Assembly (NCBI GenBank): GCA_023703615.1
Contig: CP097971.1
Span: 982,315 to 1,046,314 of the forward strand
Length of the DNA stretch: 64,000 nucleotides
Direction: 5' to 3'
Source of the DNA: SAR86 cluster bacterium
GTDB lineage: Bacteria > Pseudomonadota > Gammaproteobacteria > Magnimaribacterales > D2472
Of the stretch, positions 1 to 64,000 are shown piece by piece. The notes under the pieces are model-generated. The model did no database searches. It saw only the letters and a list, made by a program, of their open reading frames with translations, and was not told where the DNA came from. The translations under genes were made by a program, and so were the position numbers. How positions within the stretch are numbered: the stretch's first letter is position 1; every line of letters begins with the position of its first letter.

Positions 1-909
1 ATTTATAGCAGGAATCGCCCTAGAGGCGCCAAAAACAAATATGCCTAAATCTAATAATATATCTGATGAAACTCCACTTTGAACACTATATAAAATTACA
101 TAAGTTATTGATATAACTATAATAACTGATTCTAAAATAGTCTTTATAGCAACTTGGGCTGTAGCAGCACGAACATTTGCATGAGCGTATGTCAAAGCGT
201 ATTTTTTTACCAAATTTGAGAAATATTTTTCAGCTTTAAGTAATTTAATTTCTCTTAAACCATTTATCCCATTATGAACGGTCGAAGTCATTTTAGCTGA
301 GTGGTTATTTGAAATTTCGCCATATTTCTTTATTTTTGGCTTTATAAAATACTCGCTTATTAAAAATAAAATAGATGCTGCTCCAAAAGCTAAAAAAAAC
401 AGTGTAGAGTTTATATAAATTAGATAAAAAGATATCGCTGCTAGAATTACGATGTCAGCGCATAGTCTAAGAATTGACCAAAGGAATGTATGTGAAAATT
501 GAGCACATACCTCTAAAATTCTTTGAGAATATTGACCTGGATCAATTCGTGTAAAACGTTCATATGACATCGCTTGATAATTCTTCATTAACCTTGTTCT
601 TAACGTTGCTCCAAATGTTACACAGTAATGCCATAGTTTGTAACTTAAAAATATTATCATTACCCCTCTTAATGCAAAAATTGATGCAACAATAATCAAC
701 AGCATATTATTCGATATTGATCCAGAATCTAAAGAATCAGAAATTGTAGTAACAATCTTGGATATTACTGCTCCAATGCTAGCAATACTAAGCATTTCAA
801 GGCTAGCTGTAATTAAAAATAAAAATGCAAAAAGAAAAAGATTAGACTTTTCATCAGACAAGATGAAAAGTGCTTTTTTAAGATCTGATAGATTAGCTTT
901 CTGGGTCAT
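1..909 (-). CDS. ABC transporter transmembrane domain, polysaccharide flippase-like (partial, C-terminus outside window)
   Basis: The reading frame opens at an ATG at 909 and runs off the left edge after 303 codons without a stop. It shows several long hydrophobic segments (about residues 24-45, 68-88, 150-185 and 250-275) separated by charged loops, as in a type I ABC exporter membrane domain. The Walker A/B nucleotide-binding half must lie outside the window. The setting in a sugar-nucleotide and glycosyltransferase cluster suggests a PglK/MsbA-like flippase for a lipid-linked glycan, which is inference. It overlaps the end of the following-upstream dehydrogenase gene by 17 bp, so translation is probably coupled. 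A lipid or peptide exporter is the main alternative. Confidence 0.75.
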   Translation of the reverse strand, partial: MTQKANLSDLKKALFILSDEKSNLFLFAFLFLITASLEMLSIASIGAVISKIVTTISDSLDSGSISNNMLLIIVASIFALRGVMIIFLSYKLWHYCVTFGATLRTRLMKNYQAMSYERFTRIDPGQYSQRILEVCAQFSHTFLWSILRLCADIVILAAISFYLIYINSTLFFLAFGAASILFLISEYFIKPKIKKYGEISNNHSAKMTSTVHNGINGLREIKLLKAEKYFSNLVKKYALTYAHANVRAATAQVAIKTILESVIIVISITYVILYSVQSGVSSDILLDLGIFVFGASRAIPAIN

Positions 910-1648
910 GTAATAAAGATCCAATTCCACCGTCAAAATTTAATATTGAGCCATTTAAAAATTTAGAGTTATATTTTCCTAATAATGATATTAGTTTTGC
1001 AATTTCTTCTGGCGTCCCTATGCTGTTTGTTGGATGGTATTTTTTTAATTTATTTAAATGTGCTTTATTTTTTAATCCATCTAGTAACATTGGTGTTGAA
1101 ATTGCAGATGGCTCAATGGATAAAATTGATATATCAGAACCTAGTTCTAATGCAAGAGATTTTGTGATCATTCTCAGAGCAGATTTGCTGGAAGCATAAA
1201 TACTAAACCCTTTTTTTGTAAGCCTTGAATGTATGCTGCCAATATTAATTACCTTGCCAGATGAAAATGTTAATTCATTATATAAACCTTGAATCAAAAT
1301 GAAAGGTGCAAATGTATTTATTGCAAATACTTTTTCAACATCATCTTTTTTAATAGATTTCAAGTCTTTCACAACTTGAAAGGCGGCATTATTAATTAAA
1401 AGATCGACTGAATTTTCAGGCAGACTTTTCTTGATCTCATATAATTTTTTATCTCTATAAATTGTATCTGTATAAATCTTACATAAATCAATAGATAAAT
1501 ATATATCCACGTTCTTATTATTTATAGATTTTTTATGAATATCTATGCCGATAACAAAATAATTCTCATTTTTTAGTTCTTTTGCAGCTGCATTGCCAAT
1601 ACTTCCATTTGTACCTGTAATAATTGCGGTTTTAGTATTCATGTTCAC
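893..1648 (-). CDS. Short-chain dehydrogenase/reductase of the polysaccharide locus
   Basis: This 251-residue protein is a classical SDR. A TGTNGSIG dinucleotide-binding turn lies near residue 11, NNAA near residue 86, a catalytic Ser around 137, and the YASSK Tyr/Lys pair near 150. It probably reduces or oxidises a sugar or sugar-acid hydroxyl with NAD(P)H. The substrate cannot be read from the sequence. Its start overlaps the stop of the hydroxyacid dehydrogenase gene by 17 bp. Neighbours (CMP-sugar synthetase, 2-hydroxyacid dehydrogenase, lactonase) suggest work on an acidic sugar destined for a surface glycan. A fatty-acid-type ketoreductase is less likely in this setting. A second ATG two codons in is an equally good start. 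Confidence 0.85.
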   Translation of the reverse strand: MNMNTKTAIITGTNGSIGNAAAKELKNENYFVIGIDIHKKSINNKNVDIYLSIDLCKIYTDTIYRDKKLYEIKKSLPENSVDLLINNAAFQVVKDLKSIKKDDVEKVFAINTFAPFILIQGLYNELTFSSGKVINIGSIHSRLTKKGFSIYASSKSALRMITKSLALELGSDISILSIEPSAISTPMLLDGLKNKAHLNKLKKYHPTNSIGTPEEIAKLISLLGKYNSKFLNGSILNFDGGIGSLLHDPES

Positions 1649-2582
1649 ATTTTAAGAAATCAGTTAAAGTTTTAATTGCTTGTTCACTTGCTTTTATAAC
1701 AGCATCTTTGGTGTTTGATGCATTGTGTGATCCTAAAATTATGTTGCTTCTATTAATAAGCAAAGAATTTTTATTTAGGGGTTCCTTTTCATAAACATCT
1801 AAAGCTAAATATCTTATTTTGCCTGAATCTAAATACTTATTTAATATAGTTTCATCTATTAATGGTCCCCTGCTTACATTTACAATACTAACACCATCTT
1901 TCATATCTCTAATTGAGTTATCATTTATGATATGGAATGTTGAGTCATTTAGTGAGCATGTGAGAATAATAAAATCAGCTTCATTAATTTTTTCCGGCCA
2001 ATTATTTATAGTGACTTCAATTTTTTCTTCGTTTAATACAAAAGGATCGTATACAGAAACATTCATTTCGCACGCTATCAATCTCTTTGCAAGTTGCTTG
2101 CCTATATCTCCAAAACCAATGATAGCAGCATTTTTTCCAGATAAAGATTGCCCTGTTGGTTTATACCAATGTCCACATCGAACAGCTCTATCAATTTCGT
2201 AGGTGCCTCTAGCACAACCAATTACATAACCTAGTGCGATATCAGCAACCTCAGAACCAAAAATATTTGGTGTATTGGTTATTGGAATATTTAACTCTTT
2301 GCATGCTTCAAAATCAACGTTATCGACTCCTATTCCCCATTTAACTGCAGCTTTAAGTAAGCCGGTCCTGCCTGCTTCAAAAACCTCTTTAGTTGCAGGA
2401 TCATCGCCAATAATCCAGCCATGATGTAATGGTACTAATTTTATTAATTCACTAATTGACAATGTCTGAACAAAATTTGGAGTCGTAATCGATATATTTT
2501 TTTGTTCAAGCAGATCTTTAAAATGATCAATCATCAAGAGCATAGGTGGGCATGTAATCAATACTTTTAATTTCTCAGTCAT
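1632..2582 (-). CDS. D-isomer-specific 2-hydroxyacid dehydrogenase
   Basis: The 316-residue product belongs to the phosphoglycerate/formate dehydrogenase family. It has the NAD-binding turn GFGDIG near residue 155 and the catalytic set: Arg in VNVSRGPL, Glu in DVYEKEPL and His in GSHNAS. It oxidises or reduces a D-2-hydroxy acid. SerA is unlikely because there is no C-terminal ACT domain and the gene sits inside a polysaccharide locus. It overlaps the CMP-sugar synthetase gene by 8 bp and the SDR gene by 17 bp, which implies one transcript and a shared pathway. The substrate is unknown; an acidic sugar or its open-chain acid is the contextual guess. Confidence 0.85.
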   Translation of the reverse strand: MTEKLKVLITCPPMLLMIDHFKDLLEQKNISITTPNFVQTLSISELIKLVPLHHGWIIGDDPATKEVFEAGRTGLLKAAVKWGIGVDNVDFEACKELNIPITNTPNIFGSEVADIALGYVIGCARGTYEIDRAVRCGHWYKPTGQSLSGKNAAIIGFGDIGKQLAKRLIACEMNVSVYDPFVLNEEKIEVTINNWPEKINEADFIILTCSLNDSTFHIINDNSIRDMKDGVSIVNVSRGPLIDETILNKYLDSGKIRYLALDVYEKEPLNKNSLLINRSNIILGSHNASNTKDAVIKASEQAIKTLTDFLKCEHEY

Positions 2583-3264
2583 TATTATTTTTTAATATTA
2601 ATTCTTTAAGCTTAAATGCAAAGTCCCAATCACTTGGAGTATCAATATCTATAGACTCAATCATTGGAGTTTCAAACATAATTGGTCGCATTCCGATCCT
2701 TGCATTAGTAATACTAAAACTCTTTTTAGTAAAAATATATAAGATTGAATTTTCTTCAAAAAATGGCTCCAGCTCTTGTGTTTGAATTAAATTATTTGGA
2801 TCGTGATTAATTGGTTGACATTTATGATCATAAAAACGACTTTGAAACTTATTTACAGAAAAAAGTGAATCTGAATCTCTGTTATTACAGCAATCTAGAA
2901 AGGTATTGATAGCTTTATTAATAGTAAATTTTGTTATTAGAGGATTTGTAGTGTGTGTCATTAGGTATATTTCAGATTCTATATTTTGCAAGTCATCTTT
3001 AATAATTTTATTCATCGAGACCTCGTCACCGCAAAGATTACTATCACGGTCTCTTATTATAATTCTTTCCGATTCGTTGATACCATGATCCATAATATTA
3101 TCCTTGGCATCTGTATTAATTACTATTTGGTCAATTAATTCTGAAGCAAGCAACTCATTTAAAACCCACATAAATAATGGCTTACCATTAAATAATTTAA
3201 AATTCTTATTTGGAACTCTCTGGCTGTTAGCCTTCATTGGCAATAATGCTGTTATTTTATTCAT
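2575..3264 (-). CDS. Acylneuraminate cytidylyltransferase-like CMP-sugar synthetase
   Basis: The 229-residue protein opens with the NeuA/KdsB-type nucleotide-binding signature (LLPMKANSQRVPNKN, about residues 8-22), which grips CTP, and ends with DIDTPSDWDFA, a common end in this family. It should activate a 2-keto-3-deoxy sugar acid as its CMP derivative for a glycosyltransferase. No nonulosonate synthase (NeuB-like) is visible here, so the sugar cannot be named. The partner genes could lie beyond the left edge. Overlaps of 8 bp with both flanking genes put it firmly in the operon. CMP-legionaminate, CMP-pseudaminate or an unusual acid are all possible. Confidence 0.82.
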   Translation of the reverse strand: MNKITALLPMKANSQRVPNKNFKLFNGKPLFMWVLNELLASELIDQIVINTDAKDNIMDHGINESERIIIRDRDSNLCGDEVSMNKIIKDDLQNIESEIYLMTHTTNPLITKFTINKAINTFLDCCNNRDSDSLFSVNKFQSRFYDHKCQPINHDPNNLIQTQELEPFFEENSILYIFTKKSFSITNARIGMRPIMFETPMIESIDIDTPSDWDFAFKLKELILKNNND

Positions 3265-4150
3265 TAGTTTTTTTAGGATAAAAATATTCTTCCTTTCTTT
3301 TTTTGGATAATTTTCTGTGTGATTGATTGCCTAAATATGTACCTGAGTTTAAAGCAAGTCTGAATTTAATTATACTCAAGAAGTTTTCTTTCAAACATTT
3401 TTCGTTTAACGCCTCACTAAAATCTAAAAAAATGCCGCTTATGAAATATCTTATTGCATCTAAGAGTGTTACTTGAATTTCTGGAGATATCTGTTGAAGA
3501 GCCATAGCCTCTCTTTCATATCTGTGCTTAGTTTGAGACCATGTCTCATTATGAATGTGGAAAACTTTAGCCTCTGCCTTATATGCAATTAATAGCCCTG
3601 CTTTTGAAAGCCTGGAAGCAAGATCCATATCCTCAAGCCCAGTAAGTTTTTCGTTAAATTTATAGTCTTTCCATACTGATTTTAGAAGAGCTGAATTTGC
3701 ATTATTACAAAAAATTCCATTTTGAGGGATTTGTGATTTTTCAGGAAAGTATTTTTTAAACCATTGTTTTTCGCTAAATTTTGTTGTGTCTCGTCCAACT
3801 TGTGATCCATAAACATAACTAATATTATTTTTTAAGATTGGTTCAATGAGATTAATTAACCAGTTTTTATCACATGGGATACAGTGGCCACTTATATAAC
3901 AAACTATATCACCAGAAGTTTTTTCAGTTCCCATGTTCAAAGATCGACCAAATGTAAATTGATGTTTTTTTATATAAGTTATTACAGAATTGTATTTCTT
4001 TGCAATGTTGATGGTATTGTCAGTTGAACCAGAATCAATTAAAACTATCTCAAGTTCATTACCATCTAAATTTTGATTTCGAAGAGATGATAAAAGCTCT
4101 TCTAAATACTTTTCTTCATTTAAAGTTCTTATTACTATTGAAATTATCAT
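3257..4150 (-). CDS. Family 2 glycosyltransferase
   Basis: This 297-residue protein begins with the GT-A signature of family 2 (SIVIRTLNEEKYLEELL, then IDSGSTDNT near residue 40). It has an acidic GLEDMDLASRL motif near 170 that matches the acceptor/catalytic-base region. The usual DxD site is replaced by a less typical SGHC stretch near residue 88, so metal binding is uncertain. It probably transfers a sugar onto a lipid-linked or growing chain at the inner face of the membrane. No membrane segment is obvious. It overlaps the lactonase gene by 35 bp and the CMP-sugar gene by 8 bp. Donor and acceptor are unknown. Confidence 0.85.
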   Translation of the reverse strand: MIISIVIRTLNEEKYLEELLSSLRNQNLDGNELEIVLIDSGSTDNTINIAKKYNSVITYIKKHQFTFGRSLNMGTEKTSGDIVCYISGHCIPCDKNWLINLIEPILKNNISYVYGSQVGRDTTKFSEKQWFKKYFPEKSQIPQNGIFCNNANSALLKSVWKDYKFNEKLTGLEDMDLASRLSKAGLLIAYKAEAKVFHIHNETWSQTKHRYEREAMALQQISPEIQVTLLDAIRYFISGIFLDFSEALNEKCLKENFLSIIKFRLALNSGTYLGNQSHRKLSKKRKEEYFYPKKTNE

Positions 4151-4958
4151 AGCTATATTTTAACTTAAAAGTATGTCCGCCAAGTTGAATATCTTTTGAA
4201 TTGCCATCTATACTAGCTGCGGAAGTTATGTATAAGCCAGAATTCTTTGCATCATAAGCACAATTAGTAGGTCTGGTAAATGGTAATCTTATAACATCTA
4301 CAACCTTTCCATTTTCATTATAGATATTTATACATGACCCATCCCAAATTGAAATTGCGAGGAGATTTCCAAAAATTATACATCCGCCATCTGGCGTTTT
4401 ATTTTTATTACAAAAATTCCAAACTTTTTTGTAAATCTTCTTATTTTCAATATCTAAAGTACATCTGTAAATTTTGCTCTCTGAAGAGTCTGTAATTAGA
4501 ATATCTGAATTCTCTAATTCAATAAAAGTATTTGGTATTTTGCAGTTCCAGTCTAACAAGGTTATATTTTTATTCTTCGAAACATGAAAGATACCACCAA
4601 TTTTACGATTGGGAGTTTTCTGATGCATAAACCCTAGAAGATAACTTCCGTCTCTAAGCAAACACCCATCATTCAGTCTATATTCTGAGGAATCAAAAAT
4701 ATTTTCAAATGTTATTTCTTGTTCTATGGTTTGTGGAGAGATTGAATAAATTCCTTTATTTGCGCCCACAAGGAGTCTATTCTTTATTTTTGATAAAATA
4801 ACAGAAGGAATAAAATCAAGAATAACATTGAATTCTTTATTTGAAGAAAATATTCTTTTAGATTCAATGTCAACCCAATATACAGCGCTGCCATCAAAAA
4901 AAATACCTTCTCCTAGCTTTGATTTTAATTTTGAAATTTGTTGCAAATCACAATTCAT
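4116..4958 (-). CDS. SMP-30/gluconolactonase family protein
   Basis: The 280-residue product has the beta-propeller signature of the SMP-30/LRE family. KLGEGIFF near residue 13 carries the metal-binding Glu, RLNDGC lies near 93, PDGGC near 190 and RPTNCAYD near 230. Known members open sugar lactones with a divalent metal. Placing it among a 2-hydroxyacid dehydrogenase, an SDR and a CMP-sugar synthetase suggests it hydrolyses a lactone intermediate of an acidic sugar, which is inference. Its ATG overlaps the galE stop as ATGA, and its 3' end overlaps the glycosyltransferase by 35 bp. This family is unusual in O-antigen-type loci. Confidence 0.8.
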   Translation of the reverse strand: MNCDLQQISKLKSKLGEGIFFDGSAVYWVDIESKRIFSSNKEFNVILDFIPSVILSKIKNRLLVGANKGIYSISPQTIEQEITFENIFDSSEYRLNDGCLLRDGSYLLGFMHQKTPNRKIGGIFHVSKNKNITLLDWNCKIPNTFIELENSDILITDSSESKIYRCTLDIENKKIYKKVWNFCNKNKTPDGGCIIFGNLLAISIWDGSCINIYNENGKVVDVIRLPFTRPTNCAYDAKNSGLYITSAASIDGNSKDIQLGGHTFKLKYSYDNFNSNKNFK

Positions 4959-5947
4959 AGATTGTTTGATCTATGCCAGTTAATTGCGTCATTGATAATA
5001 TTTTCAATATTTGAATTATTTGGATTCCAATTTAAAAGTGAGTTTGCTTTTGCTGAATCAGCAACTAAAACTGCAGGATCTCCATTTCTTGGGGGTGCAA
5101 TTTCATAAGATATTTTATTTAAATTCAATTTGTTCTTCACTGTATTTATAACTTCCAAAACCGAAAAACCACTTCCATTTCCAAGATTAAAAATATGAGA
5201 TTTAGAATTTTTATCAAGAAAGTCAAAGGCTTTTATATGTGCTGATGCAATGTCATTTACATGGATATAATCTCGAACACATGTTCCATCTTTTGTTTGA
5301 TATGTATCTCCAAAAATTTTTAACTTTTTAGAATTTTTTTGTGATATTAATTTCATAATCACATTTGGTATTAAATGGGTTTCTGGCTCATGAAATTCTC
5401 CTATAGTCCCCAGAGGATCTGCTCCTGCTGCATTAAAATATCTAAATGAAATTGAGCTTACTCCATAAGCTATGAAAGCATCTTCTAAAATTTTTTCAAT
5501 AAACAGCTTGCTTTGACCATAAGGGTTTTTAGGCTTGGTTTGATGATTTTCGTTTATAAGTTCTGACTTTGGATCACCATATACAGCAGCTGAAGAAGAG
5601 AATATTATCTTATCAATATCTGAATCTATACAAGCGTTTAAAAGGTTAATAGACCCTGAAACATTATTCTCATAATATAAACTGGGTTTTTGTGCAGACT
5701 CACCCACGAGTGATTTTCCTGCAAAGTGCATCACATAATCAAAGCTGTTTTTTGCAAAGATACCTTTTAATTTATTATTATCTAATAGATCACAATCAAA
5801 GAACTCACAATCTTGAAGAGCCCATTTATTACCAGTAGAAAAATTATCTAAAATTACAGGATTGTCTCCATTTTCAATTAATTTTTTTACTGCATGCGAG
5901 CCAATGTATCCGGCCCCACCCGTTACAAGAACATTTTTTTTACTCAT
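4955..5947 (-). CDS. galE: UDP-glucose 4-epimerase
   Basis: The 330 residues match GalE in length and motifs. GGAGYIGSH at residues 10-18 binds NAD, SSSAAVYG holds the catalytic Ser, and YGQSK holds the Tyr/Lys pair near residue 143. The family's RDYIHVND motif is also present, near 227. It interconverts UDP-glucose and UDP-galactose (or the N-acetyl forms) and feeds galactose into the surface glycan. It follows ugd by 5 bp and overlaps the lactonase gene by 4 bp. Specificity for N-acetylated sugars cannot be judged by eye. Confidence 0.93.
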   Translation of the reverse strand: MSKKNVLVTGGAGYIGSHAVKKLIENGDNPVILDNFSTGNKWALQDCEFFDCDLLDNNKLKGIFAKNSFDYVMHFAGKSLVGESAQKPSLYYENNVSGSINLLNACIDSDIDKIIFSSSAAVYGDPKSELINENHQTKPKNPYGQSKLFIEKILEDAFIAYGVSSISFRYFNAAGADPLGTIGEFHEPETHLIPNVIMKLISQKNSKKLKIFGDTYQTKDGTCVRDYIHVNDIASAHIKAFDFLDKNSKSHIFNLGNGSGFSVLEVINTVKNKLNLNKISYEIAPPRNGDPAVLVADSAKANSLLNWNPNNSNIENIINDAINWHRSNNL

Positions 5948-5952
5948 ATTAT

Positions 5953-7125
5953 TTATATATCTCTCTCAAAGATGTCTCTGGTAAAAATTTTATCTTTTGC
6001 ATGTAATATTTGAGCATCCAATCTATTTGCAACAATTATATTTGAATTTTTTATGAAATCCTTGATATTTTTTTCTACTTCAATACCATCAAAGCTAGTC
6101 TCAACAATTGTAGGGTCAAATATCAAAATAGATATGCCATTATGTCTTAGCTTTTCAATTACATCTAAAATTGAAGCAAATCTAAAATTGTCAGAATCTT
6201 GTTTCATTGATAATTTGTATATGCCAACAGTTTGAGGCTTTAAGCTAAGTATTTGATTAGCTATAAAAGCTTTTCTTGTAGAATTCGATGAGACTATTGC
6301 TTGCATTAAATCTTGGGGAACATCACTAAAATTTGCTAGTAATTGTTTAGTATCTTTAGGTAGGCAATATCCTCCATATCCAAAAGAAGGATTATTATAG
6401 TTGTTACCAATTCTTTCATCTAAGCATACTGCTTTAATAATTTGCTTTACATTTAGGCTTTTCATCATTCCATAGCTATCAAGCTCATTAAAATATGCTA
6501 CTCTCATTGCCAAATAAGCATTTGAAAAGAGTTTCACAGCTTCTGCTTCAGTAGATTGCATAAAACAAATTTCAATTTCTTTTTTTAATGATGCTTCTTG
6601 CAATAATTTCGCAAATTTTTTTGATTCATCACATTCTCCACCTATTACAATTCTTGATGGATATAGATTATCATTCAAAGCATGGCCTTCTCGCAAAAAT
6701 TCAGGTGAGAATATAATATTTTCAAAATTTAATATGTTTTTAATTTTAGCTGTAAAACCAACGGGTACAGTAGATTTTATAATTATAAATATATTGGGAT
6801 TAAATTTAATTGCGTCTTCAATGACTCGTTCAACACTAGAAGTATTAAAAGAGTTTGTTAAGTCATCATAATCTGTTGGTGTTGCAATTATTACATAATC
6901 AGCATTTGTATATGCTTTTTCTGCATCCAGAGTTGCTTGTAAATTTAAGTTTTTGTTAGATAGATAATTTGATGCTTCACCATCATTAATGGGTGAAATA
7001 CCTTTATTTATGTCTTTAACCTTGCTTTCATTAATATCAAGACATGTCACGTCATTATTTTTTGAGAGTAAAATTGATAATGAGAGTCCTACATAACCAA
7101 TACCTACTACAGTTATTTTATTCAT
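5953..7125 (-). CDS. ugd: UDP-glucose 6-dehydrogenase
   Basis: From the ATG at 7125 the protein is 390 residues and starts MNKITVVGIGYVGLSL, the normal N-terminus of the family with its NAD-binding turn. Opening at 7158 instead would add 11 unlikely residues and overlap manC, so the internal ATG is preferred. The catalytic Cys lies in GYGGYCLPKD near residue 247, and the EAVKLFSNAYLAMRV helix is present. It oxidises UDP-glucose twice to UDP-glucuronate. It resembles the short Ugd of E. coli and Vibrio rather than the UDP-HexNAc dehydrogenases. It lies between manC and galE in the capsule/O-antigen operon. Confidence 0.92.
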   Translation of the reverse strand: MNKITVVGIGYVGLSLSILLSKNNDVTCLDINESKVKDINKGISPINDGEASNYLSNKNLNLQATLDAEKAYTNADYVIIATPTDYDDLTNSFNTSSVERVIEDAIKFNPNIFIIIKSTVPVGFTAKIKNILNFENIIFSPEFLREGHALNDNLYPSRIVIGGECDESKKFAKLLQEASLKKEIEICFMQSTEAEAVKLFSNAYLAMRVAYFNELDSYGMMKSLNVKQIIKAVCLDERIGNNYNNPSFGYGGYCLPKDTKQLLANFSDVPQDLMQAIVSSNSTRKAFIANQILSLKPQTVGIYKLSMKQDSDNFRFASILDVIEKLRHNGISILIFDPTIVETSFDGIEVEKNIKDFIKNSNIIVANRLDAQILHAKDKIFTRDIFERDI

Positions 7126-7135
7126 AGAAGCTTTT

Positions 7136-8572
7136 TTATACGCGACCATAATTGTCATCTAAGCGCACTATATCGTCTTCACCTAAATATGATCCATATT
7201 GGACTTCTATTAATATCAATTCATCTTTACCAATATTGGTAAGTCTATGTTTGTCGCCTAAAGGTATGTGCCTATGAACTCCGACTGAGGTCTCATATTC
7301 ATCTTCGCCAACTTGAACAAGGGCTGTACCTCTAACAACAACCCAGTGCTCTGCTCTTTTATGATGGTATTGCAAACTAAGTTGTTGTTCTGGCTTCACA
7401 GTAATTTTCTTAACTTGATAGCCATCTTCAAAAATAAGTGTCGTATATGTTCCCCATGGTCGTCTTACTGTTGATGGTAGATCAAATTTTTCCTTAAAAA
7501 AATCATTACCATTTTGAAGAGTTTCAACTATGTGCTTTACTTTATGACTTTCAGATTTTTTAGCTACCAGCAAAGCGTCATGAGTATCAATAATTGATAA
7601 ATCATCTACACCTGCGGTAGCAATAACTTTCTTAATGTGACTTTCACTATGAACATGTATATTTGATGAATCAATATTTAATATGTTAGCGTTATTGGAG
7701 CTTCCAATGGAGTTATCATTTTTGTCTTTATCATATTCTTGACTTAATGAATCCCAAGAGCCTACATCCGACCATGAAAATGAAACTGGAATTAAGGTAA
7801 CATCATCTGATTTCTCCATAACCGCATAATCAATACTCTCATCGGGCATATTCATAAAAATTTTGTCATCAAATCTGTAGATACTATCTTCATTAATGAC
7901 ATTTTTATGAGTCTCAAGACTGCTATTGTGTATATCTTTTGCATGAATATTAATATTATTCAGTATCGATTTAACTGAAAAGCAAAACATACCACTATTC
8001 CAGAAATGCTTTTCACTTTTTAAATACTTATTTGCTCTATCTAATGAGGGTTTTTCAATAAAACGTTTAGCTTTTTGAATCTCATTGGAGATTTCATTGA
8101 CTTCGATATAACCATAGCCCGTTTCAGGAAATGTTGGCTTTATGCCGAATACAACTATTGAGCCATTAGAACACTCATTAAATGCACTTGAAACATTTTC
8201 TTCAAATTTTGGTAAGTCTCCAATTAGATGGTCTGATGGAAGTACCAAACATGACGTATCCTTTCCAAATTTTTCTTTTACTATCATAGAAGCAAGGGTA
8301 ATTGCTGGAGCAGTATTCCTTCCAACTGGCTCAAGTATGTATGTTATATTCATGTCAATGCCCATGGCATCTACAAGGTCTTTAGTTAAAAAATAATGAT
8401 CTTGATTAGTAACAATTACCAAATTATTACTGACAAGCTTAGCTCGATCAATTGTATGCTCCAACAAAGTTTTGCCAGAAACTTCCATGAAAGGTTTTGG
8501 AAATGTTCTTCTTGAAACAGGCCATAATCTCGAACCAGAGCCACCTGATAAAATTACAGTTACTTTTTTCAT
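7136..8572 (-). CDS. manC: Mannose-1-phosphate guanylyltransferase / mannose-6-phosphate isomerase
   Basis: At 478 residues this is a bifunctional type II enzyme (AlgA/ManC/RfbM). The N-terminal nucleotidyltransferase has LSGGSGSRLWPVSRR at residues 8-22 and the FWNSGMF and FIEKP motifs. The C-terminal cupin (about 370-470) carries the metal-binding QYHHKRAEHW cluster of the isomerase. It makes GDP-mannose from fructose-6-phosphate together with the phosphomannomutase encoded near 62 kb. It follows wzz by 9 bp and probably shares its promoter. Whether GDP-mannose is used directly or converted further is not visible, as no gmd or fcl gene is in the window. Confidence 0.93.
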   Translation of the reverse strand: MKKVTVILSGGSGSRLWPVSRRTFPKPFMEVSGKTLLEHTIDRAKLVSNNLVIVTNQDHYFLTKDLVDAMGIDMNITYILEPVGRNTAPAITLASMIVKEKFGKDTSCLVLPSDHLIGDLPKFEENVSSAFNECSNGSIVVFGIKPTFPETGYGYIEVNEISNEIQKAKRFIEKPSLDRANKYLKSEKHFWNSGMFCFSVKSILNNINIHAKDIHNSSLETHKNVINEDSIYRFDDKIFMNMPDESIDYAVMEKSDDVTLIPVSFSWSDVGSWDSLSQEYDKDKNDNSIGSSNNANILNIDSSNIHVHSESHIKKVIATAGVDDLSIIDTHDALLVAKKSESHKVKHIVETLQNGNDFFKEKFDLPSTVRRPWGTYTTLIFEDGYQVKKITVKPEQQLSLQYHHKRAEHWVVVRGTALVQVGEDEYETSVGVHRHIPLGDKHRLTNIGKDELILIEVQYGSYLGEDDIVRLDDNYGRV

Positions 8573-8581
8573 TTATTATAT

Positions 8582-9514
8582 TTAATTTTTTACCCTATTT
8601 AAGTTCAAAATGTAATGCTTAAATAGAACAATGAAAATACCAAAAGCAAAACCTAAAACTGCGCCAATAATGCATATTACACTTCTAGTTGGTCTTGATT
8701 TTTTTTCAGGCACATAAGGCGGATCTATTTGCGATAGAGAATAATCTGTTTTAATTTTTGCTAACATTTGGGTCTTCATCTGCCCTTCTATCATTTTATT
8801 TATAGAATTCCTAATTTCAGCAACTTGTGTCTTACTAATCTGATTTTCAAGATAACCGAGTGCATTGGATGATTCAAGTAAATCTTGCTCGCGTATCATA
8901 AGATTAATCTCATCTATAATCAGGTCTATAAGCTCTTTTGCATAAAAAGGAGATATATGCTCTATCTCTATCTTGATGAAACCATTGGAGTTATTTTCTT
9001 CAATATTAAGCAAATTTTTATATTTAATATGTGCATCAAGTAACGAAGGTTTTAATGATTTGTTTGTTTGAATATCTTTTTTCCAAACTTTGGAAATTGA
9101 GTCATATAAAGAATTATCATATTTAATTTCTTGTGTAGATTTGTTATATGAGGTTTGAGCATATAGTCCTGGCAAAACCCAATCATTTTTTAAAAGCCTT
9201 TCCAAAAAAACTCTTGAATTTAATGTGGCTAATACTAAATCTTTTTTGCTACCAGATTGAGAAGGAAGCGATATCCCAGCAAAAGATGCTATTGAGCCGT
9301 ATTCTGATGCCATAGAAGATAATCCACCAAGGCTATTTGAATCCTGATTTACAGAAAGTAAGCTTGATGATCTATAGTAATCTTGTAAAGACAAAGCAAA
9401 AAACACTGAAGAAATCGAAAATAAAAAAACTGTAATACAAATTGTAAACTTTCCTTTCCAAAGTGTTTCGAAAAATTCTAGTATGTTTATATGATCGTCA
9501 TCATAATTATCCAT
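8582..9514 (-). CDS. wzz: Wzz/LPS O-antigen chain-length determinant protein
   Basis: The 310-residue protein has the polysaccharide co-polymerase architecture: a short cytoplasmic N-terminus, a first membrane helix around residues 19-41, a long periplasmic helical domain, a proline-rich PPYVPEKKSRPTRS stretch, and a second membrane helix near 280-302. Such proteins set the modal length of Wzy-made polysaccharides in the inner membrane. There is no tyrosine-kinase domain, so it is the Wzz rather than the Wzc type. A good ribosome-binding site (AAGGGGA) precedes the ATG. It is the first gene after tRNA-Leu, as Wzz is the first gene of the O-antigen locus next to ihfB in Pseudomonas aeruginosa. 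Confidence 0.85.
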   Translation of the reverse strand: MDNYDDDHINILEFFETLWKGKFTICITVFLFSISSVFFALSLQDYYRSSSLLSVNQDSNSLGGLSSMASEYGSIASFAGISLPSQSGSKKDLVLATLNSRVFLERLLKNDWVLPGLYAQTSYNKSTQEIKYDNSLYDSISKVWKKDIQTNKSLKPSLLDAHIKYKNLLNIEENNSNGFIKIEIEHISPFYAKELIDLIIDEINLMIREQDLLESSNALGYLENQISKTQVAEIRNSINKMIEGQMKTQMLAKIKTDYSLSQIDPPYVPEKKSRPTRSVICIIGAVLGFAFGIFIVLFKHYILNLNRVKN

Positions 9515-9555
9515 ATTAAATCCCCTTTAAGAGTTATTACTCAATGGCCAGCTTG

Positions 9556-9561
9556 ATTATA
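9556..9561 (-). promoter_or_regulatory. Likely -10 element of the wzz/polysaccharide operon
   Basis: On the minus strand a perfect TATAAT lies about 40 bp upstream of the wzz start, in the only gap between tRNA-Leu and the locus. The matching -35 (TATGCA at 17 bp) is weak. No JUMPStart/ops element (GGCGGTAG) is seen near it. Confidence 0.45.
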
Positions 9562-9586
9562 TCGTTTATGGAAGAAAATGCATAAA

Positions 9587-9612
9587 ATTAAAGCTTGTCT
9601 TGGTCCTTTAAT
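9587..9612 (-). terminator. Weak stem-loop after tRNA-Leu
   Basis: On the minus strand ATTAAAG and CTTTAAT form a 7-bp stem with a 12-nt loop directly after the tRNA 3' end, followed by TTTATG. It may end or process the tRNA transcript. The stem is almost all A-T, so this is only a candidate. Confidence 0.3.
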
Positions 9613-9698
9613 GGTACCCGGAGCCGGACTTGAACCGGCACGCTATTGCTAGCGAGGGATTTTAAGTCCCTTGTGTCTACCAATTCCACCACCCGGGC
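9612..9698 (-). tRNA. tRNA-Leu (anticodon UAA)
   Basis: An 87-nt cloverleaf with a long variable arm, as expected for a class II leucine tRNA. The anticodon loop CTTAAAA gives UAA, the T-loop is TTCAAGT, and CCA is encoded. It follows tRNA-Cys after 36 bp, matching the cysT-leuZ order downstream of uvrC-pgsA in E. coli. The glycine tRNA found there is absent. The surface-polysaccharide locus begins directly beyond its 3' end. Confidence 0.96.
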
Positions 9699-9718
9699 AT
9701 TAATGTAAACTTAACCTT

Positions 9719-9724
9719 ATTATA
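9719..9724 (-). promoter_or_regulatory. Possible -10 element between tRNA-Cys and tRNA-Leu
   Basis: A perfect TATAAT on the minus strand lies 20 bp before the 5' end of tRNA-Leu. The corresponding -35 position falls in the tRNA-Cys acceptor and T-arm and is poor (GCTTCA), so co-transcription with tRNA-Cys is as likely. Confidence 0.3.
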
Positions 9725-9734
9725 CTCTTTTTTA

Positions 9735-9808
9735 TGGAGGCTGAAGCCGGAATCGAACCGGCGTAAACGGCTTTGCAGGCCGCTGCATAACCACTCTGCC
9801 ATCCAGCC
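9735..9808 (-). tRNA. tRNA-Cys (anticodon GCA)
   Basis: A 74-nt cloverleaf with anticodon loop CTGCAAA (anticodon GCA), T-loop TTCGATT, discriminator U73 as is typical of cysteine tRNAs, and encoded CCA. It lies 39 bp beyond a truncated sugar-dehydrogenase frame and is followed by tRNA-Leu. Confidence 0.96.
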
Positions 9809-9847
9809 AAAAAGGTGATTATATATGAAAAATACTAAAGATTATTT

Positions 9848-10009
9848 TTAATTACTATCTATATTATTTTTAAGCCCATCAACTCTCTTTTTATTAATAT
9901 CAAAGCCAATAACATCGAATTCCTTTAATGAAAACCTTGCAGCAAGCGGCAATCCAACATATCCCAAACCAACTACACAAATTTTAAAATCACTTTTATG
10001 AAGATTCAT
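9848..10009 (-). pseudogene. Truncated N-terminus of a nucleotide-sugar dehydrogenase (WbpA/TviB/WecC type)
   Basis: A 53-codon frame starts at ATG 10009, overlapping the end of pgsA by 14 bp. It reads as the first strand-helix-strand of a UDP-HexNAc 6-dehydrogenase: KICVVGLGYVGLPLA at residues 9-23, then VIGFDINKKRVDGL near 33-46. It then stops at TAA, and 39 bp later tRNA-Cys begins, so the other roughly 370 residues are missing. It differs from the intact ugd at 5953 (which has GIGYVGLSL), so it is not a copy of that gene. It is most likely a stump left by replacement of the neighbouring polysaccharide locus. It keeps a start codon and may still be translated. Confidence 0.8.
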
Positions 10010-10544
10010 CAAGCTTAAGAGAATTAATGGTATATAAAAAACCTGTGTATAAAGTTATAAACAATGATATGAATAAAAATACGTCTCCGATGACTATCAT
10101 TAACATACTATTAGCAGCAAGTCCTAAAAGATAAATAGAGATAGTGAACAATTGTATTAAAGTTTTTATTTTTGCAAGGAAAGTAACTTTAGTAGCTTCG
10201 CTTCTACCATTTCTTGCATTCATATCTCTTAGAGCGCCTACCCAGATTTCTCTTGTAATAATTAATGCGCCTGTAAAGCCTATTAAGTAGCTTGATAAAT
10301 TTATAGCCAAACCAAATAATACAAAAAGAATTAATATTTTGTCAGCAATAGGATCTAAAATTTCTCCAATCTGCGAAACTGCATTGTATTTTCTTGCAAG
10401 ATACCCGTCAAAGTAATCAGTGATACTGGCTACAAAAAATAAAATAAGAGCAATTAAGTATCCATCTGAAGACATAAGAAAAAGGAAAATAATAGCTGCA
10501 AGGACTATTCTTGAAAATGTCAATATATTAATGAAGGTGGTCAT
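9996..10544 (-). CDS. pgsA: CDP-diacylglycerol--glycerol-3-phosphate 3-phosphatidyltransferase
   Basis: The 182-residue membrane protein carries the full CDP-alcohol phosphatidyltransferase signature D43-x2-D46-G47-x2-A50-R51-x8-G60-x3-D64-x3-D68. It has about four to five hydrophobic helices. It makes phosphatidylglycerophosphate, the first committed step to phosphatidylglycerol and cardiolipin, in the inner membrane. It follows uvrC by 4 bp and precedes tRNA genes, the same order as in E. coli, which supports PgsA over other family members. The downstream end is overlapped by a truncated dehydrogenase frame. Confidence 0.94.
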   Translation of the reverse strand: MTTFINILTFSRIVLAAIIFLFLMSSDGYLIALILFFVASITDYFDGYLARKYNAVSQIGEILDPIADKILILFVLFGLAINLSSYLIGFTGALIITREIWVGALRDMNARNGRSEATKVTFLAKIKTLIQLFTISIYLLGLAANSMLMIVIGDVFLFISLFITLYTGFLYTINSLKLDESS

Positions 10545-10548
10545 TATT

Positions 10549-12330
10549 TTATAATTCTTTTTTTAGTAACATAGCTATTTTGGCATTAATACCCTTAACA
10601 GTCATTAAATCCTCAATATTTGCATCTTTTATACTTTTAATCTTTTTATATTTTAAGATTAACCTTTTTTTGAGAACATCACCTATTCCATTAATTTTAT
10701 CCAATCTTGACTTCTTTATATTTCCTCTTTTTTTCTTTCTTTGAGCTGTAATAGCAAATCTATGAGACTCATCTCTGATTTCTTGTAATAAGAGGTACGC
10801 CTTTGAATACTTTTCTAACTCAATAATTCCATCATTGGATAAAATTGTTTCTGTAGCGCGAACTCTGTTAGATCCCTTAACTATAGATATGATTTTTATA
10901 TCATCATATTCAGAACTATCTATAACTGACTGAGTGAAATTAAGTTGGTTTCTTCCTCCATCAATAAGAATAACGTCTGGTTTTATTTTAGGATTTTCAT
11001 AATATTTTATTCTTCGTTCAAGAACATGCTGAAGTGAGCCTACATCATTACCAGATAAGGTCTTAGGTATGTTGAAGAGCCTATAATCTTTTTTTAGTGC
11101 TCCTAGATTTGAGAATACTACACAAGATGCAACAGCATGGTCTCCTGAAATATGACTAACATCATATGCTTCAATTTTTTTTATGTCCTTTTTTTGTCCT
11201 ATATGATTTTTTAATTCATCAAATGCAAAATCATATTTGTCTGACTTGCTTAAATGATTTTCAATTATTTGTTTTGCATTAAGCTTGCACAAGTTGTAAA
11301 TAGGTCGAATAGATTTGCTTGGACTTTTAGTAATTAAAACATTTGCATTGAATTTTCTTTTTAATACCTCACAAATTAATTTTTTGTTTTTAAGAGTGTT
11401 AGTGCACAAAACTTTCTTGGGAATATCTAGTTGAGAGTCATAGAAATTAATAATTGCCATTTCATAAATGGAATGAATAGATTCAAAAAAAGCTTTTTTA
11501 ACAAGATGGGTTTTTGTTCCTCTAATTTTCCCTTTTCTAACTACTATTATTGAAATACCTATATAGTTATTTTCAGAATGGATAGAGAATATATCTATAT
11601 CACTTGCAACTGTAACTACAGATTGTTCTTCACGTATAAGCTCAATTCTTTTTAATCTATCTCTTATATCAGCTGCTTTTTCAAAATCTAATTCATTAGA
11701 TGCTTTTTGGATATCTTCTTTTAAGCGCCGAATAGTCTGAGTGTCAGATGAAGACAGGTATGATTTTGCAGATTCAACATCTTCATTATAATCAATTTTT
11801 TTAATGTTATTTACACATGGTGCTGAACACCTCTTCATTTGAAATTCTATACAAGGCCTCGACCTATTAGAAAAAGTAGAGTCATTACAGTTTCTGAGTT
11901 TAAAAATTTTTTGAATTTCTTTAATAGATTTTTTGACAGCTCCCGAGCTAACAAAGGGGCCATAATAATTTGAGTTAACTGCTTTTTTTGTTCTTTTTAA
12001 ATATATACCTGGATAATTATGATCCAAAGAAAAATATATATAAGGGTATGTTTTATCATCTCTTAACAAAATATTAAACTTTGGTTTATTTTCTTTGATT
12101 AGTGCTTGTTCTAGCAGCAGTGCCTCAACTTCATTTTTGGTAGTAAAAGTCTCAATTTTGTCTGTTAAAAATTTTATTTGTGAAGTTTTTCTATCTTTAA
12201 AAGAGTTACCAAAATAACTTGTAACCCTTTTTTTTAAATTTTTTGCTTTTCCGATATAAATGATTTCAGTTTTGCTAAAAAATTTATATACGCCAGGTGT
12301 TGATGGGACTTGTTTAAGATCAACCGCCAT
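10549..12330 (-). CDS. uvrC: Excinuclease ABC subunit C
   Basis: Starting at ATG 12330 (MAVDLKQVPSTPGVY) the protein is 593 residues. A longer in-frame start at 12387 would add 19 residues unlike any UvrC. Domains in order: GIY-YIG nuclease (about 10-90, with IIYIGKAKNLKKRV), a Cys-rich linker (CIEFQMKRCSAPC), the UVR domain that binds UvrB (about 195-235), the RNase H-like 5' nuclease (DVSHISGDHAVAS near 385), and tandem helix-hairpin-helix motifs at the C-terminus. It makes both incisions in nucleotide excision repair. It overlaps the pgi stop by 11 bp and precedes pgsA. Confidence 0.94.
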   Translation of the reverse strand: MAVDLKQVPSTPGVYKFFSKTEIIYIGKAKNLKKRVTSYFGNSFKDRKTSQIKFLTDKIETFTTKNEVEALLLEQALIKENKPKFNILLRDDKTYPYIYFSLDHNYPGIYLKRTKKAVNSNYYGPFVSSGAVKKSIKEIQKIFKLRNCNDSTFSNRSRPCIEFQMKRCSAPCVNNIKKIDYNEDVESAKSYLSSSDTQTIRRLKEDIQKASNELDFEKAADIRDRLKRIELIREEQSVVTVASDIDIFSIHSENNYIGISIIVVRKGKIRGTKTHLVKKAFFESIHSIYEMAIINFYDSQLDIPKKVLCTNTLKNKKLICEVLKRKFNANVLITKSPSKSIRPIYNLCKLNAKQIIENHLSKSDKYDFAFDELKNHIGQKKDIKKIEAYDVSHISGDHAVASCVVFSNLGALKKDYRLFNIPKTLSGNDVGSLQHVLERRIKYYENPKIKPDVILIDGGRNQLNFTQSVIDSSEYDDIKIISIVKGSNRVRATETILSNDGIIELEKYSKAYLLLQEIRDESHRFAITAQRKKKRGNIKKSRLDKINGIGDVLKKRLILKYKKIKSIKDANIEDLMTVKGINAKIAMLLKKEL

Positions 12331-13732
12331 TTTGATGCAAATACTTTTTGATAAGAATTTTTCCAGCGCTAACACCATATTGATCAAAAGGGTTTATTTG
12401 AAGCATTTTTGCAGTCACGAAGGTTCTATGTTCCCATGTTGCAATTAAAAAACCGAGGGTTTTTGCATTTAATTCTTTGAGTGTAAAAAGATTTGTAGGA
12501 ATATTACCATTTACTTGTTCATGGGATTTTAGGTCTTTATGCGGCCCGTTTGGTAAAAGATTTGATTGTGCCTGAGATTGAGAATATAAAAGTTTATTAG
12601 AGTCTTTATTTGATTCAATTGTAAAAATATCTGCACATGCGGATGCTGTACCTTGATGTAAAAGTTGAAAATAACTGTGTTGCGCTCTCGAACCAAAACC
12701 CCCAAAAACAACCTGACCAGTGTTTTTAAATATTGATTCAGGGTTTGAATGCTTTCCAATAGATTCCATTTCAAGTTGTTGGGCATAGTCAGAAAAAAAT
12801 CGCATTTTCCAACTATACAAAAGAAGCACTCTAGTATGTTTTTTATTAAAATTATTATACCAAATATCACTGAAACATAATAAATTTATGAATTCGTTAT
12901 ATTCTTCGTCATTTAAGAGAAGATCATCGGCCTTATAGCCACCAACCAGAAAATCTTTGAAACTCTCTCCGAGTTCTAATATTGCTGGAAGTGATATTGG
13001 AGACCAGATTGAATATCTACCTCCAATTTCTTTTGGGAACTCAATTATGTTTTCTTTTAAAAAGCCAAGGCTTTGAGCCTTTTCTGGCTGAGAAGTAATA
13101 GCTATAAAGTGATCTTGAAATTTGCATCTAATTTCAAGCCATGTTTTAGATAAAGCCATGCTTTGCAAAGTTTCATCAGTGCTAAATGATTTAGACGAGA
13201 CAATAAAAAAAGTATCTTTTTGGTTTAATGGTTTAACGGTCTCATTAAATTCAACAACATCTGGCCCAGTTAAAAATATGTGATTAAAGTTTCTGTTGTG
13301 TTCGCTGGTAAGAGTTTCAATCAATAATTTAGGCCCTTCAAAGGAACCACCAATACCAATAGTAACTATATTTTTGATACCTTTTTTGATTAATTCTTTT
13401 TTTAAGCTTATAGACTTATGAATATTAAAGTTACAAGATTCGACTAAATCTTTAGAAGCATAATTGTTAGGTGATAAAGCATATAAATCTCTGTAAACAT
13501 GATGCAATGCAGCTTGATTTTCAGTTTCATTGACAATATTGCCCTTAAATAATGATCTAATAGACTGATCGACCCTTAGATCATCATAATAAGATTTGAA
13601 AATAGAAAAAAGCTTGCTATTAAATCCCCTTAAGAAAGATCTATATTTAAGATTACTATTTGAGTAAGAAAACTTATAAACGTCTTTTTTCGATTTAGAG
13701 GTCTCATCTAGAATTTTCTTTAACATACCCAC
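12320..13732 (-). CDS. pgi: Glucose-6-phosphate isomerase (short form)
   Basis: The 470-residue protein keeps the catalytic landmarks of Pgi: IGIGGSFEGP in the phosphate-binding region, SKSFSTDETL, GGRYSIWS (Arg), QLEMESIGK (Glu), QHSYFQLLHQGT (His) and FDQYGVSAGK (Lys). It is about 80 residues shorter than the E. coli enzyme, with the trimming mostly in the N-terminal half. It interconverts glucose-6-phosphate and fructose-6-phosphate, linking glycolysis/gluconeogenesis with the mannose and glucose nucleotide pathways used by the surface locus. A second ATG is two codons in. It sits 2 bp after pyrF and overlaps uvrC. Confidence 0.93.
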   Translation of the reverse strand: MGMLKKILDETSKSKKDVYKFSYSNSNLKYRSFLRGFNSKLFSIFKSYYDDLRVDQSIRSLFKGNIVNETENQAALHHVYRDLYALSPNNYASKDLVESCNFNIHKSISLKKELIKKGIKNIVTIGIGGSFEGPKLLIETLTSEHNRNFNHIFLTGPDVVEFNETVKPLNQKDTFFIVSSKSFSTDETLQSMALSKTWLEIRCKFQDHFIAITSQPEKAQSLGFLKENIIEFPKEIGGRYSIWSPISLPAILELGESFKDFLVGGYKADDLLLNDEEYNEFINLLCFSDIWYNNFNKKHTRVLLLYSWKMRFFSDYAQQLEMESIGKHSNPESIFKNTGQVVFGGFGSRAQHSYFQLLHQGTASACADIFTIESNKDSNKLLYSQSQAQSNLLPNGPHKDLKSHEQVNGNIPTNLFTLKELNAKTLGFLIATWEHRTFVTAKMLQINPFDQYGVSAGKILIKKYLHQNGG

Positions 13733-13734
13733 AG

Positions 13735-14406
13735 CTACTCTATTGAATTATAGATTTCTTGAAGAGCTAAACTTATATTTGGTGCATTAGTGATGGGCCT
13801 TCCAACAACAATATAATTAGCACCCTTTAAAAAAGCGTCTTTTGGACTCATAACTCTGTTTTGATCATCTGCAGATTTAGAAAATCTGATTCCCGGGGTT
13901 ATAGACAGCAATGATTTTCTTTCAACAACTATTTCAAGCTCATGTGGCGAGCAAACCACTCCATCAATTTGCGCCTCTTGAACTAAATCCAGCATCGCCT
14001 TAACTTGCTCAGAGGCAGTTCTTTTGAATATAGTGTTAGTATCCTTATCTGACAAACTAGTTAAGGCTATCACACCAAATATTTTAATATCCTTACCTTG
14101 AACAGCTTTCTTAGCGACTTTCATCATTTCGAGACCACCAGATGTGTGAATAGTCATCATGCAAATCGGCAATGAAATTAGCCCCTGTATAGATTTTTCA
14201 ACAGTATTTGGTATATCGTGTAATTTAAGATCTAAGAAAATTTCAAATCCCTTGGCAGCAACATAATTTATTGCCTCGTGTCCTATGGCATTAAAGCTTA
14301 CACTACCTACTTTGATCATACATAATTTGTTATCAAGGCAATCAACTATTTGCTTGAAGGAATTCAGTTGAGTTTCATCAACCGCAACAATGATAGGTTT
14401 TGACAT
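13735..14406 (-). CDS. pyrF: Orotidine-5'-phosphate decarboxylase
   Basis: A 223-residue TIM-barrel with the invariant charged set K32, D59, K61 and D64 (FLDLKLHDIPNTV), plus the C-terminal VVGRPIT phosphate-binding loop. It decarboxylates OMP to UMP in the last step of de novo pyrimidine synthesis. It follows ihfB by 23 bp and is followed by pgi after 2 bp, probably as part of the long minus-strand transcript that begins upstream. Length and motifs fit the bacterial enzyme, and nothing is missing. Confidence 0.95.
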   Translation of the reverse strand: MSKPIIVAVDETQLNSFKQIVDCLDNKLCMIKVGSVSFNAIGHEAINYVAAKGFEIFLDLKLHDIPNTVEKSIQGLISLPICMMTIHTSGGLEMMKVAKKAVQGKDIKIFGVIALTSLSDKDTNTIFKRTASEQVKAMLDLVQEAQIDGVVCSPHELEIVVERKSLLSITPGIRFSKSADDQNRVMSPKDAFLKGANYIVVGRPITNAPNISLALQEIYNSIE

Positions 14407-14429
14407 AATTTATAAATGTTAAACTCAAG

Positions 14430-14723
14430 TTACTTTTGTATCAATGATTTTGATGGTTTGAAATGCATGGTAGATGTTTCACCTAAATATGATATTTCTT
14501 TAGTTTTAGGATTAATAAATTTTCTTGGTCTTATATGTTTCTTTGAAAATGTACCAAATCCTCTTATCTCTACTTTCTTATCAAAAGCTACTGCTTCAAC
14601 GATAGAGTCTATTATAGTATCGATTGCAATTGATATTTGAAGTTTACTTAGTTCGTGAAATTCTTCAGATAAAGCTTGTTCAATGTCAGAACGATTAAAA
14701 GATTTTTGTTTTTTTTTACTCAC
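14430..14723 (-). CDS. ihfB: Integration host factor beta subunit / HU-family DNA-binding protein
   Basis: The 97-residue protein is of the HU/IHF family. The arm signature VEIRGFGTFSKK is followed by a basic HIRPRKFINPKTKE stretch (about residues 51-76) with the intercalating Pro. Position directly after rpsA, overlapping its end by 8 bp, is the usual place for ihfB in gammaproteobacteria and decides for IHF-beta over HU. It bends DNA and assists transcription, recombination and replication initiation as a heterodimer with IhfA, which is not in the window. The KxxxPRKFINP spacing is slightly divergent. Confidence 0.88.
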   Translation of the reverse strand: MSKKKQKSFNRSDIEQALSEEFHELSKLQISIAIDTIIDSIVEAVAFDKKVEIRGFGTFSKKHIRPRKFINPKTKEISYLGETSTMHFKPSKSLIQK

Positions 14724-16023
14724 TCAATTTTAGTGAGATTCTTTCTCTTTCTGAGTCAATTGCATAAACAATACAGTCAAGCTTTTCACCCTTCTTGTAT
14801 TCATTTAGTGATTCGTTTGTATCTTCACTTTCAGAAATGTCTGATGAATGAATAAGTCCATCTATTTCACCCTCAAGTCCAACAAATATTCCAAAATCAG
14901 TAATTGATTTAACGTTTCCACTTACTTTGTCTCCAATAGAATACTTATTTGAAAATTCTGTCCAGGGATTTGATTTGGTCTGCTTTAATCCTAAAGATAT
15001 TCTTCTTTTATCGTGATCAATTTCTAAAATCATAACTTTTAGACTCTGTTCCATTTCAACAACCTTTGAGGGATGAATATTTTTACTAGTCCAATCTAAT
15101 TCTGATAGATGAATTAAACCTTCTATACCCTCTTCTAATTGAGCAAAACATCCATAATCAGTGATATTAGAAACTACTGCCTCATAGATGCCACCAATAG
15201 AATACGAGCTTTCTACATTTTCCCATGGATCGTTTTGAATTTGTTTCAACCCAAGTGAGACTCTTAGTTTTTCTTTATCAAAACTTAACACCTTTACATC
15301 TATTTCATCGCCAAGATTCAAAAATTCTGATGGGTTAGTAACTCTTGACCAAGAAATGTCTGTTATATGAAGTAAGCCATCCAAACCACCTAAATCAATA
15401 AATGCCCCATAATCAGTAATATTTTTAACTATACCTTTTACTATCTGTCCTTCTTCAAGATTTTTGAGTAACTCAACTTTCACAGCAGAATTATTTTTTT
15501 CTAACACAGCTTTTCTTGACAGAACAACATTATTTCTTTTGTAATCAAGTTTAATAACTTTAAATTCTTGAACAGTATTTTCAATATCTGGAGCTTCTTT
15601 TAAAGGTCTTACATCTACTAGTGACCCAGGTAAAAATGCTTTAACTACTTCTACCTCAACAGCAAAACCTCCCTTTACTCTATTATGTATTTTTCCAGTT
15701 ACAAACTCACCTGTTTCAAGCGCATCTTCAAGCATTTTCCAGGTAGTAATTTTTCTAGCTTTTTCTCTAGAAATTCTGGTCTCACCATACCCGTCTTCAA
15801 CAGCCTCTAGTGCAACCTCGATATCATCACCAACTGATATATCTAATTCACCTTCATTATTTCTAAATTCATCGATCGAAATGACTCCCTCAGATTTTAA
15901 TCCAACATGAACAGTAACCCAATCTTTATCAACGTCCAGAACAACTCCAGAAACAATAGATCCTGACTGCATGTCAAGGTTTTTTAAACTTTCATCTAAC
16001 AAATTTGCGAATGATTCACTCAT
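14716..16023 (-). CDS. rpsA: 30S ribosomal protein S1, five-domain form
   Basis: At 435 residues this S1 has five S1/OB repeats (roughly 18-85, 103-170, 186-256, 271-343 and 358-433) instead of the six of the 557-residue E. coli protein. The last repeat (SITDFGIFVGLEGEIDGL) aligns with E. coli repeat 5, and the protein ends right after it, so repeat 6 is absent. S1 binds mRNA leaders and helps load them onto the 30S subunit. It overlaps cmk by 4 bp and ihfB by 8 bp in the conserved cmk-rpsA-ihfB order. The stop is followed directly by ihfB, so no frame remnant of repeat 6 remains. Confidence 0.94.
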   Translation of the reverse strand: MSESFANLLDESLKNLDMQSGSIVSGVVLDVDKDWVTVHVGLKSEGVISIDEFRNNEGELDISVGDDIEVALEAVEDGYGETRISREKARKITTWKMLEDALETGEFVTGKIHNRVKGGFAVEVEVVKAFLPGSLVDVRPLKEAPDIENTVQEFKVIKLDYKRNNVVLSRKAVLEKNNSAVKVELLKNLEEGQIVKGIVKNITDYGAFIDLGGLDGLLHITDISWSRVTNPSEFLNLGDEIDVKVLSFDKEKLRVSLGLKQIQNDPWENVESSYSIGGIYEAVVSNITDYGCFAQLEEGIEGLIHLSELDWTSKNIHPSKVVEMEQSLKVMILEIDHDKRRISLGLKQTKSNPWTEFSNKYSIGDKVSGNVKSITDFGIFVGLEGEIDGLIHSSDISESEDTNESLNEYKKGEKLDCIVYAIDSERERISLKLSE

Positions 16024-16679
16024 TTAAATATTTTCCTTTTTATGAGCTTTTTAGTAAAGCTCAATACTTCTTCTGACGACATTTTTGATGAATCAATAAT
16101 AGTTGCTTCATCTGCAGGCATTAAAGGTGATAAAGTTCGTGTTTTATCCATATCATCTCTTTTTTCAATATCATCAATCAGATCGCGCATATTAACTTCT
16201 TGACCACGATTCTGCAACTCTTGAAATCTTCTATTTGCCCTTTCATTTACGGATGCGTCTAGGAAAAGTTTAACCTTTGCCTCAGGAAATACTACGGTTC
16301 CCATGTCTCTTCCATCTGCAACAAGTCCAGGGAGCTTATAAAAAGATCTCTGAATAGCTAAAAGGTCCTGCCTTGTTTTATCGATAGTGCTTATTTCAGA
16401 TGCAATTTTTGCTATCTTTTCACTTCTAATTTTATTGGTAATTTCAATATTTTGATACAGAATAACTATTTCTCTTTTAGATGTGTCGAACACAAATTTA
16501 TTTTTAATCTCATTTACCAAATCTATGCCATCTATTCCATTTAATTTCAAAAAAGCGTATGTCCTATATAAAAGACCGCTATCAAGCAAATGAAATTTAA
16601 ATTCTTTTGAAAGAGCTCTAGCAAGTGTCCCCTTTCCAGATGCAGATGGTCCGTCAATGGTAATAATATTATTTTTCAT
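16020..16679 (-). CDS. cmk: Cytidylate kinase
   Basis: The 219-residue protein has a P-loop at residues 10-18 (GPSASGKGT) and the CMP-binding DGRDMGTVVFPEA segment near 127. The NMP-binding and lid regions show the expected RRFQELQNRGQ helix. It phosphorylates CMP and dCMP, feeding CDP into DNA and CTP pools, and CMP is also released by CMP-sugar transferases. It overlaps aroA by 11 bp and rpsA by 4 bp, in the same order as Pseudomonas. Confidence 0.95.
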   Translation of the reverse strand: MKNNIITIDGPSASGKGTLARALSKEFKFHLLDSGLLYRTYAFLKLNGIDGIDLVNEIKNKFVFDTSKREIVILYQNIEITNKIRSEKIAKIASEISTIDKTRQDLLAIQRSFYKLPGLVADGRDMGTVVFPEAKVKLFLDASVNERANRRFQELQNRGQEVNMRDLIDDIEKRDDMDKTRTLSPLMPADEATIIDSSKMSSEEVLSFTKKLIKRKIFK

Positions 16680-17976
16680 AGATTTTCATTCCCAAACTAT
16701 TCATAGTTTCTATAAAGTTTGGAAAGGACGTTAATATGTTTTCACAATCTTCAACCATAATTTCTCTGTTACTTCTTAAAGATGCAATTAAAAAGCTCAT
16801 TGCAATTCTATGATCACCATATGAATTTACGAAATTTTTTGGATTAATATTTTTATTTTGTCCAAATATTTTTATGCCATCATCATATAGTTCATATTTT
16901 ACATTTAAAGCTTTTAATCCATCTGCAATAGCCTGAAGTCTATCAGACTCTTTTACACGAAGTTCTGAGGCTCCTTTTATGCTGGTTTCTCCATTTGCAA
17001 AAGATGCTGCAATAGAAAATATAGGAATTTCGTCTATTATGTTGGGTATTATTTCCTCAGGTACATCAACTCCAACTAATTCTGATGAAAATACTTCTAA
17101 ATCTCCTACATCCTCATTACTTTTTTTTGTTTGATTAATAATATTTATATTTGCGCCCATTTTCTTTAGAAGGTATATCAAACCTGTTCTTGTCTGATTA
17201 AGACCAACATTTTTAATTAGAATTTTTGAATTTTTAGAAATTAAACATGCAACAATTAAAAATGATGCTGAAGAAAAATCGCCTACAATTTCGTATGAAG
17301 AATTAGAATTAAGATTAGAAGTTAATAACTTTATATGATTTTTACCATCTTTGAAGTGAGACTCAATATCACCGTTAAAGTATTTGATCATTTTTTCGGT
17401 ATGATCTCTTGTTGCAGAAGGTTCAATAACTGTTACATTTTTTTTTGCGGTAAGTGCAGCTAATAGAATTGAGGACTTTACTTGAGCACTTGCTATTGGC
17501 AATTCATATTTATAGTTGTTAACTATGTTTCCTCTTTTAATTAAGACTGGCGGTAGATCGTTTGTGCAAGTTATATTTGAGCCCATATCATTTAACGGAT
17601 TGGCAACTCTCATCATAGGTCTTTTAGAAAGAGAGTGATCACCAACAAGATTAGCATCAATACTTAGTCCAGAAATAAATCCCATCATTAGTCTCATGCC
17701 AGTACCTGAGTTTCCGAGATTAATATCATTTTTGGGTGAAATAAAATTTGTTTTGTTAAAAATTTTTATTTTTGTATTATCATTTTTTATTTTTGCACCA
17801 ACACAAGACAAAGCATTTAGGGTGGAAAGCGGATCTAGAGCATTTAAAAAGCCTGAAATTTCAATATCTTGATCTAAAAGTGAACCAATCATTAAGATGC
17901 GCTGTGATATGGATTTGTCTCCTGGGCATACAACTTCACCCTTGAGATTTGATGTTTTTTCAGCAATAAAATTCAA
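16669..17976 (-). CDS. aroA: 3-phosphoshikimate 1-carboxyvinyltransferase (EPSP synthase)
   Basis: The 435-residue protein shows both family signatures: LGNSGTGMRLMMG near residue 88 and the RVKESDRL segment near 338. PGDKSISQR near 18 carries the PEP/shikimate-binding Lys and Ser. It joins shikimate-3-phosphate to PEP in aromatic biosynthesis. It overlaps tyrA by 4 bp and cmk by 11 bp. In Pseudomonas tyrA and aroA are fused; here they are separate but coupled. The GNSGTG motif has Gly rather than Ala after Ser-Gly-Thr, the ordinary form. Confidence 0.95.
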   Translation of the reverse strand: MNFIAEKTSNLKGEVVCPGDKSISQRILMIGSLLDQDIEISGFLNALDPLSTLNALSCVGAKIKNDNTKIKIFNKTNFISPKNDINLGNSGTGMRLMMGFISGLSIDANLVGDHSLSKRPMMRVANPLNDMGSNITCTNDLPPVLIKRGNIVNNYKYELPIASAQVKSSILLAALTAKKNVTVIEPSATRDHTEKMIKYFNGDIESHFKDGKNHIKLLTSNLNSNSSYEIVGDFSSASFLIVACLISKNSKILIKNVGLNQTRTGLIYLLKKMGANINIINQTKKSNEDVGDLEVFSSELVGVDVPEEIIPNIIDEIPIFSIAASFANGETSIKGASELRVKESDRLQAIADGLKALNVKYELYDDGIKIFGQNKNINPKNFVNSYGDHRIAMSFLIASLRSNREIMVEDCENILTSFPNFIETMNSLGMKIYEK

Positions 17977-18845
17977 AAGTTGTCTTCTTTAAATTTTTTA
18001 ATTTCTTCAAGTTCTTCTTTTAAAAGGTCGCTATGTGTAAGAATGCTTGGAATTTCCTTACTTTTGGTAAGTAACTCGAGAAGATTATTAATAGAGATTT
18101 GCATGCTGGCTAGTGATTTAATAACATTCATTGAATTTATTTCTAAAATATCTCGCCACATTTCAGGATTTGACCCGCTTAATCTTATAAATTCTTTTAA
18201 TCCAGCACCAGCATTATCTGATATATTTATTCCTGAAATCCTAATGGAATCTATTAATGCATATGCTAACAAATGTGGCAGATGGCTGGTTATTGCAAAA
18301 ATTTGATCATGTTCTTTAATTGACATTTCAGCAACATTCATCATCAAAGCATTTTCCCAAAAACTCTTTAACCTATCTAAATGAAATTGATCTGTATTGG
18401 ATGATTTACAAATTATATTTTTTTTATAAGTAAATAAATTTGCATCTGAATTATCGATGCCTGACTTATCAGAACCAGCAATTGGATGAGAAAAAACAAT
18501 ATTATTTATATTTTTAAATATCAGATGGTTTTTTACACTTGATGTTTCTGTAATAGTTATTTTTGTATTCCATAATTCTTTTATAGAATTAATAACCTCT
18601 AAGGTTTTTGTTGGTGTTACTGATATTATTATTAAATCAACTGAGGAATCCATTTTGCTTTCAGTAACTTCATCAAAATTAGAAATCTTGTAATCAATAA
18701 TTTTCTTTTCAAAAGCTTTATCAACAATATTAGAATCGATATCAAATGCATAGACAGTTATCCCCTTTTCTTTAGCTGCTTTGGCAATTGAACCTCCAAT
18801 TAAGCCCAATCCTATTATCAGAATAGATTTAATATTATTATTCAC
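17973..18845 (-). CDS. tyrA: Prephenate/arogenate dehydrogenase
   Basis: The 290-residue protein has an N-terminal NAD(P)-binding turn (IIGLGLIGGSIAKAA, residues 10-24) and the prephenate dehydrogenase hallmarks HPIAGSDKSG near 115 and ITSHLPHLLAYAL near 190. It oxidatively decarboxylates prephenate (or arogenate) on the tyrosine branch. There is no chorismate mutase or ACT domain, unlike E. coli TyrA. It is the stand-alone type of pseudomonads. It overlaps hisC by 8 bp and aroA by 4 bp in a run of aromatic genes. Cofactor preference is not determinable by eye. Confidence 0.93.
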   Translation of the reverse strand: MNNNIKSILIIGLGLIGGSIAKAAKEKGITVYAFDIDSNIVDKAFEKKIIDYKISNFDEVTESKMDSSVDLIIISVTPTKTLEVINSIKELWNTKITITETSSVKNHLIFKNINNIVFSHPIAGSDKSGIDNSDANLFTYKKNIICKSSNTDQFHLDRLKSFWENALMMNVAEMSIKEHDQIFAITSHLPHLLAYALIDSIRISGINISDNAGAGLKEFIRLSGSNPEMWRDILEINSMNVIKSLASMQISINNLLELLTKSKEIPSILTHSDLLKEELEEIKKFKEDNF

Positions 18846-19938
18846 TTAATGCCTCAACTAACTTTTCAAGAAAGTATTTATTTTCATCATGGGTGCCTAC
18901 GGTGACTCTTAGAAAGTTAGCCATATCATATAAACCAATTGGTCTTACAATTACACCTTTCTTCATTAAACTTAAAAATAATTTTTGCGCATCAAAATTA
19001 CCTTGAAAAGAAATAAAATTTCCTTGAGACGGAATATAATCTAGATTTAATTTATTTAATTCTTCACACAGAAAATTTCTTTCTTTTGAGTTAAGCTCTA
19101 TGCTTTTTTTAATATGCTCTTTGTCAGAGATTGCAATACATGCAGCTTTTTGAGCGAATGTATTTGAATTAAAAGGTTGTCTAATTTTATTTAGAATTTG
19201 AATAACTTGTGTGCTAGCCATTCCGTATCCAATTCGTAAACTTGCAAGACCTTGAATCTTCGAGAAAGATTTAGTTATAAGTAAATTTTTATAACTCTTT
19301 AGCAAGCTATTTACATTTACATAATCGTCAAGCTCTACGTATTCAAAATATGCTAAATCAAGAATTACTAATACATTTGACGGTATAGAATCCATTAAAT
19401 TCTTAAATTCTTTATGAGAATTATATGTACCTGTTGGATTGTTAGGATTCGCAACAAAACAAACTTTAGTAGAGGTTTCTATAAACTTGCTAAAATCCTC
19501 AAGAGCATGTTTCCAATTGTTTGTTGGGACTTCAATAATTTTTGAACCACAAGATTGAGTAACAATTTTATAAACTGCAAATGCATGTTTAGACATTATT
19601 GCACTTGTATCTTTGTTTAAAAAAGTTCTTGCTGCCAGCTCTAAAATCTCATTTGAGCCGTTTCCAACAATAATATTCTCTTCATTTAAATTCTCATGTT
19701 GTGCAATTCTTTCTTTTAAACTTTTTGCATCTCCATCAGGATACAAATGAAGGTCGTTATTTATTTTTGAAAGAGCTTCGATAGCTAGGGGTGATGCTCC
19801 TAAAGGATTTTCATTGCTTGCAAGCTTAACTACTTTTTCAGGCTTGTATTCTGCTATAACATCGTCAATGGATCTACCTGGTTCATAAGGATTAAGATCT
19901 GATATTCCTGCATTGATATTATCTAATAAGTCGCTCAT
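18838..19938 (-). CDS. hisC: Histidinol-phosphate / aromatic aminotransferase
   Basis: A 366-residue class I/II PLP aminotransferase with NPNNPTG near residue 162, the PLP lysine in TKSFSKIQGLASLRIGYG near 222, and an Arg near the C-terminus (RPIGLY). Position between pheA and tyrA suggests it serves both histidinol-phosphate transamination and phenylalanine/tyrosine synthesis, as proposed for HisC2 of pseudomonads. That dual role is inference. It overlaps the pheA stop by 4 bp and tyrA by 8 bp. A dedicated aromatic aminotransferase elsewhere cannot be excluded. Confidence 0.92.
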   Translation of the reverse strand: MSDLLDNINAGISDLNPYEPGRSIDDVIAEYKPEKVVKLASNENPLGASPLAIEALSKINNDLHLYPDGDAKSLKERIAQHENLNEENIIVGNGSNEILELAARTFLNKDTSAIMSKHAFAVYKIVTQSCGSKIIEVPTNNWKHALEDFSKFIETSTKVCFVANPNNPTGTYNSHKEFKNLMDSIPSNVLVILDLAYFEYVELDDYVNVNSLLKSYKNLLITKSFSKIQGLASLRIGYGMASTQVIQILNKIRQPFNSNTFAQKAACIAISDKEHIKKSIELNSKERNFLCEELNKLNLDYIPSQGNFISFQGNFDAQKLFLSLMKKGVIVRPIGLYDMANFLRVTVGTHDENKYFLEKLVEALSE

Positions 19939-21023
19939 ATATATTGAGGATATGATCCAAGAACCCTTACAGAAGAGCCAAGATCTTTTACCTCTTTTAT
20001 AGTTAGTTTTAATTTTTGGTCATTCATATGCCCTTCACAATCAATGAAAAAATCGTGAGAATTTATATTACCTCTTGACGGTCTAGTTTCAATTTTACTT
20101 AAATTTATTTTTCGCTTTTCAAAAGGTCTCAATATGGCAATAAGAGCACCAGGATTATTAACAGTCTGAATTAAAAAAGAGGTTTTATCTTTTCCAGTTT
20201 TATTAACAGAATTTAACCCTATTACTAAAAATCTTGTCTTATTATCAGCAAAATCTTGAACATTTTTTTTGACAAGTTTTAACTTGTATTTATCAATTGC
20301 TAATGAATTAACAACACATAGAATGTTTTTATTTTCTTTTGCATATTTAGCTGCTACAGCTGAACTTGGCATTTCAAGTCTTTTAATTGAGCCAATATTT
20401 TTATCAATCCATTTAGAACATTGTCCAAGAGCTTGAGGATGAGAGGCAATTGCAAAGGCATCTTGAAGATCAAAATTATTACCAGAAGCCAATTGATGAT
20501 CTATATCATGATAAACCTCACCTATGATGTTAATAGGTTGATTATCCGCTAGACAATTTAAAGTAGAGTTAATAACTCCTTCAGATGAGTTCTCAACAGG
20601 TACTAAACCTAAATTAGCTTCTTGATTTAATACCTCACTAAAAATATCTTCGATCGATAATGATGGTTTTCTTTTGATAATTGAGCCAAATTGGTTAAGA
20701 ACTGCAGCTTCGGAGTGAGTTCCCTCTGGTCCTAAATATGAAACTTTTAAGACCTCTTCAAGAGAAAGGCATCCTGAAATTATATTTTTAAAAATTGTTC
20801 TTATGTTTTTATCAGGTAACAATCCCTTTTTATTTGAGCTTATAATATTTCTAAGAATCTTTGATTCTCTATCAGGTTTATAAAATGAAGAATTAGGTGC
20901 AATTTTTGATTTAACATTGCCTATTTCAACCGCAATTTTTGCTCTTTTTTGAATTAAATCATATAAGCTCTTGTCTATCTTATCGATTTTACTTCTCAAA
21001 ATTTTAATTTTTTTATTATTCAT
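19935..21023 (-). CDS. pheA: Chorismate mutase / prephenate dehydratase (P-protein)
   Basis: The 362-residue fusion has an AroQ chorismate mutase helix bundle at about 5-88. The prephenate dehydratase domain follows (about 92-270, with YLGPEGTHSEAAVL, VPVENSSEG and the catalytic TRFLVIG). A C-terminal ACT domain (about 280-355) contains GALIAILRPFEKRKINLSKIE in two halves and the ETRPSRG phenylalanine-binding motif. It converts chorismate to phenylpyruvate and is likely feedback-inhibited by phenylalanine. It lies 3 bp after serC and overlaps hisC by 4 bp. Confidence 0.95.
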   Translation of the reverse strand: MNNKKIKILRSKIDKIDKSLYDLIQKRAKIAVEIGNVKSKIAPNSSFYKPDRESKILRNIISSNKKGLLPDKNIRTIFKNIISGCLSLEEVLKVSYLGPEGTHSEAAVLNQFGSIIKRKPSLSIEDIFSEVLNQEANLGLVPVENSSEGVINSTLNCLADNQPINIIGEVYHDIDHQLASGNNFDLQDAFAIASHPQALGQCSKWIDKNIGSIKRLEMPSSAVAAKYAKENKNILCVVNSLAIDKYKLKLVKKNVQDFADNKTRFLVIGLNSVNKTGKDKTSFLIQTVNNPGALIAILRPFEKRKINLSKIETRPSRGNINSHDFFIDCEGHMNDQKLKLTIKEVKDLGSSVRVLGSYPQYI

Positions 21024-21026
21024 TAT

Positions 21027-22097
21027 TTAACCATTTTCAATTTCAAAATCTTTCATAAAGCTAATTAACTCGATTACTCCATCAAGAGGCATAGCATTAT
21101 ATATACTTGCACGCATTCCACCAACTGATCTATGACCCTTAAGATGTAATAATCCATTTTTTTTGGATTTATCTAAAAACTCATTGTCTAATTTATCATC
21201 AGCCAACAAAAAGGGAACATTCATTATTGATCGATTTTCAAGCATAATATTATTTGAGTAAAAACTTGAATTATCAATAAATTCGTATAGTAATTTTGCT
21301 TTTTTATAATTTTGTTCTTTAAAAAATTTTAAGCCTCCACACTCTTTTATCCACTTAAAAACTTTCCCAGCCATGTACCAGGCGAATGTTGGAGGCGTAT
21401 TAAGCATTGAGTCTGCTTTAGCATGTTCATCGTATTTAAGAATGTTAGCTAAATTATTATTTGATTTGAGTAAAAACTCTTTTTCTATAATTATTACAGT
21501 TAATCCAGCTGGACCAATATTTTTTTGTGCTCCTGCATAAATCATCGAAAAATTTTTAACATCAATAGGTTCGCTTAAAATAACAGATGACATATCAGCG
21601 ATTAGGGGATTTTTAGTAATTGGAGCTTTATGCAATGCTACTCCTTGAATTGTTTCATTGGGGCAATAATGAACATAATCAGCATCTCTTGAGAATCTCC
21701 ATGAATTGGGATCAGGAACATAAGAGAAGTTTTCTTGTTCTGAAGAAGCAATTGTTTTTACCTCTATGTAGTTTGACGCTTCTGAAATTGCCTTTTTTGA
21801 CCAAGTACCTGTTAAAACATAATCCGCAGATTTTTTACCAAAGTTTATTGGTATTTGAGCAAACTGTTGAGTGGCTCCTCCTTGCAAAAACAAGACATCG
21901 TAATTTTCAGGTATATTTAAAATATCAATTAAATCGGTCTTTGCTTCTCTTGCAACAGACAAATATTCAGGTGACCTGTGGCTCATTTCCATAATTGAAG
22001 TTCCAGAATCTTTCCATTCCAATAATTCTGATTTTACATCTAAGAGTACATCTTCTGATATAGCAGCGGGCCCTGCACAGAAATTCCATTTTCGCAT
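21027..22097 (-). CDS. serC: Phosphoserine aminotransferase
   Basis: The 356-residue class V aminotransferase starts MRKWNFCAGPAAISEDVL, typical for SerC. It has the PLP lysine in YAGAQKNIGPAG near residue 190 and the RSVGGMRASIYNAMP substrate-binding segment near 330. It makes phosphoserine in serine synthesis and acts in the pyridoxal phosphate pathway. It follows gyrA by 4 bp and precedes pheA by 3 bp, exactly the Pseudomonas order, so a shared transcript is likely. Confidence 0.95.
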   Translation of the reverse strand: MRKWNFCAGPAAISEDVLLDVKSELLEWKDSGTSIMEMSHRSPEYLSVAREAKTDLIDILNIPENYDVLFLQGGATQQFAQIPINFGKKSADYVLTGTWSKKAISEASNYIEVKTIASSEQENFSYVPDPNSWRFSRDADYVHYCPNETIQGVALHKAPITKNPLIADMSSVILSEPIDVKNFSMIYAGAQKNIGPAGLTVIIIEKEFLLKSNNNLANILKYDEHAKADSMLNTPPTFAWYMAGKVFKWIKECGGLKFFKEQNYKKAKLLYEFIDNSSFYSNNIMLENRSIMNVPFLLADDKLDNEFLDKSKKNGLLHLKGHRSVGGMRASIYNAMPLDGVIELISFMKDFEIENG

Positions 22098-22101
22098 TTT
22101 T

Positions 22102-24639
22102 TTATTCTTGTTCTTCCTCGCTAGGAATATTTACACATTCTGTTAATTTTTCTCCTTCTTTTGGAGTAATAATCTTTACGCCTTGAGTATTTCGACTAAG
22201 TGTTGGTATTTGGGAGACAGATGTCCTTATCATAGTTCCTTTGTCACTTATTAACATTATACCGTCCTCATCATCAACAAGAGTAGCTGAGACCATCAAA
22301 CCATTTCTTTCACTTGTCTTCATTGAAATAACACCTTGACCACCTCTATTATGAGAAGGGAAGTCTTCCAGTTTTGTCTTTTTTCCATATCCATTTTCAG
22401 AGACACATAAAATTGTTTTATTAGGATTGCCAAGCATTAAAGATATTAGTTTTGCATCTTTCTTAAGTTTTATGCCCCTTACTCCTCTTGCTGTCCTTCC
22501 CATTGCCCTAACATGTGATTCGTTAAAACGTATCAACTTTCCAGCATTACTAGCCAAAAGAATCTCATCATTACCTGAGGTAATGGCACTTCCTATTAAT
22601 TTGTCATCTTCATCTAAATTAATTGCTTTTATTCCAGATTTATATTTTTTAGCAAATAAACTTAATTGTGTTTTTTTTGTTGTGCCTTTTTGAGTCGCCA
22701 TAAAAATAAATTTATCTTCGCTAAATTCATCTACAGGTAAAATTTCACTTACAGACTCATCATCATCTAAATTAAGCATATTTACTAACGGTCTGCCTTT
22801 GGATGTTCTTGATGCAACAGGAATTTCATATACTTTTAACCAAAAAACTTTACCTTTAGTTGTAAAACAAAGAATTTGCACATGACTGCTTAAGACATAA
22901 AGGTTTTGAATTAAATCTTCTTCTTTTACGCTAGCTGCTGCTTTTCCTTGACCACCTCGTCTTTGCTCTCTGTATTCATCTAATGGCTGTGTCTTTGCGT
23001 ACCCACTTCTAGAAACAGTTAAAACTCTAGTTTCTTCTGGAATCAAATCCTCATTTGTTATTCCTCTTCTGGTATCATTTATTTTAGTTTTTCTGTCATC
23101 ACCAAAAGAGTTTTGGATATCTTCTAGCTCTTCTATCATTAGAGATTTTAGCGTGTCTTTATCATCTAAGATTTTTTGAAGAGCCATAATTTTTGTAACA
23201 ATTTCATTAAATTCACTGCTTAAATTATCTTGCTCTAATCCTGTTAATCTTCCAAGTCTAAGCTCTAAGATTGCTTTAGCCTGATCATTTGATAATTTAT
23301 ATTTTTTTCCCTTGATTCCTAGGGACTTGTCTATACTTTTAGGCTTACATGCATCATTTCCAACTTTTTTTAAAATAGCTTCAACTGGACCAGCTTTCCA
23401 TATTTTTTTTGATAAAGCCTCTGAAGCAACTTTTGGATCCTTAGATTTTTTAATTATTGAGATTACTTCATCGATATTTGCTATTGCTACCATTAGTCCT
23501 TCAACGATATGACCTCTTTCTTTTGCTTTTTTTAAGTCATATTTTGTTCTTTTGGTAATAATTTCTTTTCTATGCTTTATAAAAGCATGAAGCATTTCTT
23601 TGAGATTAACTTCTTTTGGTTGTCCATCTACTAGGACAGTAAAGTTGATGCCAAATGATTGCTCTAGTTGAGTTTGAGAAAATAAATTATTTTCTATGAC
23701 ATCTGCGGAATCTCCTTTTCTTATTTCAATAACAACTCTTAGGCCATCTTTATCAGATTCGTCTCTAATTTCTGTAATGCCTTCAATTTTTTTATCTTTT
23801 ACTAGCTCAGCTATCTTTTCAAGCATTCTTGCTTTATTAACCATAAAAGGTATTTCATTAATAATAAGTGACTGTTTACCAGATTTATCCTCCTCAATGG
23901 ACGTGTTAGATCTTACATGGATAATGCCTCTTCCTGTTTTATACGCCTCATAAATACCAGCCTTACCATCAATCGTTCCTCCGGTAGGAAAATCAGGTCC
24001 TGAAATATCTTTAATCAATTCATCAATGGAAATTTTTGGATTATGAATAAGGCTTATGGAGCCATTTATAACTTCATTTAGATTGTGAGGAGGAATATTT
24101 GTAGCCATTCCAACTGCAATACCAGAAGATCCATTAACTAATAAGTTTGGAATTTTTGTTGGTAAAACATCTGGTATATATTCACTTCCATCGTAGTTTG
24201 GTGAAAAAGATACTGTTTCCTTTTCTAAGTCATTTAGCATTTGATCGGTAATTTTTGCCATCCTAACTTCTGTATATCTCATAGCTGCTGGTGGGTCACC
24301 ATCAATTGAACCAAAATTACCTTGGCCCTGAACTAACATATATCTCATTGAAAAATCTTGAGCCATTCGGACCATAGCATCATATACTGCGCTATCTCCA
24401 TGTGGATGATATTTACCAATAACATCACCAACAACTCTTGCAGATTTTTTATAGGGTTTATTGAAAGAATTTTTTAAATCATACATTGCATAAAGAATTC
24501 TTCTATGGACTGGTTTTAATCCATCTCTGATGTCAGGAAGTGCCCTTCCATGAATAACGCTAAGAGCATAACTTAGGTAGGATTGCTTCAGCTCATCTTC
24601 AATATTGACTGAAATAATTTCTTTTGCAAAATCGCTCAT
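22102..24639 (-). CDS. gyrA: DNA gyrase subunit A
   Basis: The 845-residue protein has the catalytic Tyr122 in AAMRYTE, the [13 protein letters not shown] helix with Ser83 and Asp87 (the residues found in quinolone-susceptible enzymes), and the gyrase-specific GQGK-like box QRRGGQGK near residue 550. The box marks it as GyrA rather than ParC. The C-terminal half shows the six-bladed wrapping propeller repeats. It negatively supercoils DNA with GyrB, which is not in the window. It is the first gene of the gyrA-serC-pheA block. Its promoter must lie within the 80 bp upstream, where no clear hexamers stand out. Confidence 0.97.
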
Positions 24640-24669
24640 TTTACGAATATTTTTGTTTTTTTTTTAATT

Positions 24670-24712
24670 AAAAATATGTGCCCATTAAGGGGGTAAATTT
24701 TAACATATTTTT
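24670..24712 (-). terminator. Candidate terminator between pntB and gyrA
   Basis: AAAAATATGT and ACATATTTTT form a perfect 10-bp inverted repeat around a 23-nt loop with an inner CCC/GGG pair. It lies just after the pntB stop and ahead of gyrA. The U-rich part is the 3' arm itself. It would work in either direction but has few G-C pairs, so strength is doubtful. Confidence 0.4.
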
Positions 24713-24721
24713 GAGAAGAAT

Positions 24722-26110
24722 TTACTCTTTAAATTCTGATACCAGGCCACCAATTGACTCTTTTGCATCACCAAATAACATTCTGGTATTCTGTTTAAAA
24801 AACAGAGGGTTTTGAACTCCTGCAAAGCCTGATGACATTGATCTTTTCAAGACAAATACTGTTCTTGCATTATGAACTTCAATAATTGGCATTCCATAGA
24901 TTGGGCTGCCAGGTTCTTCTGTGGCAGAGGGATTTACAACATCATTTGCACCAATAACCACAGCAACATCGACAGCTTCCATAGTTGGGTTTACATCCTC
25001 AGGTTCAGCAAGAAAATCATAAGGAACATTTGCTTCAGCTAGCAAAACATTCATATGACCAGGCATTCTTCCTGCAACCGGATGAATTCCATATTTTACC
25101 TCGGTTCCATTTTCTTCAAGTAGCTCTCCCAACTCTCTAACAACATGTTGAGCTTGAGCTACAGCCATACCATATCCCGGAACAATCAAAACAGAACTTG
25201 CATTTTCAAGAATTAAATATGCATCATTTACATTGATTGGACTGACTTCGCCTTGCTCTTCTGATGTTGACGAAGATGCTGAACTTGAATATCCAACAAA
25301 TAATATATTGTTAATAGATCTATTCATTGCCTTAGCCATAATAATAGTAAGTATCAAGCCGCTAGCTCCTACTAACGAACCAGCTACAATTAAAACGTTA
25401 TTTAAGAGCAATAATCCTGCGAAAGCTGCAGCTATTCCAGAAAATGAATTGAGTAGCGATATTACAACAGGCATATCCCCACCTCCAATCGGTAATACAA
25501 AACCAATACCTGCAAGCAAGGTCAAAATTAAAAATATATTGAAAAAATTAATGGAGCTTACATTTGAAATTAAAAAATCGCTTGAAAGCATAAAGATAAT
25601 TCCAAAAAATGATAGGTAAAAGAATGATGTGAATATCTTAGTTATTATAGATGATTTTTGTATTTTTAATTTTTCTGATAATTTTCCATAAGCTACTATG
25701 CTTCCAGAAAAAGTTACTCCACCAATATATACAGTGATCATTATCAAAATATGTTGGAAAAAATTATCTGGAACAGAGGTAAACTCAGACCAAGCTATCA
25801 AAAATGTTGCCAAGCCTCCAAAACCGTTAAATAAAGCAACCATTTCAGGAATTGAAGTCATTTTAACTTTTAAAGCAATTAATGCTCCTACAATTGCTCC
25901 AGTCAAAATTCCAGCCAATAAAATCAGGGGGCTTACTAAATTAAATATTGTTACCAAAACAGCTATGAACATTGCTGAGGCAGATAAAAAATTTCCTCTG
26001 ACAGCAGTATCCTCTTTACCAAGCATTTTTATACCAGAAATAAATAAGATAGATGAAAATATATATGCAATATTTTGGATAGACAGAATGGTATCAGGTG
26101 ATATGTTCAT
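24722..26110 (-). CDS. pntB: NAD(P) transhydrogenase subunit beta
   Basis: The 462-residue protein has about eight membrane helices over residues 1-265 and a soluble NADP-binding domain III (about 285-462). That domain carries VPGYGMAVAQAQHVV, GIHPVAGRMPGHMNV, VVIGANDVVNP and KRSMSSGFAG. It couples proton movement to hydride transfer from NADH to NADP, supplying NADPH for biosynthesis. It follows the small membrane subunit gene by 1 bp in a three-gene operon. A run of acidic and serine residues near 275 links the membrane part to domain III. Confidence 0.96.
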   Translation of the reverse strand: MNISPDTILSIQNIAYIFSSILFISGIKMLGKEDTAVRGNFLSASAMFIAVLVTIFNLVSPLILLAGILTGAIVGALIALKVKMTSIPEMVALFNGFGGLATFLIAWSEFTSVPDNFFQHILIMITVYIGGVTFSGSIVAYGKLSEKLKIQKSSIITKIFTSFFYLSFFGIIFMLSSDFLISNVSSINFFNIFLILTLLAGIGFVLPIGGGDMPVVISLLNSFSGIAAAFAGLLLLNNVLIVAGSLVGASGLILTIIMAKAMNRSINNILFVGYSSSASSSTSEEQGEVSPINVNDAYLILENASSVLIVPGYGMAVAQAQHVVRELGELLEENGTEVKYGIHPVAGRMPGHMNVLLAEANVPYDFLAEPEDVNPTMEAVDVAVVIGANDVVNPSATEEPGSPIYGMPIIEVHNARTVFVLKRSMSSGFAGVQNPLFFKQNTRMLFGDAKESIGGLVSEFKE

Positions 26111-26111
26111 A

Positions 26112-26387
26112 TTATTTCTTTTTAAACATTTTAAGCATTCTATTAGTTACTAAATAACCACCAAATACATTAATAGATGCGAATGTAACTGCTAAAAAAG
26201 CTATGATATTTTGAAGATCTGAATCCCGCGATAAAAGCAATGCACCAACCAAGGCTATTCCAGAGATTGCATTAGCTCCAGACATTAGAGGTGTATGAAG
26301 GGTGCTTGGAATTTTTGAAATTAATTCAAGTCCAAGGTATATTGACAAGATTAGAACAAAGCCTAAAAGTATATATACTTCCATCAT
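26112..26387 (-). CDS. pntAB: NAD(P) transhydrogenase subunit alpha, membrane part
   Basis: The 91-residue protein consists of three to four membrane helices with the family's PSTLHTPLMSGANAISGI motif near residues 27-44. It corresponds to the C-terminal domain II segment of the fused E. coli PntA. In this genome the alpha subunit is split, as in Rhodospirillum rubrum and many marine proteobacteria. It overlaps the soluble alpha gene by 4 bp (ATGA-type) and is followed by pntB after 1 bp, so the three parts are made together. Confidence 0.93.
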   Translation of the reverse strand: MMEVYILLGFVLILSIYLGLELISKIPSTLHTPLMSGANAISGIALVGALLLSRDSDLQNIIAFLAVTFASINVFGGYLVTNRMLKMFKKK

Positions 26388-27502
26388 TTAAACCTCTCAT
26401 TTTTAATATCACCATCATAAACAAGTACACTACTTTTTATAATTTCGTCATCAAAATCAAAGGAAATATTTTTTTTATCTTGATCGTAGAAATCACATAT
26501 CCAGTTATTAAAATTATTAGATAATGCCAAAGACGCGTGATTAGAAACAAAAGATGCTAAATTTGAAAAGCCTATTATTTTTACGCCATTATCAATCACA
26601 ATCTCATCTATTTGAGATCCTTCAACATTGCCACCAGACTCAACAGCCATATCTAAAATTACGCTACCTGATTGCATTTTTTTAATTGTCTGACTATCGA
26701 TTAGCTTTGGTGCATCTTTGCCAAAAAGTTGAGCTGTGGTTATTACAATATCTGATTTTGCACAAACTTCGGACTGTAGATCTTTTTGTTTTTGAATTTG
26801 TTCTGGTGTCAATTCTTTTGCATAACCCTGATCTGTCTGACCTGTTACACCAAGATCAATTTTTACAAATTTAGCTCCCAAAGAGTTTACTTGTTCTTCA
26901 ACGACGTCTCTTGTATCAAAGGCCTCTACTCTTGCGCCAAGTCTTTTTGCTGTTGCTATCGCTTGCAGACCTGCAACTCCAACACCAATTACAAATACTC
27001 TTGCAGGTTTAAGTGTACCTGCCGCTGTCATCATCATTGGCAAGGCACTTGATAAATATTTAGCAGATTCTATAACCGCTACATATCCAGCAAGATTAGC
27101 TTGAGAACTTAATACATCCATTTTTTGGGCCCTTGTTATTCTTGGAATAAATTCCATGCTAACAACATTAATTTTTCTCTCTGAACAAAAATTCAGCATA
27201 CTTTGATTATTGAATGGGTCGACCATACCTAATAATGTTGATCCCGGTTTTAGTAGATTTAGTTCTTCCTCTTGAAGTGGTTGATTAGAAATTATTAAAT
27301 CAGAATTTTCGAGGCACTCATTTCTTTCAGATTCTTCCAAACCAGCTTTCTTAAATTGTTCGTTAGTTGTAAAAATACCGTCTCCAATGTTTTTTTCGAA
27401 CATTATTTTAGTCTCAAGAGATAATAACGCACCAATAGTATCAAGATGAATTGGCGATCTATTATCTTTTGAGTCATTTGACTTTAAAGCAGATATAATC
27501 AC
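26384..27502 (-). CDS. pntAA: NAD(P) transhydrogenase subunit alpha, soluble NAD-binding part
   Basis: The 372-residue soluble domain I has the alanine dehydrogenase/PNT fold, with VIGVGVAGLQAIATAKRLGA near residue 172, an RDVVEEQ segment, and the Q-x-D hydride-transfer region (TGQTDQGYAKEL) near 225. It binds NADH and passes hydride to domain III of PntB. The start is a GTG at 27502 (M-I-I-S), with no clear Shine-Dalgarno motif. It is the first gene of the pnt operon, and the 174-bp gap to ubiG must hold both divergent promoters. Confidence 0.95.
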   Translation of the reverse strand: MIISALKSNDSKDNRSPIHLDTIGALLSLETKIMFEKNIGDGIFTTNEQFKKAGLEESERNECLENSDLIISNQPLQEEELNLLKPGSTLLGMVDPFNNQSMLNFCSERKINVVSMEFIPRITRAQKMDVLSSQANLAGYVAVIESAKYLSSALPMMMTAAGTLKPARVFVIGVGVAGLQAIATAKRLGARVEAFDTRDVVEEQVNSLGAKFVKIDLGVTGQTDQGYAKELTPEQIQKQKDLQSEVCAKSDIVITTAQLFGKDAPKLIDSQTIKKMQSGSVILDMAVESGGNVEGSQIDEIVIDNGVKIIGFSNLASFVSNHASLALSNNFNNWICDFYDQDKKNISFDFDDEIIKSSVLVYDGDIKNERFK

Positions 27503-27676
27503 TATTTATAGTTTATTGTTTATTAGATATTTGTAGTGAAGTAAATAATACTCGACATTAAAAGTCAATAAAAGTAGAAAAGTCTTCAAATACTGCATAT
27601 TTTTTTTAAATATATGTAGTGTAATTACAAAAATTATTTAAAAATTAAATGTTTTAAAATTTAGGAAGCGCGAAAT
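27503..27676. other. Divergent intergenic region between pntAA and ubiG
   Basis: This 174-bp, very AT-rich gap separates divergently transcribed pntAA and ubiG and must carry their promoters. ubiG has a good ribosome-binding site (TAGGAAG) about 9 bp before its ATG. I could not pick convincing -35/-10 pairs in the T- and A-runs, and I see no hairpin or small gene. Confidence 0.5.
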
Positions 27677-28375
27677 ATGAATATTGATGAGAGTGAAATT
27701 AAAAAGTTCGCTGAATTGGCAGATAAATGGTGGGATAAAAATGGTGACTTTAAACCACTTCACGTGATCAATCCTTTGAGGGCAAATTATATTTTTGATA
27801 AATTAGATATATCTAATAAAAAAGTTTTGGATGTTGGTTGTGGTGGAGGAATATTATCAGAAGCTTTGTATGAAAAAGGAGCTGATGTAACTGGAATAGA
27901 TGCAGCCGGTCCTGGAATAAACATTGCAAAAATCCATGCTGAACAAAATAATAAAAACATAACTTACTATGAAAATACGGCAGAAGAACTATATAAAAAA
28001 TACAAAAAAAATTATGATGTTGTAACTTGTCTTGAGGTTCTTGAACATGTTCCAGATCCTGCAATGCTTGTTTCAACATGTCTAAAGTTATTGAAGCCTA
28101 ACGGTCATCTTTTTTTATCAACTATCAATAAAAATCCTAGATCATTTATAACAGCAATAGTTGGAGCAGAATATATTTTTAATATTTTGCCAAAAGGAAC
28201 ACATGAATTTAATAAATTCATTAAACCATCAAAATTAGCAGAATACATAAGAAAAGCAGATGGCAAATTAATTGAATCAAAAGGTATGTTTTATAATCCA
28301 CTAACTCATAAAGCTAATCTCAATAATGATCTTGGTGTTAATTACATGATGTATGCAAGAAAAATTGAAGACTAA
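27677..28375 (+). CDS. ubiG: Ubiquinone biosynthesis O-methyltransferase
   Basis: The 232-residue methyltransferase starts with the UbiG-typical FAELADKWWDKNGDFKPLH stretch (residues 11-29). It then has SAM motif I VLDVGCGGGILSEAL near 46 and the HEFNKFIKPSKL region near 173. It carries out both O-methylations of the ubiquinone ring, so the organism respires with ubiquinone. It is followed by the mupP and yciK homologues with a 23-bp overlap, as in Pseudomonas. Confidence 0.95.
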   Translation: MNIDESEIKKFAELADKWWDKNGDFKPLHVINPLRANYIFDKLDISNKKVLDVGCGGGILSEALYEKGADVTGIDAAGPGINIAKIHAEQNNKNITYYENTAEELYKKYKKNYDVVTCLEVLEHVPDPAMLVSTCLKLLKPNGHLFLSTINKNPRSFITAIVGAEYIFNILPKGTHEFNKFIKPSKLAEYIRKADGKLIESKGMFYNPLTHKANLNNDLGVNYMMYARKIED

Positions 28376-29012
28376 GTTAGTTCTTTTTGACTTAGATGGT
28401 ACCTTAATTGATACAGCACCAGATTTTCTTGTATCTCTAAATAACATTTTAATTAAACACGGAAAAGAAACTTTGCGACTAAGTGATATTAGAAGTATTG
28501 TTTCAGACGGTTCAGCAAAACTTGTTGAATTTGGCTTCAATGTTTCATCTGATGACAAACAGGCTGCTGTCTATAGAAGTGAGTTATTGATTGAATATAA
28601 AAAAAACTTGATGAAAAGTTCAAAATTATTCACAGGAGTAAAGGAATTAATAAATTATTTAGTAAAACAAAATATAATTTTTGGTATTGTTACAAATAAA
28701 CCATATGAATACGCCTACCCATTAGTAAATAATTTTAAAATGCTCAAAAAATCAAAAATTCTTATATGCCCAGAACATTTAAGTAAAACAAAGCCAGATC
28801 CAGAGGGAATTCTTTTGGCATGCTCAAAATTAAATATCACTCCAAAAAATTGCGTATATATTGGTGATCATCCAAAAGACATTCAAGCAGGTATAAATGC
28901 AGGGACTCGAACAATTGGTTGTTTATATGGATATTCAATAACTAAAGAAAACAATTCTTTTAACATACCGCTTGTTAAAAATGCAGATAACATAATTGAG
29001 TTAATTAAATAG
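28353..29012 (+). CDS. mupP: HAD phosphatase, MupP/Gph type
   Basis: A 219-residue HAD-family phosphatase. Nucleophile motif LFDLDGTLIDTAPDF lies near residues 11-25, the motif II threonine in FGIVTNKP near 108, and the acidic IGDHPKDIQAG near 170. Sequence alone does not separate phosphoglycolate phosphatase from MupP. The ubiG-HAD-yciK order is that of Pseudomonas ubiG-mupP-yciK, where MupP dephosphorylates N-acetylmuramic acid 6-phosphate in cell-wall recycling. Its ATG lies inside the end of ubiG. No amgK/murU partner is seen here, so the MupP role is inference. Confidence 0.8.
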   Translation: MQEKLKTKLVLFDLDGTLIDTAPDFLVSLNNILIKHGKETLRLSDIRSIVSDGSAKLVEFGFNVSSDDKQAAVYRSELLIEYKKNLMKSSKLFTGVKELINYLVKQNIIFGIVTNKPYEYAYPLVNNFKMLKKSKILICPEHLSKTKPDPEGILLACSKLNITPKNCVYIGDHPKDIQAGINAGTRTIGCLYGYSITKENNSFNIPLVKNADNIIELIK

Positions 29013-29023
29013 AAAAATTAGTA

Positions 29024-29779
29024 ATGAAATTTGATGAACACATCTTAAAAAGCAAAAATATACTAATAACTGGAGCATCGAAAGGAATTGGACGAGAGTT
29101 ATCAATTGGTTTTAGTAAGTATGGAGCAAATGTGATTCTTCTTGGAAAAAATGAAAATGAACTTAATGAAGTATATGACCAAATAAAGACAAAATATAAT
29201 ACAAATCCAATGATTATATTATCTGATTTAGAAGATCTAAACGAAACAAGTGCGCAAAATCTCCAAAATGAAATTTTTAAAAACTACTCTTGTGTTGATG
29301 GCTTGATTAATAATGCCTCGATTGTTGGTAAACTTTCATCTGTTGTTGACTCTAGTCTGGAAACTTGGCAAAAGGTGCTTAAAGTAAATCTAATAAGTGT
29401 TTTTTTATTAGTAAAGTATCTTGTTCCTTGTATGCAAAAATCTCATTTACCAAAAATTATTCTAACAACGTGTAATCAAGAAAGTAATAGTAAAGCTTTC
29501 TGGGGGCCATACGCTGTATCAAAAACAGCAACCAAGACACTTTCAGAGATTTTGTCTGATGAAATTGAACCAATTTCTAAAATAAAAGTTATTGATTTTG
29601 ATCCCGAGGCTACAAGAACATCATTAAGGGCATTCACTCATCCGGCAGAAGATCCTTCAAAAATAAAAGGCCCAAATAGCCTTCTGGATTGCTATTTATG
29701 GATGCTTATGCATAATTTAGAAGATGATCAAAGGTCTTTTAAATACTCAGATTTTCATCCTCAAGGACTCTCCACATAA
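29024..29779 (+). CDS. yciK: YciK-family short-chain dehydrogenase
   Basis: The 251-residue SDR has ITGASKGIGRELS near residues 16-28, NNAS near 91, a Tyr/Lys pair in YAVSKTATK near 163, and an RTSLRAFTHPAEDP segment near 203 that is characteristic of YciK-type proteins. The substrate of this conserved gammaproteobacterial enzyme is not established. It follows the HAD phosphatase by 11 bp in the ubiG-mupP-yciK run. Its last 41 bp overlap the convergent glycosylase gene, so no terminator separates them. Confidence 0.88.
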   Translation: MKFDEHILKSKNILITGASKGIGRELSIGFSKYGANVILLGKNENELNEVYDQIKTKYNTNPMIILSDLEDLNETSAQNLQNEIFKNYSCVDGLINNASIVGKLSSVVDSSLETWQKVLKVNLISVFLLVKYLVPCMQKSHLPKIILTTCNQESNSKAFWGPYAVSKTATKTLSEILSDEIEPISKIKVIDFDPEATRTSLRAFTHPAEDPSKIKGPNSLLDCYLWMLMHNLEDDQRSFKYSDFHPQGLST

Positions 29780-30350
29780 AGAGTGACATATAGCTTCTGA
29801 ATGGACTAAAGACTTCATAAAAATCTTCGTTATAATCTTCTTCGCCAAATATTTTTCTATGGGCATTCTTTAATCCTAAGTCTGGTATGGAAAATATATC
29901 AGGATCTCCAATATAAAAAAGTCTTGACATATCAATTGACCAAGGTCCAATACCTTTGATGATGATAAGTAACTCTTGATATTCTAATTTACTAATTTTT
30001 AAAAGATCTTTTTTTGATAAATTTAGAAGCTTTTGATCAAAAATGAATCCATTTAAATAGTTAATTTTTTGGCGAGAAAGCCCTGCTTTTCTGAATTTTT
30101 TATCTAAAACAATTGAAGGTTTTTTGTAGTTGTTTTTATCTAAGATTTTCTCAGTTCTATTCCATATCGCTGCTGCAGATGCAACTGATAACTGTTGGCC
30201 AACAATAATTTTGCATAGATGTTTAATAAAAAGCATGTCGGAAGTTATTATTTTTAATGGTCCTACATTTTTTATGTGCTCTGCAAGATTATGATAACCA
30301 AGTTCACTAGTTTTTCTAATTAGAAAATTAAAAGCATTCTTATGTTCCAT
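29739..30350 (-). CDS. AlkA-type DNA-3-methyladenine glycosylase (HhH-GPD)
   Basis: The 203-residue protein fits the helix-hairpin-helix glycosylase superfamily. VGQQLSVASAAAIW near residue 45 is the usual helix-start motif, LIIIKGIGPWSIDMSRLF near 127 is the hairpin, and a catalytic Asp follows near residue 155 (IPDLGL). There is no [4Fe-4S] cysteine cluster, so it is the AlkA/MagIII-like class that removes alkylated purines. It overlaps the rluB stop by 11 bp and converges on yciK. The N-terminal TBP-like domain of E. coli AlkA is missing, which is common for short family members. Confidence 0.85.
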   Translation of the reverse strand: MEHKNAFNFLIRKTSELGYHNLAEHIKNVGPLKIITSDMLFIKHLCKIIVGQQLSVASAAAIWNRTEKILDKNNYKKPSIVLDKKFRKAGLSRQKINYLNGFIFDQKLLNLSKKDLLKISKLEYQELLIIIKGIGPWSIDMSRLFYIGDPDIFSIPDLGLKNAHRKIFGEEDYNEDFYEVFSPFRSYMSLFMWRVLEDENLSI

Positions 30351-31065
30351 AATTTTGTATCATATTTATTTCATTAATGGTCAATTCAGTAAATTTTCCA
30401 ACTTTTAATTTTGATGGTAAAAAAATTGGTCCAAACCTAGTTCTTTTGAGTCTGCTAATTTCCATATTTAGAGAACTAAAAATTTTTCTTACTTCCCTGT
30501 TTTTGCCACTATTAATGCAAATTGAAAACCATTGATTTGTTCCATTTTTTTCACCAACAACTACATCTGTGAACCTGTAGATTTGATTTTCTAAATTAAT
30601 TCCTTCTATCATTTTCAACCTTTTTTCTTCGTTAAAATCTCCTCTTGCTCGAACAAGGTATTCCCTGTCAATCATATTTGAGGGATGCATACAAAAATTA
30701 GCGAAGCCTCCATCATTTGTGAATAACATTAAACCTGAAGTATTTATATCAAGCCTTCCAATTGATATCCAATTTCTGCTAATTATGTCATTAGGTAAAA
30801 AATCAAAAACTATAGGAATTTTTTTTTCTCTTACTGATGAAGATAACACCCCAACAGGTTTATTTAACATTAGAACTTTTAAGTCTTCGTTAGGTATTTT
30901 GATGGTTATTGAATTACAAATTACTTCATCATTAGGAGATACTTTGGAGCCAATTTTTGCGATTTTGCCATTTACAAAAACTTTTTTTTCTTTTATGAGA
31001 TTTTCGCAATGTCTTCTTGATCCAAGGCCTGCCTTAGCAAGAAATTTTTGCAGTCTTTCTGTCAT
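30340..31065 (-). CDS. rluB: 23S rRNA pseudouridine synthase RluB-like
   Basis: The 241-residue protein has an N-terminal S4 RNA-binding domain (RLQKFLAKAGLGSRRHCE, residues 4-21) and the RsuA-family catalytic aspartate in IGRLDINTSGLMLFTNDG near 103. The scpA-scpB-rluB order is standard in gammaproteobacteria and supports RluB (23S U2605) over RluE or RsuA. It lacks the long basic C-terminal tail of E. coli RluB. It overlaps the glycosylase gene by 11 bp, and its start lies 10 bp beyond the scpB stop. Confidence 0.88.
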   Translation of the reverse strand: MTERLQKFLAKAGLGSRRHCENLIKEKKVFVNGKIAKIGSKVSPNDEVICNSITIKIPNEDLKVLMLNKPVGVLSSSVREKKIPIVFDFLPNDIISRNWISIGRLDINTSGLMLFTNDGGFANFCMHPSNMIDREYLVRARGDFNEEKRLKMIEGINLENQIYRFTDVVVGEKNGTNQWFSICINSGKNREVRKIFSSLNMEISRLKRTRFGPIFLPSKLKVGKFTELTINEINMIQNYGT

Positions 31066-31075
31066 AAAGGAATAT

Positions 31076-31633
31076 TTAAACTACTTCAGAAAATAAATGA
31101 GTGCTATCAATGTTTTGAGCTTCAGGCAGTTCAGGCAATTCTGAAATTGCTTTTAAGTTTAAATCATTCAAAAAAGTATTAGTAGTTTGATAGAGAGCTG
31201 GTCTACCTGGAACATCTCTATATCCAGAGACTTTAATCCAATCTTTCTCTAAAAGAGTTCTAATGCTTTGAGTGCTTACAGCGATACCTCTAATATCTTC
31301 AATATCACCTCTGGTTACTGGTTGTTTGTAGGCAATTATTGATATTGTTTCCATCAATGCCTTTGAAATTCTTGGAGTTTTTTCATTCCATAAATAGGCT
31401 AAACATGAACTATGATTTTTTTTAATTTGTATTCTATAACCTGATGCAACTTCGGTAAGTTCAAGCGAACTTTCAGAATATCTTTCTTCGAGAAGATTTA
31501 TCGATTGTTTTATTGATGATAGCTCTATCTTTATGCCATGTGATTCTAAAATAGTTCTGATTTCTGACAATCTTAATGGTCTTCCAGATCCTAATAATAA
31601 AGCTTCTATATTGTTTATAATTGTATTTTTCAT
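31076..31633 (-). CDS. scpB: Segregation and condensation protein B
   Basis: The 185-residue protein has tandem winged helices. The TRGDIEDIRGIAVSTQSIRTL segment (about residues 98-118) and the GYRDVPGRPALYQTT end (about 137-151) are the best-conserved parts of ScpB. With ScpA and SMC it forms a condensin-like complex. It lies 2 bp after scpA. Whether this genome uses Smc or MukB cannot be seen here; the presence of ScpAB argues for Smc. Confidence 0.93.
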   Translation of the reverse strand: MKNTIINNIEALLLGSGRPLRLSEIRTILESHGIKIELSSIKQSINLLEERYSESSLELTEVASGYRIQIKKNHSSCLAYLWNEKTPRISKALMETISIIAYKQPVTRGDIEDIRGIAVSTQSIRTLLEKDWIKVSGYRDVPGRPALYQTTNTFLNDLNLKAISELPELPEAQNIDSTHLFSEVV

Positions 31634-31635
31634 TT

Positions 31636-32421
31636 CTAAATTGCTTTTAAATATATTTCATTAGTTTTATTTTGTATCAACTCGATATGTCCATCTTTTG
31701 CCAACTCTAATGAAGCTAATAAAGTCACAACAACACCATGTTTGCCCTCTCTCTTTCTAAGTGCTTTTGAAAAACTAATGATTTTTTTACCTGATAAAAT
31801 TTTTAATATTATTTCAATTCTTTCCTGAGTAGAAAGCTCTTCAAAATCTATTAAGTGATTTTTAGTAAGTTTTGGTCTAGCTAAGATTTCTTGATAAGCT
31901 AAAAATAAATCGTCTTTTGTGATTTCTGCTTTTTTCTTTTCAATTTTTAATTCAGGGATCTTTGCAGATGCTATAAAAAAATCTCTATCAATTCTTGGTA
32001 AAATAGCAATTTTTTCAGACGCAATTTTAAATCTTTGATATTCTTGAAGTCGTTTCATCAAAGCAAGCTTTGGATCTTCATCCTCATCCTCATATATTTC
32101 TTTTGGCAGAAGTAATCTTGATTTAATCTCAGCGAGTGTTGCTGCCATAACTAAATACTCTGCAGCAAGCTCAAACTTTAGTACGTCCATGAGATTAATG
32201 TACTCAATATATTGGTCAGTAATTTTTGAGACATCTAGTTCAAGAATATTTAAATTTTCTTTTTTGATTAGGTACAACAAAAGGTCCATAGGGCCTGAAA
32301 ATTTTTCTAGACATATTTCCAAAGCATTTGGAGGTATAAAAAGATCCTCTGGGAGTTCTTCAAAAGGCCTTCCCATCACCATTGGCAATTCTAGTTGTGG
32401 ATTTACTAAATTTTGAGTCAT
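31636..32421 (-). CDS. scpA: Segregation and condensation protein A
   Basis: From ATG 32421 (MTQNLVNPQ) the protein is 261 residues. A GTG two codons upstream (32427) is possible but overlaps a palindrome. It carries the kleisin N-terminal motif KFSGPMDLLLYLIKKENLNI in two parts, LDVSKITDQYIEYI, and the AAEYLVMAATLAEIKSRLLLP helix near 88-108 (the conserved ScpA core). It bridges SMC heads together with ScpB. It is first in the scpA-scpB-rluB-glycosylase operon, divergent from the DAHP synthase gene. Confidence 0.93.
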   Translation of the reverse strand: MTQNLVNPQLELPMVMGRPFEELPEDLFIPPNALEICLEKFSGPMDLLLYLIKKENLNILELDVSKITDQYIEYINLMDVLKFELAAEYLVMAATLAEIKSRLLLPKEIYEDEDEDPKLALMKRLQEYQRFKIASEKIAILPRIDRDFFIASAKIPELKIEKKKAEITKDDLFLAYQEILARPKLTKNHLIDFEELSTQERIEIILKILSGKKIISFSKALRKREGKHGVVVTLLASLELAKDGHIELIQNKTNEIYLKAI

Positions 32422-32423
32422 AA

Positions 32424-32437
32424 ACACTACATAGTGT
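32424..32437. promoter_or_regulatory. Short palindrome at the scpA start
   Basis: ACACTA-CA-TAGTGT is a 14-bp palindrome directly upstream of the scpA ATG, in the divergent scpA/aroF gap. It could be an operator or a small hairpin over the scpA leader. No known repressor site is recognised. Confidence 0.3.
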
Positions 32438-32483
32438 AAGGTTTAGTGATAATTTATACAATATCTTGTGTTTCTTTAATATA

Positions 32484-32511
32484 TTCATAAGTTTTTTTAT
32501 AAATAGATAAT
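32484..32511 (+). promoter_or_regulatory. Candidate promoter for the DAHP synthase gene
   Basis: TTCATA and GATAAT are separated by 16 bp, about 80 bp ahead of the DAHP synthase ATG. They match the sigma-70 consensus at 4 of 6 and 5 of 6 positions. The AT-rich setting makes chance matches common. Confidence 0.35.
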
Positions 32512-32591
32512 TAAAATAATTAAGTATTTTTTTTATATATGGGTACTAATTTTTCTTCTTTGATTTAAGATTAGATTTTAATTGAATAAAC

Positions 32592-33641
32592 ATGAACTAT
32601 TTAACTGATAACACTAGAATTATTGATAGGCAAAAAATGCCTGCTCCCTATGAATTAGTTAATCAATATCCTATTAATGATGAAATTTCTAAACTTGTTT
32701 ATGGAACTAGAAATGAAATAAGCCAGATTCTTCATAATAAAGATGATCGCCTTTTAGCTGTTGTTGGGCCCTGCTCAATTCATAACGTTGACAGTGCTCT
32801 TGAATATGCTGAAAAATTAGCATTGGAAAATCAAAGACTACAAGAAAATATATTGATTGTAATGCGTGTTTATTTTGAAAAACCAAGGACAACAGTTGGG
32901 TGGAAAGGCTTAATAAATGATCCTGATTTGGATGGTAGTTATAAAATTTCAAAAGGTATTGAAATGGCGAGAAAACTCTTAATAAACCTTGCTGCATTGA
33001 ATTTACCAGTTGGAACAGAATTTCTGGATCCAATATCACCTCAATATGTTACTGATTTAATTTCATGGGGTGCAATAGGCGCTAGAACAGCAGAAAGTCA
33101 AATACATCGTGAATTAGCCTCAGGATTATCGTGCCCAATTGGGATAAAAAACGGAACGAATGGTGGTCTAAAAGCAGCTATAGATGGTATTCAAGCTGCT
33201 AATCACTCTCATGTTTTTCTTGGCGCTACAAAAGAATCAGAAATTGCTATGTTAAAAACGTCAGGTAATAATGATGCTCATATTATCCTTCGAGGTGGAA
33301 AAGAACCGAATTATGATGAGGATTCTGTAAACCAAACTATTACAGCTTTAAAAGAGGCTGAAGTTAACGAATCTATTATGATTGATGCGAGTCATGGTAA
33401 TAGTCAAAAAAAATTTAAACAACAAATTGCAGTAATAAAAAATATTTCAACTCAAATATCTAATAATAATAAAAGCATTAAAGGAGTAATGATTGAGAGT
33501 AATTTGATAGAGGGGAATCAAAAAATTACTGAGAATCTAAAATATGGTCAAAGCATTACAGATGCTTGTATGGGCTGGGATGATACTCTGGAGTGTTTAG
33601 AACTTTTAAACGAAGCCGTTGGTCATAGAAGAGGAAAATAA
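32592..33641 (+). CDS. aroF: 3-deoxy-7-phosphoheptulonate synthase (class I DAHP synthase)
   Basis: The 349-residue protein has GPCSIHNVDSALEYA (about 58-72), the RVYFEKPRTTVGWKG PEP-binding segment near 92-106, the metal-binding Cys in GPCS, and a His/Glu/Asp set near 267-330 (DASHGNSQKK). It condenses PEP and erythrose-4-phosphate, the first step of the shikimate pathway that leads to aroA, pheA and tyrA in this window. Which aromatic amino acid inhibits it cannot be read. The symbol follows the AroF/G/H family as a group. It precedes the replication-like genes by 3 bp. Confidence 0.92.
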   Translation: MNYLTDNTRIIDRQKMPAPYELVNQYPINDEISKLVYGTRNEISQILHNKDDRLLAVVGPCSIHNVDSALEYAEKLALENQRLQENILIVMRVYFEKPRTTVGWKGLINDPDLDGSYKISKGIEMARKLLINLAALNLPVGTEFLDPISPQYVTDLISWGAIGARTAESQIHRELASGLSCPIGIKNGTNGGLKAAIDGIQAANHSHVFLGATKESEIAMLKTSGNNDAHIILRGGKEPNYDEDSVNQTITALKEAEVNESIMIDASHGNSQKKFKQQIAVIKNISTQISNNNKSIKGVMIESNLIEGNQKITENLKYGQSITDACMGWDDTLECLELLNEAVGHRRGK

Positions 33642-33644
33642 ATA

Positions 33645-34433
33645 TTGGAATTCAAAGATAAGCACTCATTTTCGAAACAAATAGCAGAAACAATTGGACT
33701 AGAATCTGCAATAATAATTAACTTCATCAATGAAAATCAAATAGAGGAAGATCTATCATCTGATGTTTTAAAGAGGTTACTTCAAAAAGAATTCCAGTTT
33801 TTAGATAAAAAAGATATCGATGCGAGTTTAGCTTTAATAAAAAAATTTGACTTAGTCAAATCTATAGGAAAATCAAAATATCAAGTCAAATCTCCATCAA
33901 AAAGTATTAAGAAAAAAAATAAGATAAATAAAAATTGGTACCCATCCAAAGATGTAATAGAAGTACTTGACCTTGGGAACATACCTATAAAATTTTCTGA
34001 AAAGAAATTATCTGAATTTATTATTTACTGGTCTGAAAAAGAACAAGAAAGAGACAATTGGAGTACTTTATTTATTGATTTTATTCGAAGAGAATGGGCA
34101 AAAGAATCAAATTCCACAAAGGGTTTGCCATTTTGTATAAAAAAAGATTGGAAACCAGATAATGATGTTTTTGATATACTTGAATTTTCAGATATTTCAA
34201 AAAAAACTGCATTGAAATATCTAAAGGAGTTTATACTCTATTGGAGCGAAAATGGATCAGCTTTTACAACATGGAATTCAAAATTTATTGAACACGTTAA
34301 AAGAAGACATTTAGTTACTCAGGTAGCAAAAAATGAAAAAAATAAAGAGCATTATGAACCAGGAGAGTATACAAAAGACTTTTCATCAAGAAAAAGTGAC
34401 AAATCTTGGGCAGAAGAACTTAATTTCGAATAA
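33645..34433 (+). CDS. DnaT-like protein with two ssDNA-binding-type domains
   Basis: A 262-residue protein starting at TTG 33645, after a weak GAGG. The N-terminal 85 residues look like a winged-helix-like region with a Lys-rich end. Two copies of the DnaT C-terminal (DnaTB) pattern follow, at about 102-160 (NWYPSKDV...FIIYWSEK...FIDFIRREW) and 167-230 (DWKPDNDV...FILYWSEN...FIEHVKRRH). E. coli DnaT has one such domain and brings DnaB-DnaC to PriA during restart. The next gene resembles lambda P, which suggests a helicase-loading pair. The duplication of the domain is unusual. A phage origin is possible, but no other phage gene is near. Confidence 0.7.
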   Translation: MEFKDKHSFSKQIAETIGLESAIIINFINENQIEEDLSSDVLKRLLQKEFQFLDKKDIDASLALIKKFDLVKSIGKSKYQVKSPSKSIKKKNKINKNWYPSKDVIEVLDLGNIPIKFSEKKLSEFIIYWSEKEQERDNWSTLFIDFIRREWAKESNSTKGLPFCIKKDWKPDNDVFDILEFSDISKKTALKYLKEFILYWSENGSAFTTWNSKFIEHVKRRHLVTQVAKNEKNKEHYEPGEYTKDFSSRKSDKSWAEELNFE

Positions 34434-34977
34434 GAAAGAATTCGTTCAAACGATTGACGATCTTTTTTTAAAGTTAGAGCTTTCATATCATTATCAGTTC
34501 TATAAAGTTTTTGGCACTGATGAAAAATTAAAAGAAGGAAAAAAATTATGGGCACAAAGTCTTAAGAATTTTTCGTCAATAACAATTAAAAAAGCTACAA
34601 ACGAGGTTATTAGCACCCAATCCTACCTTCCAACACTTACCGATTTAATAAAAGCATCCATAGATATACAAAATGATGATGGATTTCCATCAGCTGAAGA
34701 AGCTTTTATAGAAGCAAGAAAATCTTATTCACCAAGATCTAATTTTAATTGGAGTCATCCTATTGTATATTTTGCTGGAAAAAAAACTGGTTGGAATATA
34801 TTAGACGAAAAAGATAATAAAGAGGCTTTTATGAGTTTTGTGAAAATATATTCAAAATTTAAAAAAGAAGCATCTAATGGTGTAAAATTCACCATTAAAA
34901 ATTCATCTAAAGAAGAAGTAAAACAACCATTAAATAAAAAACTATTAGAAGAATTAAGAAAAAAACATAAAATCTAA
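34333..34977 (+). CDS. Lambda P-like replication/helicase-loader protein (tentative)
   Basis: A 214-residue frame if it starts at ATG 34333. ATG 34354 (after AAAGAGC) or GTG 34396 are alternatives, so 20-30 N-terminal residues are uncertain, and the overlap with the DnaT-like gene is 101, 80 or 38 bp. The core (FYKVFGTDEKLKEGKKLWAQ, then a conserved QSYLPTLTDLIKAS near 106) follows the pattern of the phage replication protein P family: an aromatic/acidic helix, a Trp, then a Pro-x-x-x-x-hydrophobic region. P proteins capture DnaB helicase. Resemblance is by pattern only. It follows the DnaT-like gene, strengthening a shared role in DnaB loading. Confidence 0.55.
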   Translation: MKKIKSIMNQESIQKTFHQEKVTNLGQKNLISNKKEFVQTIDDLFLKLELSYHYQFYKVFGTDEKLKEGKKLWAQSLKNFSSITIKKATNEVISTQSYLPTLTDLIKASIDIQNDDGFPSAEEAFIEARKSYSPRSNFNWSHPIVYFAGKKTGWNILDEKDNKEAFMSFVKIYSKFKKEASNGVKFTIKNSSKEEVKQPLNKKLLEELRKKHKI

Positions 34978-35011
34978 GTTGCTTCTTACTTAAAACTTTT
35001 AATAGTAAATT

Positions 35012-35902
35012 ATGTCAAAGTTACCAATTATGACCAAAAATATAAGAATTTCTTTATATATATTTATACCAATATTGTTTTGGATGGTGTCAGGAATATT
35101 TGTTTCTGAAAAAGAAGTTATAGAGGAAAAAAGTGATGAATTATTTAAAGTTGAGGTTTTGGTTAGTGAGGCTCAATATTTTCAACCTCTTATAAAGCTC
35201 AAGGCAACTTCTATGTCAGAAGCAAGAATCAACGTTCGAGCAAAAACTTCAGGTGAAGTTGTTAAAATTGGTGCGAAACAAGGAGAATTTATCCAAAAAG
35301 ACTTCATACTGTGTAGTCTTGGTGTGGTTGAATTAAATAGAACTGAGGTTAAATCGCCCTTTTCTGGATATATTGAAAACATTGTAAAGCCTGGAAATTT
35401 TCTAGAAAGAGGACAGGTATGTGCAACAATTATTCAGTTGAACCCTATAATTTTTATTGCCGAGGTTCCAGAGTTTAAGATTAATAAAGTAAGAGTTGGT
35501 CAATCGGTTTTGATTGAGCTCATAACAGGTGAAGAAATTGAAGGTCAACTTTCATTTGTATCTAAGAGTGCCTCAAATTTAACCAAAACCTTTAAAATTG
35601 AATCAGAAATTGAAAATATAGACGGAAAAATAAGAGATGGCATTACCGCAGAGATGACGATAAAAACTGATGAAATTCTTGCTCATAAAATTTCACCATC
35701 AATCCTATTACTAAATGATAAAGGCATATTAGGCATTAAGACTGTAAATGATCAAAATATAGTTAAATTTAATAAGCTTGATATTCTTGAGGATTCTGAA
35801 GACGGCCTATGGGTATCTGGCATTTCAAATCTAAGTCGAATTATTATTCAAGGGCAAGGTTTTGTTGAGGATGGTCAAGAAGTGATTACCGAAATAAAAT
35901 GA
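35012..35902 (+). CDS. RND efflux periplasmic adaptor (membrane fusion protein)
   Basis: The 296-residue protein has one N-terminal membrane helix (about 11-30). A biotinyl-lipoyl-like half-motif follows (RAKTSGEVVKIGAKQGEFI near 76-94, and VKSPFSGYIENIVKPGNFLERG near 113-134), then a beta-barrel domain. The coiled-coil hairpin of AcrA is almost absent, so it is a short adaptor. It bridges an inner-membrane RND pump and an outer-membrane channel. Its stop overlaps the pump's ATG by 4 bp. No TolC-like gene is in the window. The substrate is unknown. Confidence 0.87.
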   Translation: MSKLPIMTKNIRISLYIFIPILFWMVSGIFVSEKEVIEEKSDELFKVEVLVSEAQYFQPLIKLKATSMSEARINVRAKTSGEVVKIGAKQGEFIQKDFILCSLGVVELNRTEVKSPFSGYIENIVKPGNFLERGQVCATIIQLNPIIFIAEVPEFKINKVRVGQSVLIELITGEEIEGQLSFVSKSASNLTKTFKIESEIENIDGKIRDGITAEMTIKTDEILAHKISPSILLLNDKGILGIKTVNDQNIVKFNKLDILEDSEDGLWVSGISNLSRIIIQGQGFVEDGQEVITEIK

Positions 35903-38900
35903 CACGAATTATAGATTTTGCTCTCTCTAAGGCAAAAACTACTATTATGATGGCAGTTTTTGTTCTTATCGCTGGAACAGTTGCGCGTCAAGAAATTCCC
36001 ATTGCTGCTGCTCCTAATATTCAACTACCTTTCTTATCAGTTTCTGTATTTCTTGATGGTGCATCTCCTAAAGACACATCTCGTTTAATTGCAAGACCTA
36101 TAGAAAATAGTGTTGATACTGTGCCAGGTGTAGAAAGAGTAAGTTCAATAAGTTCAATGAGTTATGCAAGAATTATTTTAGAATTTGAAGTTGGTTACGA
36201 TATGGATAAAGCCCTTGTTGATTTGAAACAAGCAGTTGAAGAAACAAAATTTGAATTGCCTCTTGAAGCTGAAGATCCAATTATAGAGGAATATACTGAA
36301 GCATCTTTTCCAATAATGAATATAAGCATTGTTGGGAATAGCTCACTTCGACAAAAAGTCTTCTATGCAAAAGATTTAAAAGAAAAAATTGAAACATTAG
36401 AGGAAGTTCTAAGAGCTGATCTAGCAGGTGCACCAGATGAGGTTTTAGAAGGCGTTATCAACAAATCAAAAATGGAATCCTATGGTGTAACTCTATCTGA
36501 TTTATATTACTCAGTGTCAAATAATAATTTAATTATTCCAGGAGGGACTCAAGATACAGGAAGAGGAAGCTTTAATATTGAAGTTCCAAGCATTATTGAG
36601 ACAGCTCAAGATGTTTATTCTATTCCTATAAAAGTTACTCCAGAGGCAATAGTTACACTTGGAGATATTGCAACCATATCTAGAACGTTTAAAGACTACT
36701 CTTCATATGCAAGAGTTAATGGACAAGATGCAGTAACTCTGGAAATTTTGCTTAGAGAAGGCGCTAATGCAATAGATGCTTCTAATGGTATTAAAAGTAT
36801 TCTTTCTAATTTTCAGGAAAAAATCCCAGATAATTTAGAAATTATCATTACTGACGATGATTCAATATATGCAGAACTGATGGTAAAAGAACTGAATGGA
36901 AATATAATTACAGCGGTATCCCTAATCATGATCCTTATTGTAGCAAGTATGGGGTTTCGAGTATCGATGCTTGTGGGTCTTTCAATACCTTTTTGTTTTC
37001 TATCAACTTATCTAACACTTTATCTTTTAGGATATGAGGTAAATTTTCTTGTAATGATGGGTCTTTTATTGGGCATGGGAATGTTAATTGATGGTTCGAT
37101 AGTAATAACCGAGTATGCCGATAAAAAAATTGCCGAAGGTCTTTCAAGATTTGAGGCATACAGACTCTCATCTAAAAGAATGTTTTATCCTATTCTGGCC
37201 TCTACAGGAACAACTTTAGCAGCATTTATCCCTGTGATGTTTTGGCCTGGATACACTGGTGAATTTATGAAGCTTTTACCAGTAACTGTTTCTATAGTTC
37301 TTATTTCTTCTTTAGTTTATTCATTAATTGTAATTCCTGTCTTAGGGTCAGTATTTGGGCAAAATGAGTCAGGATTAAATAAAGAAGAAAATGAACGTGA
37401 ATCTATATTTGTAATTCTTGTTGAAAAATATGGATCTTATATTAAAAATTTTATAAAGAATCCTATAGAAACTGTTATAGGTGTATTCGCTGTAATTTCT
37501 TTGATAATGATTACGTTCTCTTTTTACAGCAAAGGAACAGTATATTTTGCAATTGTTGATCCTGTTTCTGCTGAAATTACAATAAGGGCTAGAGGTAATT
37601 TTTCTGCACTTGAGTCAAAAGAAATAATAGAAACAGTTGAAGAGAAATTTTTAGCTATTGAAGAACTACAAAGTGTTTATTTGAGAGCGGGTAGTAATTG
37701 GTGGCAGTCAGGAGCTGATAAAATTGGTGGCGGATATGTTGAAGTGGCAGCACCCGCAAAAAGGTCAATAAGTGGATTAGAAGTAATTGAAAAAGTTAAA
37801 AAGTCTGCTGAGGATATACCCGGCATTATTGTCGAAACTAAAGCAAATCTTGGAGGTCCAGAATTTGATTCTCCAATTCAGATGACAGTTTATGGAAAAA
37901 ACGAAAGAGAAACTGACATTGTTACAAATTACATAGAAAGCTACATAAGAAATAACATTTCAGGTTTAACAAATATATTTTCATCAAAATCATATCCGTC
38001 CGTGGAATGGAGTGTAGAAGTTGATAAGCAAAAGGCAGCACAACTCGGCGTAAATGTAGGCGATGTTGGTGCATTGGTTCAAATGCTAACTAATGGATTT
38101 AAGGTTGGTGAATACAGACCAGATGATTCAAGAGATGAGGTTGAAATAAGAGCTCGATTTCCAGAATCTAATAGAACAATTACAGGCATAGCAAACTTAA
38201 ATGTTACAACTAATGGTGGTCTGGTTCCTGTTAGTTCATTTATAAATCTTGAAGCAAAAGAAAGTAAGCAAATGATAAATAGAGCAAATGGTAAATATGC
38301 TCAATCAATTGCTGCTTCAACAATTGATGAAACTCAAGTCTCAAATAAAATTCAAATAATACAAGAATGGCTTAATGCCCAAGAATTTGGCGAAGATATA
38401 GAAGTAAAATTTGAAGGAATGGCTGAAGAAACAGAAGAGGTAAATCAATTTATGATAATCGCTGGATTAACTGCGGTGTCGATTATGCTGTTAATGCTTG
38501 TTACTCAATTTAATAATTTCTATCAATCATTTTTAATTCTGACATCTGTTGTAATTTCATTTAGCGGAGTGCTACTAGGCCTGTTGATTACAAATAGCGC
38601 TTTTAGCACGACCATGACTGGTCTTTCTATAGTAACACTTGCAGGAATTGTAGTTAATAATAATATTGTACTGATAGATACATTTAATAAATTAAAAGAT
38701 GAATCGCCAAATGAGGAAAAGGCATTGCTTATATTAAATGCTTGCAAACAAAGATTTAGGCCTATCATTCTTACTTCAACAACAACAATATTAGGATTGT
38801 TGCCTTTAGCAATGGGATTGAGTGTTGATATTGTATCAAGAGATATTTTGATAGGTAGCAGAATAGTAGATTGGTGGACAAACCTTGCTGTTTCAATAGT

Positions 38901-39024
38901 TTTTGGGCTTGGTTTTAGTACCTTTATTACATTAATTTTGACTCCAGCAGCTTTAGCTCTACCTTATGCAATTAAAAATGATTATAAAAAATTTTTTAAA
39001 CTAACAATTAATAAATTACAATAA
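35899..39024 (+). CDS. RND-family inner-membrane efflux pump
   Basis: At 1041 residues it has the HAE-1/AcrB layout. TM1 near residue 15 is followed by a porter domain, TM2-6, a second porter domain, and TM7-12. The proton-relay helix reads GMGMLIDGSIVITEY near 395: one Asp is kept where AcrB has two, Gly taking the second place. TM10 keeps GIVVNNNIVLID. It exports substrates with a proton gradient. It is translationally coupled to the adaptor, but no outer-membrane partner is present. Substrates could be drugs, bile-like compounds, fatty acids or envelope lipids. The sequence does not say which. Confidence 0.93.
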   Translation: MTRIIDFALSKAKTTIMMAVFVLIAGTVARQEIPIAAAPNIQLPFLSVSVFLDGASPKDTSRLIARPIENSVDTVPGVERVSSISSMSYARIILEFEVGYDMDKALVDLKQAVEETKFELPLEAEDPIIEEYTEASFPIMNISIVGNSSLRQKVFYAKDLKEKIETLEEVLRADLAGAPDEVLEGVINKSKMESYGVTLSDLYYSVSNNNLIIPGGTQDTGRGSFNIEVPSIIETAQDVYSIPIKVTPEAIVTLGDIATISRTFKDYSSYARVNGQDAVTLEILLREGANAIDASNGIKSILSNFQEKIPDNLEIIITDDDSIYAELMVKELNGNIITAVSLIMILIVASMGFRVSMLVGLSIPFCFLSTYLTLYLLGYEVNFLVMMGLLLGMGMLIDGSIVITEYADKKIAEGLSRFEAYRLSSKRMFYPILASTGTTLAAFIPVMFWPGYTGEFMKLLPVTVSIVLISSLVYSLIVIPVLGSVFGQNESGLNKEENERESIFVILVEKYGSYIKNFIKNPIETVIGVFAVISLIMITFSFYSKGTVYFAIVDPVSAEITIRARGNFSALESKEIIETVEEKFLAIEELQSVYLRAGSNWWQSGADKIGGGYVEVAAPAKRSISGLEVIEKVKKSAEDIPGIIVETKANLGGPEFDSPIQMTVYGKNERETDIVTNYIESYIRNNISGLTNIFSSKSYPSVEWSVEVDKQKAAQLGVNVGDVGALVQMLTNGFKVGEYRPDDSRDEVEIRARFPESNRTITGIANLNVTTNGGLVPVSSFINLEAKESKQMINRANGKYAQSIAASTIDETQVSNKIQIIQEWLNAQEFGEDIEVKFEGMAEETEEVNQFMIIAGLTAVSIMLLMLVTQFNNFYQSFLILTSVVISFSGVLLGLLITNSAFSTTMTGLSIVTLAGIVVNNNIVLIDTFNKLKDESPNEEKALLILNACKQRFRPIILTSTTTILGLLPLAMGLSVDIVSRDILIGSRIVDWWTNLAVSIVFGLGFSTFITLILTPAALALPYAIKNDYKKFFKLTINKLQ

Positions 39025-39027
39025 ACC

Positions 39028-39249
39028 ATGAGCAATTCAAACAAAAAAACAGATTTTGAAGCATCTATTCAAAAATTAGAGTCGATCATATCTAAATTAG
39101 AAGATGAAAATATTAATTTGGAGGATTCAGTTAAGTCATTTGAAGAAGGCATTAATTTAGTCAAAGAATGTCAAAAACAACTTGCAACTGCAGAATTAAA
39201 AGTAAAAAAACTTTTAGATGATGGCACATCTGAAAATTTAGAAAACTAA
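39028..39249 (+). CDS. xseB: Exodeoxyribonuclease VII small subunit
   Basis: The 73-residue helical protein has the XseB signature FEASIQKLESIISKLED (residues 9-25) and SFEEGINLVKECQKQL near 41-56. It pairs with XseA, not seen here, to degrade single-stranded DNA. It lies immediately upstream of ispA and dxs, the common gammaproteobacterial order, and starts 3 bp after the RND pump gene. Confidence 0.93.
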   Translation: MSNSNKKTDFEASIQKLESIISKLEDENINLEDSVKSFEEGINLVKECQKQLATAELKVKKLLDDGTSENLEN

Positions 39250-39256
39250 AAAATCT

Positions 39257-40135
39257 ATGTCCTCAGAATATCTTGCTCAAGTCAGAGAAATTATTGGAGC
39301 AAATATTTCATCTGTAATTAATAATACAAATCTTATTGAAAAATCTATGGCTTACTCATCCTTGAGTGACAGCAAGATGGTCAGGGCTGGACTTGTACTT
39401 GCTTCGTCTGAATTAAATAAAAATTTATCAAAATCAAGCGCAATCACATTAGCAACTGCGGTAGAACTTATGCATACTTACTCTCTTATTCATGATGATC
39501 TTCCGTGTATGGATGATGATAAATGGAGAAGAAACCAACCTTCAAATCATATTAAATTTGGTGAAGCAAATGCAGTTTTAACAGGAGATGCTCTGCAGGC
39601 TCTTGCATATGAAATTATTTGTGAAGATAAAGATCTATCAAATACTTCAAAAGTAAATGCTGTTAAAAGTCTATCTAAGGCATGTGGAAAAAAAGGAATG
39701 GTTCTTGGTCAACAACTTGATTTAGAAAATGAGCAAAATTCAGAAAGTATAGAGCTAAAGGATTTAGAATATATTAATTCTCTGAAGACAGGTAAATTAA
39801 TAGAATGTTCTGTCTTGTTAGGTTCTCTTGAAAATTTATTGGACATTTCTCTTAAAGATGGGCTCAGAGAGTATGGAAAAAAAATTGGTTTAGCATTCCA
39901 AATCATTGATGATATTTTGGATGTCTTAGGAGACAAAAATAAATTAGGCAAAGAAGTTAACTCTGATAAGAAAAATAAAAAAATTACCTATATTGAACTA
40001 ATTGGCGTAGACGCTTCAAAAGAAAAAGCTTCTGATTTGATAAAAAGTGCAATTTCAATTATTAACTCCTTTGATGTAGACAACAAAGAAAATTTAATAG
40101 GCATAGCAAACTATATTATTAATAGAGATAAATGA
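39257..40135 (+). CDS. ispA: Farnesyl diphosphate synthase
   Basis: The 292-residue prenyl synthase carries the first Asp-rich motif HDDLPCMDDD near 84-93 and the second FQIIDDILD near 214-222. FGEANAVLTGDAL lies between them. It condenses IPP and DMAPP into farnesyl diphosphate for ubiquinone and undecaprenyl chains. The next gene, dxs, starts immediately after its TGA. The xseB-ispA-dxs arrangement is standard. Chain length (GPP or FPP) is inferred from the family. Confidence 0.95.
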   Translation: MSSEYLAQVREIIGANISSVINNTNLIEKSMAYSSLSDSKMVRAGLVLASSELNKNLSKSSAITLATAVELMHTYSLIHDDLPCMDDDKWRRNQPSNHIKFGEANAVLTGDALQALAYEIICEDKDLSNTSKVNAVKSLSKACGKKGMVLGQQLDLENEQNSESIELKDLEYINSLKTGKLIECSVLLGSLENLLDISLKDGLREYGKKIGLAFQIIDDILDVLGDKNKLGKEVNSDKKNKKITYIELIGVDASKEKASDLIKSAISIINSFDVDNKENLIGIANYIINRDK

Positions 40136-42010
40136 ATGAAGATTTTTAAAAAAATACCTAATAAAAAACCTTCAACACCTCTTTTAGATAAGATTGAGTT
40201 TCCAAAAGATATAAAAAAATTCTCAAATTCTGAATTAGAGATACTTGCGAATGAGCTCAGAGAGTTTTTGTTATATTCTGTTGGTCAAAGCGGAGGACAT
40301 CTTGGAGCAGGCCTGGGTGTAATAGAGTTGACAGTTGTTCTTCATTATCTTTTTGATACTCCTAATGACAATCTTGTCTGGGATGTTGGACATCAAGCTT
40401 ACCCTCATAAAATTCTCACTGGCAGAAAAAGTAAAATTCAAACAATCAGAAAGAAAGATGGGCTAGCTCCTTTTCCAAACATTAATGAAAGTGCATTTGA
40501 TGCATTTGGAGTTGGTCATTCTAGCACCTCAATAAGTGCTGCACTTGGGATGTCTATTGCAAATCAAGCGGATAATAACAATAAGAAAACAGTTGCAGTA
40601 ATTGGAGATGGCGCAATGACAGCTGGAATTGCTTTTGAAGCTCTAAGCCATAGTGGTCATTTGAAACCAAATTTATTAATAATCTTAAATGATAATGATA
40701 TGTCTATTTCAGAAAATGTTGGTGGGTTATCGAATTACTTTTCAAGAATCTGGGCTTCAAAAACATATAAAGGTATTAAAAAAGGTGGTGCTAGTTTTTT
40801 AAAGCCGCTTCCTCAGGCGTATCATTTAGCTAGAAAAGTTGAATCGCAAATGAAAGCGATGGTAGCTCCAGGAAGTATTTTTGAAGAGCTTGGCTTAAAC
40901 TATATTGGGCCAATCGATGGACATAATATTAAACAATTAATTGATGTAATAGGAAATTTAAAAGATTTTGATGGTCCTCAATTTCTTCATATTATTACAA
41001 AAAAAGGTGCGGGGCTTGATCCAGCCGAAATTGATAGAATTCAATTTCATGCTATTGGCAAAATAAACTCTTTTGAGGAAAAAGGCCAATCAAAACCAAA
41101 GTATCAAGACATTTTTGGTGATTGGATTTTAGAAATGGGGTCTATTGATCAGAATTTAATTGCAATAACGCCAGCAATGCGAGAAGGATCGGGCTTAGTA
41201 AAATTTAGTGAGAAATTTCCAGATAGATACTTTGATGTTGCCATTGCTGAACAGCATGCAGTGACATTTGCAGCTGGTCTATCTCTAGAAAATAAAAAGC
41301 CAATAGTTGCAATATATTCAACATTTCTTCAAAGAGCCTATGACCAACTTATTCATGATGTTGCTGTTCAAAATCTTGACGTTACTTTTGCGATTGATAG
41401 AGCTGGACTTGTTGGAGAAGACGGTCCAACTCATTCAGGAAATTATGATATTGCATTCATGCGATGCATACCAAATTTATTAATTATGACCCCTTCAAAT
41501 GAGCAAGAGACAAGAGATTTATTAACAACGGCATATTATTATAATGGTCCTGCAGCCGTAAGATATCCTAGAGGTTCTGGACCAAATGTAAAGCTTGAAA
41601 AAGAAATCAAATCTTTTGAAATAGGTAAAGCAAATTTAATAAGAGAAGGTAAAAAAGAAATTATATTTTTAAATTTTGGTGCTTTGCTTGAAGAAGCAAA
41701 AGTAGTTTGCGACAACCTTGATCTTACTTTAATTGACATGCGTTTTGTAAAACCTCTAGATTCAGAGATGCTATTAACTTATTTAAATAAAGCTAATTTT
41801 TTTGTATCGCTTGAGGATGGTTCAATTGCAGGAGGGGCAGGCAGTGCTGTGCAAGAGTTTTGTATGGAACACAATATAAAAATACGATCAAAACTTTTCG
41901 GCATTGAAGATAAATTTATTGAGCATGCTTCAAGGGAAGAGATGCTTGAGGAAGCAAATTTAACTTCTATAAAAATAGAAAGAGTGTTAAAAGATATGCT
42001 GGAAATATAG
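40136..42010 (+). CDS. dxs: 1-deoxy-D-xylulose-5-phosphate synthase
   Basis: The 624-residue protein has the thiamine diphosphate motif GDGAMTAGIAFEAL near 157-170, an HDVAVQNLDV pyrimidine-domain segment, and DRAGLVGEDGPTHSG near 423. It joins pyruvate and glyceraldehyde-3-phosphate in the first step of the MEP isoprenoid pathway, supplying ispA next door. Its ATG abuts the ispA TGA. Its last 44 bp overlap the convergent pgpA gene, so termination must occur inside pgpA. Confidence 0.96.
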   Translation: MKIFKKIPNKKPSTPLLDKIEFPKDIKKFSNSELEILANELREFLLYSVGQSGGHLGAGLGVIELTVVLHYLFDTPNDNLVWDVGHQAYPHKILTGRKSKIQTIRKKDGLAPFPNINESAFDAFGVGHSSTSISAALGMSIANQADNNNKKTVAVIGDGAMTAGIAFEALSHSGHLKPNLLIILNDNDMSISENVGGLSNYFSRIWASKTYKGIKKGGASFLKPLPQAYHLARKVESQMKAMVAPGSIFEELGLNYIGPIDGHNIKQLIDVIGNLKDFDGPQFLHIITKKGAGLDPAEIDRIQFHAIGKINSFEEKGQSKPKYQDIFGDWILEMGSIDQNLIAITPAMREGSGLVKFSEKFPDRYFDVAIAEQHAVTFAAGLSLENKKPIVAIYSTFLQRAYDQLIHDVAVQNLDVTFAIDRAGLVGEDGPTHSGNYDIAFMRCIPNLLIMTPSNEQETRDLLTTAYYYNGPAAVRYPRGSGPNVKLEKEIKSFEIGKANLIREGKKEIIFLNFGALLEEAKVVCDNLDLTLIDMRFVKPLDSEMLLTYLNKANFFVSLEDGSIAGGAGSAVQEFCMEHNIKIRSKLFGIEDKFIEHASREEMLEEANLTSIKIERVLKDMLEI

Positions 42011-42452
42011 CTAATACTCCAGCAAGCAGATCGTCTAAAACAATACCAAAACCATTTTTATAATTCTTATCAACATAAGAAATTGGAAAAGGTTTCCATA
42101 CATCAAATAGCCTAAAAAAAATAAATACAACCAAAGCATAAAAAGTTCTTGTTTCCTGAGATGTTAAAAATAACGCAGGCAACAAAGATAACCACATGCC
42201 TGAAAGCTCGTCTATTACTATTGATTTATGATCTCTATCTTTAAGATATTTTGAAGCTTGAGAACAAATCCAAATTGAGAAAACAATAACAACCAAAGAA
42301 ATGATTAACATGTTTGTATAGTGAGATAGATAAATAAATAAAAAAAGCGCAAATGCAGAACCAAAAGTTCCGGGTGCTAGTGGAATAGTTCCTATGCCAC
42401 CAAGAGTTGCAATAAAATGTATAGGATTTTTTAAATTAGGAAAATTTTTCAT
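41967..42452 (-). CDS. pgpA: Phosphatidylglycerophosphatase A
   Basis: The 161-residue membrane protein has the PgpA motifs ATLGGIGTIPLAPGTFGS near 14-31, VIDELSGMW near 78 and VLDDLLAGVLA near 138, with the acidic residues that hold the metal. It dephosphorylates phosphatidylglycerophosphate, the product of PgsA encoded at 10 kb. It overlaps thiL by 4 bp as in the usual thiL-pgpA pair, and converges with dxs with a 44-bp overlap. Confidence 0.94.
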   Translation of the reverse strand: MKNFPNLKNPIHFIATLGGIGTIPLAPGTFGSAFALFLFIYLSHYTNMLIISLVVIVFSIWICSQASKYLKDRDHKSIVIDELSGMWLSLLPALFLTSQETRTFYALVVFIFFRLFDVWKPFPISYVDKNYKNGFGIVLDDLLAGVLAIFPAYLLTLFLFL

Positions 42453-43333
42453 TTTTTAAAATGATCGAATCCATTAGTTTCTAGATCATACTCCTTTTTG
42501 GAAATAAAATTTAATTTTTTATCTTTTGTTATAGTCCCAATTTTGAAAAAGCACTCATCTTCAATGCCTGGTGGCATCGTAAAACACAAGTCATAATCAT
42601 CGCCTGCATCTAAATCACTTAAATTTGAAGTGATTGGAATGTCATCTATATATATGTCAGCTCCTACACTGGAAGAAGTTAAAATTTTTTTTAAATCTCC
42701 AATTAAACCATCTGAGGTATCAATGCACGCGTTAACATTTTTATAAATTTTCTTTGCTAAGCTAAATTTAGGTTCAGGATGCATATAATCACTTATATAG
42801 TCTGAATTAAATTTACAATTTTTCCAATCTTTTAAACCTTTTCTTGCCCTACCCACTTGGCTGCTTATAAATATTTCATCGCCAATTTTTGCATTATTTC
42901 TTTGAACTATTTTATTGCCAAGCGGAACACCAAATACTGTTACATTTATATTTAAAGGGCCTTTTGTAATATCGCCACCGATCAGAGAAAGTTCATACTT
43001 GTTACATACTTCTTTAATGCCTTGCGCAAACTTTTCGTACCAATCTCTATCTGTTTTTTCAGAAGTTATAGAAATGCTTAAAGCTTTAGGACTACAACAC
43101 ATAGCAGCAAGATCACTTAAAGCAATTGCAATAGCCCTATATGCAATATCGTTTGGCATAGCATTTGCTGGAAAATGAACATTTTCAATTGAGGAATCAA
43201 CAGAAGTAACTACTTCACTTTGAAAATTAAAAACGGCACAATCGTCACCAGATGGGACTATTATTCCATTTTTTTTGTCATATTCGGCTCCAATGCCTTT
43301 AAATATACCTATTAGTTCAAATTCTGAAATCAA
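42449..43333 (-). CDS. thiL: Thiamine-monophosphate kinase
   Basis: The 294-residue protein has GDDCAVF near residue 29, TSVDSSIENVHF near 40, the metal-binding ALSDLAAM near 72 and GGDITKGPLNINVTVFG near 118. These are the conserved acidic/Gly loops of the ThiL/PurM fold. It phosphorylates thiamine monophosphate to the cofactor used by Dxs. In most gammaproteobacteria it follows nusB; here thiL-pgpA has moved away and faces dxs. It starts 3 bp after the thiolase stop. Confidence 0.92.
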   Translation of the reverse strand: MISEFELIGIFKGIGAEYDKKNGIIVPSGDDCAVFNFQSEVVTSVDSSIENVHFPANAMPNDIAYRAIAIALSDLAAMCCSPKALSISITSEKTDRDWYEKFAQGIKEVCNKYELSLIGGDITKGPLNINVTVFGVPLGNKIVQRNNAKIGDEIFISSQVGRARKGLKDWKNCKFNSDYISDYMHPEPKFSLAKKIYKNVNACIDTSDGLIGDLKKILTSSSVGADIYIDDIPITSNLSDLDAGDDYDLCFTMPPGIEDECFFKIGTITKDKKLNFISKKEYDLETNGFDHFKK

Positions 43334-43336
43334 AGA

Positions 43337-44530
43337 TTAACTAGGATATCTTTCTAATAATCCCGATGCTCCCATTCCTCCGCCAACGCACATTGTTACA
43401 ACACCAAATTGTTTATCTTGTCTTGTAAGCTCCCTTGCCAAATGACCAACACATCTTGATCCTGTCATTCCATAAGGGTGTCCTATTGAGATAGAGCCTC
43501 CATTAACATTTAGTTTATCCATTGGTATGCCTAATTTATCTCTACAGTATGCAACTTGGACTGCAAATGCTTCATTAAGTTCCCAGAGGTCAATATCATT
43601 CATAGACATATTGTAATTTTTTAAAAGCTTCGGTACTGAATAGACCGGCCCTATTCCCATTTCATCTGGCTCACAACCCATTGTAGTAAAACCTCTAAAA
43701 TAAACCATAGGCTTAAGACCTAATTCCAAGGCTTTTTCTTCCGACATTACTAGAGCAACAGAAGCACCATCTGATAACTGAGAAGAATTTCCGGCTGTAA
43801 CAGTACCGTTTTCAGGATCAAAAACGGGTTTAAGTGCGCTCAATCCTTCCATAGTTGTTTCAGGTCTGTTGCACTCATCTTTGTTCACAGTAACTTCAAC
43901 TTCTTTTGAATCACCAGTTTCTTTATTGACTAGCAACATTTTTGTTTGCATAGGAATTATTTCGTCATCATAAAGTCCAGCATCTTGAGCAGCAGCAGTT
44001 CTTTTTTGGCTTTCAAATGCAAGTTCATCTTGAGTTTCTCTTGAAATTTTATATCTCTTTGCAACAACTTCCGCTGTCATTCCCATTGGATAATATATTC
44101 CAGGAGATTGCTCTGCTAATTTTTCATTAACAAAATTATCCATATTCATTTTTGCACCGATCATTGAAATTGTTTCTGCACCACCAGCAATAACCGCATC
44201 ATATGATCCAGCCATAATTTGTCCAGCAGCCATTGAAATTGATTGCATTCCAGAAGAGCAATATCTGTTAATAGTAGTTCCTCCAACACTAATGGGTAAG
44301 TTAGATAAAACTGCTGCATTTCTGGCAACATTATGTCCTTGAGCACCTTCAGGATTCCCACAGCCCATTATTATGTCTTCTACAACCTCTGGAGAAAGAG
44401 TAGGATTTCTCTCAAGCAAAGCATTAATTATATGAGCAAGCATATTATCTGGTCTTGTGATATTAAAACCACCTCTATTTGATTTTGCTAGTCCTGTTCT
44501 AACACTATCTACAATAACTACATTTCTCAT
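43337..44530 (-). CDS. Thiolase (acetyl-CoA C-acyltransferase)
   Basis: The 397-residue thiolase has the acyl-accepting Cys in INRYCSSGMQS near residue 91, NGGSISIGHPYGMTGSR near 344 with the His, and the second catalytic Cys in TMCVGGGMGASGLLE near 381. A strong ribosome-binding site (GGAGAAG) precedes the ATG. It either shortens 3-ketoacyl-CoA in beta-oxidation or condenses acetyl-CoA. No fadB-like partner is near, so its pathway is open. It lies between thiL and a small unknown gene. Confidence 0.9.
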   Translation of the reverse strand: MRNVVIVDSVRTGLAKSNRGGFNITRPDNMLAHIINALLERNPTLSPEVVEDIIMGCGNPEGAQGHNVARNAAVLSNLPISVGGTTINRYCSSGMQSISMAAGQIMAGSYDAVIAGGAETISMIGAKMNMDNFVNEKLAEQSPGIYYPMGMTAEVVAKRYKISRETQDELAFESQKRTAAAQDAGLYDDEIIPMQTKMLLVNKETGDSKEVEVTVNKDECNRPETTMEGLSALKPVFDPENGTVTAGNSSQLSDGASVALVMSEEKALELGLKPMVYFRGFTTMGCEPDEMGIGPVYSVPKLLKNYNMSMNDIDLWELNEAFAVQVAYCRDKLGIPMDKLNVNGGSISIGHPYGMTGSRCVGHLARELTRQDKQFGVVTMCVGGGMGASGLLERYPS

Positions 44531-44582
44531 AACTTCTCCAAAAAATTTAATAGGCTGTATTTTATTCCATCTTATTATTTAC

Positions 44583-44870
44583 TTAAAGCTTCTTGTACCA
44601 ATTAGGTATAATATCTATACCAAACTCTTCAGCTTTTTTAATAATATACGGTATTGTTATCGGGCTAAAGGGCAGAACAACTAAAACGCCCAAACCAAGG
44701 CTTTTTAATATTTGTTCAAACTGCTTATTAGCTTCGATAATCTCTTCTTCGCTAGCATTACCTTCAGCATATTTTAAATAAATGTCCAACATTTTTTTAT
44801 TTTCTTCAGTTTCGTTAAGAAAACTATCTTTAATTTTTAAAATATACTTTTGAAGTCTTTTATTATTCAT
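44583..44870 (-). CDS. Small uncharacterised protein with C-terminal hydrophobic segment
   Basis: A 95-residue protein I cannot assign. Residues 1-45 are charged and helical (KIKDSFLNETEENKKML). Residues 52-80 hold a hydrophobic stretch GLGVLVVLPFSPITIPYIIK that could be one membrane helix or a buried hairpin. The end reads FGIDIIPNWYKKL. The PFSPITIP...GIDIIP pattern vaguely recalls the LETM1-like ribosome-binding region, but that is weak. It starts 32 bp from the divergent nth gene and precedes the thiolase by 52 bp. Its codon usage is like its neighbours, so it is probably a real gene. Confidence 0.65.
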   Translation of the reverse strand: MNNKRLQKYILKIKDSFLNETEENKKMLDIYLKYAEGNASEEEIIEANKQFEQILKSLGLGVLVVLPFSPITIPYIIKKAEEFGIDIIPNWYKKL

Positions 44871-44902
44871 AATTATATTAATTATTATGCTACATTTATT
44901 AT

Positions 44903-45556
44903 ATGAAAAAATCTCAAAGAGCCTTAATTATTTCTAAGATTTTAGATAAAGAGTATCCAGCAACTCCTATACCATTAGACCATTTTAGTACATACTCTTT
45001 GCTCATAGCTGTCTTACTTTCAGCTCAATGTACCGATGAAAGAGTAAATAAGGTAACGCCAAAACTTTTTGATATTGCATCTGACCCTATATCGATGTCA
45101 AAGCTCTCTCAAAATGCTATTTATGAAATAATAAAGCCATGTGGATTAGGTCCAAAAAAATCTAAAGCTATTTTAAATTTATCAAAAATCTTAGTTAAAA
45201 ATTTTAATTCTGAAGTACCTCAAGATTTCAAAGATCTTGAAAGTTTGCCTGGAGTTGGTCATAAGACTGCATCTGTAGTTATGAGTCAGGGCTTTGGTGT
45301 TCCTGCTTTTGCAGTTGATACTCATATTCATAGACTTGCACAAAGATGGGGTCTTACTAGTGGTAAAAATGTTAAAAAAACCGAAGAAGATTTAAAAAAA
45401 AATTTTCCAAAAGAGAATTGGAATAAATTACACTTACAAATGATTTTTTGGGGAAGAGAATTTTGTCAAGCGAGAGATTGCTATGGTTTGAAATGCAAAA
45501 TTTGCACATCATGCTATCCAAAAAGAATAAAACCTTTTATGCACAAAAAGCCTTAG
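44903..45556 (+). CDS. nth: Endonuclease III with atypical iron-sulfur cysteine spacing
   Basis: The 217-residue glycosylase/AP lyase has the hairpin and catalytic Lys in LPGVGHKTASVVMSQ near 115-129 and the catalytic Asp in FAVDTHIHRLAQRWG near 136-150. The C-terminal cysteines sit at 188, 193, 198, 201 and 204 (C-x4-C-x4-C-x2-C-x2-C). E. coli Nth has C-x6-C-x2-C-x5-C. It should excise oxidised pyrimidines. A [4Fe-4S] cluster is still possible with four of the five cysteines. The gene begins a plus-strand run with glyA and riboflavin genes. Confidence 0.92.
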   Translation: MKKSQRALIISKILDKEYPATPIPLDHFSTYSLLIAVLLSAQCTDERVNKVTPKLFDIASDPISMSKLSQNAIYEIIKPCGLGPKKSKAILNLSKILVKNFNSEVPQDFKDLESLPGVGHKTASVVMSQGFGVPAFAVDTHIHRLAQRWGLTSGKNVKKTEEDLKKNFPKENWNKLHLQMIFWGREFCQARDCYGLKCKICTSCYPKRIKPFMHKKP

Positions 45557-45611
45557 ATAATATAAAATTAGCATAAATTCTTTTTAACTTTAATATAACT
45601 TTTAAAAAATT

Positions 45612-46892
45612 ATGAAATCATCAAGAAGCGATAATATTTTTTCTAATGAAAATTCTATTGAAAACTATGACTCAGAATTATGGAAATCTTTTCAAAATGA
45701 AGCAAAAAGACAAGAGGATCATATTGAACTAATTGCATCAGAAAACTATGCGTCTAAGAGAATTTTAGAAGCACAAGGGTCCGTTTTAACTAATAAATAT
45801 GCAGAAGGGTATCCATCAAAACGATATTATGGTGGTTGTGAGAATGTAGATGTTGCTGAAAATCTTGCTATAGATAGAGCAAAAGAACTATTCAAATCAG
45901 ATTACGCAAATGTCCAACCGCATTCTGGCTCATCAGCAAATGCTGCAGCATATTTAGCGCTTTTAGAACCAAACGATACAATTCTTGGTATGAGCTTAGA
46001 TCATGGGGGTCATCTTACGCATGGATCAAAAGTTAATTTCTCTGGTAGGAACTATAAAAGCGTTCAGTATGGGCTTCATCCTGAAACTAATGATATAAAT
46101 TATGATGAAGTAAGATCTCTTGCAAAAGAATATAAACCAAAATTAATAATAGCAGGATTTTCTGCATTTACTGGAATAATAGATTGGAAGAAGTTTAGAG
46201 ATATTGCTGACGAAGTTGGAGCATACTTTTTAGTTGATATGGCTCATGTTTCAGGTTTGGTTGCAGCAAATTTATATCCATCACCTATACCTTTTGCTGA
46301 TGTTGTTACATCTACGACCCATAAAACATTAAGAGGTCCAAGATCAGGTATTATTCTTGCAAAAGCAAATGAAGAAATTGAAAAAAAACTTAACTCAGCA
46401 GTATTCCCAGGATCACAAGGCGGCCCTCTTATGCATGTTGTTGCTGCTAAAGCATTATGTTTTAAAGAGGCACTTGATCCAGAATTTAAAATTTACATTC
46501 AAAATGTAATGGATAACGCAAAAATAATGGCAAAAACTTTAATGTCAAATGGTATAGATATTGTCAGCAATGGAACTGAAAATCATATTATTTTAGTAGA
46601 CTTGAGGTCTAAAGGCATGACTGGGAAAGACCTCGAAAAACTTCTTGGGACTGTCAATATTACAGTAAATAAAAATTCAGTACCAAATGATCCGGCTTCA
46701 CCATTTGTGACATCTGGTATCAGAATTGGAACACCTGCGGTTACAACCAGAGGATTTAAAGAGAAAGAAATTATTCAAGTTAGTAATTGGATTTCAAATA
46801 TTATCAATGATTTTGATAATGATGAGCTTCAAAAAAATATTAAAGAAGAAGTTCAAAATCTTACAAGCAATTTTCCAGTATATAATGTGTAG
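45612..46892 (+). CDS. glyA: Serine hydroxymethyltransferase
   Basis: The 426-residue PLP enzyme has [12 protein letters not shown] near 37-48, the tetrahydrofolate-binding [12 protein letters not shown] near 73-84, and the PLP lysine in [16 protein letters not shown] near 230-245. It interconverts serine and glycine and charges tetrahydrofolate with one-carbon units. It has a short N-terminal extension (about 20 residues) compared with E. coli. Its TAG is followed directly by the nrdR ATG. The glyA-nrdR-ribD order is common in proteobacteria. Confidence 0.96.
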
Positions 46893-47372
46893 ATGTATTG
46901 CCCTTTTTGCCAAGCTGAAGATACTAAGGTAATTGATTCAAGATTAGTTGCAGATGGCTCACAAATAAGAAGAAGAAGAGAATGTGAGGTATGTTTCTCT
47001 AGGTTTACAACTTTTGAAACTATTGATCTAGCTTTACCTAGAGTCATTAAGAGCAATGGGGAAAGACAGCCTTTTAATGGATCAAAATTGAAATCCGGTA
47101 TGTTAAGAGCTCTTGAAAAAAGACCTTTATCAACAGAAGAAATAGATACTATTTTTGGAAAAATTCTAAAAGAAATAAGAACTAAAGGGGTTCGTGAAAT
47201 AAAATCTATTGAAATCGGCAAAATTATGATGAATGCACTAAAAGAAGTTGATACTGTTGCATATGTTCGTTTTGCATCCGTCTATAGAGATTTTCAAGAT
47301 ATTGAAGATTTTTCTCAAGAAATTAGCTCACTCAATAAAGAGAATCCATCAAAGAAAAATTCAAAAAAATGA
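46893..47372 (+). CDS. nrdR: Transcriptional repressor NrdR
   Basis: The 159-residue regulator has a zinc ribbon with C3, C6, C31 and C34 and the basic GSQIRRRRECEVC core. The ATP-cone domain begins at PRVIKSNGERQPFN near 49-62. It represses ribonucleotide reductase operons in response to nucleotide levels by binding NrdR boxes. No NrdR box was noticed in this window, so its targets lie elsewhere. It overlaps ribD by 4 bp. Confidence 0.95.
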   Translation: MYCPFCQAEDTKVIDSRLVADGSQIRRRRECEVCFSRFTTFETIDLALPRVIKSNGERQPFNGSKLKSGMLRALEKRPLSTEEIDTIFGKILKEIRTKGVREIKSIEIGKIMMNALKEVDTVAYVRFASVYRDFQDIEDFSQEISSLNKENPSKKNSKK

Positions 47373-48379
47373 ATTATGAAGATTTAATGCTTCATGCAAT
47401 TACTAATGCTGAGTCTTTCAAATATACTGCAAAGCCAAATCCCGTAGTTGGAGCAATACTTTGTAACGAAAATGAAGTTATCTCAGAAGGTTATCATGAA
47501 GTTTACGGTGAAAATCATGCAGAAATTAATGCGATATTGAAAGCAGAAGAATTGCTTGGAAAAAAATTCAATAATTTTTCTGATTTAACTTTAATTAGTA
47601 CCTTAGAGCCATGTAGTCATCAAGGTAAAACTGGATCATGTGCAAAAAGAATCGCTGCTACCGGAATAAAAAATGTTTTAATTGGTGCAATTGATCCAAA
47701 CCCTTTAGTTTCTGGTAAAGGCATTAAAATACTAGAAGAAAATAATGTTAAAGTTATTTCTGGCATTCATAAAGAGTTAGTAGAAAGTCAAAATAGTTTT
47801 TTTTTCTTTAAGCACAAAAATAGAAGGCCTTATATTATTTTAAAAATTGCGTCTTCACTTGATGGAAAGTCACATTTTGATAACGGTGAAAGAACAATAA
47901 TTACATCTCAAGCTTCAAGAGATGACGTTCAGGTATTAAGAGCAACTTGTGATGCAATATTAACTGGTGGCAATACTGTGAAAAATGATAATCCTAGGAT
48001 GAATGCCAGAGTAGATTTTCCAGTCAACCAACCAAAAAAAATACTACTATCAAGCAAAGAGTTTGAGATGAACTTGAATTTCTTTAAAGATGGTCAAGTA
48101 AAGATTTTTAAAACTAAAGACCTAGGTGAGATTATAAATTCTATCGGATCTGAAGACATTTCCTCTGTACTGATTGAAAGTGGTCCTAAGTTAGCTAATT
48201 CTTTTTTAAAACTAGGATTAATAGATGAAATTATTTCATATACATCAAACATGAATCTTGGCCAGAATGCTATAAATTGGTTTCATGAAGAAAATGCTAT
48301 TGAAAAATATGGTTTTAAATTAGAATCCTCATATAACGTTGATACCGATTTAAAAGAAATCTTTAAAAAAAATGAATAA
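47369..48379 (+). CDS. ribD: Riboflavin biosynthesis deaminase/reductase
   Basis: The 336-residue protein has an N-terminal zinc deaminase domain ([10 protein letters not shown] near 46-55 and [18 protein letters not shown] near 76-93). A C-terminal reductase domain starts with [15 protein letters not shown] near 153. It performs the second and third steps from GTP to riboflavin. It overlaps nrdR by 4 bp and ribB by 8 bp. The riboflavin synthase gene (ribE/ribC) that usually sits after ribD is absent. Confidence 0.94.
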
Positions 48380-49451
48380 AAGTAGTACCTTAGAAATTAT
48401 TGATGATATTAAAGCTGGGAAAATGGTCATTGTTGTTGATGACGAATCTCGGGAGAATGAGGGAGATCTTATTTGTGCTGCAGATTTAGTTACGCCAGAA
48501 ATAATTAATTTTATGGCATCAAAAGGCAAAGGCTTAATTTGTCTGCCAATGAGTAAAGAGCTTTGTGATAAATATAATCTTCAAATGATGGCTAATAATA
48601 ATAGAGCTACTAATAAAACAGCCTTTACAGTTTCAATTGAAGCGGCAGAAGGAATAACAACAGGTATTTCTGCTGCAGATAGAGCTCATACAATCAAAAC
48701 AGCCTTAGATAAAAAATCTAAACCATCCGATATTGTTCAGCCTGGTCATATATTTCCTCTCAGAGCAATGAAAGGTGGAGTTCTTAGTAGAGCTGGACAT
48801 ACTGAAGCTGCCTGTGATTTAGCTGAATTGGCTGGACTGCAGTCAGCTGGAGTGATATGCGAAATAATGAATGATGATGGTACTATGGCAAGAAGAGATG
48901 ATTTAATAAAATTTGGTAAAGAAAATAATATTAAAGTTGGTACTATTGCAGACTTAATTGATTACAGGCTTTCGATGGATGCTACTGTTGAATCTGTGCT
49001 TGATAAAAATGTTATAAATGAGTTTGGTGAATTTAAGTTAAATGTGTGGAGAGATAAGATTTATGATGAATATCATTTTTCTCTCTCTATGGGTGATTTA
49101 GATAATGTTGAGTCTCCTCTAGTTAGGGTACAAACTCAAAGCATACTTCAAGATTTGCTTGGTATTGATGATTTAGGAAAAAATTGGTCTATAAGAGATT
49201 CTTTAAAAAGAATTGCTAAGGAAGGTACAGGATTGTTTGTTCTTATTAATCACAGAGATGCAAAAAGTTATTGGTTAAATAAACTTGAAGAAAAGGAAAT
49301 AGAACCTAAAAGTAATAGAAGAGTAATAGGAGTTGGATCACAAATATTAAGAGCTTTGAACTTAAAAAAAATAACTGTATTAGGAACGCCTACAAAATAT
49401 AGCGCAGTTTCTGGGTTTGATATAGAAATAACTGGTTTTGAAAATGAATAA
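48372..49451 (+). CDS. ribB: 3,4-dihydroxy-2-butanone-4-phosphate synthase with degenerate cyclohydrolase II domain
   Basis: The 359-residue protein has an intact N-terminal DHBP synthase (about 1-200: [16 protein letters not shown], and [16 protein letters not shown] near 137). The C-terminal half follows the GTP cyclohydrolase II fold but lacks the three zinc cysteines and the RQEGRGIGL motif. It reads [18 protein letters not shown] there, so it is probably inactive as a cyclohydrolase. Such RibBA-like proteins with a dead second half are typical of Pseudomonas-group gammaproteobacteria. A separate ribA must exist elsewhere. It overlaps ribH by 8 bp. Confidence 0.92.
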
Positions 49452-49866
49452 AGTTTTGATTGTTCATACTTGTTGGTATGAAAAATATATAGATGAGATG
49501 ATTGCTATTGCTAAAGAAGAACTTCATAAAAAAACTAATATGAATTTTGAAGTTAATACTGCAAGAGCTCCTGGTGCATTAGAATTGGCTTCTTTGGCCC
49601 AAAATAAAATTGAAAAATTTAATGGTGAGTATTCTGGTATTTTATTTGTAGGAATAATAATTAGAGGTGAAACATCTCATTATGATCTTGTCACTAAAGA
49701 AACATTTAGATCAATAGGTGTTTTTTCAGAAAAAAACTTTAATATTGCTGTTCTTAATAACGTTATATGTGTAGAGAATAAAGTTCAACTTAAGGAAAGG
49801 TATTCTGTTGCTACAAAAAGAAATACATTATCACTTGTTGATTTTATTCATGAAAAATCTCTCTAA
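49444..49866 (+). CDS. ribH: 6,7-dimethyl-8-ribityllumazine synthase
   Basis: Starting at ATG 49444 the protein has 140 residues. A TTG two codons upstream is less likely. It has the lumazine synthase landmarks TARAPGALELASLAQ near 39-53 and VGIIIRGETSHYDLV near 69-83 with the catalytic His. It condenses the RibB and RibD products. The usual NGVLT/TTEN region reads NNVICVENKVQ, a mild variant. It overlaps ribB and nusB (17 bp), so the three are coupled. Confidence 0.92.
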   Translation: MNKVLIVHTCWYEKYIDEMIAIAKEELHKKTNMNFEVNTARAPGALELASLAQNKIEKFNGEYSGILFVGIIIRGETSHYDLVTKETFRSIGVFSEKNFNIAVLNNVICVENKVQLKERYSVATKRNTLSLVDFIHEKSL

Positions 49867-50260
49867 GTTTAAGATTGCCGTTAAGACTAGAGAATATTTA
49901 GTACAAGCAATTTATCAGATGCTTTTTAATAAACAAAAGGTTTCAATGATAGTAAAACAATTCAAAAATGAGCATGAAACAAAAAAAGTTGATTTTATGA
50001 TGTTTTCTTCTTCTTTAAAATCTATTGAAAAAAATAAAAAGGAAATAGAAGAAATTTTAACTTCACTGGAAATTAAAGATACTAGCTTAGAATTAATTGA
50101 TAAATCAATTCTATATTTTGCAATCAATGAGATGCTGTATGGTGACTTGGATAAACCTGTTGCATTAGATGAATCTTTGAGACTGTCAAAGAAATTTTCA
50201 AGCCCTGACTCCTACAAATTTATTAATGCAAGTTTAGATAAATTTCTAAAAATAATTTGA
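49850..50260 (+). CDS. nusB: Transcription antitermination protein NusB
   Basis: From ATG 49850 (MKNLSKFKIAVKTREYLVQA) the protein has 136 residues, the usual NusB length. An in-frame TTG at 49808 would add 14 residues inside ribH. The helical core and C-terminal DESLRLSKKFSSPDSYKFINASLDKFL (in two parts, about 104-131) fit NusB. It joins NusE and other factors on boxA RNA during rRNA transcription. The ribH-nusB order is conserved. thiL, which usually follows, is elsewhere, and the next gene purA converges after 1 bp. Confidence 0.9.
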   Translation: MKNLSKFKIAVKTREYLVQAIYQMLFNKQKVSMIVKQFKNEHETKKVDFMMFSSSLKSIEKNKKEIEEILTSLEIKDTSLELIDKSILYFAINEMLYGDLDKPVALDESLRLSKKFSSPDSYKFINASLDKFLKII

Positions 50261-50261
50261 T

Positions 50262-51485
<1,224 letters not shown>

Positions 51486-52361
51486 TTACTCTATGTCTTT
51501 TTTCTTATTAAGATACTGAAAAAACTCAGAGTCTGAATCTATTAACATTACATCAGATTTATTTTCAAATGTTTCCACGTAAGCTTTCATGCTTCTTGTA
51601 AATTCATAAAATTCTGGATCTTGTGAGAAAGACTCTGCATAAATACCTGCTGCTTCTGCATCCCCTGAACCTCTGATTTGTTCAGCTTCTTTATAAGCCT
51701 CAGCCAATATTACAACCTTGTCTTTATCAGCAATAGCTTTAATTTCTCTAGCAATTTCCTTACCTTCTGATCTTAACTCTTCTGCCAGTCTGTTTCTCTC
51801 CGTTCTCATTCTTTCGTATACAGAACTACTTAGATTAGAAGGTAGATCAATTCTTTTAACTCTGAAATCAATAATTTCTACACCTAGATCAGCAACAGAT
51901 TCATCAAGCGATGTTAGCATAATATTCATTAACTCATCTCTTTCACCTGAAACTACCTCTTTTACTGTTCTTTTACCAAACTCATTTTTAAGAACAAATT
52001 CAGACCTTTGACCTAGTAAACTATTAAGACTAAAAAAACTTCCATTGTTAGCTTTATAAAATGTTAAAACATCTGAAATTTTATATTTAATAAATGTATC
52101 TACTAATAGGTACTTACTTTCAACAGTAAGTATTCTGTCAGGTTGCTCATCTAAAGTTTGAATTCTTGAGTCATATTTTTTTACTTCTTGTATTATCGGT
52201 AATTTAAAATGAAATCCAACTGGGACATCTGTTCTTACCTGTTCACCGAACTGGAATACGATTGCCTTTTGCTTTTCATTAACTACAAAAATACTATTGA
52301 ACAATAAGCCTATTATAAGAGCACCGAATACTAATAGTAATGTATTTTTATTCATCGTCAT
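51486..52361 (-). CDS. hflC: Membrane protease modulator HflC
   Basis: The 291-residue protein has one N-terminal membrane helix (about 5-25), an SPFH/band 7 domain (about 27-190), and a charged helical tail (RNRLAEELRSEGKEIAREIKA). With HflK it forms a large periplasmic vault around the FtsH protease. A second ATG two codons in fits as well. It overlaps hflK by 14 bp and precedes purA. Confidence 0.93.
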   Translation of the reverse strand: MTMNKNTLLLVFGALIIGLLFNSIFVVNEKQKAIVFQFGEQVRTDVPVGFHFKLPIIQEVKKYDSRIQTLDEQPDRILTVESKYLLVDTFIKYKISDVLTFYKANNGSFFSLNSLLGQRSEFVLKNEFGKRTVKEVVSGERDELMNIMLTSLDESVADLGVEIIDFRVKRIDLPSNLSSSVYERMRTERNRLAEELRSEGKEIAREIKAIADKDKVVILAEAYKEAEQIRGSGDAEAAGIYAESFSQDPEFYEFTRSMKAYVETFENKSDVMLIDSDSEFFQYLNKKKDIE

Positions 52362-53400
52362 CTCCTTTTTTCTTATTTTCTTCCATAATTTTATCTAGCG
52401 GTAAATAAAGTAAGTTGTTTCCACCCTCAACATCAACCATAATTTTTGTTGAATTTGATAGAACTGATTGAAGAGCATCTAAATAAAGTCTATCCCTTGT
52501 AACCTCAGGTGCTTTTTGGTATTCATCTAATAGTTTATTAAATCTGTCTACTTCACCCTCTGCATTTGCAACAACTTCAAGTTTATAACCTTCAGCTTCT
52601 CTGATTCGTGCTTGAGCCTGACCTCTCGCTTCTGGAACAATTGTTAAAGCATATCTTTCAGCCTCATTCTGTAATCTTTCTTTATCTTCTCTTGCCGCAA
52701 CAACATCATCGAATGCATCTTTTACGGCTGATGGAGGATCTGTCTTCTCAATATTTACTTGTTGGACAAGCAAACCTGTTGTATAAGAATCCAAATATAA
52801 TTGCATTCTTGTTTGAACTTCTTGTGCAATATTTTCTCTACCCACTGTTAAGGCTTGATCAAGGGTATTATCACCAACTACATGTCTTAATGCACTTTCA
52901 AGTGCTTGCTTGAGACTAGCTTCTGGATCTTTAACATTCAATACAAAGTCCTTAAGATTTGAAATTCTGTATTGTGAAGAGACTGTAACATCTATTATAT
53001 TTTCATCTTTAGTTAACATACTCACGGATTGGGACTCACGTCTTGTTATAGATACATTTTCAGTATATCTTTCATCTATAACTGGAATTTTAAAGTTTAA
53101 ACCAGGTTGTTGTTCTTCACTAAATTTGCCAAGACGAAGGATTACTGCTCTATCAGTTTCATCGATTATATAAATTGATTGAAACGCCGTGATAACTAAA
53201 AGTCCAAAAAAAGCGTAACTTAAGACTCTGCCAATTGGCATTTTAAAACCACCATTTCCTCCAGAATTGTCTCCAGAGCCGTTTGAAGACGATTTTTTAC
53301 CTCCAAGAATAGACGAAAATTTTTTCATTAAATCGTCAAAGTCTGGGGCTTCGTTTTTGCCTCCCCAGGGATCTTTATTATTTTGATTGTCCCAATTCAC
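52348..53400 (-). CDS. hflK: Membrane protease modulator HflK
   Basis: The 350-residue protein begins MNWDNQNNKDPWGGK, the usual Gly/Asn-rich HflK N-terminus. It has one membrane helix near 55-78 and an SPFH domain with REDKERLQNEAERYA near 235. The start is GTG, preceded by a GAGGT ribosome-binding site. It partners HflC at FtsH in the inner membrane. The gene follows miaA directly (56-bp gap); hfq and hflX, which sit between miaA and hflK in most gammaproteobacteria, are absent here. Confidence 0.94.
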   Translation of the reverse strand: MNWDNQNNKDPWGGKNEAPDFDDLMKKFSSILGGKKSSSNGSGDNSGGNGGFKMPIGRVLSYAFFGLLVITAFQSIYIIDETDRAVILRLGKFSEEQQPGLNFKIPVIDERYTENVSITRRESQSVSMLTKDENIIDVTVSSQYRISNLKDFVLNVKDPEASLKQALESALRHVVGDNTLDQALTVGRENIAQEVQTRMQLYLDSYTTGLLVQQVNIEKTDPPSAVKDAFDDVVAAREDKERLQNEAERYALTIVPEARGQAQARIREAEGYKLEVVANAEGEVDRFNKLLDEYQKAPEVTRDRLYLDALQSVLSNSTKIMVDVEGGNNLLYLPLDKIMEENKKKGDDDE

Positions 53401-53422
53401 ATTACTACCTCATATTTTCTAT

Positions 53423-53447
53423 ATTATAGTCCTAATGTATGGACTAT
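53423..53447 (-). promoter_or_regulatory. Candidate hflK promoter with overlapping palindrome
   Basis: On the minus strand a perfect TATAAT (53423-53428) lies about 23 bp upstream of the hflK GTG. A 7-bp inverted repeat, ATAGTCC with an 8-nt loop and GGACTAT (53426-53447), overlaps its upstream edge. It could be an operator, or a hairpin ending the miaA transcript. The -35 region is poor. Confidence 0.4.
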
Positions 53448-53456
53448 GTATTATAT

Positions 53457-54392
53457 TTAAAGTGTTCTTTCTAAAGTTTTCAATTTATTAAATATTTTTT
53501 GATATTTATTTTTAGATAAAGAATGTAGGTCTTTCCATGATCTCATCCAGGTAATTTGTTTTTTTGCAAGCTGTCTTGTTGCATATAGAGCTAAGTTGAA
53601 CATTTCATCATTACTATATTCATTATTAATAAGTCCTATCGCTTGTTTATAATTAACTGATTTCCTTAATGGATGATCATCAGAAATCTGATAATTTTTT
53701 AACAATGCTTCAACTTCTGAGACTAAACCCTTTTCAATAATTTCAATTAACCTAATCTCAATATTTCTGTGAAGACTTTTTCTATCTTTTTCTTCGATTC
53801 CGTATTGAACAACATTATATTTCTCTTTTAGAAATACTGTATCCTCATCCAATAATAAGCTTGCTTTTTGACCGGTATTTTCAATTATTTCAAGTGATCT
53901 AATTATTCTTTTTTTATCATTTGGTTTTATCTTTTTAGCTTGTATAGGATCTTTTTTTTCTAGCATTGAGTGCAAATAATTTTTATCATCATTCATAAGG
54001 CCACTTAAATATTTTCTTAAATTATTGTCGCCTGGTGGTAGTTTATTTAATCCATCCAGCAATATTTTGAAATACATCATTGTCCCACCTACAAAAATTG
54101 GTATTTTTTTATTTTTGTGGGAATTTTTAATAAATTCATTAGCCTCTTTGTAAAAAGAGGAAACAGTGTAAATTTTATTTGGAGAAATATGATCAACGAG
54201 TTTATGAGGAAATTCTTTGAGAATTTTTTTTGATGGTTTTGCTGAGCCAATATTACAATCTTTATATACCATTACTGAATCAACACTAATAATATCTATT
54301 GCAAAATTTTTAGCTAATTCAATTGCAAGATTGGATTTCCCAACAGCCGTAGGCCCAAGAATAAAAATTATTGGTTTTTTACTAATACTAAT
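53457..54392 (-). CDS. miaA: tRNA dimethylallyltransferase with no standard start codon
   Basis: The frame opens right after the glnB TAA and is in the same frame as glnB. The first codons are ATT-AGT-ATT-AGT, then KKPIIFILGPTAVGKSNLA with the P-loop at 13-20. The first ATG (54272) would remove the P-loop and the DSVMVYK substrate Asp, giving a dead protein. So the likely start is ATT at 54392 (311 residues, the normal MiaA length) or 54386. Other motifs: VGGTMMYFKILLDGL near 102, and RQLAKKQITWMRSW near 280. It adds dimethylallyl to A37 of tRNAs. A sequencing error or readthrough from glnB are alternatives. Confidence 0.85.
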   Translation of the reverse strand: MSISKKPIIFILGPTAVGKSNLAIELAKNFAIDIISVDSVMVYKDCNIGSAKPSKKILKEFPHKLVDHISPNKIYTVSSFYKEANEFIKNSHKNKKIPIFVGGTMMYFKILLDGLNKLPPGDNNLRKYLSGLMNDDKNYLHSMLEKKDPIQAKKIKPNDKKRIIRSLEIIENTGQKASLLLDEDTVFLKEKYNVVQYGIEEKDRKSLHRNIEIRLIEIIEKGLVSEVEALLKNYQISDDHPLRKSVNYKQAIGLINNEYSNDEMFNLALYATRQLAKKQITWMRSWKDLHSLSKNKYQKIFNKLKTLERTL

Positions 54393-55971
<1,579 letters not shown>

Positions 55972-55992
55972 TTATGAATCATGCATACTAAT

Positions 55993-56008
55993 AATGTAAT
56001 AATACATT
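55993..56008. promoter_or_regulatory. Palindrome in the waaA/lpxL-like divergent gap
   Basis: AATGTA-ATAA-TACATT is a 16-bp perfect inverted repeat in the 46-bp gap between waaA and the acyltransferase gene. It could be an operator shared by both. TATTAT/TAATAAT strings overlap it as possible -10 elements in either direction. Confidence 0.3.
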
Positions 56009-56017
56009 CAAATACTC

Positions 56018-56893
56018 ATGAATAAAATCATACTTAATATTATTATTTTTTTTTGGAAACTTTTAATAAGGTTACCCAGATCTTTTCAAATAAAAATTTC
56101 AAAAATCCTCGGGGTAATAATCTGGACACTTCCTTTTAATAGAAATAAGTATTCAAAGATTAATATAGAATCATGTTTAAAAGATTTTTCAAATCAAAAT
56201 AAGACACAAATTTATAGGCAAAATATTATTGCGTCAGGAAGAATTATTTTTGATACAGGCATTTCATGGTTTTGGTCTAATAAAAAAATAAATCGATCAA
56301 TCAACTATGAAATGATTGGAGAAGAAAAAATATTAAAAGAACAACAACAAAAAAATGGCGTTTTATTAATTTTTAAACATTCTTTACATCTTGAACTCGA
56401 CGCAAGATTAATAGGTATGAACTTAGAGGCTTATGGCGTTGAAAGATCTCATAATTCTAAAATATTTAATGATATTCAATCAACTGGTAGAAACAAAAGC
56501 TTATTAGGAAGTGCGGATAGAAGAGAACCAATTAAATTTATTAGGTGGTTAAAAAATGGAAAAACAGTTCTATATGCACCTGATCAAGACTATGGAAATA
56601 AAAATTCAATAACCGTCAATTTCTTCGGTCTTCCTGCCGCAACTATCAAAGCTCCATATAAAATTTTAAAGTCAACTAAATGTAAATTATATTTTGTAAA
56701 TAGTTATATCAAAAAAGATAAATATTTTTTAGAATTTGAAAAATTAAATCTAAATGAATCAAGCGAAAAAGAATTTTTACAAGAATTAAATATCTTTATA
56801 GAAAGTAAAATTAGAAATCATCCACATGAATATCTTTGGCAACATAGAAGATTCAAATCTACTCTTGGAAAAGAAAATTTTTATGGAAAATAA
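56018..56893 (+). CDS. Lipid A biosynthesis acyltransferase, LpxL/HtrB-like
   Basis: The 291-residue protein has an N-terminal membrane anchor (about 2-25). It has the H-x4-E catalytic motif in FKHSLHLELDAR near 119, YAPDQDYGNKNS near 185, VNFFGLPAATIKAPYKI near 199-215, and HEYLWQHRRFK near 270. It should transfer an acyl chain to Kdo-lipid A. Placement opposite waaA fits. Whether it is the LpxL or LpxM type, or the only late acyltransferase in the genome, is not decidable here. It overlaps the following methyltransferase by 11 bp. Confidence 0.9.
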   Translation: MNKIILNIIIFFWKLLIRLPRSFQIKISKILGVIIWTLPFNRNKYSKINIESCLKDFSNQNKTQIYRQNIIASGRIIFDTGISWFWSNKKINRSINYEMIGEEKILKEQQQKNGVLLIFKHSLHLELDARLIGMNLEAYGVERSHNSKIFNDIQSTGRNKSLLGSADRREPIKFIRWLKNGKTVLYAPDQDYGNKNSITVNFFGLPAATIKAPYKILKSTKCKLYFVNSYIKKDKYFLEFEKLNLNESSEKEFLQELNIFIESKIRNHPHEYLWQHRRFKSTLGKENFYGK

Positions 56894-57497
56894 CTTAACA
56901 GATTTTAAAAAAATTAAGGGGTTTTTATGTCATGAGGAAGGACTATTTTTGCATAAGTTAGCAAAAATAAATTGTTCAAAATCTTTTTCAGTTGAAATTG
57001 GATCATATTGTGGTAAATCCGCATGTTACATAGCTGAAGCATGTAAAGAAAATAAAACTTATCTTATTTCAATAGATCATCATCAAGGTTCTGAGGAACA
57101 ACAGTTCGGTGAAGAATACTTTGACAAAGAAATATATGATTATAAAAAAAAAGTTGTTAATACCCTTCCTCTATTTTTAAAAAATATAAAAAAATTTAAT
57201 CTATCTAATTATATTAAGCCATTAGTTCTCTCATCTGAGGAAGCCTCAAAAATAGTGGATAATGAAATAGATTTAGTTTTTATCGATGGAAGTCATACAT
57301 ATAAATCTGCAAGATTAGACTTCAATTGTTGGAAAAATAAAATTAAGGTTGGTGGCATACTTGCCATCCATGATATTTATGATTCAGAACAAGAAGGGGG
57401 ACAAGCCCCAAGAGAGATTTATGAAACAGCTCTAAAAGAAAACTTTGTCTTAGTTGATAGAGTAAAAAGTTTGGTGGCACTAAGAAAGATCTCTTAA
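56883..57497 (+). CDS. Class I SAM-dependent methyltransferase (Methyltransf_24 type)
   Basis: From ATG 56883, overlapping the acyltransferase end, the protein has 204 residues. The longer frame from 56826 lies inside the acyltransferase gene. It has SAM-binding SVEIGSYCGKSACYIAE near 35-51, the DLVFIDGSHTYKSARLDF segment near 128-145, and GGILAIHDIYD near 157. The family includes sugar O-methyltransferases. Its start (DFKKIKGFLCHEEG) recalls methyltransferases that I remember sitting with 'prenyltransferase-like' and GT4 genes in actinobacteria, a recollection that needs a search. It converges with the toroid gene (18-bp overlap). Confidence 0.82.
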   Translation: MENNLTDFKKIKGFLCHEEGLFLHKLAKINCSKSFSVEIGSYCGKSACYIAEACKENKTYLISIDHHQGSEEQQFGEEYFDKEIYDYKKKVVNTLPLFLKNIKKFNLSNYIKPLVLSSEEASKIVDNEIDLVFIDGSHTYKSARLDFNCWKNKIKVGGILAIHDIYDSEQEGGQAPREIYETALKENFVLVDRVKSLVALRKIS

Positions 57498-58445
57498 AAG
57501 TAAAAAAACATTTTCATTTGTTTTGTTGAGATTACATAAAGCATGAGCGCCAATAATTATAGCAGCATTAGACCATGTTGAATTTTCTTCAGGCCAAAGT
57601 ATATCTAATTCATATTGATATCCAGTTGGGAAAATGCCATCTGGATTTTGATATTTTAAAATATCTTTAAAAATATCTTTAGCAACCCTATGCTCACCAC
57701 AAATAATTGCAGCTAGCAAACACTCAGAGCTTTCCGCTACTGTTACCCATGGTTCTTCCTTTACACATTTTACTCCTAACCCACTTACATAAAAATCTTC
57801 TAAATTTTTTTTAAAAACTTGTTGATTTTTCTTTACTCCAGCCATGTAGGGATAATAAAAATCCATTGAAAAACGCGATCTATCCTCACCATCTCTATCA
57901 AACTTCTGATCCCATAATGATAGATCTAAATTAACTGAATTATTATTTTTATATAGTTTTTCAGACATAATATTTGACATTGTTGCAGTAATTAATGAGT
58001 TGTCAGAATAACCTTTTTCATTCTTTGCCCAATAAAAATATCCATCATTGTCTTTAAAAGAATTTAAAGCATTAAAAATTTTATCGATTTTAAATTCGAA
58101 TTCTTTAAACTCTTTAGATTTTCTTTTATGTAGTAATGAAGCTTGTTTTAGTGGAAAAATAATATATGGAGCATGGTGACTTTCAAAATAAAATTTACTA
58201 GGTTTACAATTTTGATATTCAGAATAAATTAGTCCATCATCGTTTAGATTTTTAAAAAACCATTCGACTCCTTTATCATAAGCCTCCCATTCTTCGTATA
58301 TTGCAAGAGCAATTAAACACTCACAGTGATCCCATGGATCACATTTTCCTTTTTCATCCCATTGTATTGAACCATCGTTTAATTGATTTTTTATTATCCA
58401 ATCTAATGCAGGTCTTAAAAGAGATTTATATTTATCCCAATTCAT
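57480..58445 (-). CDS. Prenyltransferase/squalene-cyclase-like alpha-toroid protein of unknown function
   Basis: The 321-residue protein shows repeated helical pairs with 'QW-like' turns: NDGSIQWDEKG near 22, DDGLIYSEYQ near 70, DNDGYFYWAKN near 132, and NPDGIFPTGYQ near 265. This fits an alpha/alpha toroid (terpene cyclase, prenyltransferase or glycoside-hydrolase-like). KCDPWDHCECLIALAI near 34 is its most distinctive motif. There is no DxDD terpene-cyclase site, so cyclase activity is doubtful. It is coupled (4-bp overlap) to a methyltransferase and a GT4 gene. A role in making or trimming a glycolipid is inference; the family has no established reaction that I know of. Confidence 0.7.
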   Translation of the reverse strand: MNWDKYKSLLRPALDWIIKNQLNDGSIQWDEKGKCDPWDHCECLIALAIYEEWEAYDKGVEWFFKNLNDDGLIYSEYQNCKPSKFYFESHHAPYIIFPLKQASLLHKRKSKEFKEFEFKIDKIFNALNSFKDNDGYFYWAKNEKGYSDNSLITATMSNIMSEKLYKNNNSVNLDLSLWDQKFDRDGEDRSRFSMDFYYPYMAGVKKNQQVFKKNLEDFYVSGLGVKCVKEEPWVTVAESSECLLAAIICGEHRVAKDIFKDILKYQNPDGIFPTGYQYELDILWPEENSTWSNAAIIIGAHALCNLNKTNENVFLLLRDLS

Positions 58446-59149
58446 TTTTTTTCAAAATAAAGAGCAATGCTTTTTCCAAGGATAGGATTGAAAAATTGAT
58501 CAATTAGATCAATCCATAAAGGTTTCTTAAGAATATGAGTTTCAAGAAATTTTTTATATGCTTTTATAAAAATATTAGTATCCTGCGTGTTCCAAAACAA
58601 ACATCTAAGCCACCAATACGGAGAATGAATAGAATGAAACCTTTCAGAACATAAAAATAAAAAATCTTCATCACATATTTCTTTTATAAGCTTTCTTTTT
58701 TTAAAAATTCTTAGATGGCCGCCAGGTTGATTTTGATAGTCTTTAGATAGAAACCAACATATCTTTTCTGGAAATTCAGAGGGCACACTTGCTAAAAATT
58801 TACCACCAGATTTTAAGACTCTATTAATTTCCTTTATTGCATCATTATACTCATGAAGATGTTCGAGCACCTCAGAACATATTACTAAATCAAAAGTATT
58901 ATCTTTAAATGGCAAGCAATATGCTGATCCACTTGTAAATGAGGTATCCTTGTTTGATATATCTTTAAAATACTCAAGACCCTCTAAAGATTTATCCAAA
59001 GATTCTAAATCTGGATCAAGACCAACACATTTGATGTTAGGAAATTTTTCCATCACTGCAAATATATGTCGACCTTCGCCACAACCTAAATCTAGCATTA
59101 TCCCATGATCATTTGAGAGTGTAATTTTATTGAAATTAAATGTTAGCAT
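58442..59149 (-). CDS. Class I SAM-dependent methyltransferase (Methyltransf_11 type)
   Basis: The 235-residue protein has SAM motif I MLDLGCGEGRHIFAV near 17-31, the acidic DPD loop after strand 2, and DLVICSEVLEHLHEYNDAI near 87-105. These are the motifs of UbiE/methyltransferase 11 proteins. The target is probably a sugar or lipid of the envelope, judging from the GT4 gene upstream (14-bp overlap) and the toroid gene downstream (4-bp overlap). There is no membrane helix. A ubiquinone methyltransferase role is unlikely, since ubiG is elsewhere and the context is glycan. Confidence 0.83.
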   Translation of the reverse strand: MLTFNFNKITLSNDHGIMLDLGCGEGRHIFAVMEKFPNIKCVGLDPDLESLDKSLEGLEYFKDISNKDTSFTSGSAYCLPFKDNTFDLVICSEVLEHLHEYNDAIKEINRVLKSGGKFLASVPSEFPEKICWFLSKDYQNQPGGHLRIFKKRKLIKEICDEDFLFLCSERFHSIHSPYWWLRCLFWNTQDTNIFIKAYKKFLETHILKKPLWIDLIDQFFNPILGKSIALYFEKK

Positions 59150-60383
59150 TGTGCTCCTTGATGGTTTTCATAAAAATTTGTTCATAATTATCTATTACAT
59201 TTGTCCAATTAAACCTTTCAATAACATATTCTCTTGCTTTTAATGAGTTTTTATTAAATTTCTCTCTATTTTTGAAAATTTCTTCTACTGCTTCGCAAAT
59301 CGCCTCAGGATTTTTTGAAGGTATTAAAGTAGCATATTCTTTAACTAAATCAGGAATCGATGCAACATTTGTTGCAATTAATGGAATTGCGCAACTCATT
59401 GCTTCTATTGCAGGATAGCCAAAACCTTCATAAAGAGATGTGACAAGTGCAATTGAACTTTCAGCATATTGAAGTGATATATCTTCTTTACTTAATCCAG
59501 TTTTAAAATGAACAACGTCTATAATTCCTAAATTTTCTATGAGCTTTTGTGTATGTCCATCTTGCTTTATCTTTCCAATAACAATTAATTCAATTTTAGG
59601 ATACTTTTTTCTTAACTTACTTATTGCCTTTAATGAAAAATCTAAACCCTTGAGAGCCACATCTGCACTTGCTGTTGTTATTAATCTAAAATCTTTTCTT
59701 ATAATATTCTTATGTGGTAAAAATCTTTCGGTATCAATTCCGTTATCAATAACACTTATATCTTTACAAAGGCATTTAAAATCTGTTTGAATATCTTTTT
59801 TTGAGTTTTTAGAAACTGTAATTATTTTTAGTAACTTTGGAGCAACTTTTTTCTGCATTTTCAAAAAAGAATACCAACGATGTCGTGATAATTTGTATGT
59901 AAAACTATTTGAAAGGGTTAATTCAAATTCAAAATCTTTTGATATTGGATGATGTATTATTTCAATAAGAGGAAATATTTTTTGAATCTTCAATAAACCA
60001 TAGCTTAATGATTGGTTATCAACGACAATATCGTACTTTTTATCCTTTATCCATGAAGAAGCTCTATAGCCAAAAGTTCTCATCTCAGGAAATCCTCCAA
60101 ATAAGACTGAAAAAAATTCATAATAATCTATGATAGATTTTCCTTTTTTATAAAGAAACTTTTTTACTCTATCCTTAAACGAAAATGACTCAAACAAATC
60201 TAAACCAGGCAGCTTTATTAAATTTACATTATTACTGAGTATGGGGTATGGTAGTCCTGATAATACATCAACCAAATGTCCTCTTTCAGAAAGTCTTTTT
60301 GAAATGTCATGGATGTATATTCCTTGCCCTCCTCCATATGGAGCACTTCTATAACTTAAAATTAGTATCTTTAATTTTTGCAA
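59136..60383 (-). CDS. Family 4 glycosyltransferase
   Basis: The 415-residue GT-B protein has an N-terminal YGGGQGIYIHDISKRLSERG near 17-36 (the acceptor-side Gly loop). The C-terminal donor-binding E-x7-E motif lies in SLYEGFGYPAIEAMSC near 312. It transfers an activated sugar to a lipid or glycan at the cytoplasmic membrane face. It is the first gene of the GT4-methyltransferase-toroid run, and its stop overlaps the methyltransferase start by 14 bp. It begins 6 bp after ilvE ends, so it is probably on the ilvE transcript. The donor is unknown. Confidence 0.87.
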   Translation of the reverse strand: MQKLKILILSYRSAPYGGGQGIYIHDISKRLSERGHLVDVLSGLPYPILSNNVNLIKLPGLDLFESFSFKDRVKKFLYKKGKSIIDYYEFFSVLFGGFPEMRTFGYRASSWIKDKKYDIVVDNQSLSYGLLKIQKIFPLIEIIHHPISKDFEFELTLSNSFTYKLSRHRWYSFLKMQKKVAPKLLKIITVSKNSKKDIQTDFKCLCKDISVIDNGIDTERFLPHKNIIRKDFRLITTASADVALKGLDFSLKAISKLRKKYPKIELIVIGKIKQDGHTQKLIENLGIIDVVHFKTGLSKEDISLQYAESSIALVTSLYEGFGYPAIEAMSCAIPLIATNVASIPDLVKEYATLIPSKNPEAICEAVEEIFKNREKFNKNSLKAREYVIERFNWTNVIDNYEQIFMKTIKEHNANI

Positions 60384-60389
60384 AAGAAT

Positions 60390-61310
60390 TTATTTGACGA
60401 AACTTAGCCAGTCTTTATATATTAAATTATTGCCAGAAACTATTTCAAGATATGTTCTTTGAAGTTTTTCAGTAACATCACCTCTTAATCCAATTCCTAT
60501 GCGTTGATTATCAATCTTTGTTATTGGCGTTATTTCAGCAGCAGTACCTGTAAAAAAAGCTTCATCACAATCAAGCAACTCATCAAATTTAAGATTTTTT
60601 TCAATAACATCATAATTAAAATCTTTTGCAATTTTAATTACAGATTGTCGAGTGATTCCATTCAAACAATGTTCAACTGTAGGAGTATAAATAATGTTAT
60701 CTTTTACAAAAAAGATATTTTCGCCACTTCCCTCAGAAACATAATTATTTTTATCAAGAAGTATGGCTTCATCTGCTCCTTTTTTTATAGCCTCATTAAC
60801 TGCCATAGTTGAATTAATATAAGTACCAATAATTTTATTGCCTGAATGAAGTGGATCACTATATTGCTTGTAAGAAGATTTAATAATTGAAATGCCTTTT
60901 ACTCTAGCTTCGGGGTCCATATATGAAGGCCATTCCCATGCAGCAATAGCAACGTTAACACTTAAGTCTTTAGCTCTAAGCCCAAGACCTTCACTACCTA
61001 AATATACAATTGGCCTTAAATAGCCTTCATCAAGATTGTTTATATTAAAAATCTCTTTTTGAATAGTATTTAGATAGTCTTTTGTATACGGGATTTCAAT
61101 GGAAATTTTATCTGCAGCCTCAAAAAGTCTCTTTGTATGATCTTCTAATCTAAAGATTGCTGCACCATTTTTAGTTTTATAGGCTCTAACGCCCTCAAAA
61201 ACACCTGTGCCATAATGTAACGTGTGAGATAAAATGTGAACAGAACTTTCATTCCATTTCTCAAAAGTTCCGTTTTTCCAAATAAATTTTGAATCAGTAT
61301 TTTTAAACAT
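60390..61310 (-). CDS. ilvE: Branched-chain amino acid aminotransferase
   Basis: The 306-residue class IV PLP enzyme has SHTLHYGTGVFEGVRAY near 28-44, the PLP lysine near 160 (GTYINSTMAVNEAIKKGADEA follows), and the family signature EGSGENIFFVKDN near 193-205. It transaminates leucine, isoleucine and valine. Its ATG has only an AGG directly before it. A promoter ends right at the start, suggesting a leaderless message. In Pseudomonas ilvE heads the LPS-core locus, and here it heads a GT4/methyltransferase run as well. Confidence 0.94.
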   Translation of the reverse strand: MFKNTDSKFIWKNGTFEKWNESSVHILSHTLHYGTGVFEGVRAYKTKNGAAIFRLEDHTKRLFEAADKISIEIPYTKDYLNTIQKEIFNINNLDEGYLRPIVYLGSEGLGLRAKDLSVNVAIAAWEWPSYMDPEARVKGISIIKSSYKQYSDPLHSGNKIIGTYINSTMAVNEAIKKGADEAILLDKNNYVSEGSGENIFFVKDNIIYTPTVEHCLNGITRQSVIKIAKDFNYDVIEKNLKFDELLDCDEAFFTGTAAEITPITKIDNQRIGIGLRGDVTEKLQRTYLEIVSGNNLIYKDWLSFVK

Positions 61311-61318
61311 CCTAAAAA

Positions 61319-61347
61319 GATATAATAAAGGTTGTTTATTATGACAA
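61319..61347 (-). promoter_or_regulatory. Candidate ilvE promoter
   Basis: On the minus strand TTGTCA (61342-61347) and TATATC (61319-61324) are spaced by 17 bp, matching sigma-70 hexamers at 5 of 6 and 4 of 6 positions. Transcription would begin about at the ilvE ATG (61310), leaving almost no leader. Confidence 0.45.
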
Positions 61348-61375
61348 ACTCACCAAGATAACTAAAGAAATAATT

Positions 61376-62740
61376 ATGTCTGTTGATAGAACTATATTTC
61401 GAGAATATGACATTAGAGGTGTCTATCCATCTGATTTAAATGAAAAATCAATTGAGGTTATTGCAGATGCTATTTCAAAAAAATGCTTTAAAGAAAATAT
61501 AAGATCTGTTGTTGTTGGAAGAGACGGAAGAAATTCTGGTCAAAGCCTTTTGAAAGCTTTTTCGGATAGATTGATAAAAAATGGAATAAATGTAAAGAAT
61601 ATTGGTTTAGTGACGAGTCCAATTCTTTATTTTGCAGCAAAAAAAGAAGTTAATAAAAGTGGCATTATGATTACTGGGAGTCATAATCCAAAAAATTATA
61701 ACGGCTTAAAAATGATATTAAATGACGAGCCTGTATCTGGAAAGGAAATATTTAATTTAATTAACGAAGAAATAAAATTACCTTTACTAAATGCTAAAAG
61801 TGAAGAGATTGACATAATAGATGAATATATAGATGAAGTTTGTAAAAATATTTTCATAAAGACAAGAATTAGGGTTGTCCTCGATTCTGGTAATGGAGCT
61901 GCTGGCTGTGTAGCGCCAAAGCTATTTAAAAAATTAGGTTGTGATGTTATTGAGTTATTCAGTGAAATCGATGGTAATTTTCCTAATCATCATCCAGATC
62001 CTGGAAAGATTGAAAATCTGCAAGACTTGGTAAAAAGCGTAAGAGAAAATAATGCGGATTTAGGTATTGCTTTTGATGGAGACGGTGATCGTCTTGGAGT
62101 CGTTACCGAAAAAGGAGATATAATTTTTCCTGATAAAATAATGATGTTATTTTCAAAAGAAGTATTAAAAAGAAAAAAAGGTAAGGTAATTTATGATGTT
62201 AAATGTTCTAGAGATCTTGAATATATAATTAAAAAATATAATGGCGAACCAGTAATGTCTCCAACTGGTCATTTTCATATAAAAAATGCAATTAAAGAAA
62301 CCAAAGCTATTTTAGCTGGTGAAATGAGCGGACACATTTTTTTTAATGACATATGGTATGGTTTTGATGATGGACACTATGCTGGAGCAAGAATGGTAGA
62401 AATAATATCTAATTCCTCCAGAAATCTCTCTAGTATTATCGATGATTTTCCAAAATCATATTCAACTCCAGAATTAAATATAAGTGTTACTGATGATACA
62501 AAGTTTAAAATTATTAAAAAATTCACCGAAGAATGCGAAATTAAAGGCGATAAAATTTCTATTGATGGATTAAGAATAAATTTTAAAAATGGATGGGGTC
62601 TTATAAGAGCATCTAATACCTCTCCAAATTTAGTTTTGAGATTTGAAGGAAGTAGTGAAAATGATTTAAATATAATTAAAGATGAATTTATTTCTGAGCT
62701 TTCACGGATTTGTCCTGATGTTGATATACTAATTAATTAG
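61376..62740 (+). CDS. algC: Phosphomannomutase/phosphoglucomutase
   Basis: The 454-residue alpha-D-phosphohexomutase has the phosphoserine loop MITGSHNPKNYNG near 98-110, the metal-binding FDGDGDRLGVV near 236-246, the sugar-binding GEMSGHIFF near 318, and the C-terminal phosphate loop RASNTSPNLVLRFEG near 420. It makes mannose-1-phosphate for ManC and possibly glucose-1-phosphate for UDP-glucose. Its start ATIFREYDIRGVYP-like end is that of the AlgC/ManB group. It is 2 bp from slmA. Confidence 0.92.
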   Translation: MSVDRTIFREYDIRGVYPSDLNEKSIEVIADAISKKCFKENIRSVVVGRDGRNSGQSLLKAFSDRLIKNGINVKNIGLVTSPILYFAAKKEVNKSGIMITGSHNPKNYNGLKMILNDEPVSGKEIFNLINEEIKLPLLNAKSEEIDIIDEYIDEVCKNIFIKTRIRVVLDSGNGAAGCVAPKLFKKLGCDVIELFSEIDGNFPNHHPDPGKIENLQDLVKSVRENNADLGIAFDGDGDRLGVVTEKGDIIFPDKIMMLFSKEVLKRKKGKVIYDVKCSRDLEYIIKKYNGEPVMSPTGHFHIKNAIKETKAILAGEMSGHIFFNDIWYGFDDGHYAGARMVEIISNSSRNLSSIIDDFPKSYSTPELNISVTDDTKFKIIKKFTEECEIKGDKISIDGLRINFKNGWGLIRASNTSPNLVLRFEGSSENDLNIIKDEFISELSRICPDVDILIN

Positions 62741-62742
62741 AT

Positions 62743-63312
62743 ATGAAAAAAGATAGAAAAAATATCATTCTCGAATCTTTGGCTAATCTGCTTGAAGAAA
62801 GAAATATGTCAAAAGTTACAACCGCCCTTCTGGCAGAAAAATCAAATATAACTGAAGCAGCTTTATATAGACATTTTCCTAGCAAGAGAGCCATATATGC
62901 TGAATTATTTTCTTTTTGTGACAATGCAATTTTTTCAAAATGTACTGAGTTAAAAAAACAAAAAATTTCATCAAAAGAAAAAGTTAAAAATGTTTTTCTA
63001 TTTTTTATGATTTTTATTGAAAAAAATAAAGGGTTTGCTCGACTATTATCAAGAGAAGCTCTCTCAAATAATGAACAAAATGTTGTCGATTCAGTTAATC
63101 AATTTTATGATAGATTCGAACTATCTATTAAGCAAATGCTTAATGAAGATGCTAACGCCTTAATATCTCAACCAGGAATTTCTTCGCAATTGATAGTAAC
63201 CTGCCTTGAAGGTAACGTAGGCAGATACATCAGATCAAAGTTTAAGGAAAATCCTAGTTCTTACATTGAGAATATATGGACCTTGCTTTCGATAAACATT
63301 TTTAAGAACTAA
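62743..63312 (+). CDS. slmA: Nucleoid occlusion factor SlmA (TetR family)
   Basis: The 189-residue TetR-fold protein has an N-terminal helix-turn-helix with TTALLAEKSNITEAALYRHFPSKR (about 26-49, in two parts), which is the SlmA version of the motif, and a ligand-free-type helical core. It binds SBS sites near the chromosome and blocks FtsZ assembly over the nucleoid. The gene follows the algC homologue as it does in several gammaproteobacteria. A general TetR regulator is the alternative. No SBS site was recognised here. Confidence 0.88.
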   Translation: MKKDRKNIILESLANLLEERNMSKVTTALLAEKSNITEAALYRHFPSKRAIYAELFSFCDNAIFSKCTELKKQKISSKEKVKNVFLFFMIFIEKNKGFARLLSREALSNNEQNVVDSVNQFYDRFELSIKQMLNEDANALISQPGISSQLIVTCLEGNVGRYIRSKFKENPSSYIENIWTLLSINIFKN

Positions 63313-64000
63313 TCATTTATATTTTCGTCTAAGAACAACTCAAAATAGGTTTCATCTGAAACAGTATTATCTATTTCTCCAGTATTTTTATTTATTCTTA
63401 CAAAAGATATATTTTCTGGTATTTTGTTTGCTTCAAGATCTAAACTTTCATTTATTTGCATCATAAAATCACTCCAAATTGGTAAAGCAATTGTTGATCC
63501 ATATTCATTTGAGCCTAAAGATGAAAAATTATCTGTGCCTACCCAAACAGTTGTTACTAAATCTTTATGAAATCCTGAAAACCAGGTACTAACAGAATCA
63601 TTAGTAGTACCAGTCTTGCCCGCAATATCATTTCTTTGTAAATTTGATGTTTTTTTTCCAGCTGAGCCTCTTTTTAAAAAATCTTTTAATATATCTTTAA
63701 TTAAGAAAGCAATACGTTCGTCGATAACTCTCTCATCTATATTAATTGGGTTTACAAGATAATAAGGTCTTTTCTTTTCAATTTCTAACGTATTCAACCA
63801 CGGAAATGCTACAAAATTTGATTTAATATCAATATTTTCATAAAGTTCATGAGAAAAAATTATATTTTTACTTCTGTCTTCTATCCTTGAAATAAAATAA
63901 GGATCTTTTAGATAACCGCCATTGGCAAAGACGCCATAAGCTCTTGCCATCTCTGCTGGGGAAAAATTTCCAGATCCTAAAGCTAAAGATAGGTCTGGTG
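63309..64000 (-). CDS. mrcA: Penicillin-binding protein 1A, C-terminal part (gene continues past right edge)
   Basis: About 230 C-terminal residues are present; the start lies beyond 64000. Upstream of the first ATG (63950) the frame continues as PDLSLALGSGNFSPAE, the segment before the AYGVFANGGY motif. Then come the KTG active-site motif in AGKTGTTNDSVSTWFSG and the trailing VTTVWVGTDN, typical of the class A PBP transpeptidase. It cross-links peptidoglycan in the periplasm. It converges with slmA with a 4-bp overlap. Distinction of PBP1a from PBP1b relies on the GSGNFSPAEMARAYGVFANGGY-type region. Confidence 0.88.
   Translation of the reverse strand, partial: PDLSLALGSGNFSPAEMARAYGVFANGGYLKDPYFISRIEDRSKNIIFSHELYENIDIKSNFVAFPWLNTLEIEKKRPYYLVNPINIDERVIDERIAFLIKDILKDFLKRGSAGKKTSNLQRNDIAGKTGTTNDSVSTWFSGFHKDLVTTVWVGTDNFSSLGSNEYGSTIALPIWSDFMMQINESLDLEANKIPENISFVRINKNTGEIDNTVSDETYFELFLDENIND

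Follow-up and report, generated by a model that had tools for sequence, protein, structure and literature searches.

The question raised by this locus is what a GT4 glycosyltransferase, two methyltransferases and an alpha-toroid protein make together between ilvE and waaA of a SAR86 cluster bacterium. SAR86 is one of the commonest groups of ocean bacteria. NCBIfam and Pfam give the methyltransferases and the GT4 enzyme generic names only; neither names the toroid, which has no Pfam match. The initial annotation read the set as a possible mobile pathway for a glycolipid, its product undescribed, with a toroid akin to terpene cyclases. The four genes are instead very probably the methylmannose polysaccharide (MMP) cluster of mycobacteria. 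MMP is an alpha-(1->4)-3-O-methylmannan of 11–14 units, and its role is still unsettled after decades of mycobacterial study. Within the window, the 64,000-nucleotide stretch of DNA that was analysed, all the genes from waaA to ilvE were found where the initial annotation had placed them, and two genes of mannose metabolism complete the list:

7136..8572, minus strand: ManC-type mannose-1-phosphate guanylyltransferase / phosphomannose isomerase, predicted from TIGR01479 and Pfam
54742..55971, minus strand: waaA, Kdo transferase, flanking (Pfam Glycos_transf_N, 5.6e-56)
56018..56893, plus strand: LpxL-like lipid A acyltransferase, flanking (Pfam Lip_A_acyltrans, 4.8e-48)
56883..57497, plus strand: meT1, predicted 1-O-methyltransferase (Methyltransf_24; PDB match 6g7d/6g80/6h40), convergent with mmpH
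57480..58445, minus strand: mmpH, the toroid, predicted MMP alpha-(1->4)-endomannosidase (PDB match 7qsj, AlphaFold/Foldseek and residue alignment)
58442..59149, minus strand: meT3, putative 3-O-methyltransferase (Pfam Methyltransf_11 and cluster position)
59136..60383, minus strand: manT, predicted GT4 alpha-(1->4)-mannosyltransferase with GDP-mannose as donor (PDB match 7qsg and residue alignment)
60390..61310, minus strand: ilvE, branched-chain aminotransferase, flanking (Pfam Aminotran_4)
61376..62740, plus strand: phosphomannomutase/phosphoglucomutase (PMM/PGM), a conserved neighbour outside the cluster proper (Pfam PGM_PMM I-IV)

The coordinates bear out the reported overlaps of manT with meT3 (14 bp) and of meT3 with mmpH (4 bp); the convergent mmpH and meT1 overlap by 18 bp, and lpxL and meT1 by 11 bp.

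The best match of the window ManT among solved structures is ManT (PDB entry 7qsg; E = 3e-77, against 2.6e-15 for the next GT4 enzyme), with 38% identity across 398 residues. Residues Gly18, His144, Lys245, Glu319 and Glu327 align with Gly15, His142, Lys240, Glu313 and Glu321 of ManT, and the catalytic residues Lys240, Glu313, Glu321 and His142 of a ManT-type GT4 enzyme are thus all kept, while Asp293 is replaced by Lys. The Methyltransf_24 protein, a predicted 1-O-methyltransferase, finds MeT1 as its best solved-structure match (PDB entries 6g7d, 6g80 and 6h40; E = 3.2e-32, against 2e-4 for the next; 35% identity across 175 residues), and its gene is placed likewise, convergent with mmpH, in other bacteria that carry the cluster. 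The MeT3 protein shares 36–40% identity with the cluster methyltransferases of Nonomuraea and Natrinema, encoded at the same position. Lying between mmpH and manT, meT3 would be the counterpart of pMeT3, an activity that is putative in mycobacteria too.

The toroid is predicted to adopt an (alpha/alpha)6 fold of the glycoside hydrolase type. In agreement with the initial annotation, the 321-residue protein was modelled by AlphaFold as a confident alpha-toroid (pLDDT of 88.6). The PDB search places MmpH (PDB entry 7qsj) first and far above the next match (E = 4.9e-25), and Foldseek returns the same structure as the nearest fold of the model (TM of 0.87, E = 4e-22), whereas cyclases match only at E of about 2e-5. 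The fold thus rules out a terpene cyclase or prenyltransferase toroid, the kinship suggested initially; the model indicates an (alpha/alpha)6 glycoside-hydrolase barrel with predicted endo-mannosidase activity. The GH15 and GH125 (alpha/alpha)6 glycoside hydrolases, whose fold and catalytic base position are reported to resemble those of MmpH (PMC9883506), are far weaker structural neighbours of the toroid than MmpH in the Foldseek search. Residues Asp36, Asp39, Glu238, Glu241 and Trp291 align with Asp47, Asp50, Glu262, Glu265 and Trp315 of MmpH, and Asp47, Asp50 and Glu262, expected of the endomannosidase, are all present. Among 133 distinct MmpH homologues, the base Glu262 is kept in every one and Asp47 in 132. 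At two subsite positions of MmpH, Asn101 and Phe102, the window protein carries His instead, and His also replaces Asn101 in 38 of the 133. Given these replacements and that of ManT Asp293 by Lys, substrate details may therefore differ.

GDP-mannose supply is encoded in the same window. The ManC-type protein, which is predicted to make the GDP-mannose donor, scores 498 bits with TIGR01479 (cut-off 373), and the PMM/PGM neighbour, the same gene across SAR86 loci, likely supplies mannose-1-phosphate.

The window thus resembles the mycobacterial cluster meT1-mmpH-pmeT3-manT (M. hassiacum MHAS_04402-04405; PMC9883506) in its four genes, in an order equal to the locus-tag order of that study, in the top structure matches of three of the four proteins, and in catalytic residues and donor supply. 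Orientation of the genes was checked against Nonomuraea rather than a mycobacterium. The window differs in its host, a gammaproteobacterium with a genome of 1.23 Mb (one contig, 95% complete), in an identity to the characterised enzymes of only about 25–38%, in the two MmpH subsite residues and in lying beside lipid A genes. The reactions of ManT, MmpH and MeT1 are assigned for the mycobacterial enzymes (PMC9883506), so the view that the pathway has no described product does not stand; the described product is MMP. In mycobacteria, an mmpH mutant grows more slowly at 15 °C.

On the basis of orthology, active-site residues, fold, gene order and distribution, the SAR86 product is probably MMP-like; no report giving chemical proof of MMP in any proteobacterium, SAR86 included, was found in the literature. 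ManT would add alpha-(1->4)-mannose from GDP-mannose onto a short oligomannoside, and MeT3, in its putative role, would methylate O-3 of the added units. MmpH would make internal cuts in the finished chain to yield short primers, and MeT1 would add a 1-O-methyl cap to the reducing end so created. Through this cutting and capping, new chains would be copied from old.

Nearly every member of this SAR86 order carries the cluster, which is present in 95 of 107 genomes of the SAR86 family and in all 19 good ones. Its order and orientation are the same in Halieaceae, Cellvibrionales and Alphaproteobacteria, and syntrophs and haloarchaea retain manT-meT3-mmpH; carriers across phyla include Halieaceae, Parvibaculum, Syntrophaceae, Smithella and Natrinema (genome scan of the best 80 of at least 594 matches). 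Of 70 named loci whose flanks are long enough, 68 have meT3 next to mmpH, 67 manT and 56 meT1, which is convergent in every one of the 56; meT1 was found somewhere in the genome in 19 of 20 carriers tested. These counts support the earlier proposal that the four genes work as a unit and are found together in different phyla. The actinobacterial gene set mentioned in the initial annotation is this very cluster: in Nonomuraea, the one record from a plasmid search for actinobacterial copies, gene order and orientation are identical to those of the window. In the literature found, the cluster is described from Actinobacteria only, and the acetylated MMP of Streptomyces griseus named in PMC9883506, of the same polymer family and from outside mycobacteria, also has an actinobacterial host. 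The near-universal occurrence in SAR86 and the presence in other proteobacteria, syntrophs and haloarchaea are new.

Recurrence of the same partners across phyla would also be expected of a mobile glycolipid pathway built around a cyclase-like toroid, but that reading has practically no chance of being correct, given the hydrolase fold and the assigned reactions. SAR86 loci share one ilvE–waaA address, and SAR86 forms a single clade in the MmpH and ManT trees, so the cluster is not mobile in this lineage. As this clade lies outside the actinobacterial rows, with thin actinobacterial sampling, a recent transfer from Actinobacteria was rejected.

The position beside lpxL and waaA invites another explanation, in which methylmannose forms part of the lipopolysaccharide (LPS) of Gram-negative carriers in place of a missing heptose core. 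The initial annotation saw no heptosyltransferase at the locus, and a genome-wide search detected no PF01075 heptosyltransferase (WaaC/WaaF) in the host genome, where the best HldE-domain match reaches 31 bits (curated cut-off 345); the heptose core is thus missing genome-wide and not only at the locus. PF01075 is likewise found in none of the 19 good genomes of the SAR86 family, and heptosyltransferase and HldE are missing from nearly all genomes of that family. The cluster is also adjacent to waaA in many Halieaceae, and Oligotropha has a 3-O-methylmannose homopolymer as O-chain (cited in PMC9883506). An envelope glycan is nevertheless very unlikely. The reading is weakened by the cluster in organisms without LPS (Nonomuraea, and haloarchaea with manT-meT3-mmpH), and other loci in Halieaceae and Spongiibacter have different neighbours (rhamnose genes; a kinase). 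The cluster encodes an endo-hydrolase of its own product and no transporter, polymerase or ligase, and a hydropathy scan showed no signal peptide or membrane segment in ManT, MeT3, MmpH or MeT1. The heptose argument holds for the whole genome but is incidental. Apparently soluble enzymes, and carriers that have no LPS, make this the pathway of a cytoplasmic polysaccharide and leave the term glycolipid unsupported.

Within the MMP reading, the SAR86 subgroup of the window might have enzymes retuned to a variant alpha-mannan with a different reducing end, through an alternative mmpH-meT1 pair. The window mmpH shares 47–64% identity with the rest of its own SAR86 group and 31–39% with other SAR86, and meT1 55–67% and 37–51%, respectively. 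This history is common to both genes and unlike that of manT, meT3, ilvE, pmm, waaA and lpxL, which suggests a swapped, co-adapted pair; as raw identities repeat the pattern of the trees, long-branch attraction was set aside. The recurrent His at subsite Asn101 also fits retuning. However, every tested catalytic residue is kept, the whole cluster and its gene order are unchanged, and divergence by itself is no proof of a changed product; a retuned mannan is accordingly rather unlikely.

For the MMP-like product, a role in binding acyl-CoA appears evenly balanced. MMP has been proposed to sequester acyl-CoA (PMC9883506), as has mycobacterial methylglucose lipopolysaccharide, another cytoplasmic polymethylated polysaccharide, although that polymer is of methylglucose and has other genes, not this cluster. 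The density of acyl-CoA dehydrogenases in Gammaproteobacteria is about 6.7 per Mb in carriers versus 0.8 in non-carriers (p = 8e-5, SAR86 counted once), although four non-carrier genomes are as rich as carriers; in the phylum of Smithella, it is 7.0 versus 2.5 per Mb (p = 9e-9, uncorrected for kinship). This richness in two phyla, a correlation with limited kinship control, fits the proposed role, and SAR86 has independently been described as beta-oxidation-centred (PMC11582366). The polysaccharide would stay in the cytoplasm and most likely wrap and buffer long-chain acyl-CoA, a pool that in SAR86 would be fed chiefly by intensive breakdown of scavenged lipids through beta-oxidation. More tentatively, and with somewhat less than an even chance, MMP may be no actinobacterial speciality but an ancient carrier of acyl-CoA in the cytoplasm, shared across domains by microbes that feed on lipids and near-universal in SAR86. 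Its genes would form an elongation module (manT-meT3) and a recycling and capping module (mmpH-meT1), the second exchanged whole between SAR86 lineages to give variant reducing-end chemistry; a haloarchaeon without meT1, a Natrinema strain, would lack the MeT1 cap.

This identification assigns a function to a toroid that had been uncharacterised, and to two methyltransferases that had no names, in a large number of genomes. The carriers Halieaceae, Parvibaculum, Syntrophaceae, Smithella and Natrinema point towards high acyl-CoA flux and away from FAS I or an envelope of the mycobacterial kind. The role of MMP can thereby be tested in Gram-negatives that grow in culture, among them Spongiibacter, Zhongshania, Simiduia and Microbulbifer; the SAR86 isolate HIMB1674 would also serve, provided that it bears the cluster. 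SAR86 accounts for up to 6% of the community in the surface ocean (PMC11582366) and, with these genes in nearly every genome, this abundant group probably spends scarce genome space on MMP.

The gene layout that the initial annotation had described between ilvE and waaA was confirmed, with each gene at its described place in a genome of 1.23 Mb and 31% GC:

59136-60383, minus strand, GT4 (manT), first gene after ilvE in the minus-strand direction
58442-59149, minus strand, Methyltransf_11 enzyme (meT3), next after the GT4
57480-58445, minus strand, toroid protein (mmpH), 321 residues, after the Methyltransf_11 gene
56883-57497, plus strand, Methyltransf_24 gene (meT1), convergent with the toroid gene

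By coordinates, the Methyltransf_11 gene overlaps the GT4 gene by 14 bp and the toroid gene by 4 bp, and the Methyltransf_24 gene overlaps the 3' end of the toroid gene by 18 bp; beyond it lie LpxL and then waaA.

The toroid protein, which has no Pfam name, has one significant relative among solved structures (E-value 4.9e-25), the methylmannose polysaccharide (MMP) hydrolase MmpH of M. hassiacum (PDB entry 7qsj; PMC9883506). The GT4 matches ManT (7qsg, 3e-77; next GT4 2.6e-15) and the convergent methyltransferase matches MeT1 (6g7d, 3e-32; runner-up 2e-4), while the fourth protein, matching generic methyltransferases only, occupies the position of pMeT3. The mycobacterial cluster is ordered meT1-mmpH-pmeT3-manT and encodes an alpha-(1->4)-mannosyltransferase (ManT), an endomannosidase (MmpH) and a 1-O-methyltransferase (MeT1); homologues were given for Actinobacteria only (Maranha et al. 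2023, PMC9883506). A full-text search restricted to an open-access library turned up no report of MMP or its genes outside Actinobacteria, and priority is therefore uncertain.

An AlphaFold model of the toroid protein, built from 27 homologues (pLDDT 88.6), matches 7qsj best in the PDB (TM 0.87). Scores of other glycosidases and epimerases are clearly lower and those of cyclases lower still, and a terpene-cyclase-type toroid was rejected. MmpH residues Asp47, Asp50, Glu262, Glu265 and Trp315 and ManT residues Gly15, His142, Lys240, Glu313 and Glu321 (M. hassiacum numbering) are all present, and the changed positions are Asn101 and Phe102 of MmpH (both His) and Asp293 of ManT (Lys). The choice of catalytic acid in MmpH was left open (PMC9883506). 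In an alignment of 133 distinct MmpH homologues, Glu262, the base, is invariant, Asp47 has one variant (Glu), and Asp50 (window residue 39) is Asn in 15, Nonomuraea among them; because Asp50 is dispensable in nature, the alignment favours Asp47 as the acid. A hydropathy scan of the four cluster proteins revealed no signal peptide or membrane segment. The genome has a route to the donor GDP-mannose, with a GDP-mannose pyrophosphorylase at 7136-8572 and a phosphomannomutase-type enzyme encoded next door to the cluster.

MmpH occurs in 95 of the 107 genomes of the window's family within the SAR86 order, covering all 10 genera and 19/19 good genomes, and a class sample added SAR86-order genomes of two further families. 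All four genes are present at each of 23 further SAR86-order loci examined in context, one of which (L059) has broken manT and ilvE reading frames. Elsewhere MmpH is scattered: the class sample has five more carriers among Gammaproteobacteria, a phylum sample has two from outside that class, and MmpH is carried by 11 of 146 sampled haloarchaea and 26 of 198 sampled genomes of the Smithella phylum. Carriers listed in a named genome scan, comprising the best 80 of at least 594 matches, include Halieaceae, Cellvibrionaceae, Spongiibacteraceae, Microbulbifer, Endozoicomonas, Parvibaculum, Syntrophaceae, Smithella, Desulfatitalea and the haloarchaeon Natrinema gari. At the 70 named-scan loci with enough flank, meT3 lies beside mmpH at 68, with manT at 67 and meT1, in convergent orientation, at 56, and the actinobacterium Nonomuraea has the window's order and orientation. 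A meT1 gene was found somewhere in the genome of 19 of 20 carriers searched, the exception being Natrinema.

The cluster of N. gari (locus L142, genome G866) reads manT-meT3-mmpH, with meT1 found nowhere in the genome, and its polymer may lack the 1-O-methyl cap. At two Desulfatitalea loci (L141, L151) mmpH has no manT or meT3 within reach and meT1 lies elsewhere in the genome; the cluster may be split there, or mmpH may serve to degrade MMP.

The initial annotation had proposed a mobile pathway, which the trees do not bear out. SAR86 forms a single clade for both MmpH and ManT, not nested among the actinobacterial rows (thinly sampled in these trees), and the cluster is therefore an old inheritance in SAR86 and not a recent mobile gain. 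Loci named SAR86 (L133, L140) fall inside the window's clade with the same flanks, which, together with the size of 1.23 Mb and the 31% GC, points to the SAR86 order (Magnimaribacterales) as the host of the window. The location beside waaA is suggested to be ancestral, because many Halieaceae share it, some with ilvE upstream.

Within SAR86, the trees of mmpH (support 100) and meT1 (98) unite the window's genus with two other genera and a further family in one clade, which the trees of manT, meT3, ilvE, pmm, waaA and lpxL do not recover. Imposing the flank-gene grouping was rejected for mmpH (AU p 3e-62) and meT1 (4e-4), and the mmpH-meT1 clade, imposed in turn on other genes, was rejected with manT (0.02) and with ilvE (0.003), whereas with meT3 it was not (0.095); as the groups were named after the trees were seen, these p values are indicative. 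The pair, whose separate history looks like that of a swapped cassette, spans 56883-58445 in the window and recurs at loci L047-L050 and L060. The simplest reading is that mmpH and meT1 travelled as a pair and are adapted to each other, in keeping with both enzymes acting at one chain end.

The absence of a heptosyltransferase, first noted at this locus, extends to the whole window genome and to all good genomes of the family. As HldE-level matches are also rare (two or three of the 107 genomes), the SAR86 LPS core is likely heptose-less, a matter separate from the MMP cluster. The HldE-level matches lie in genomes G067, G003 and G080, and in the first two the contig concerned also carries PF01075 matches close by. 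These genomes differ in this from the rest of the family and may hold acquired heptose islands. A further cluster of surface-glycan style (893-9514, minus strand) encodes a Wzz-like protein, ManC, a nucleotide-sugar dehydrogenase, an epimerase, an SMP-30-like protein, a GT2, a cytidylyltransferase, a 2-hydroxyacid dehydrogenase and an SDR; its product is perhaps an unusual CMP-activated sugar.

MMP has been proposed to sequester acyl-CoA (PMC9883506), and beta-oxidation, encoded in high gene copy, has been described as central to SAR86 (PMC11582366). Acyl-CoA dehydrogenase domains number 3.5-10 per Mb in gammaproteobacterial carriers, and the median over 39 non-carrier families is 0.8 (p 8e-5, with SAR86 entered as one). 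Carriers in the Smithella phylum have 7.0 per Mb against 2.5 in non-carriers (p 9e-9, uncorrected for kinship). A few non-carriers are as rich in these domains as carriers. Presence of the cluster goes, as an association rather than a proof, with acyl-CoA dehydrogenase density.
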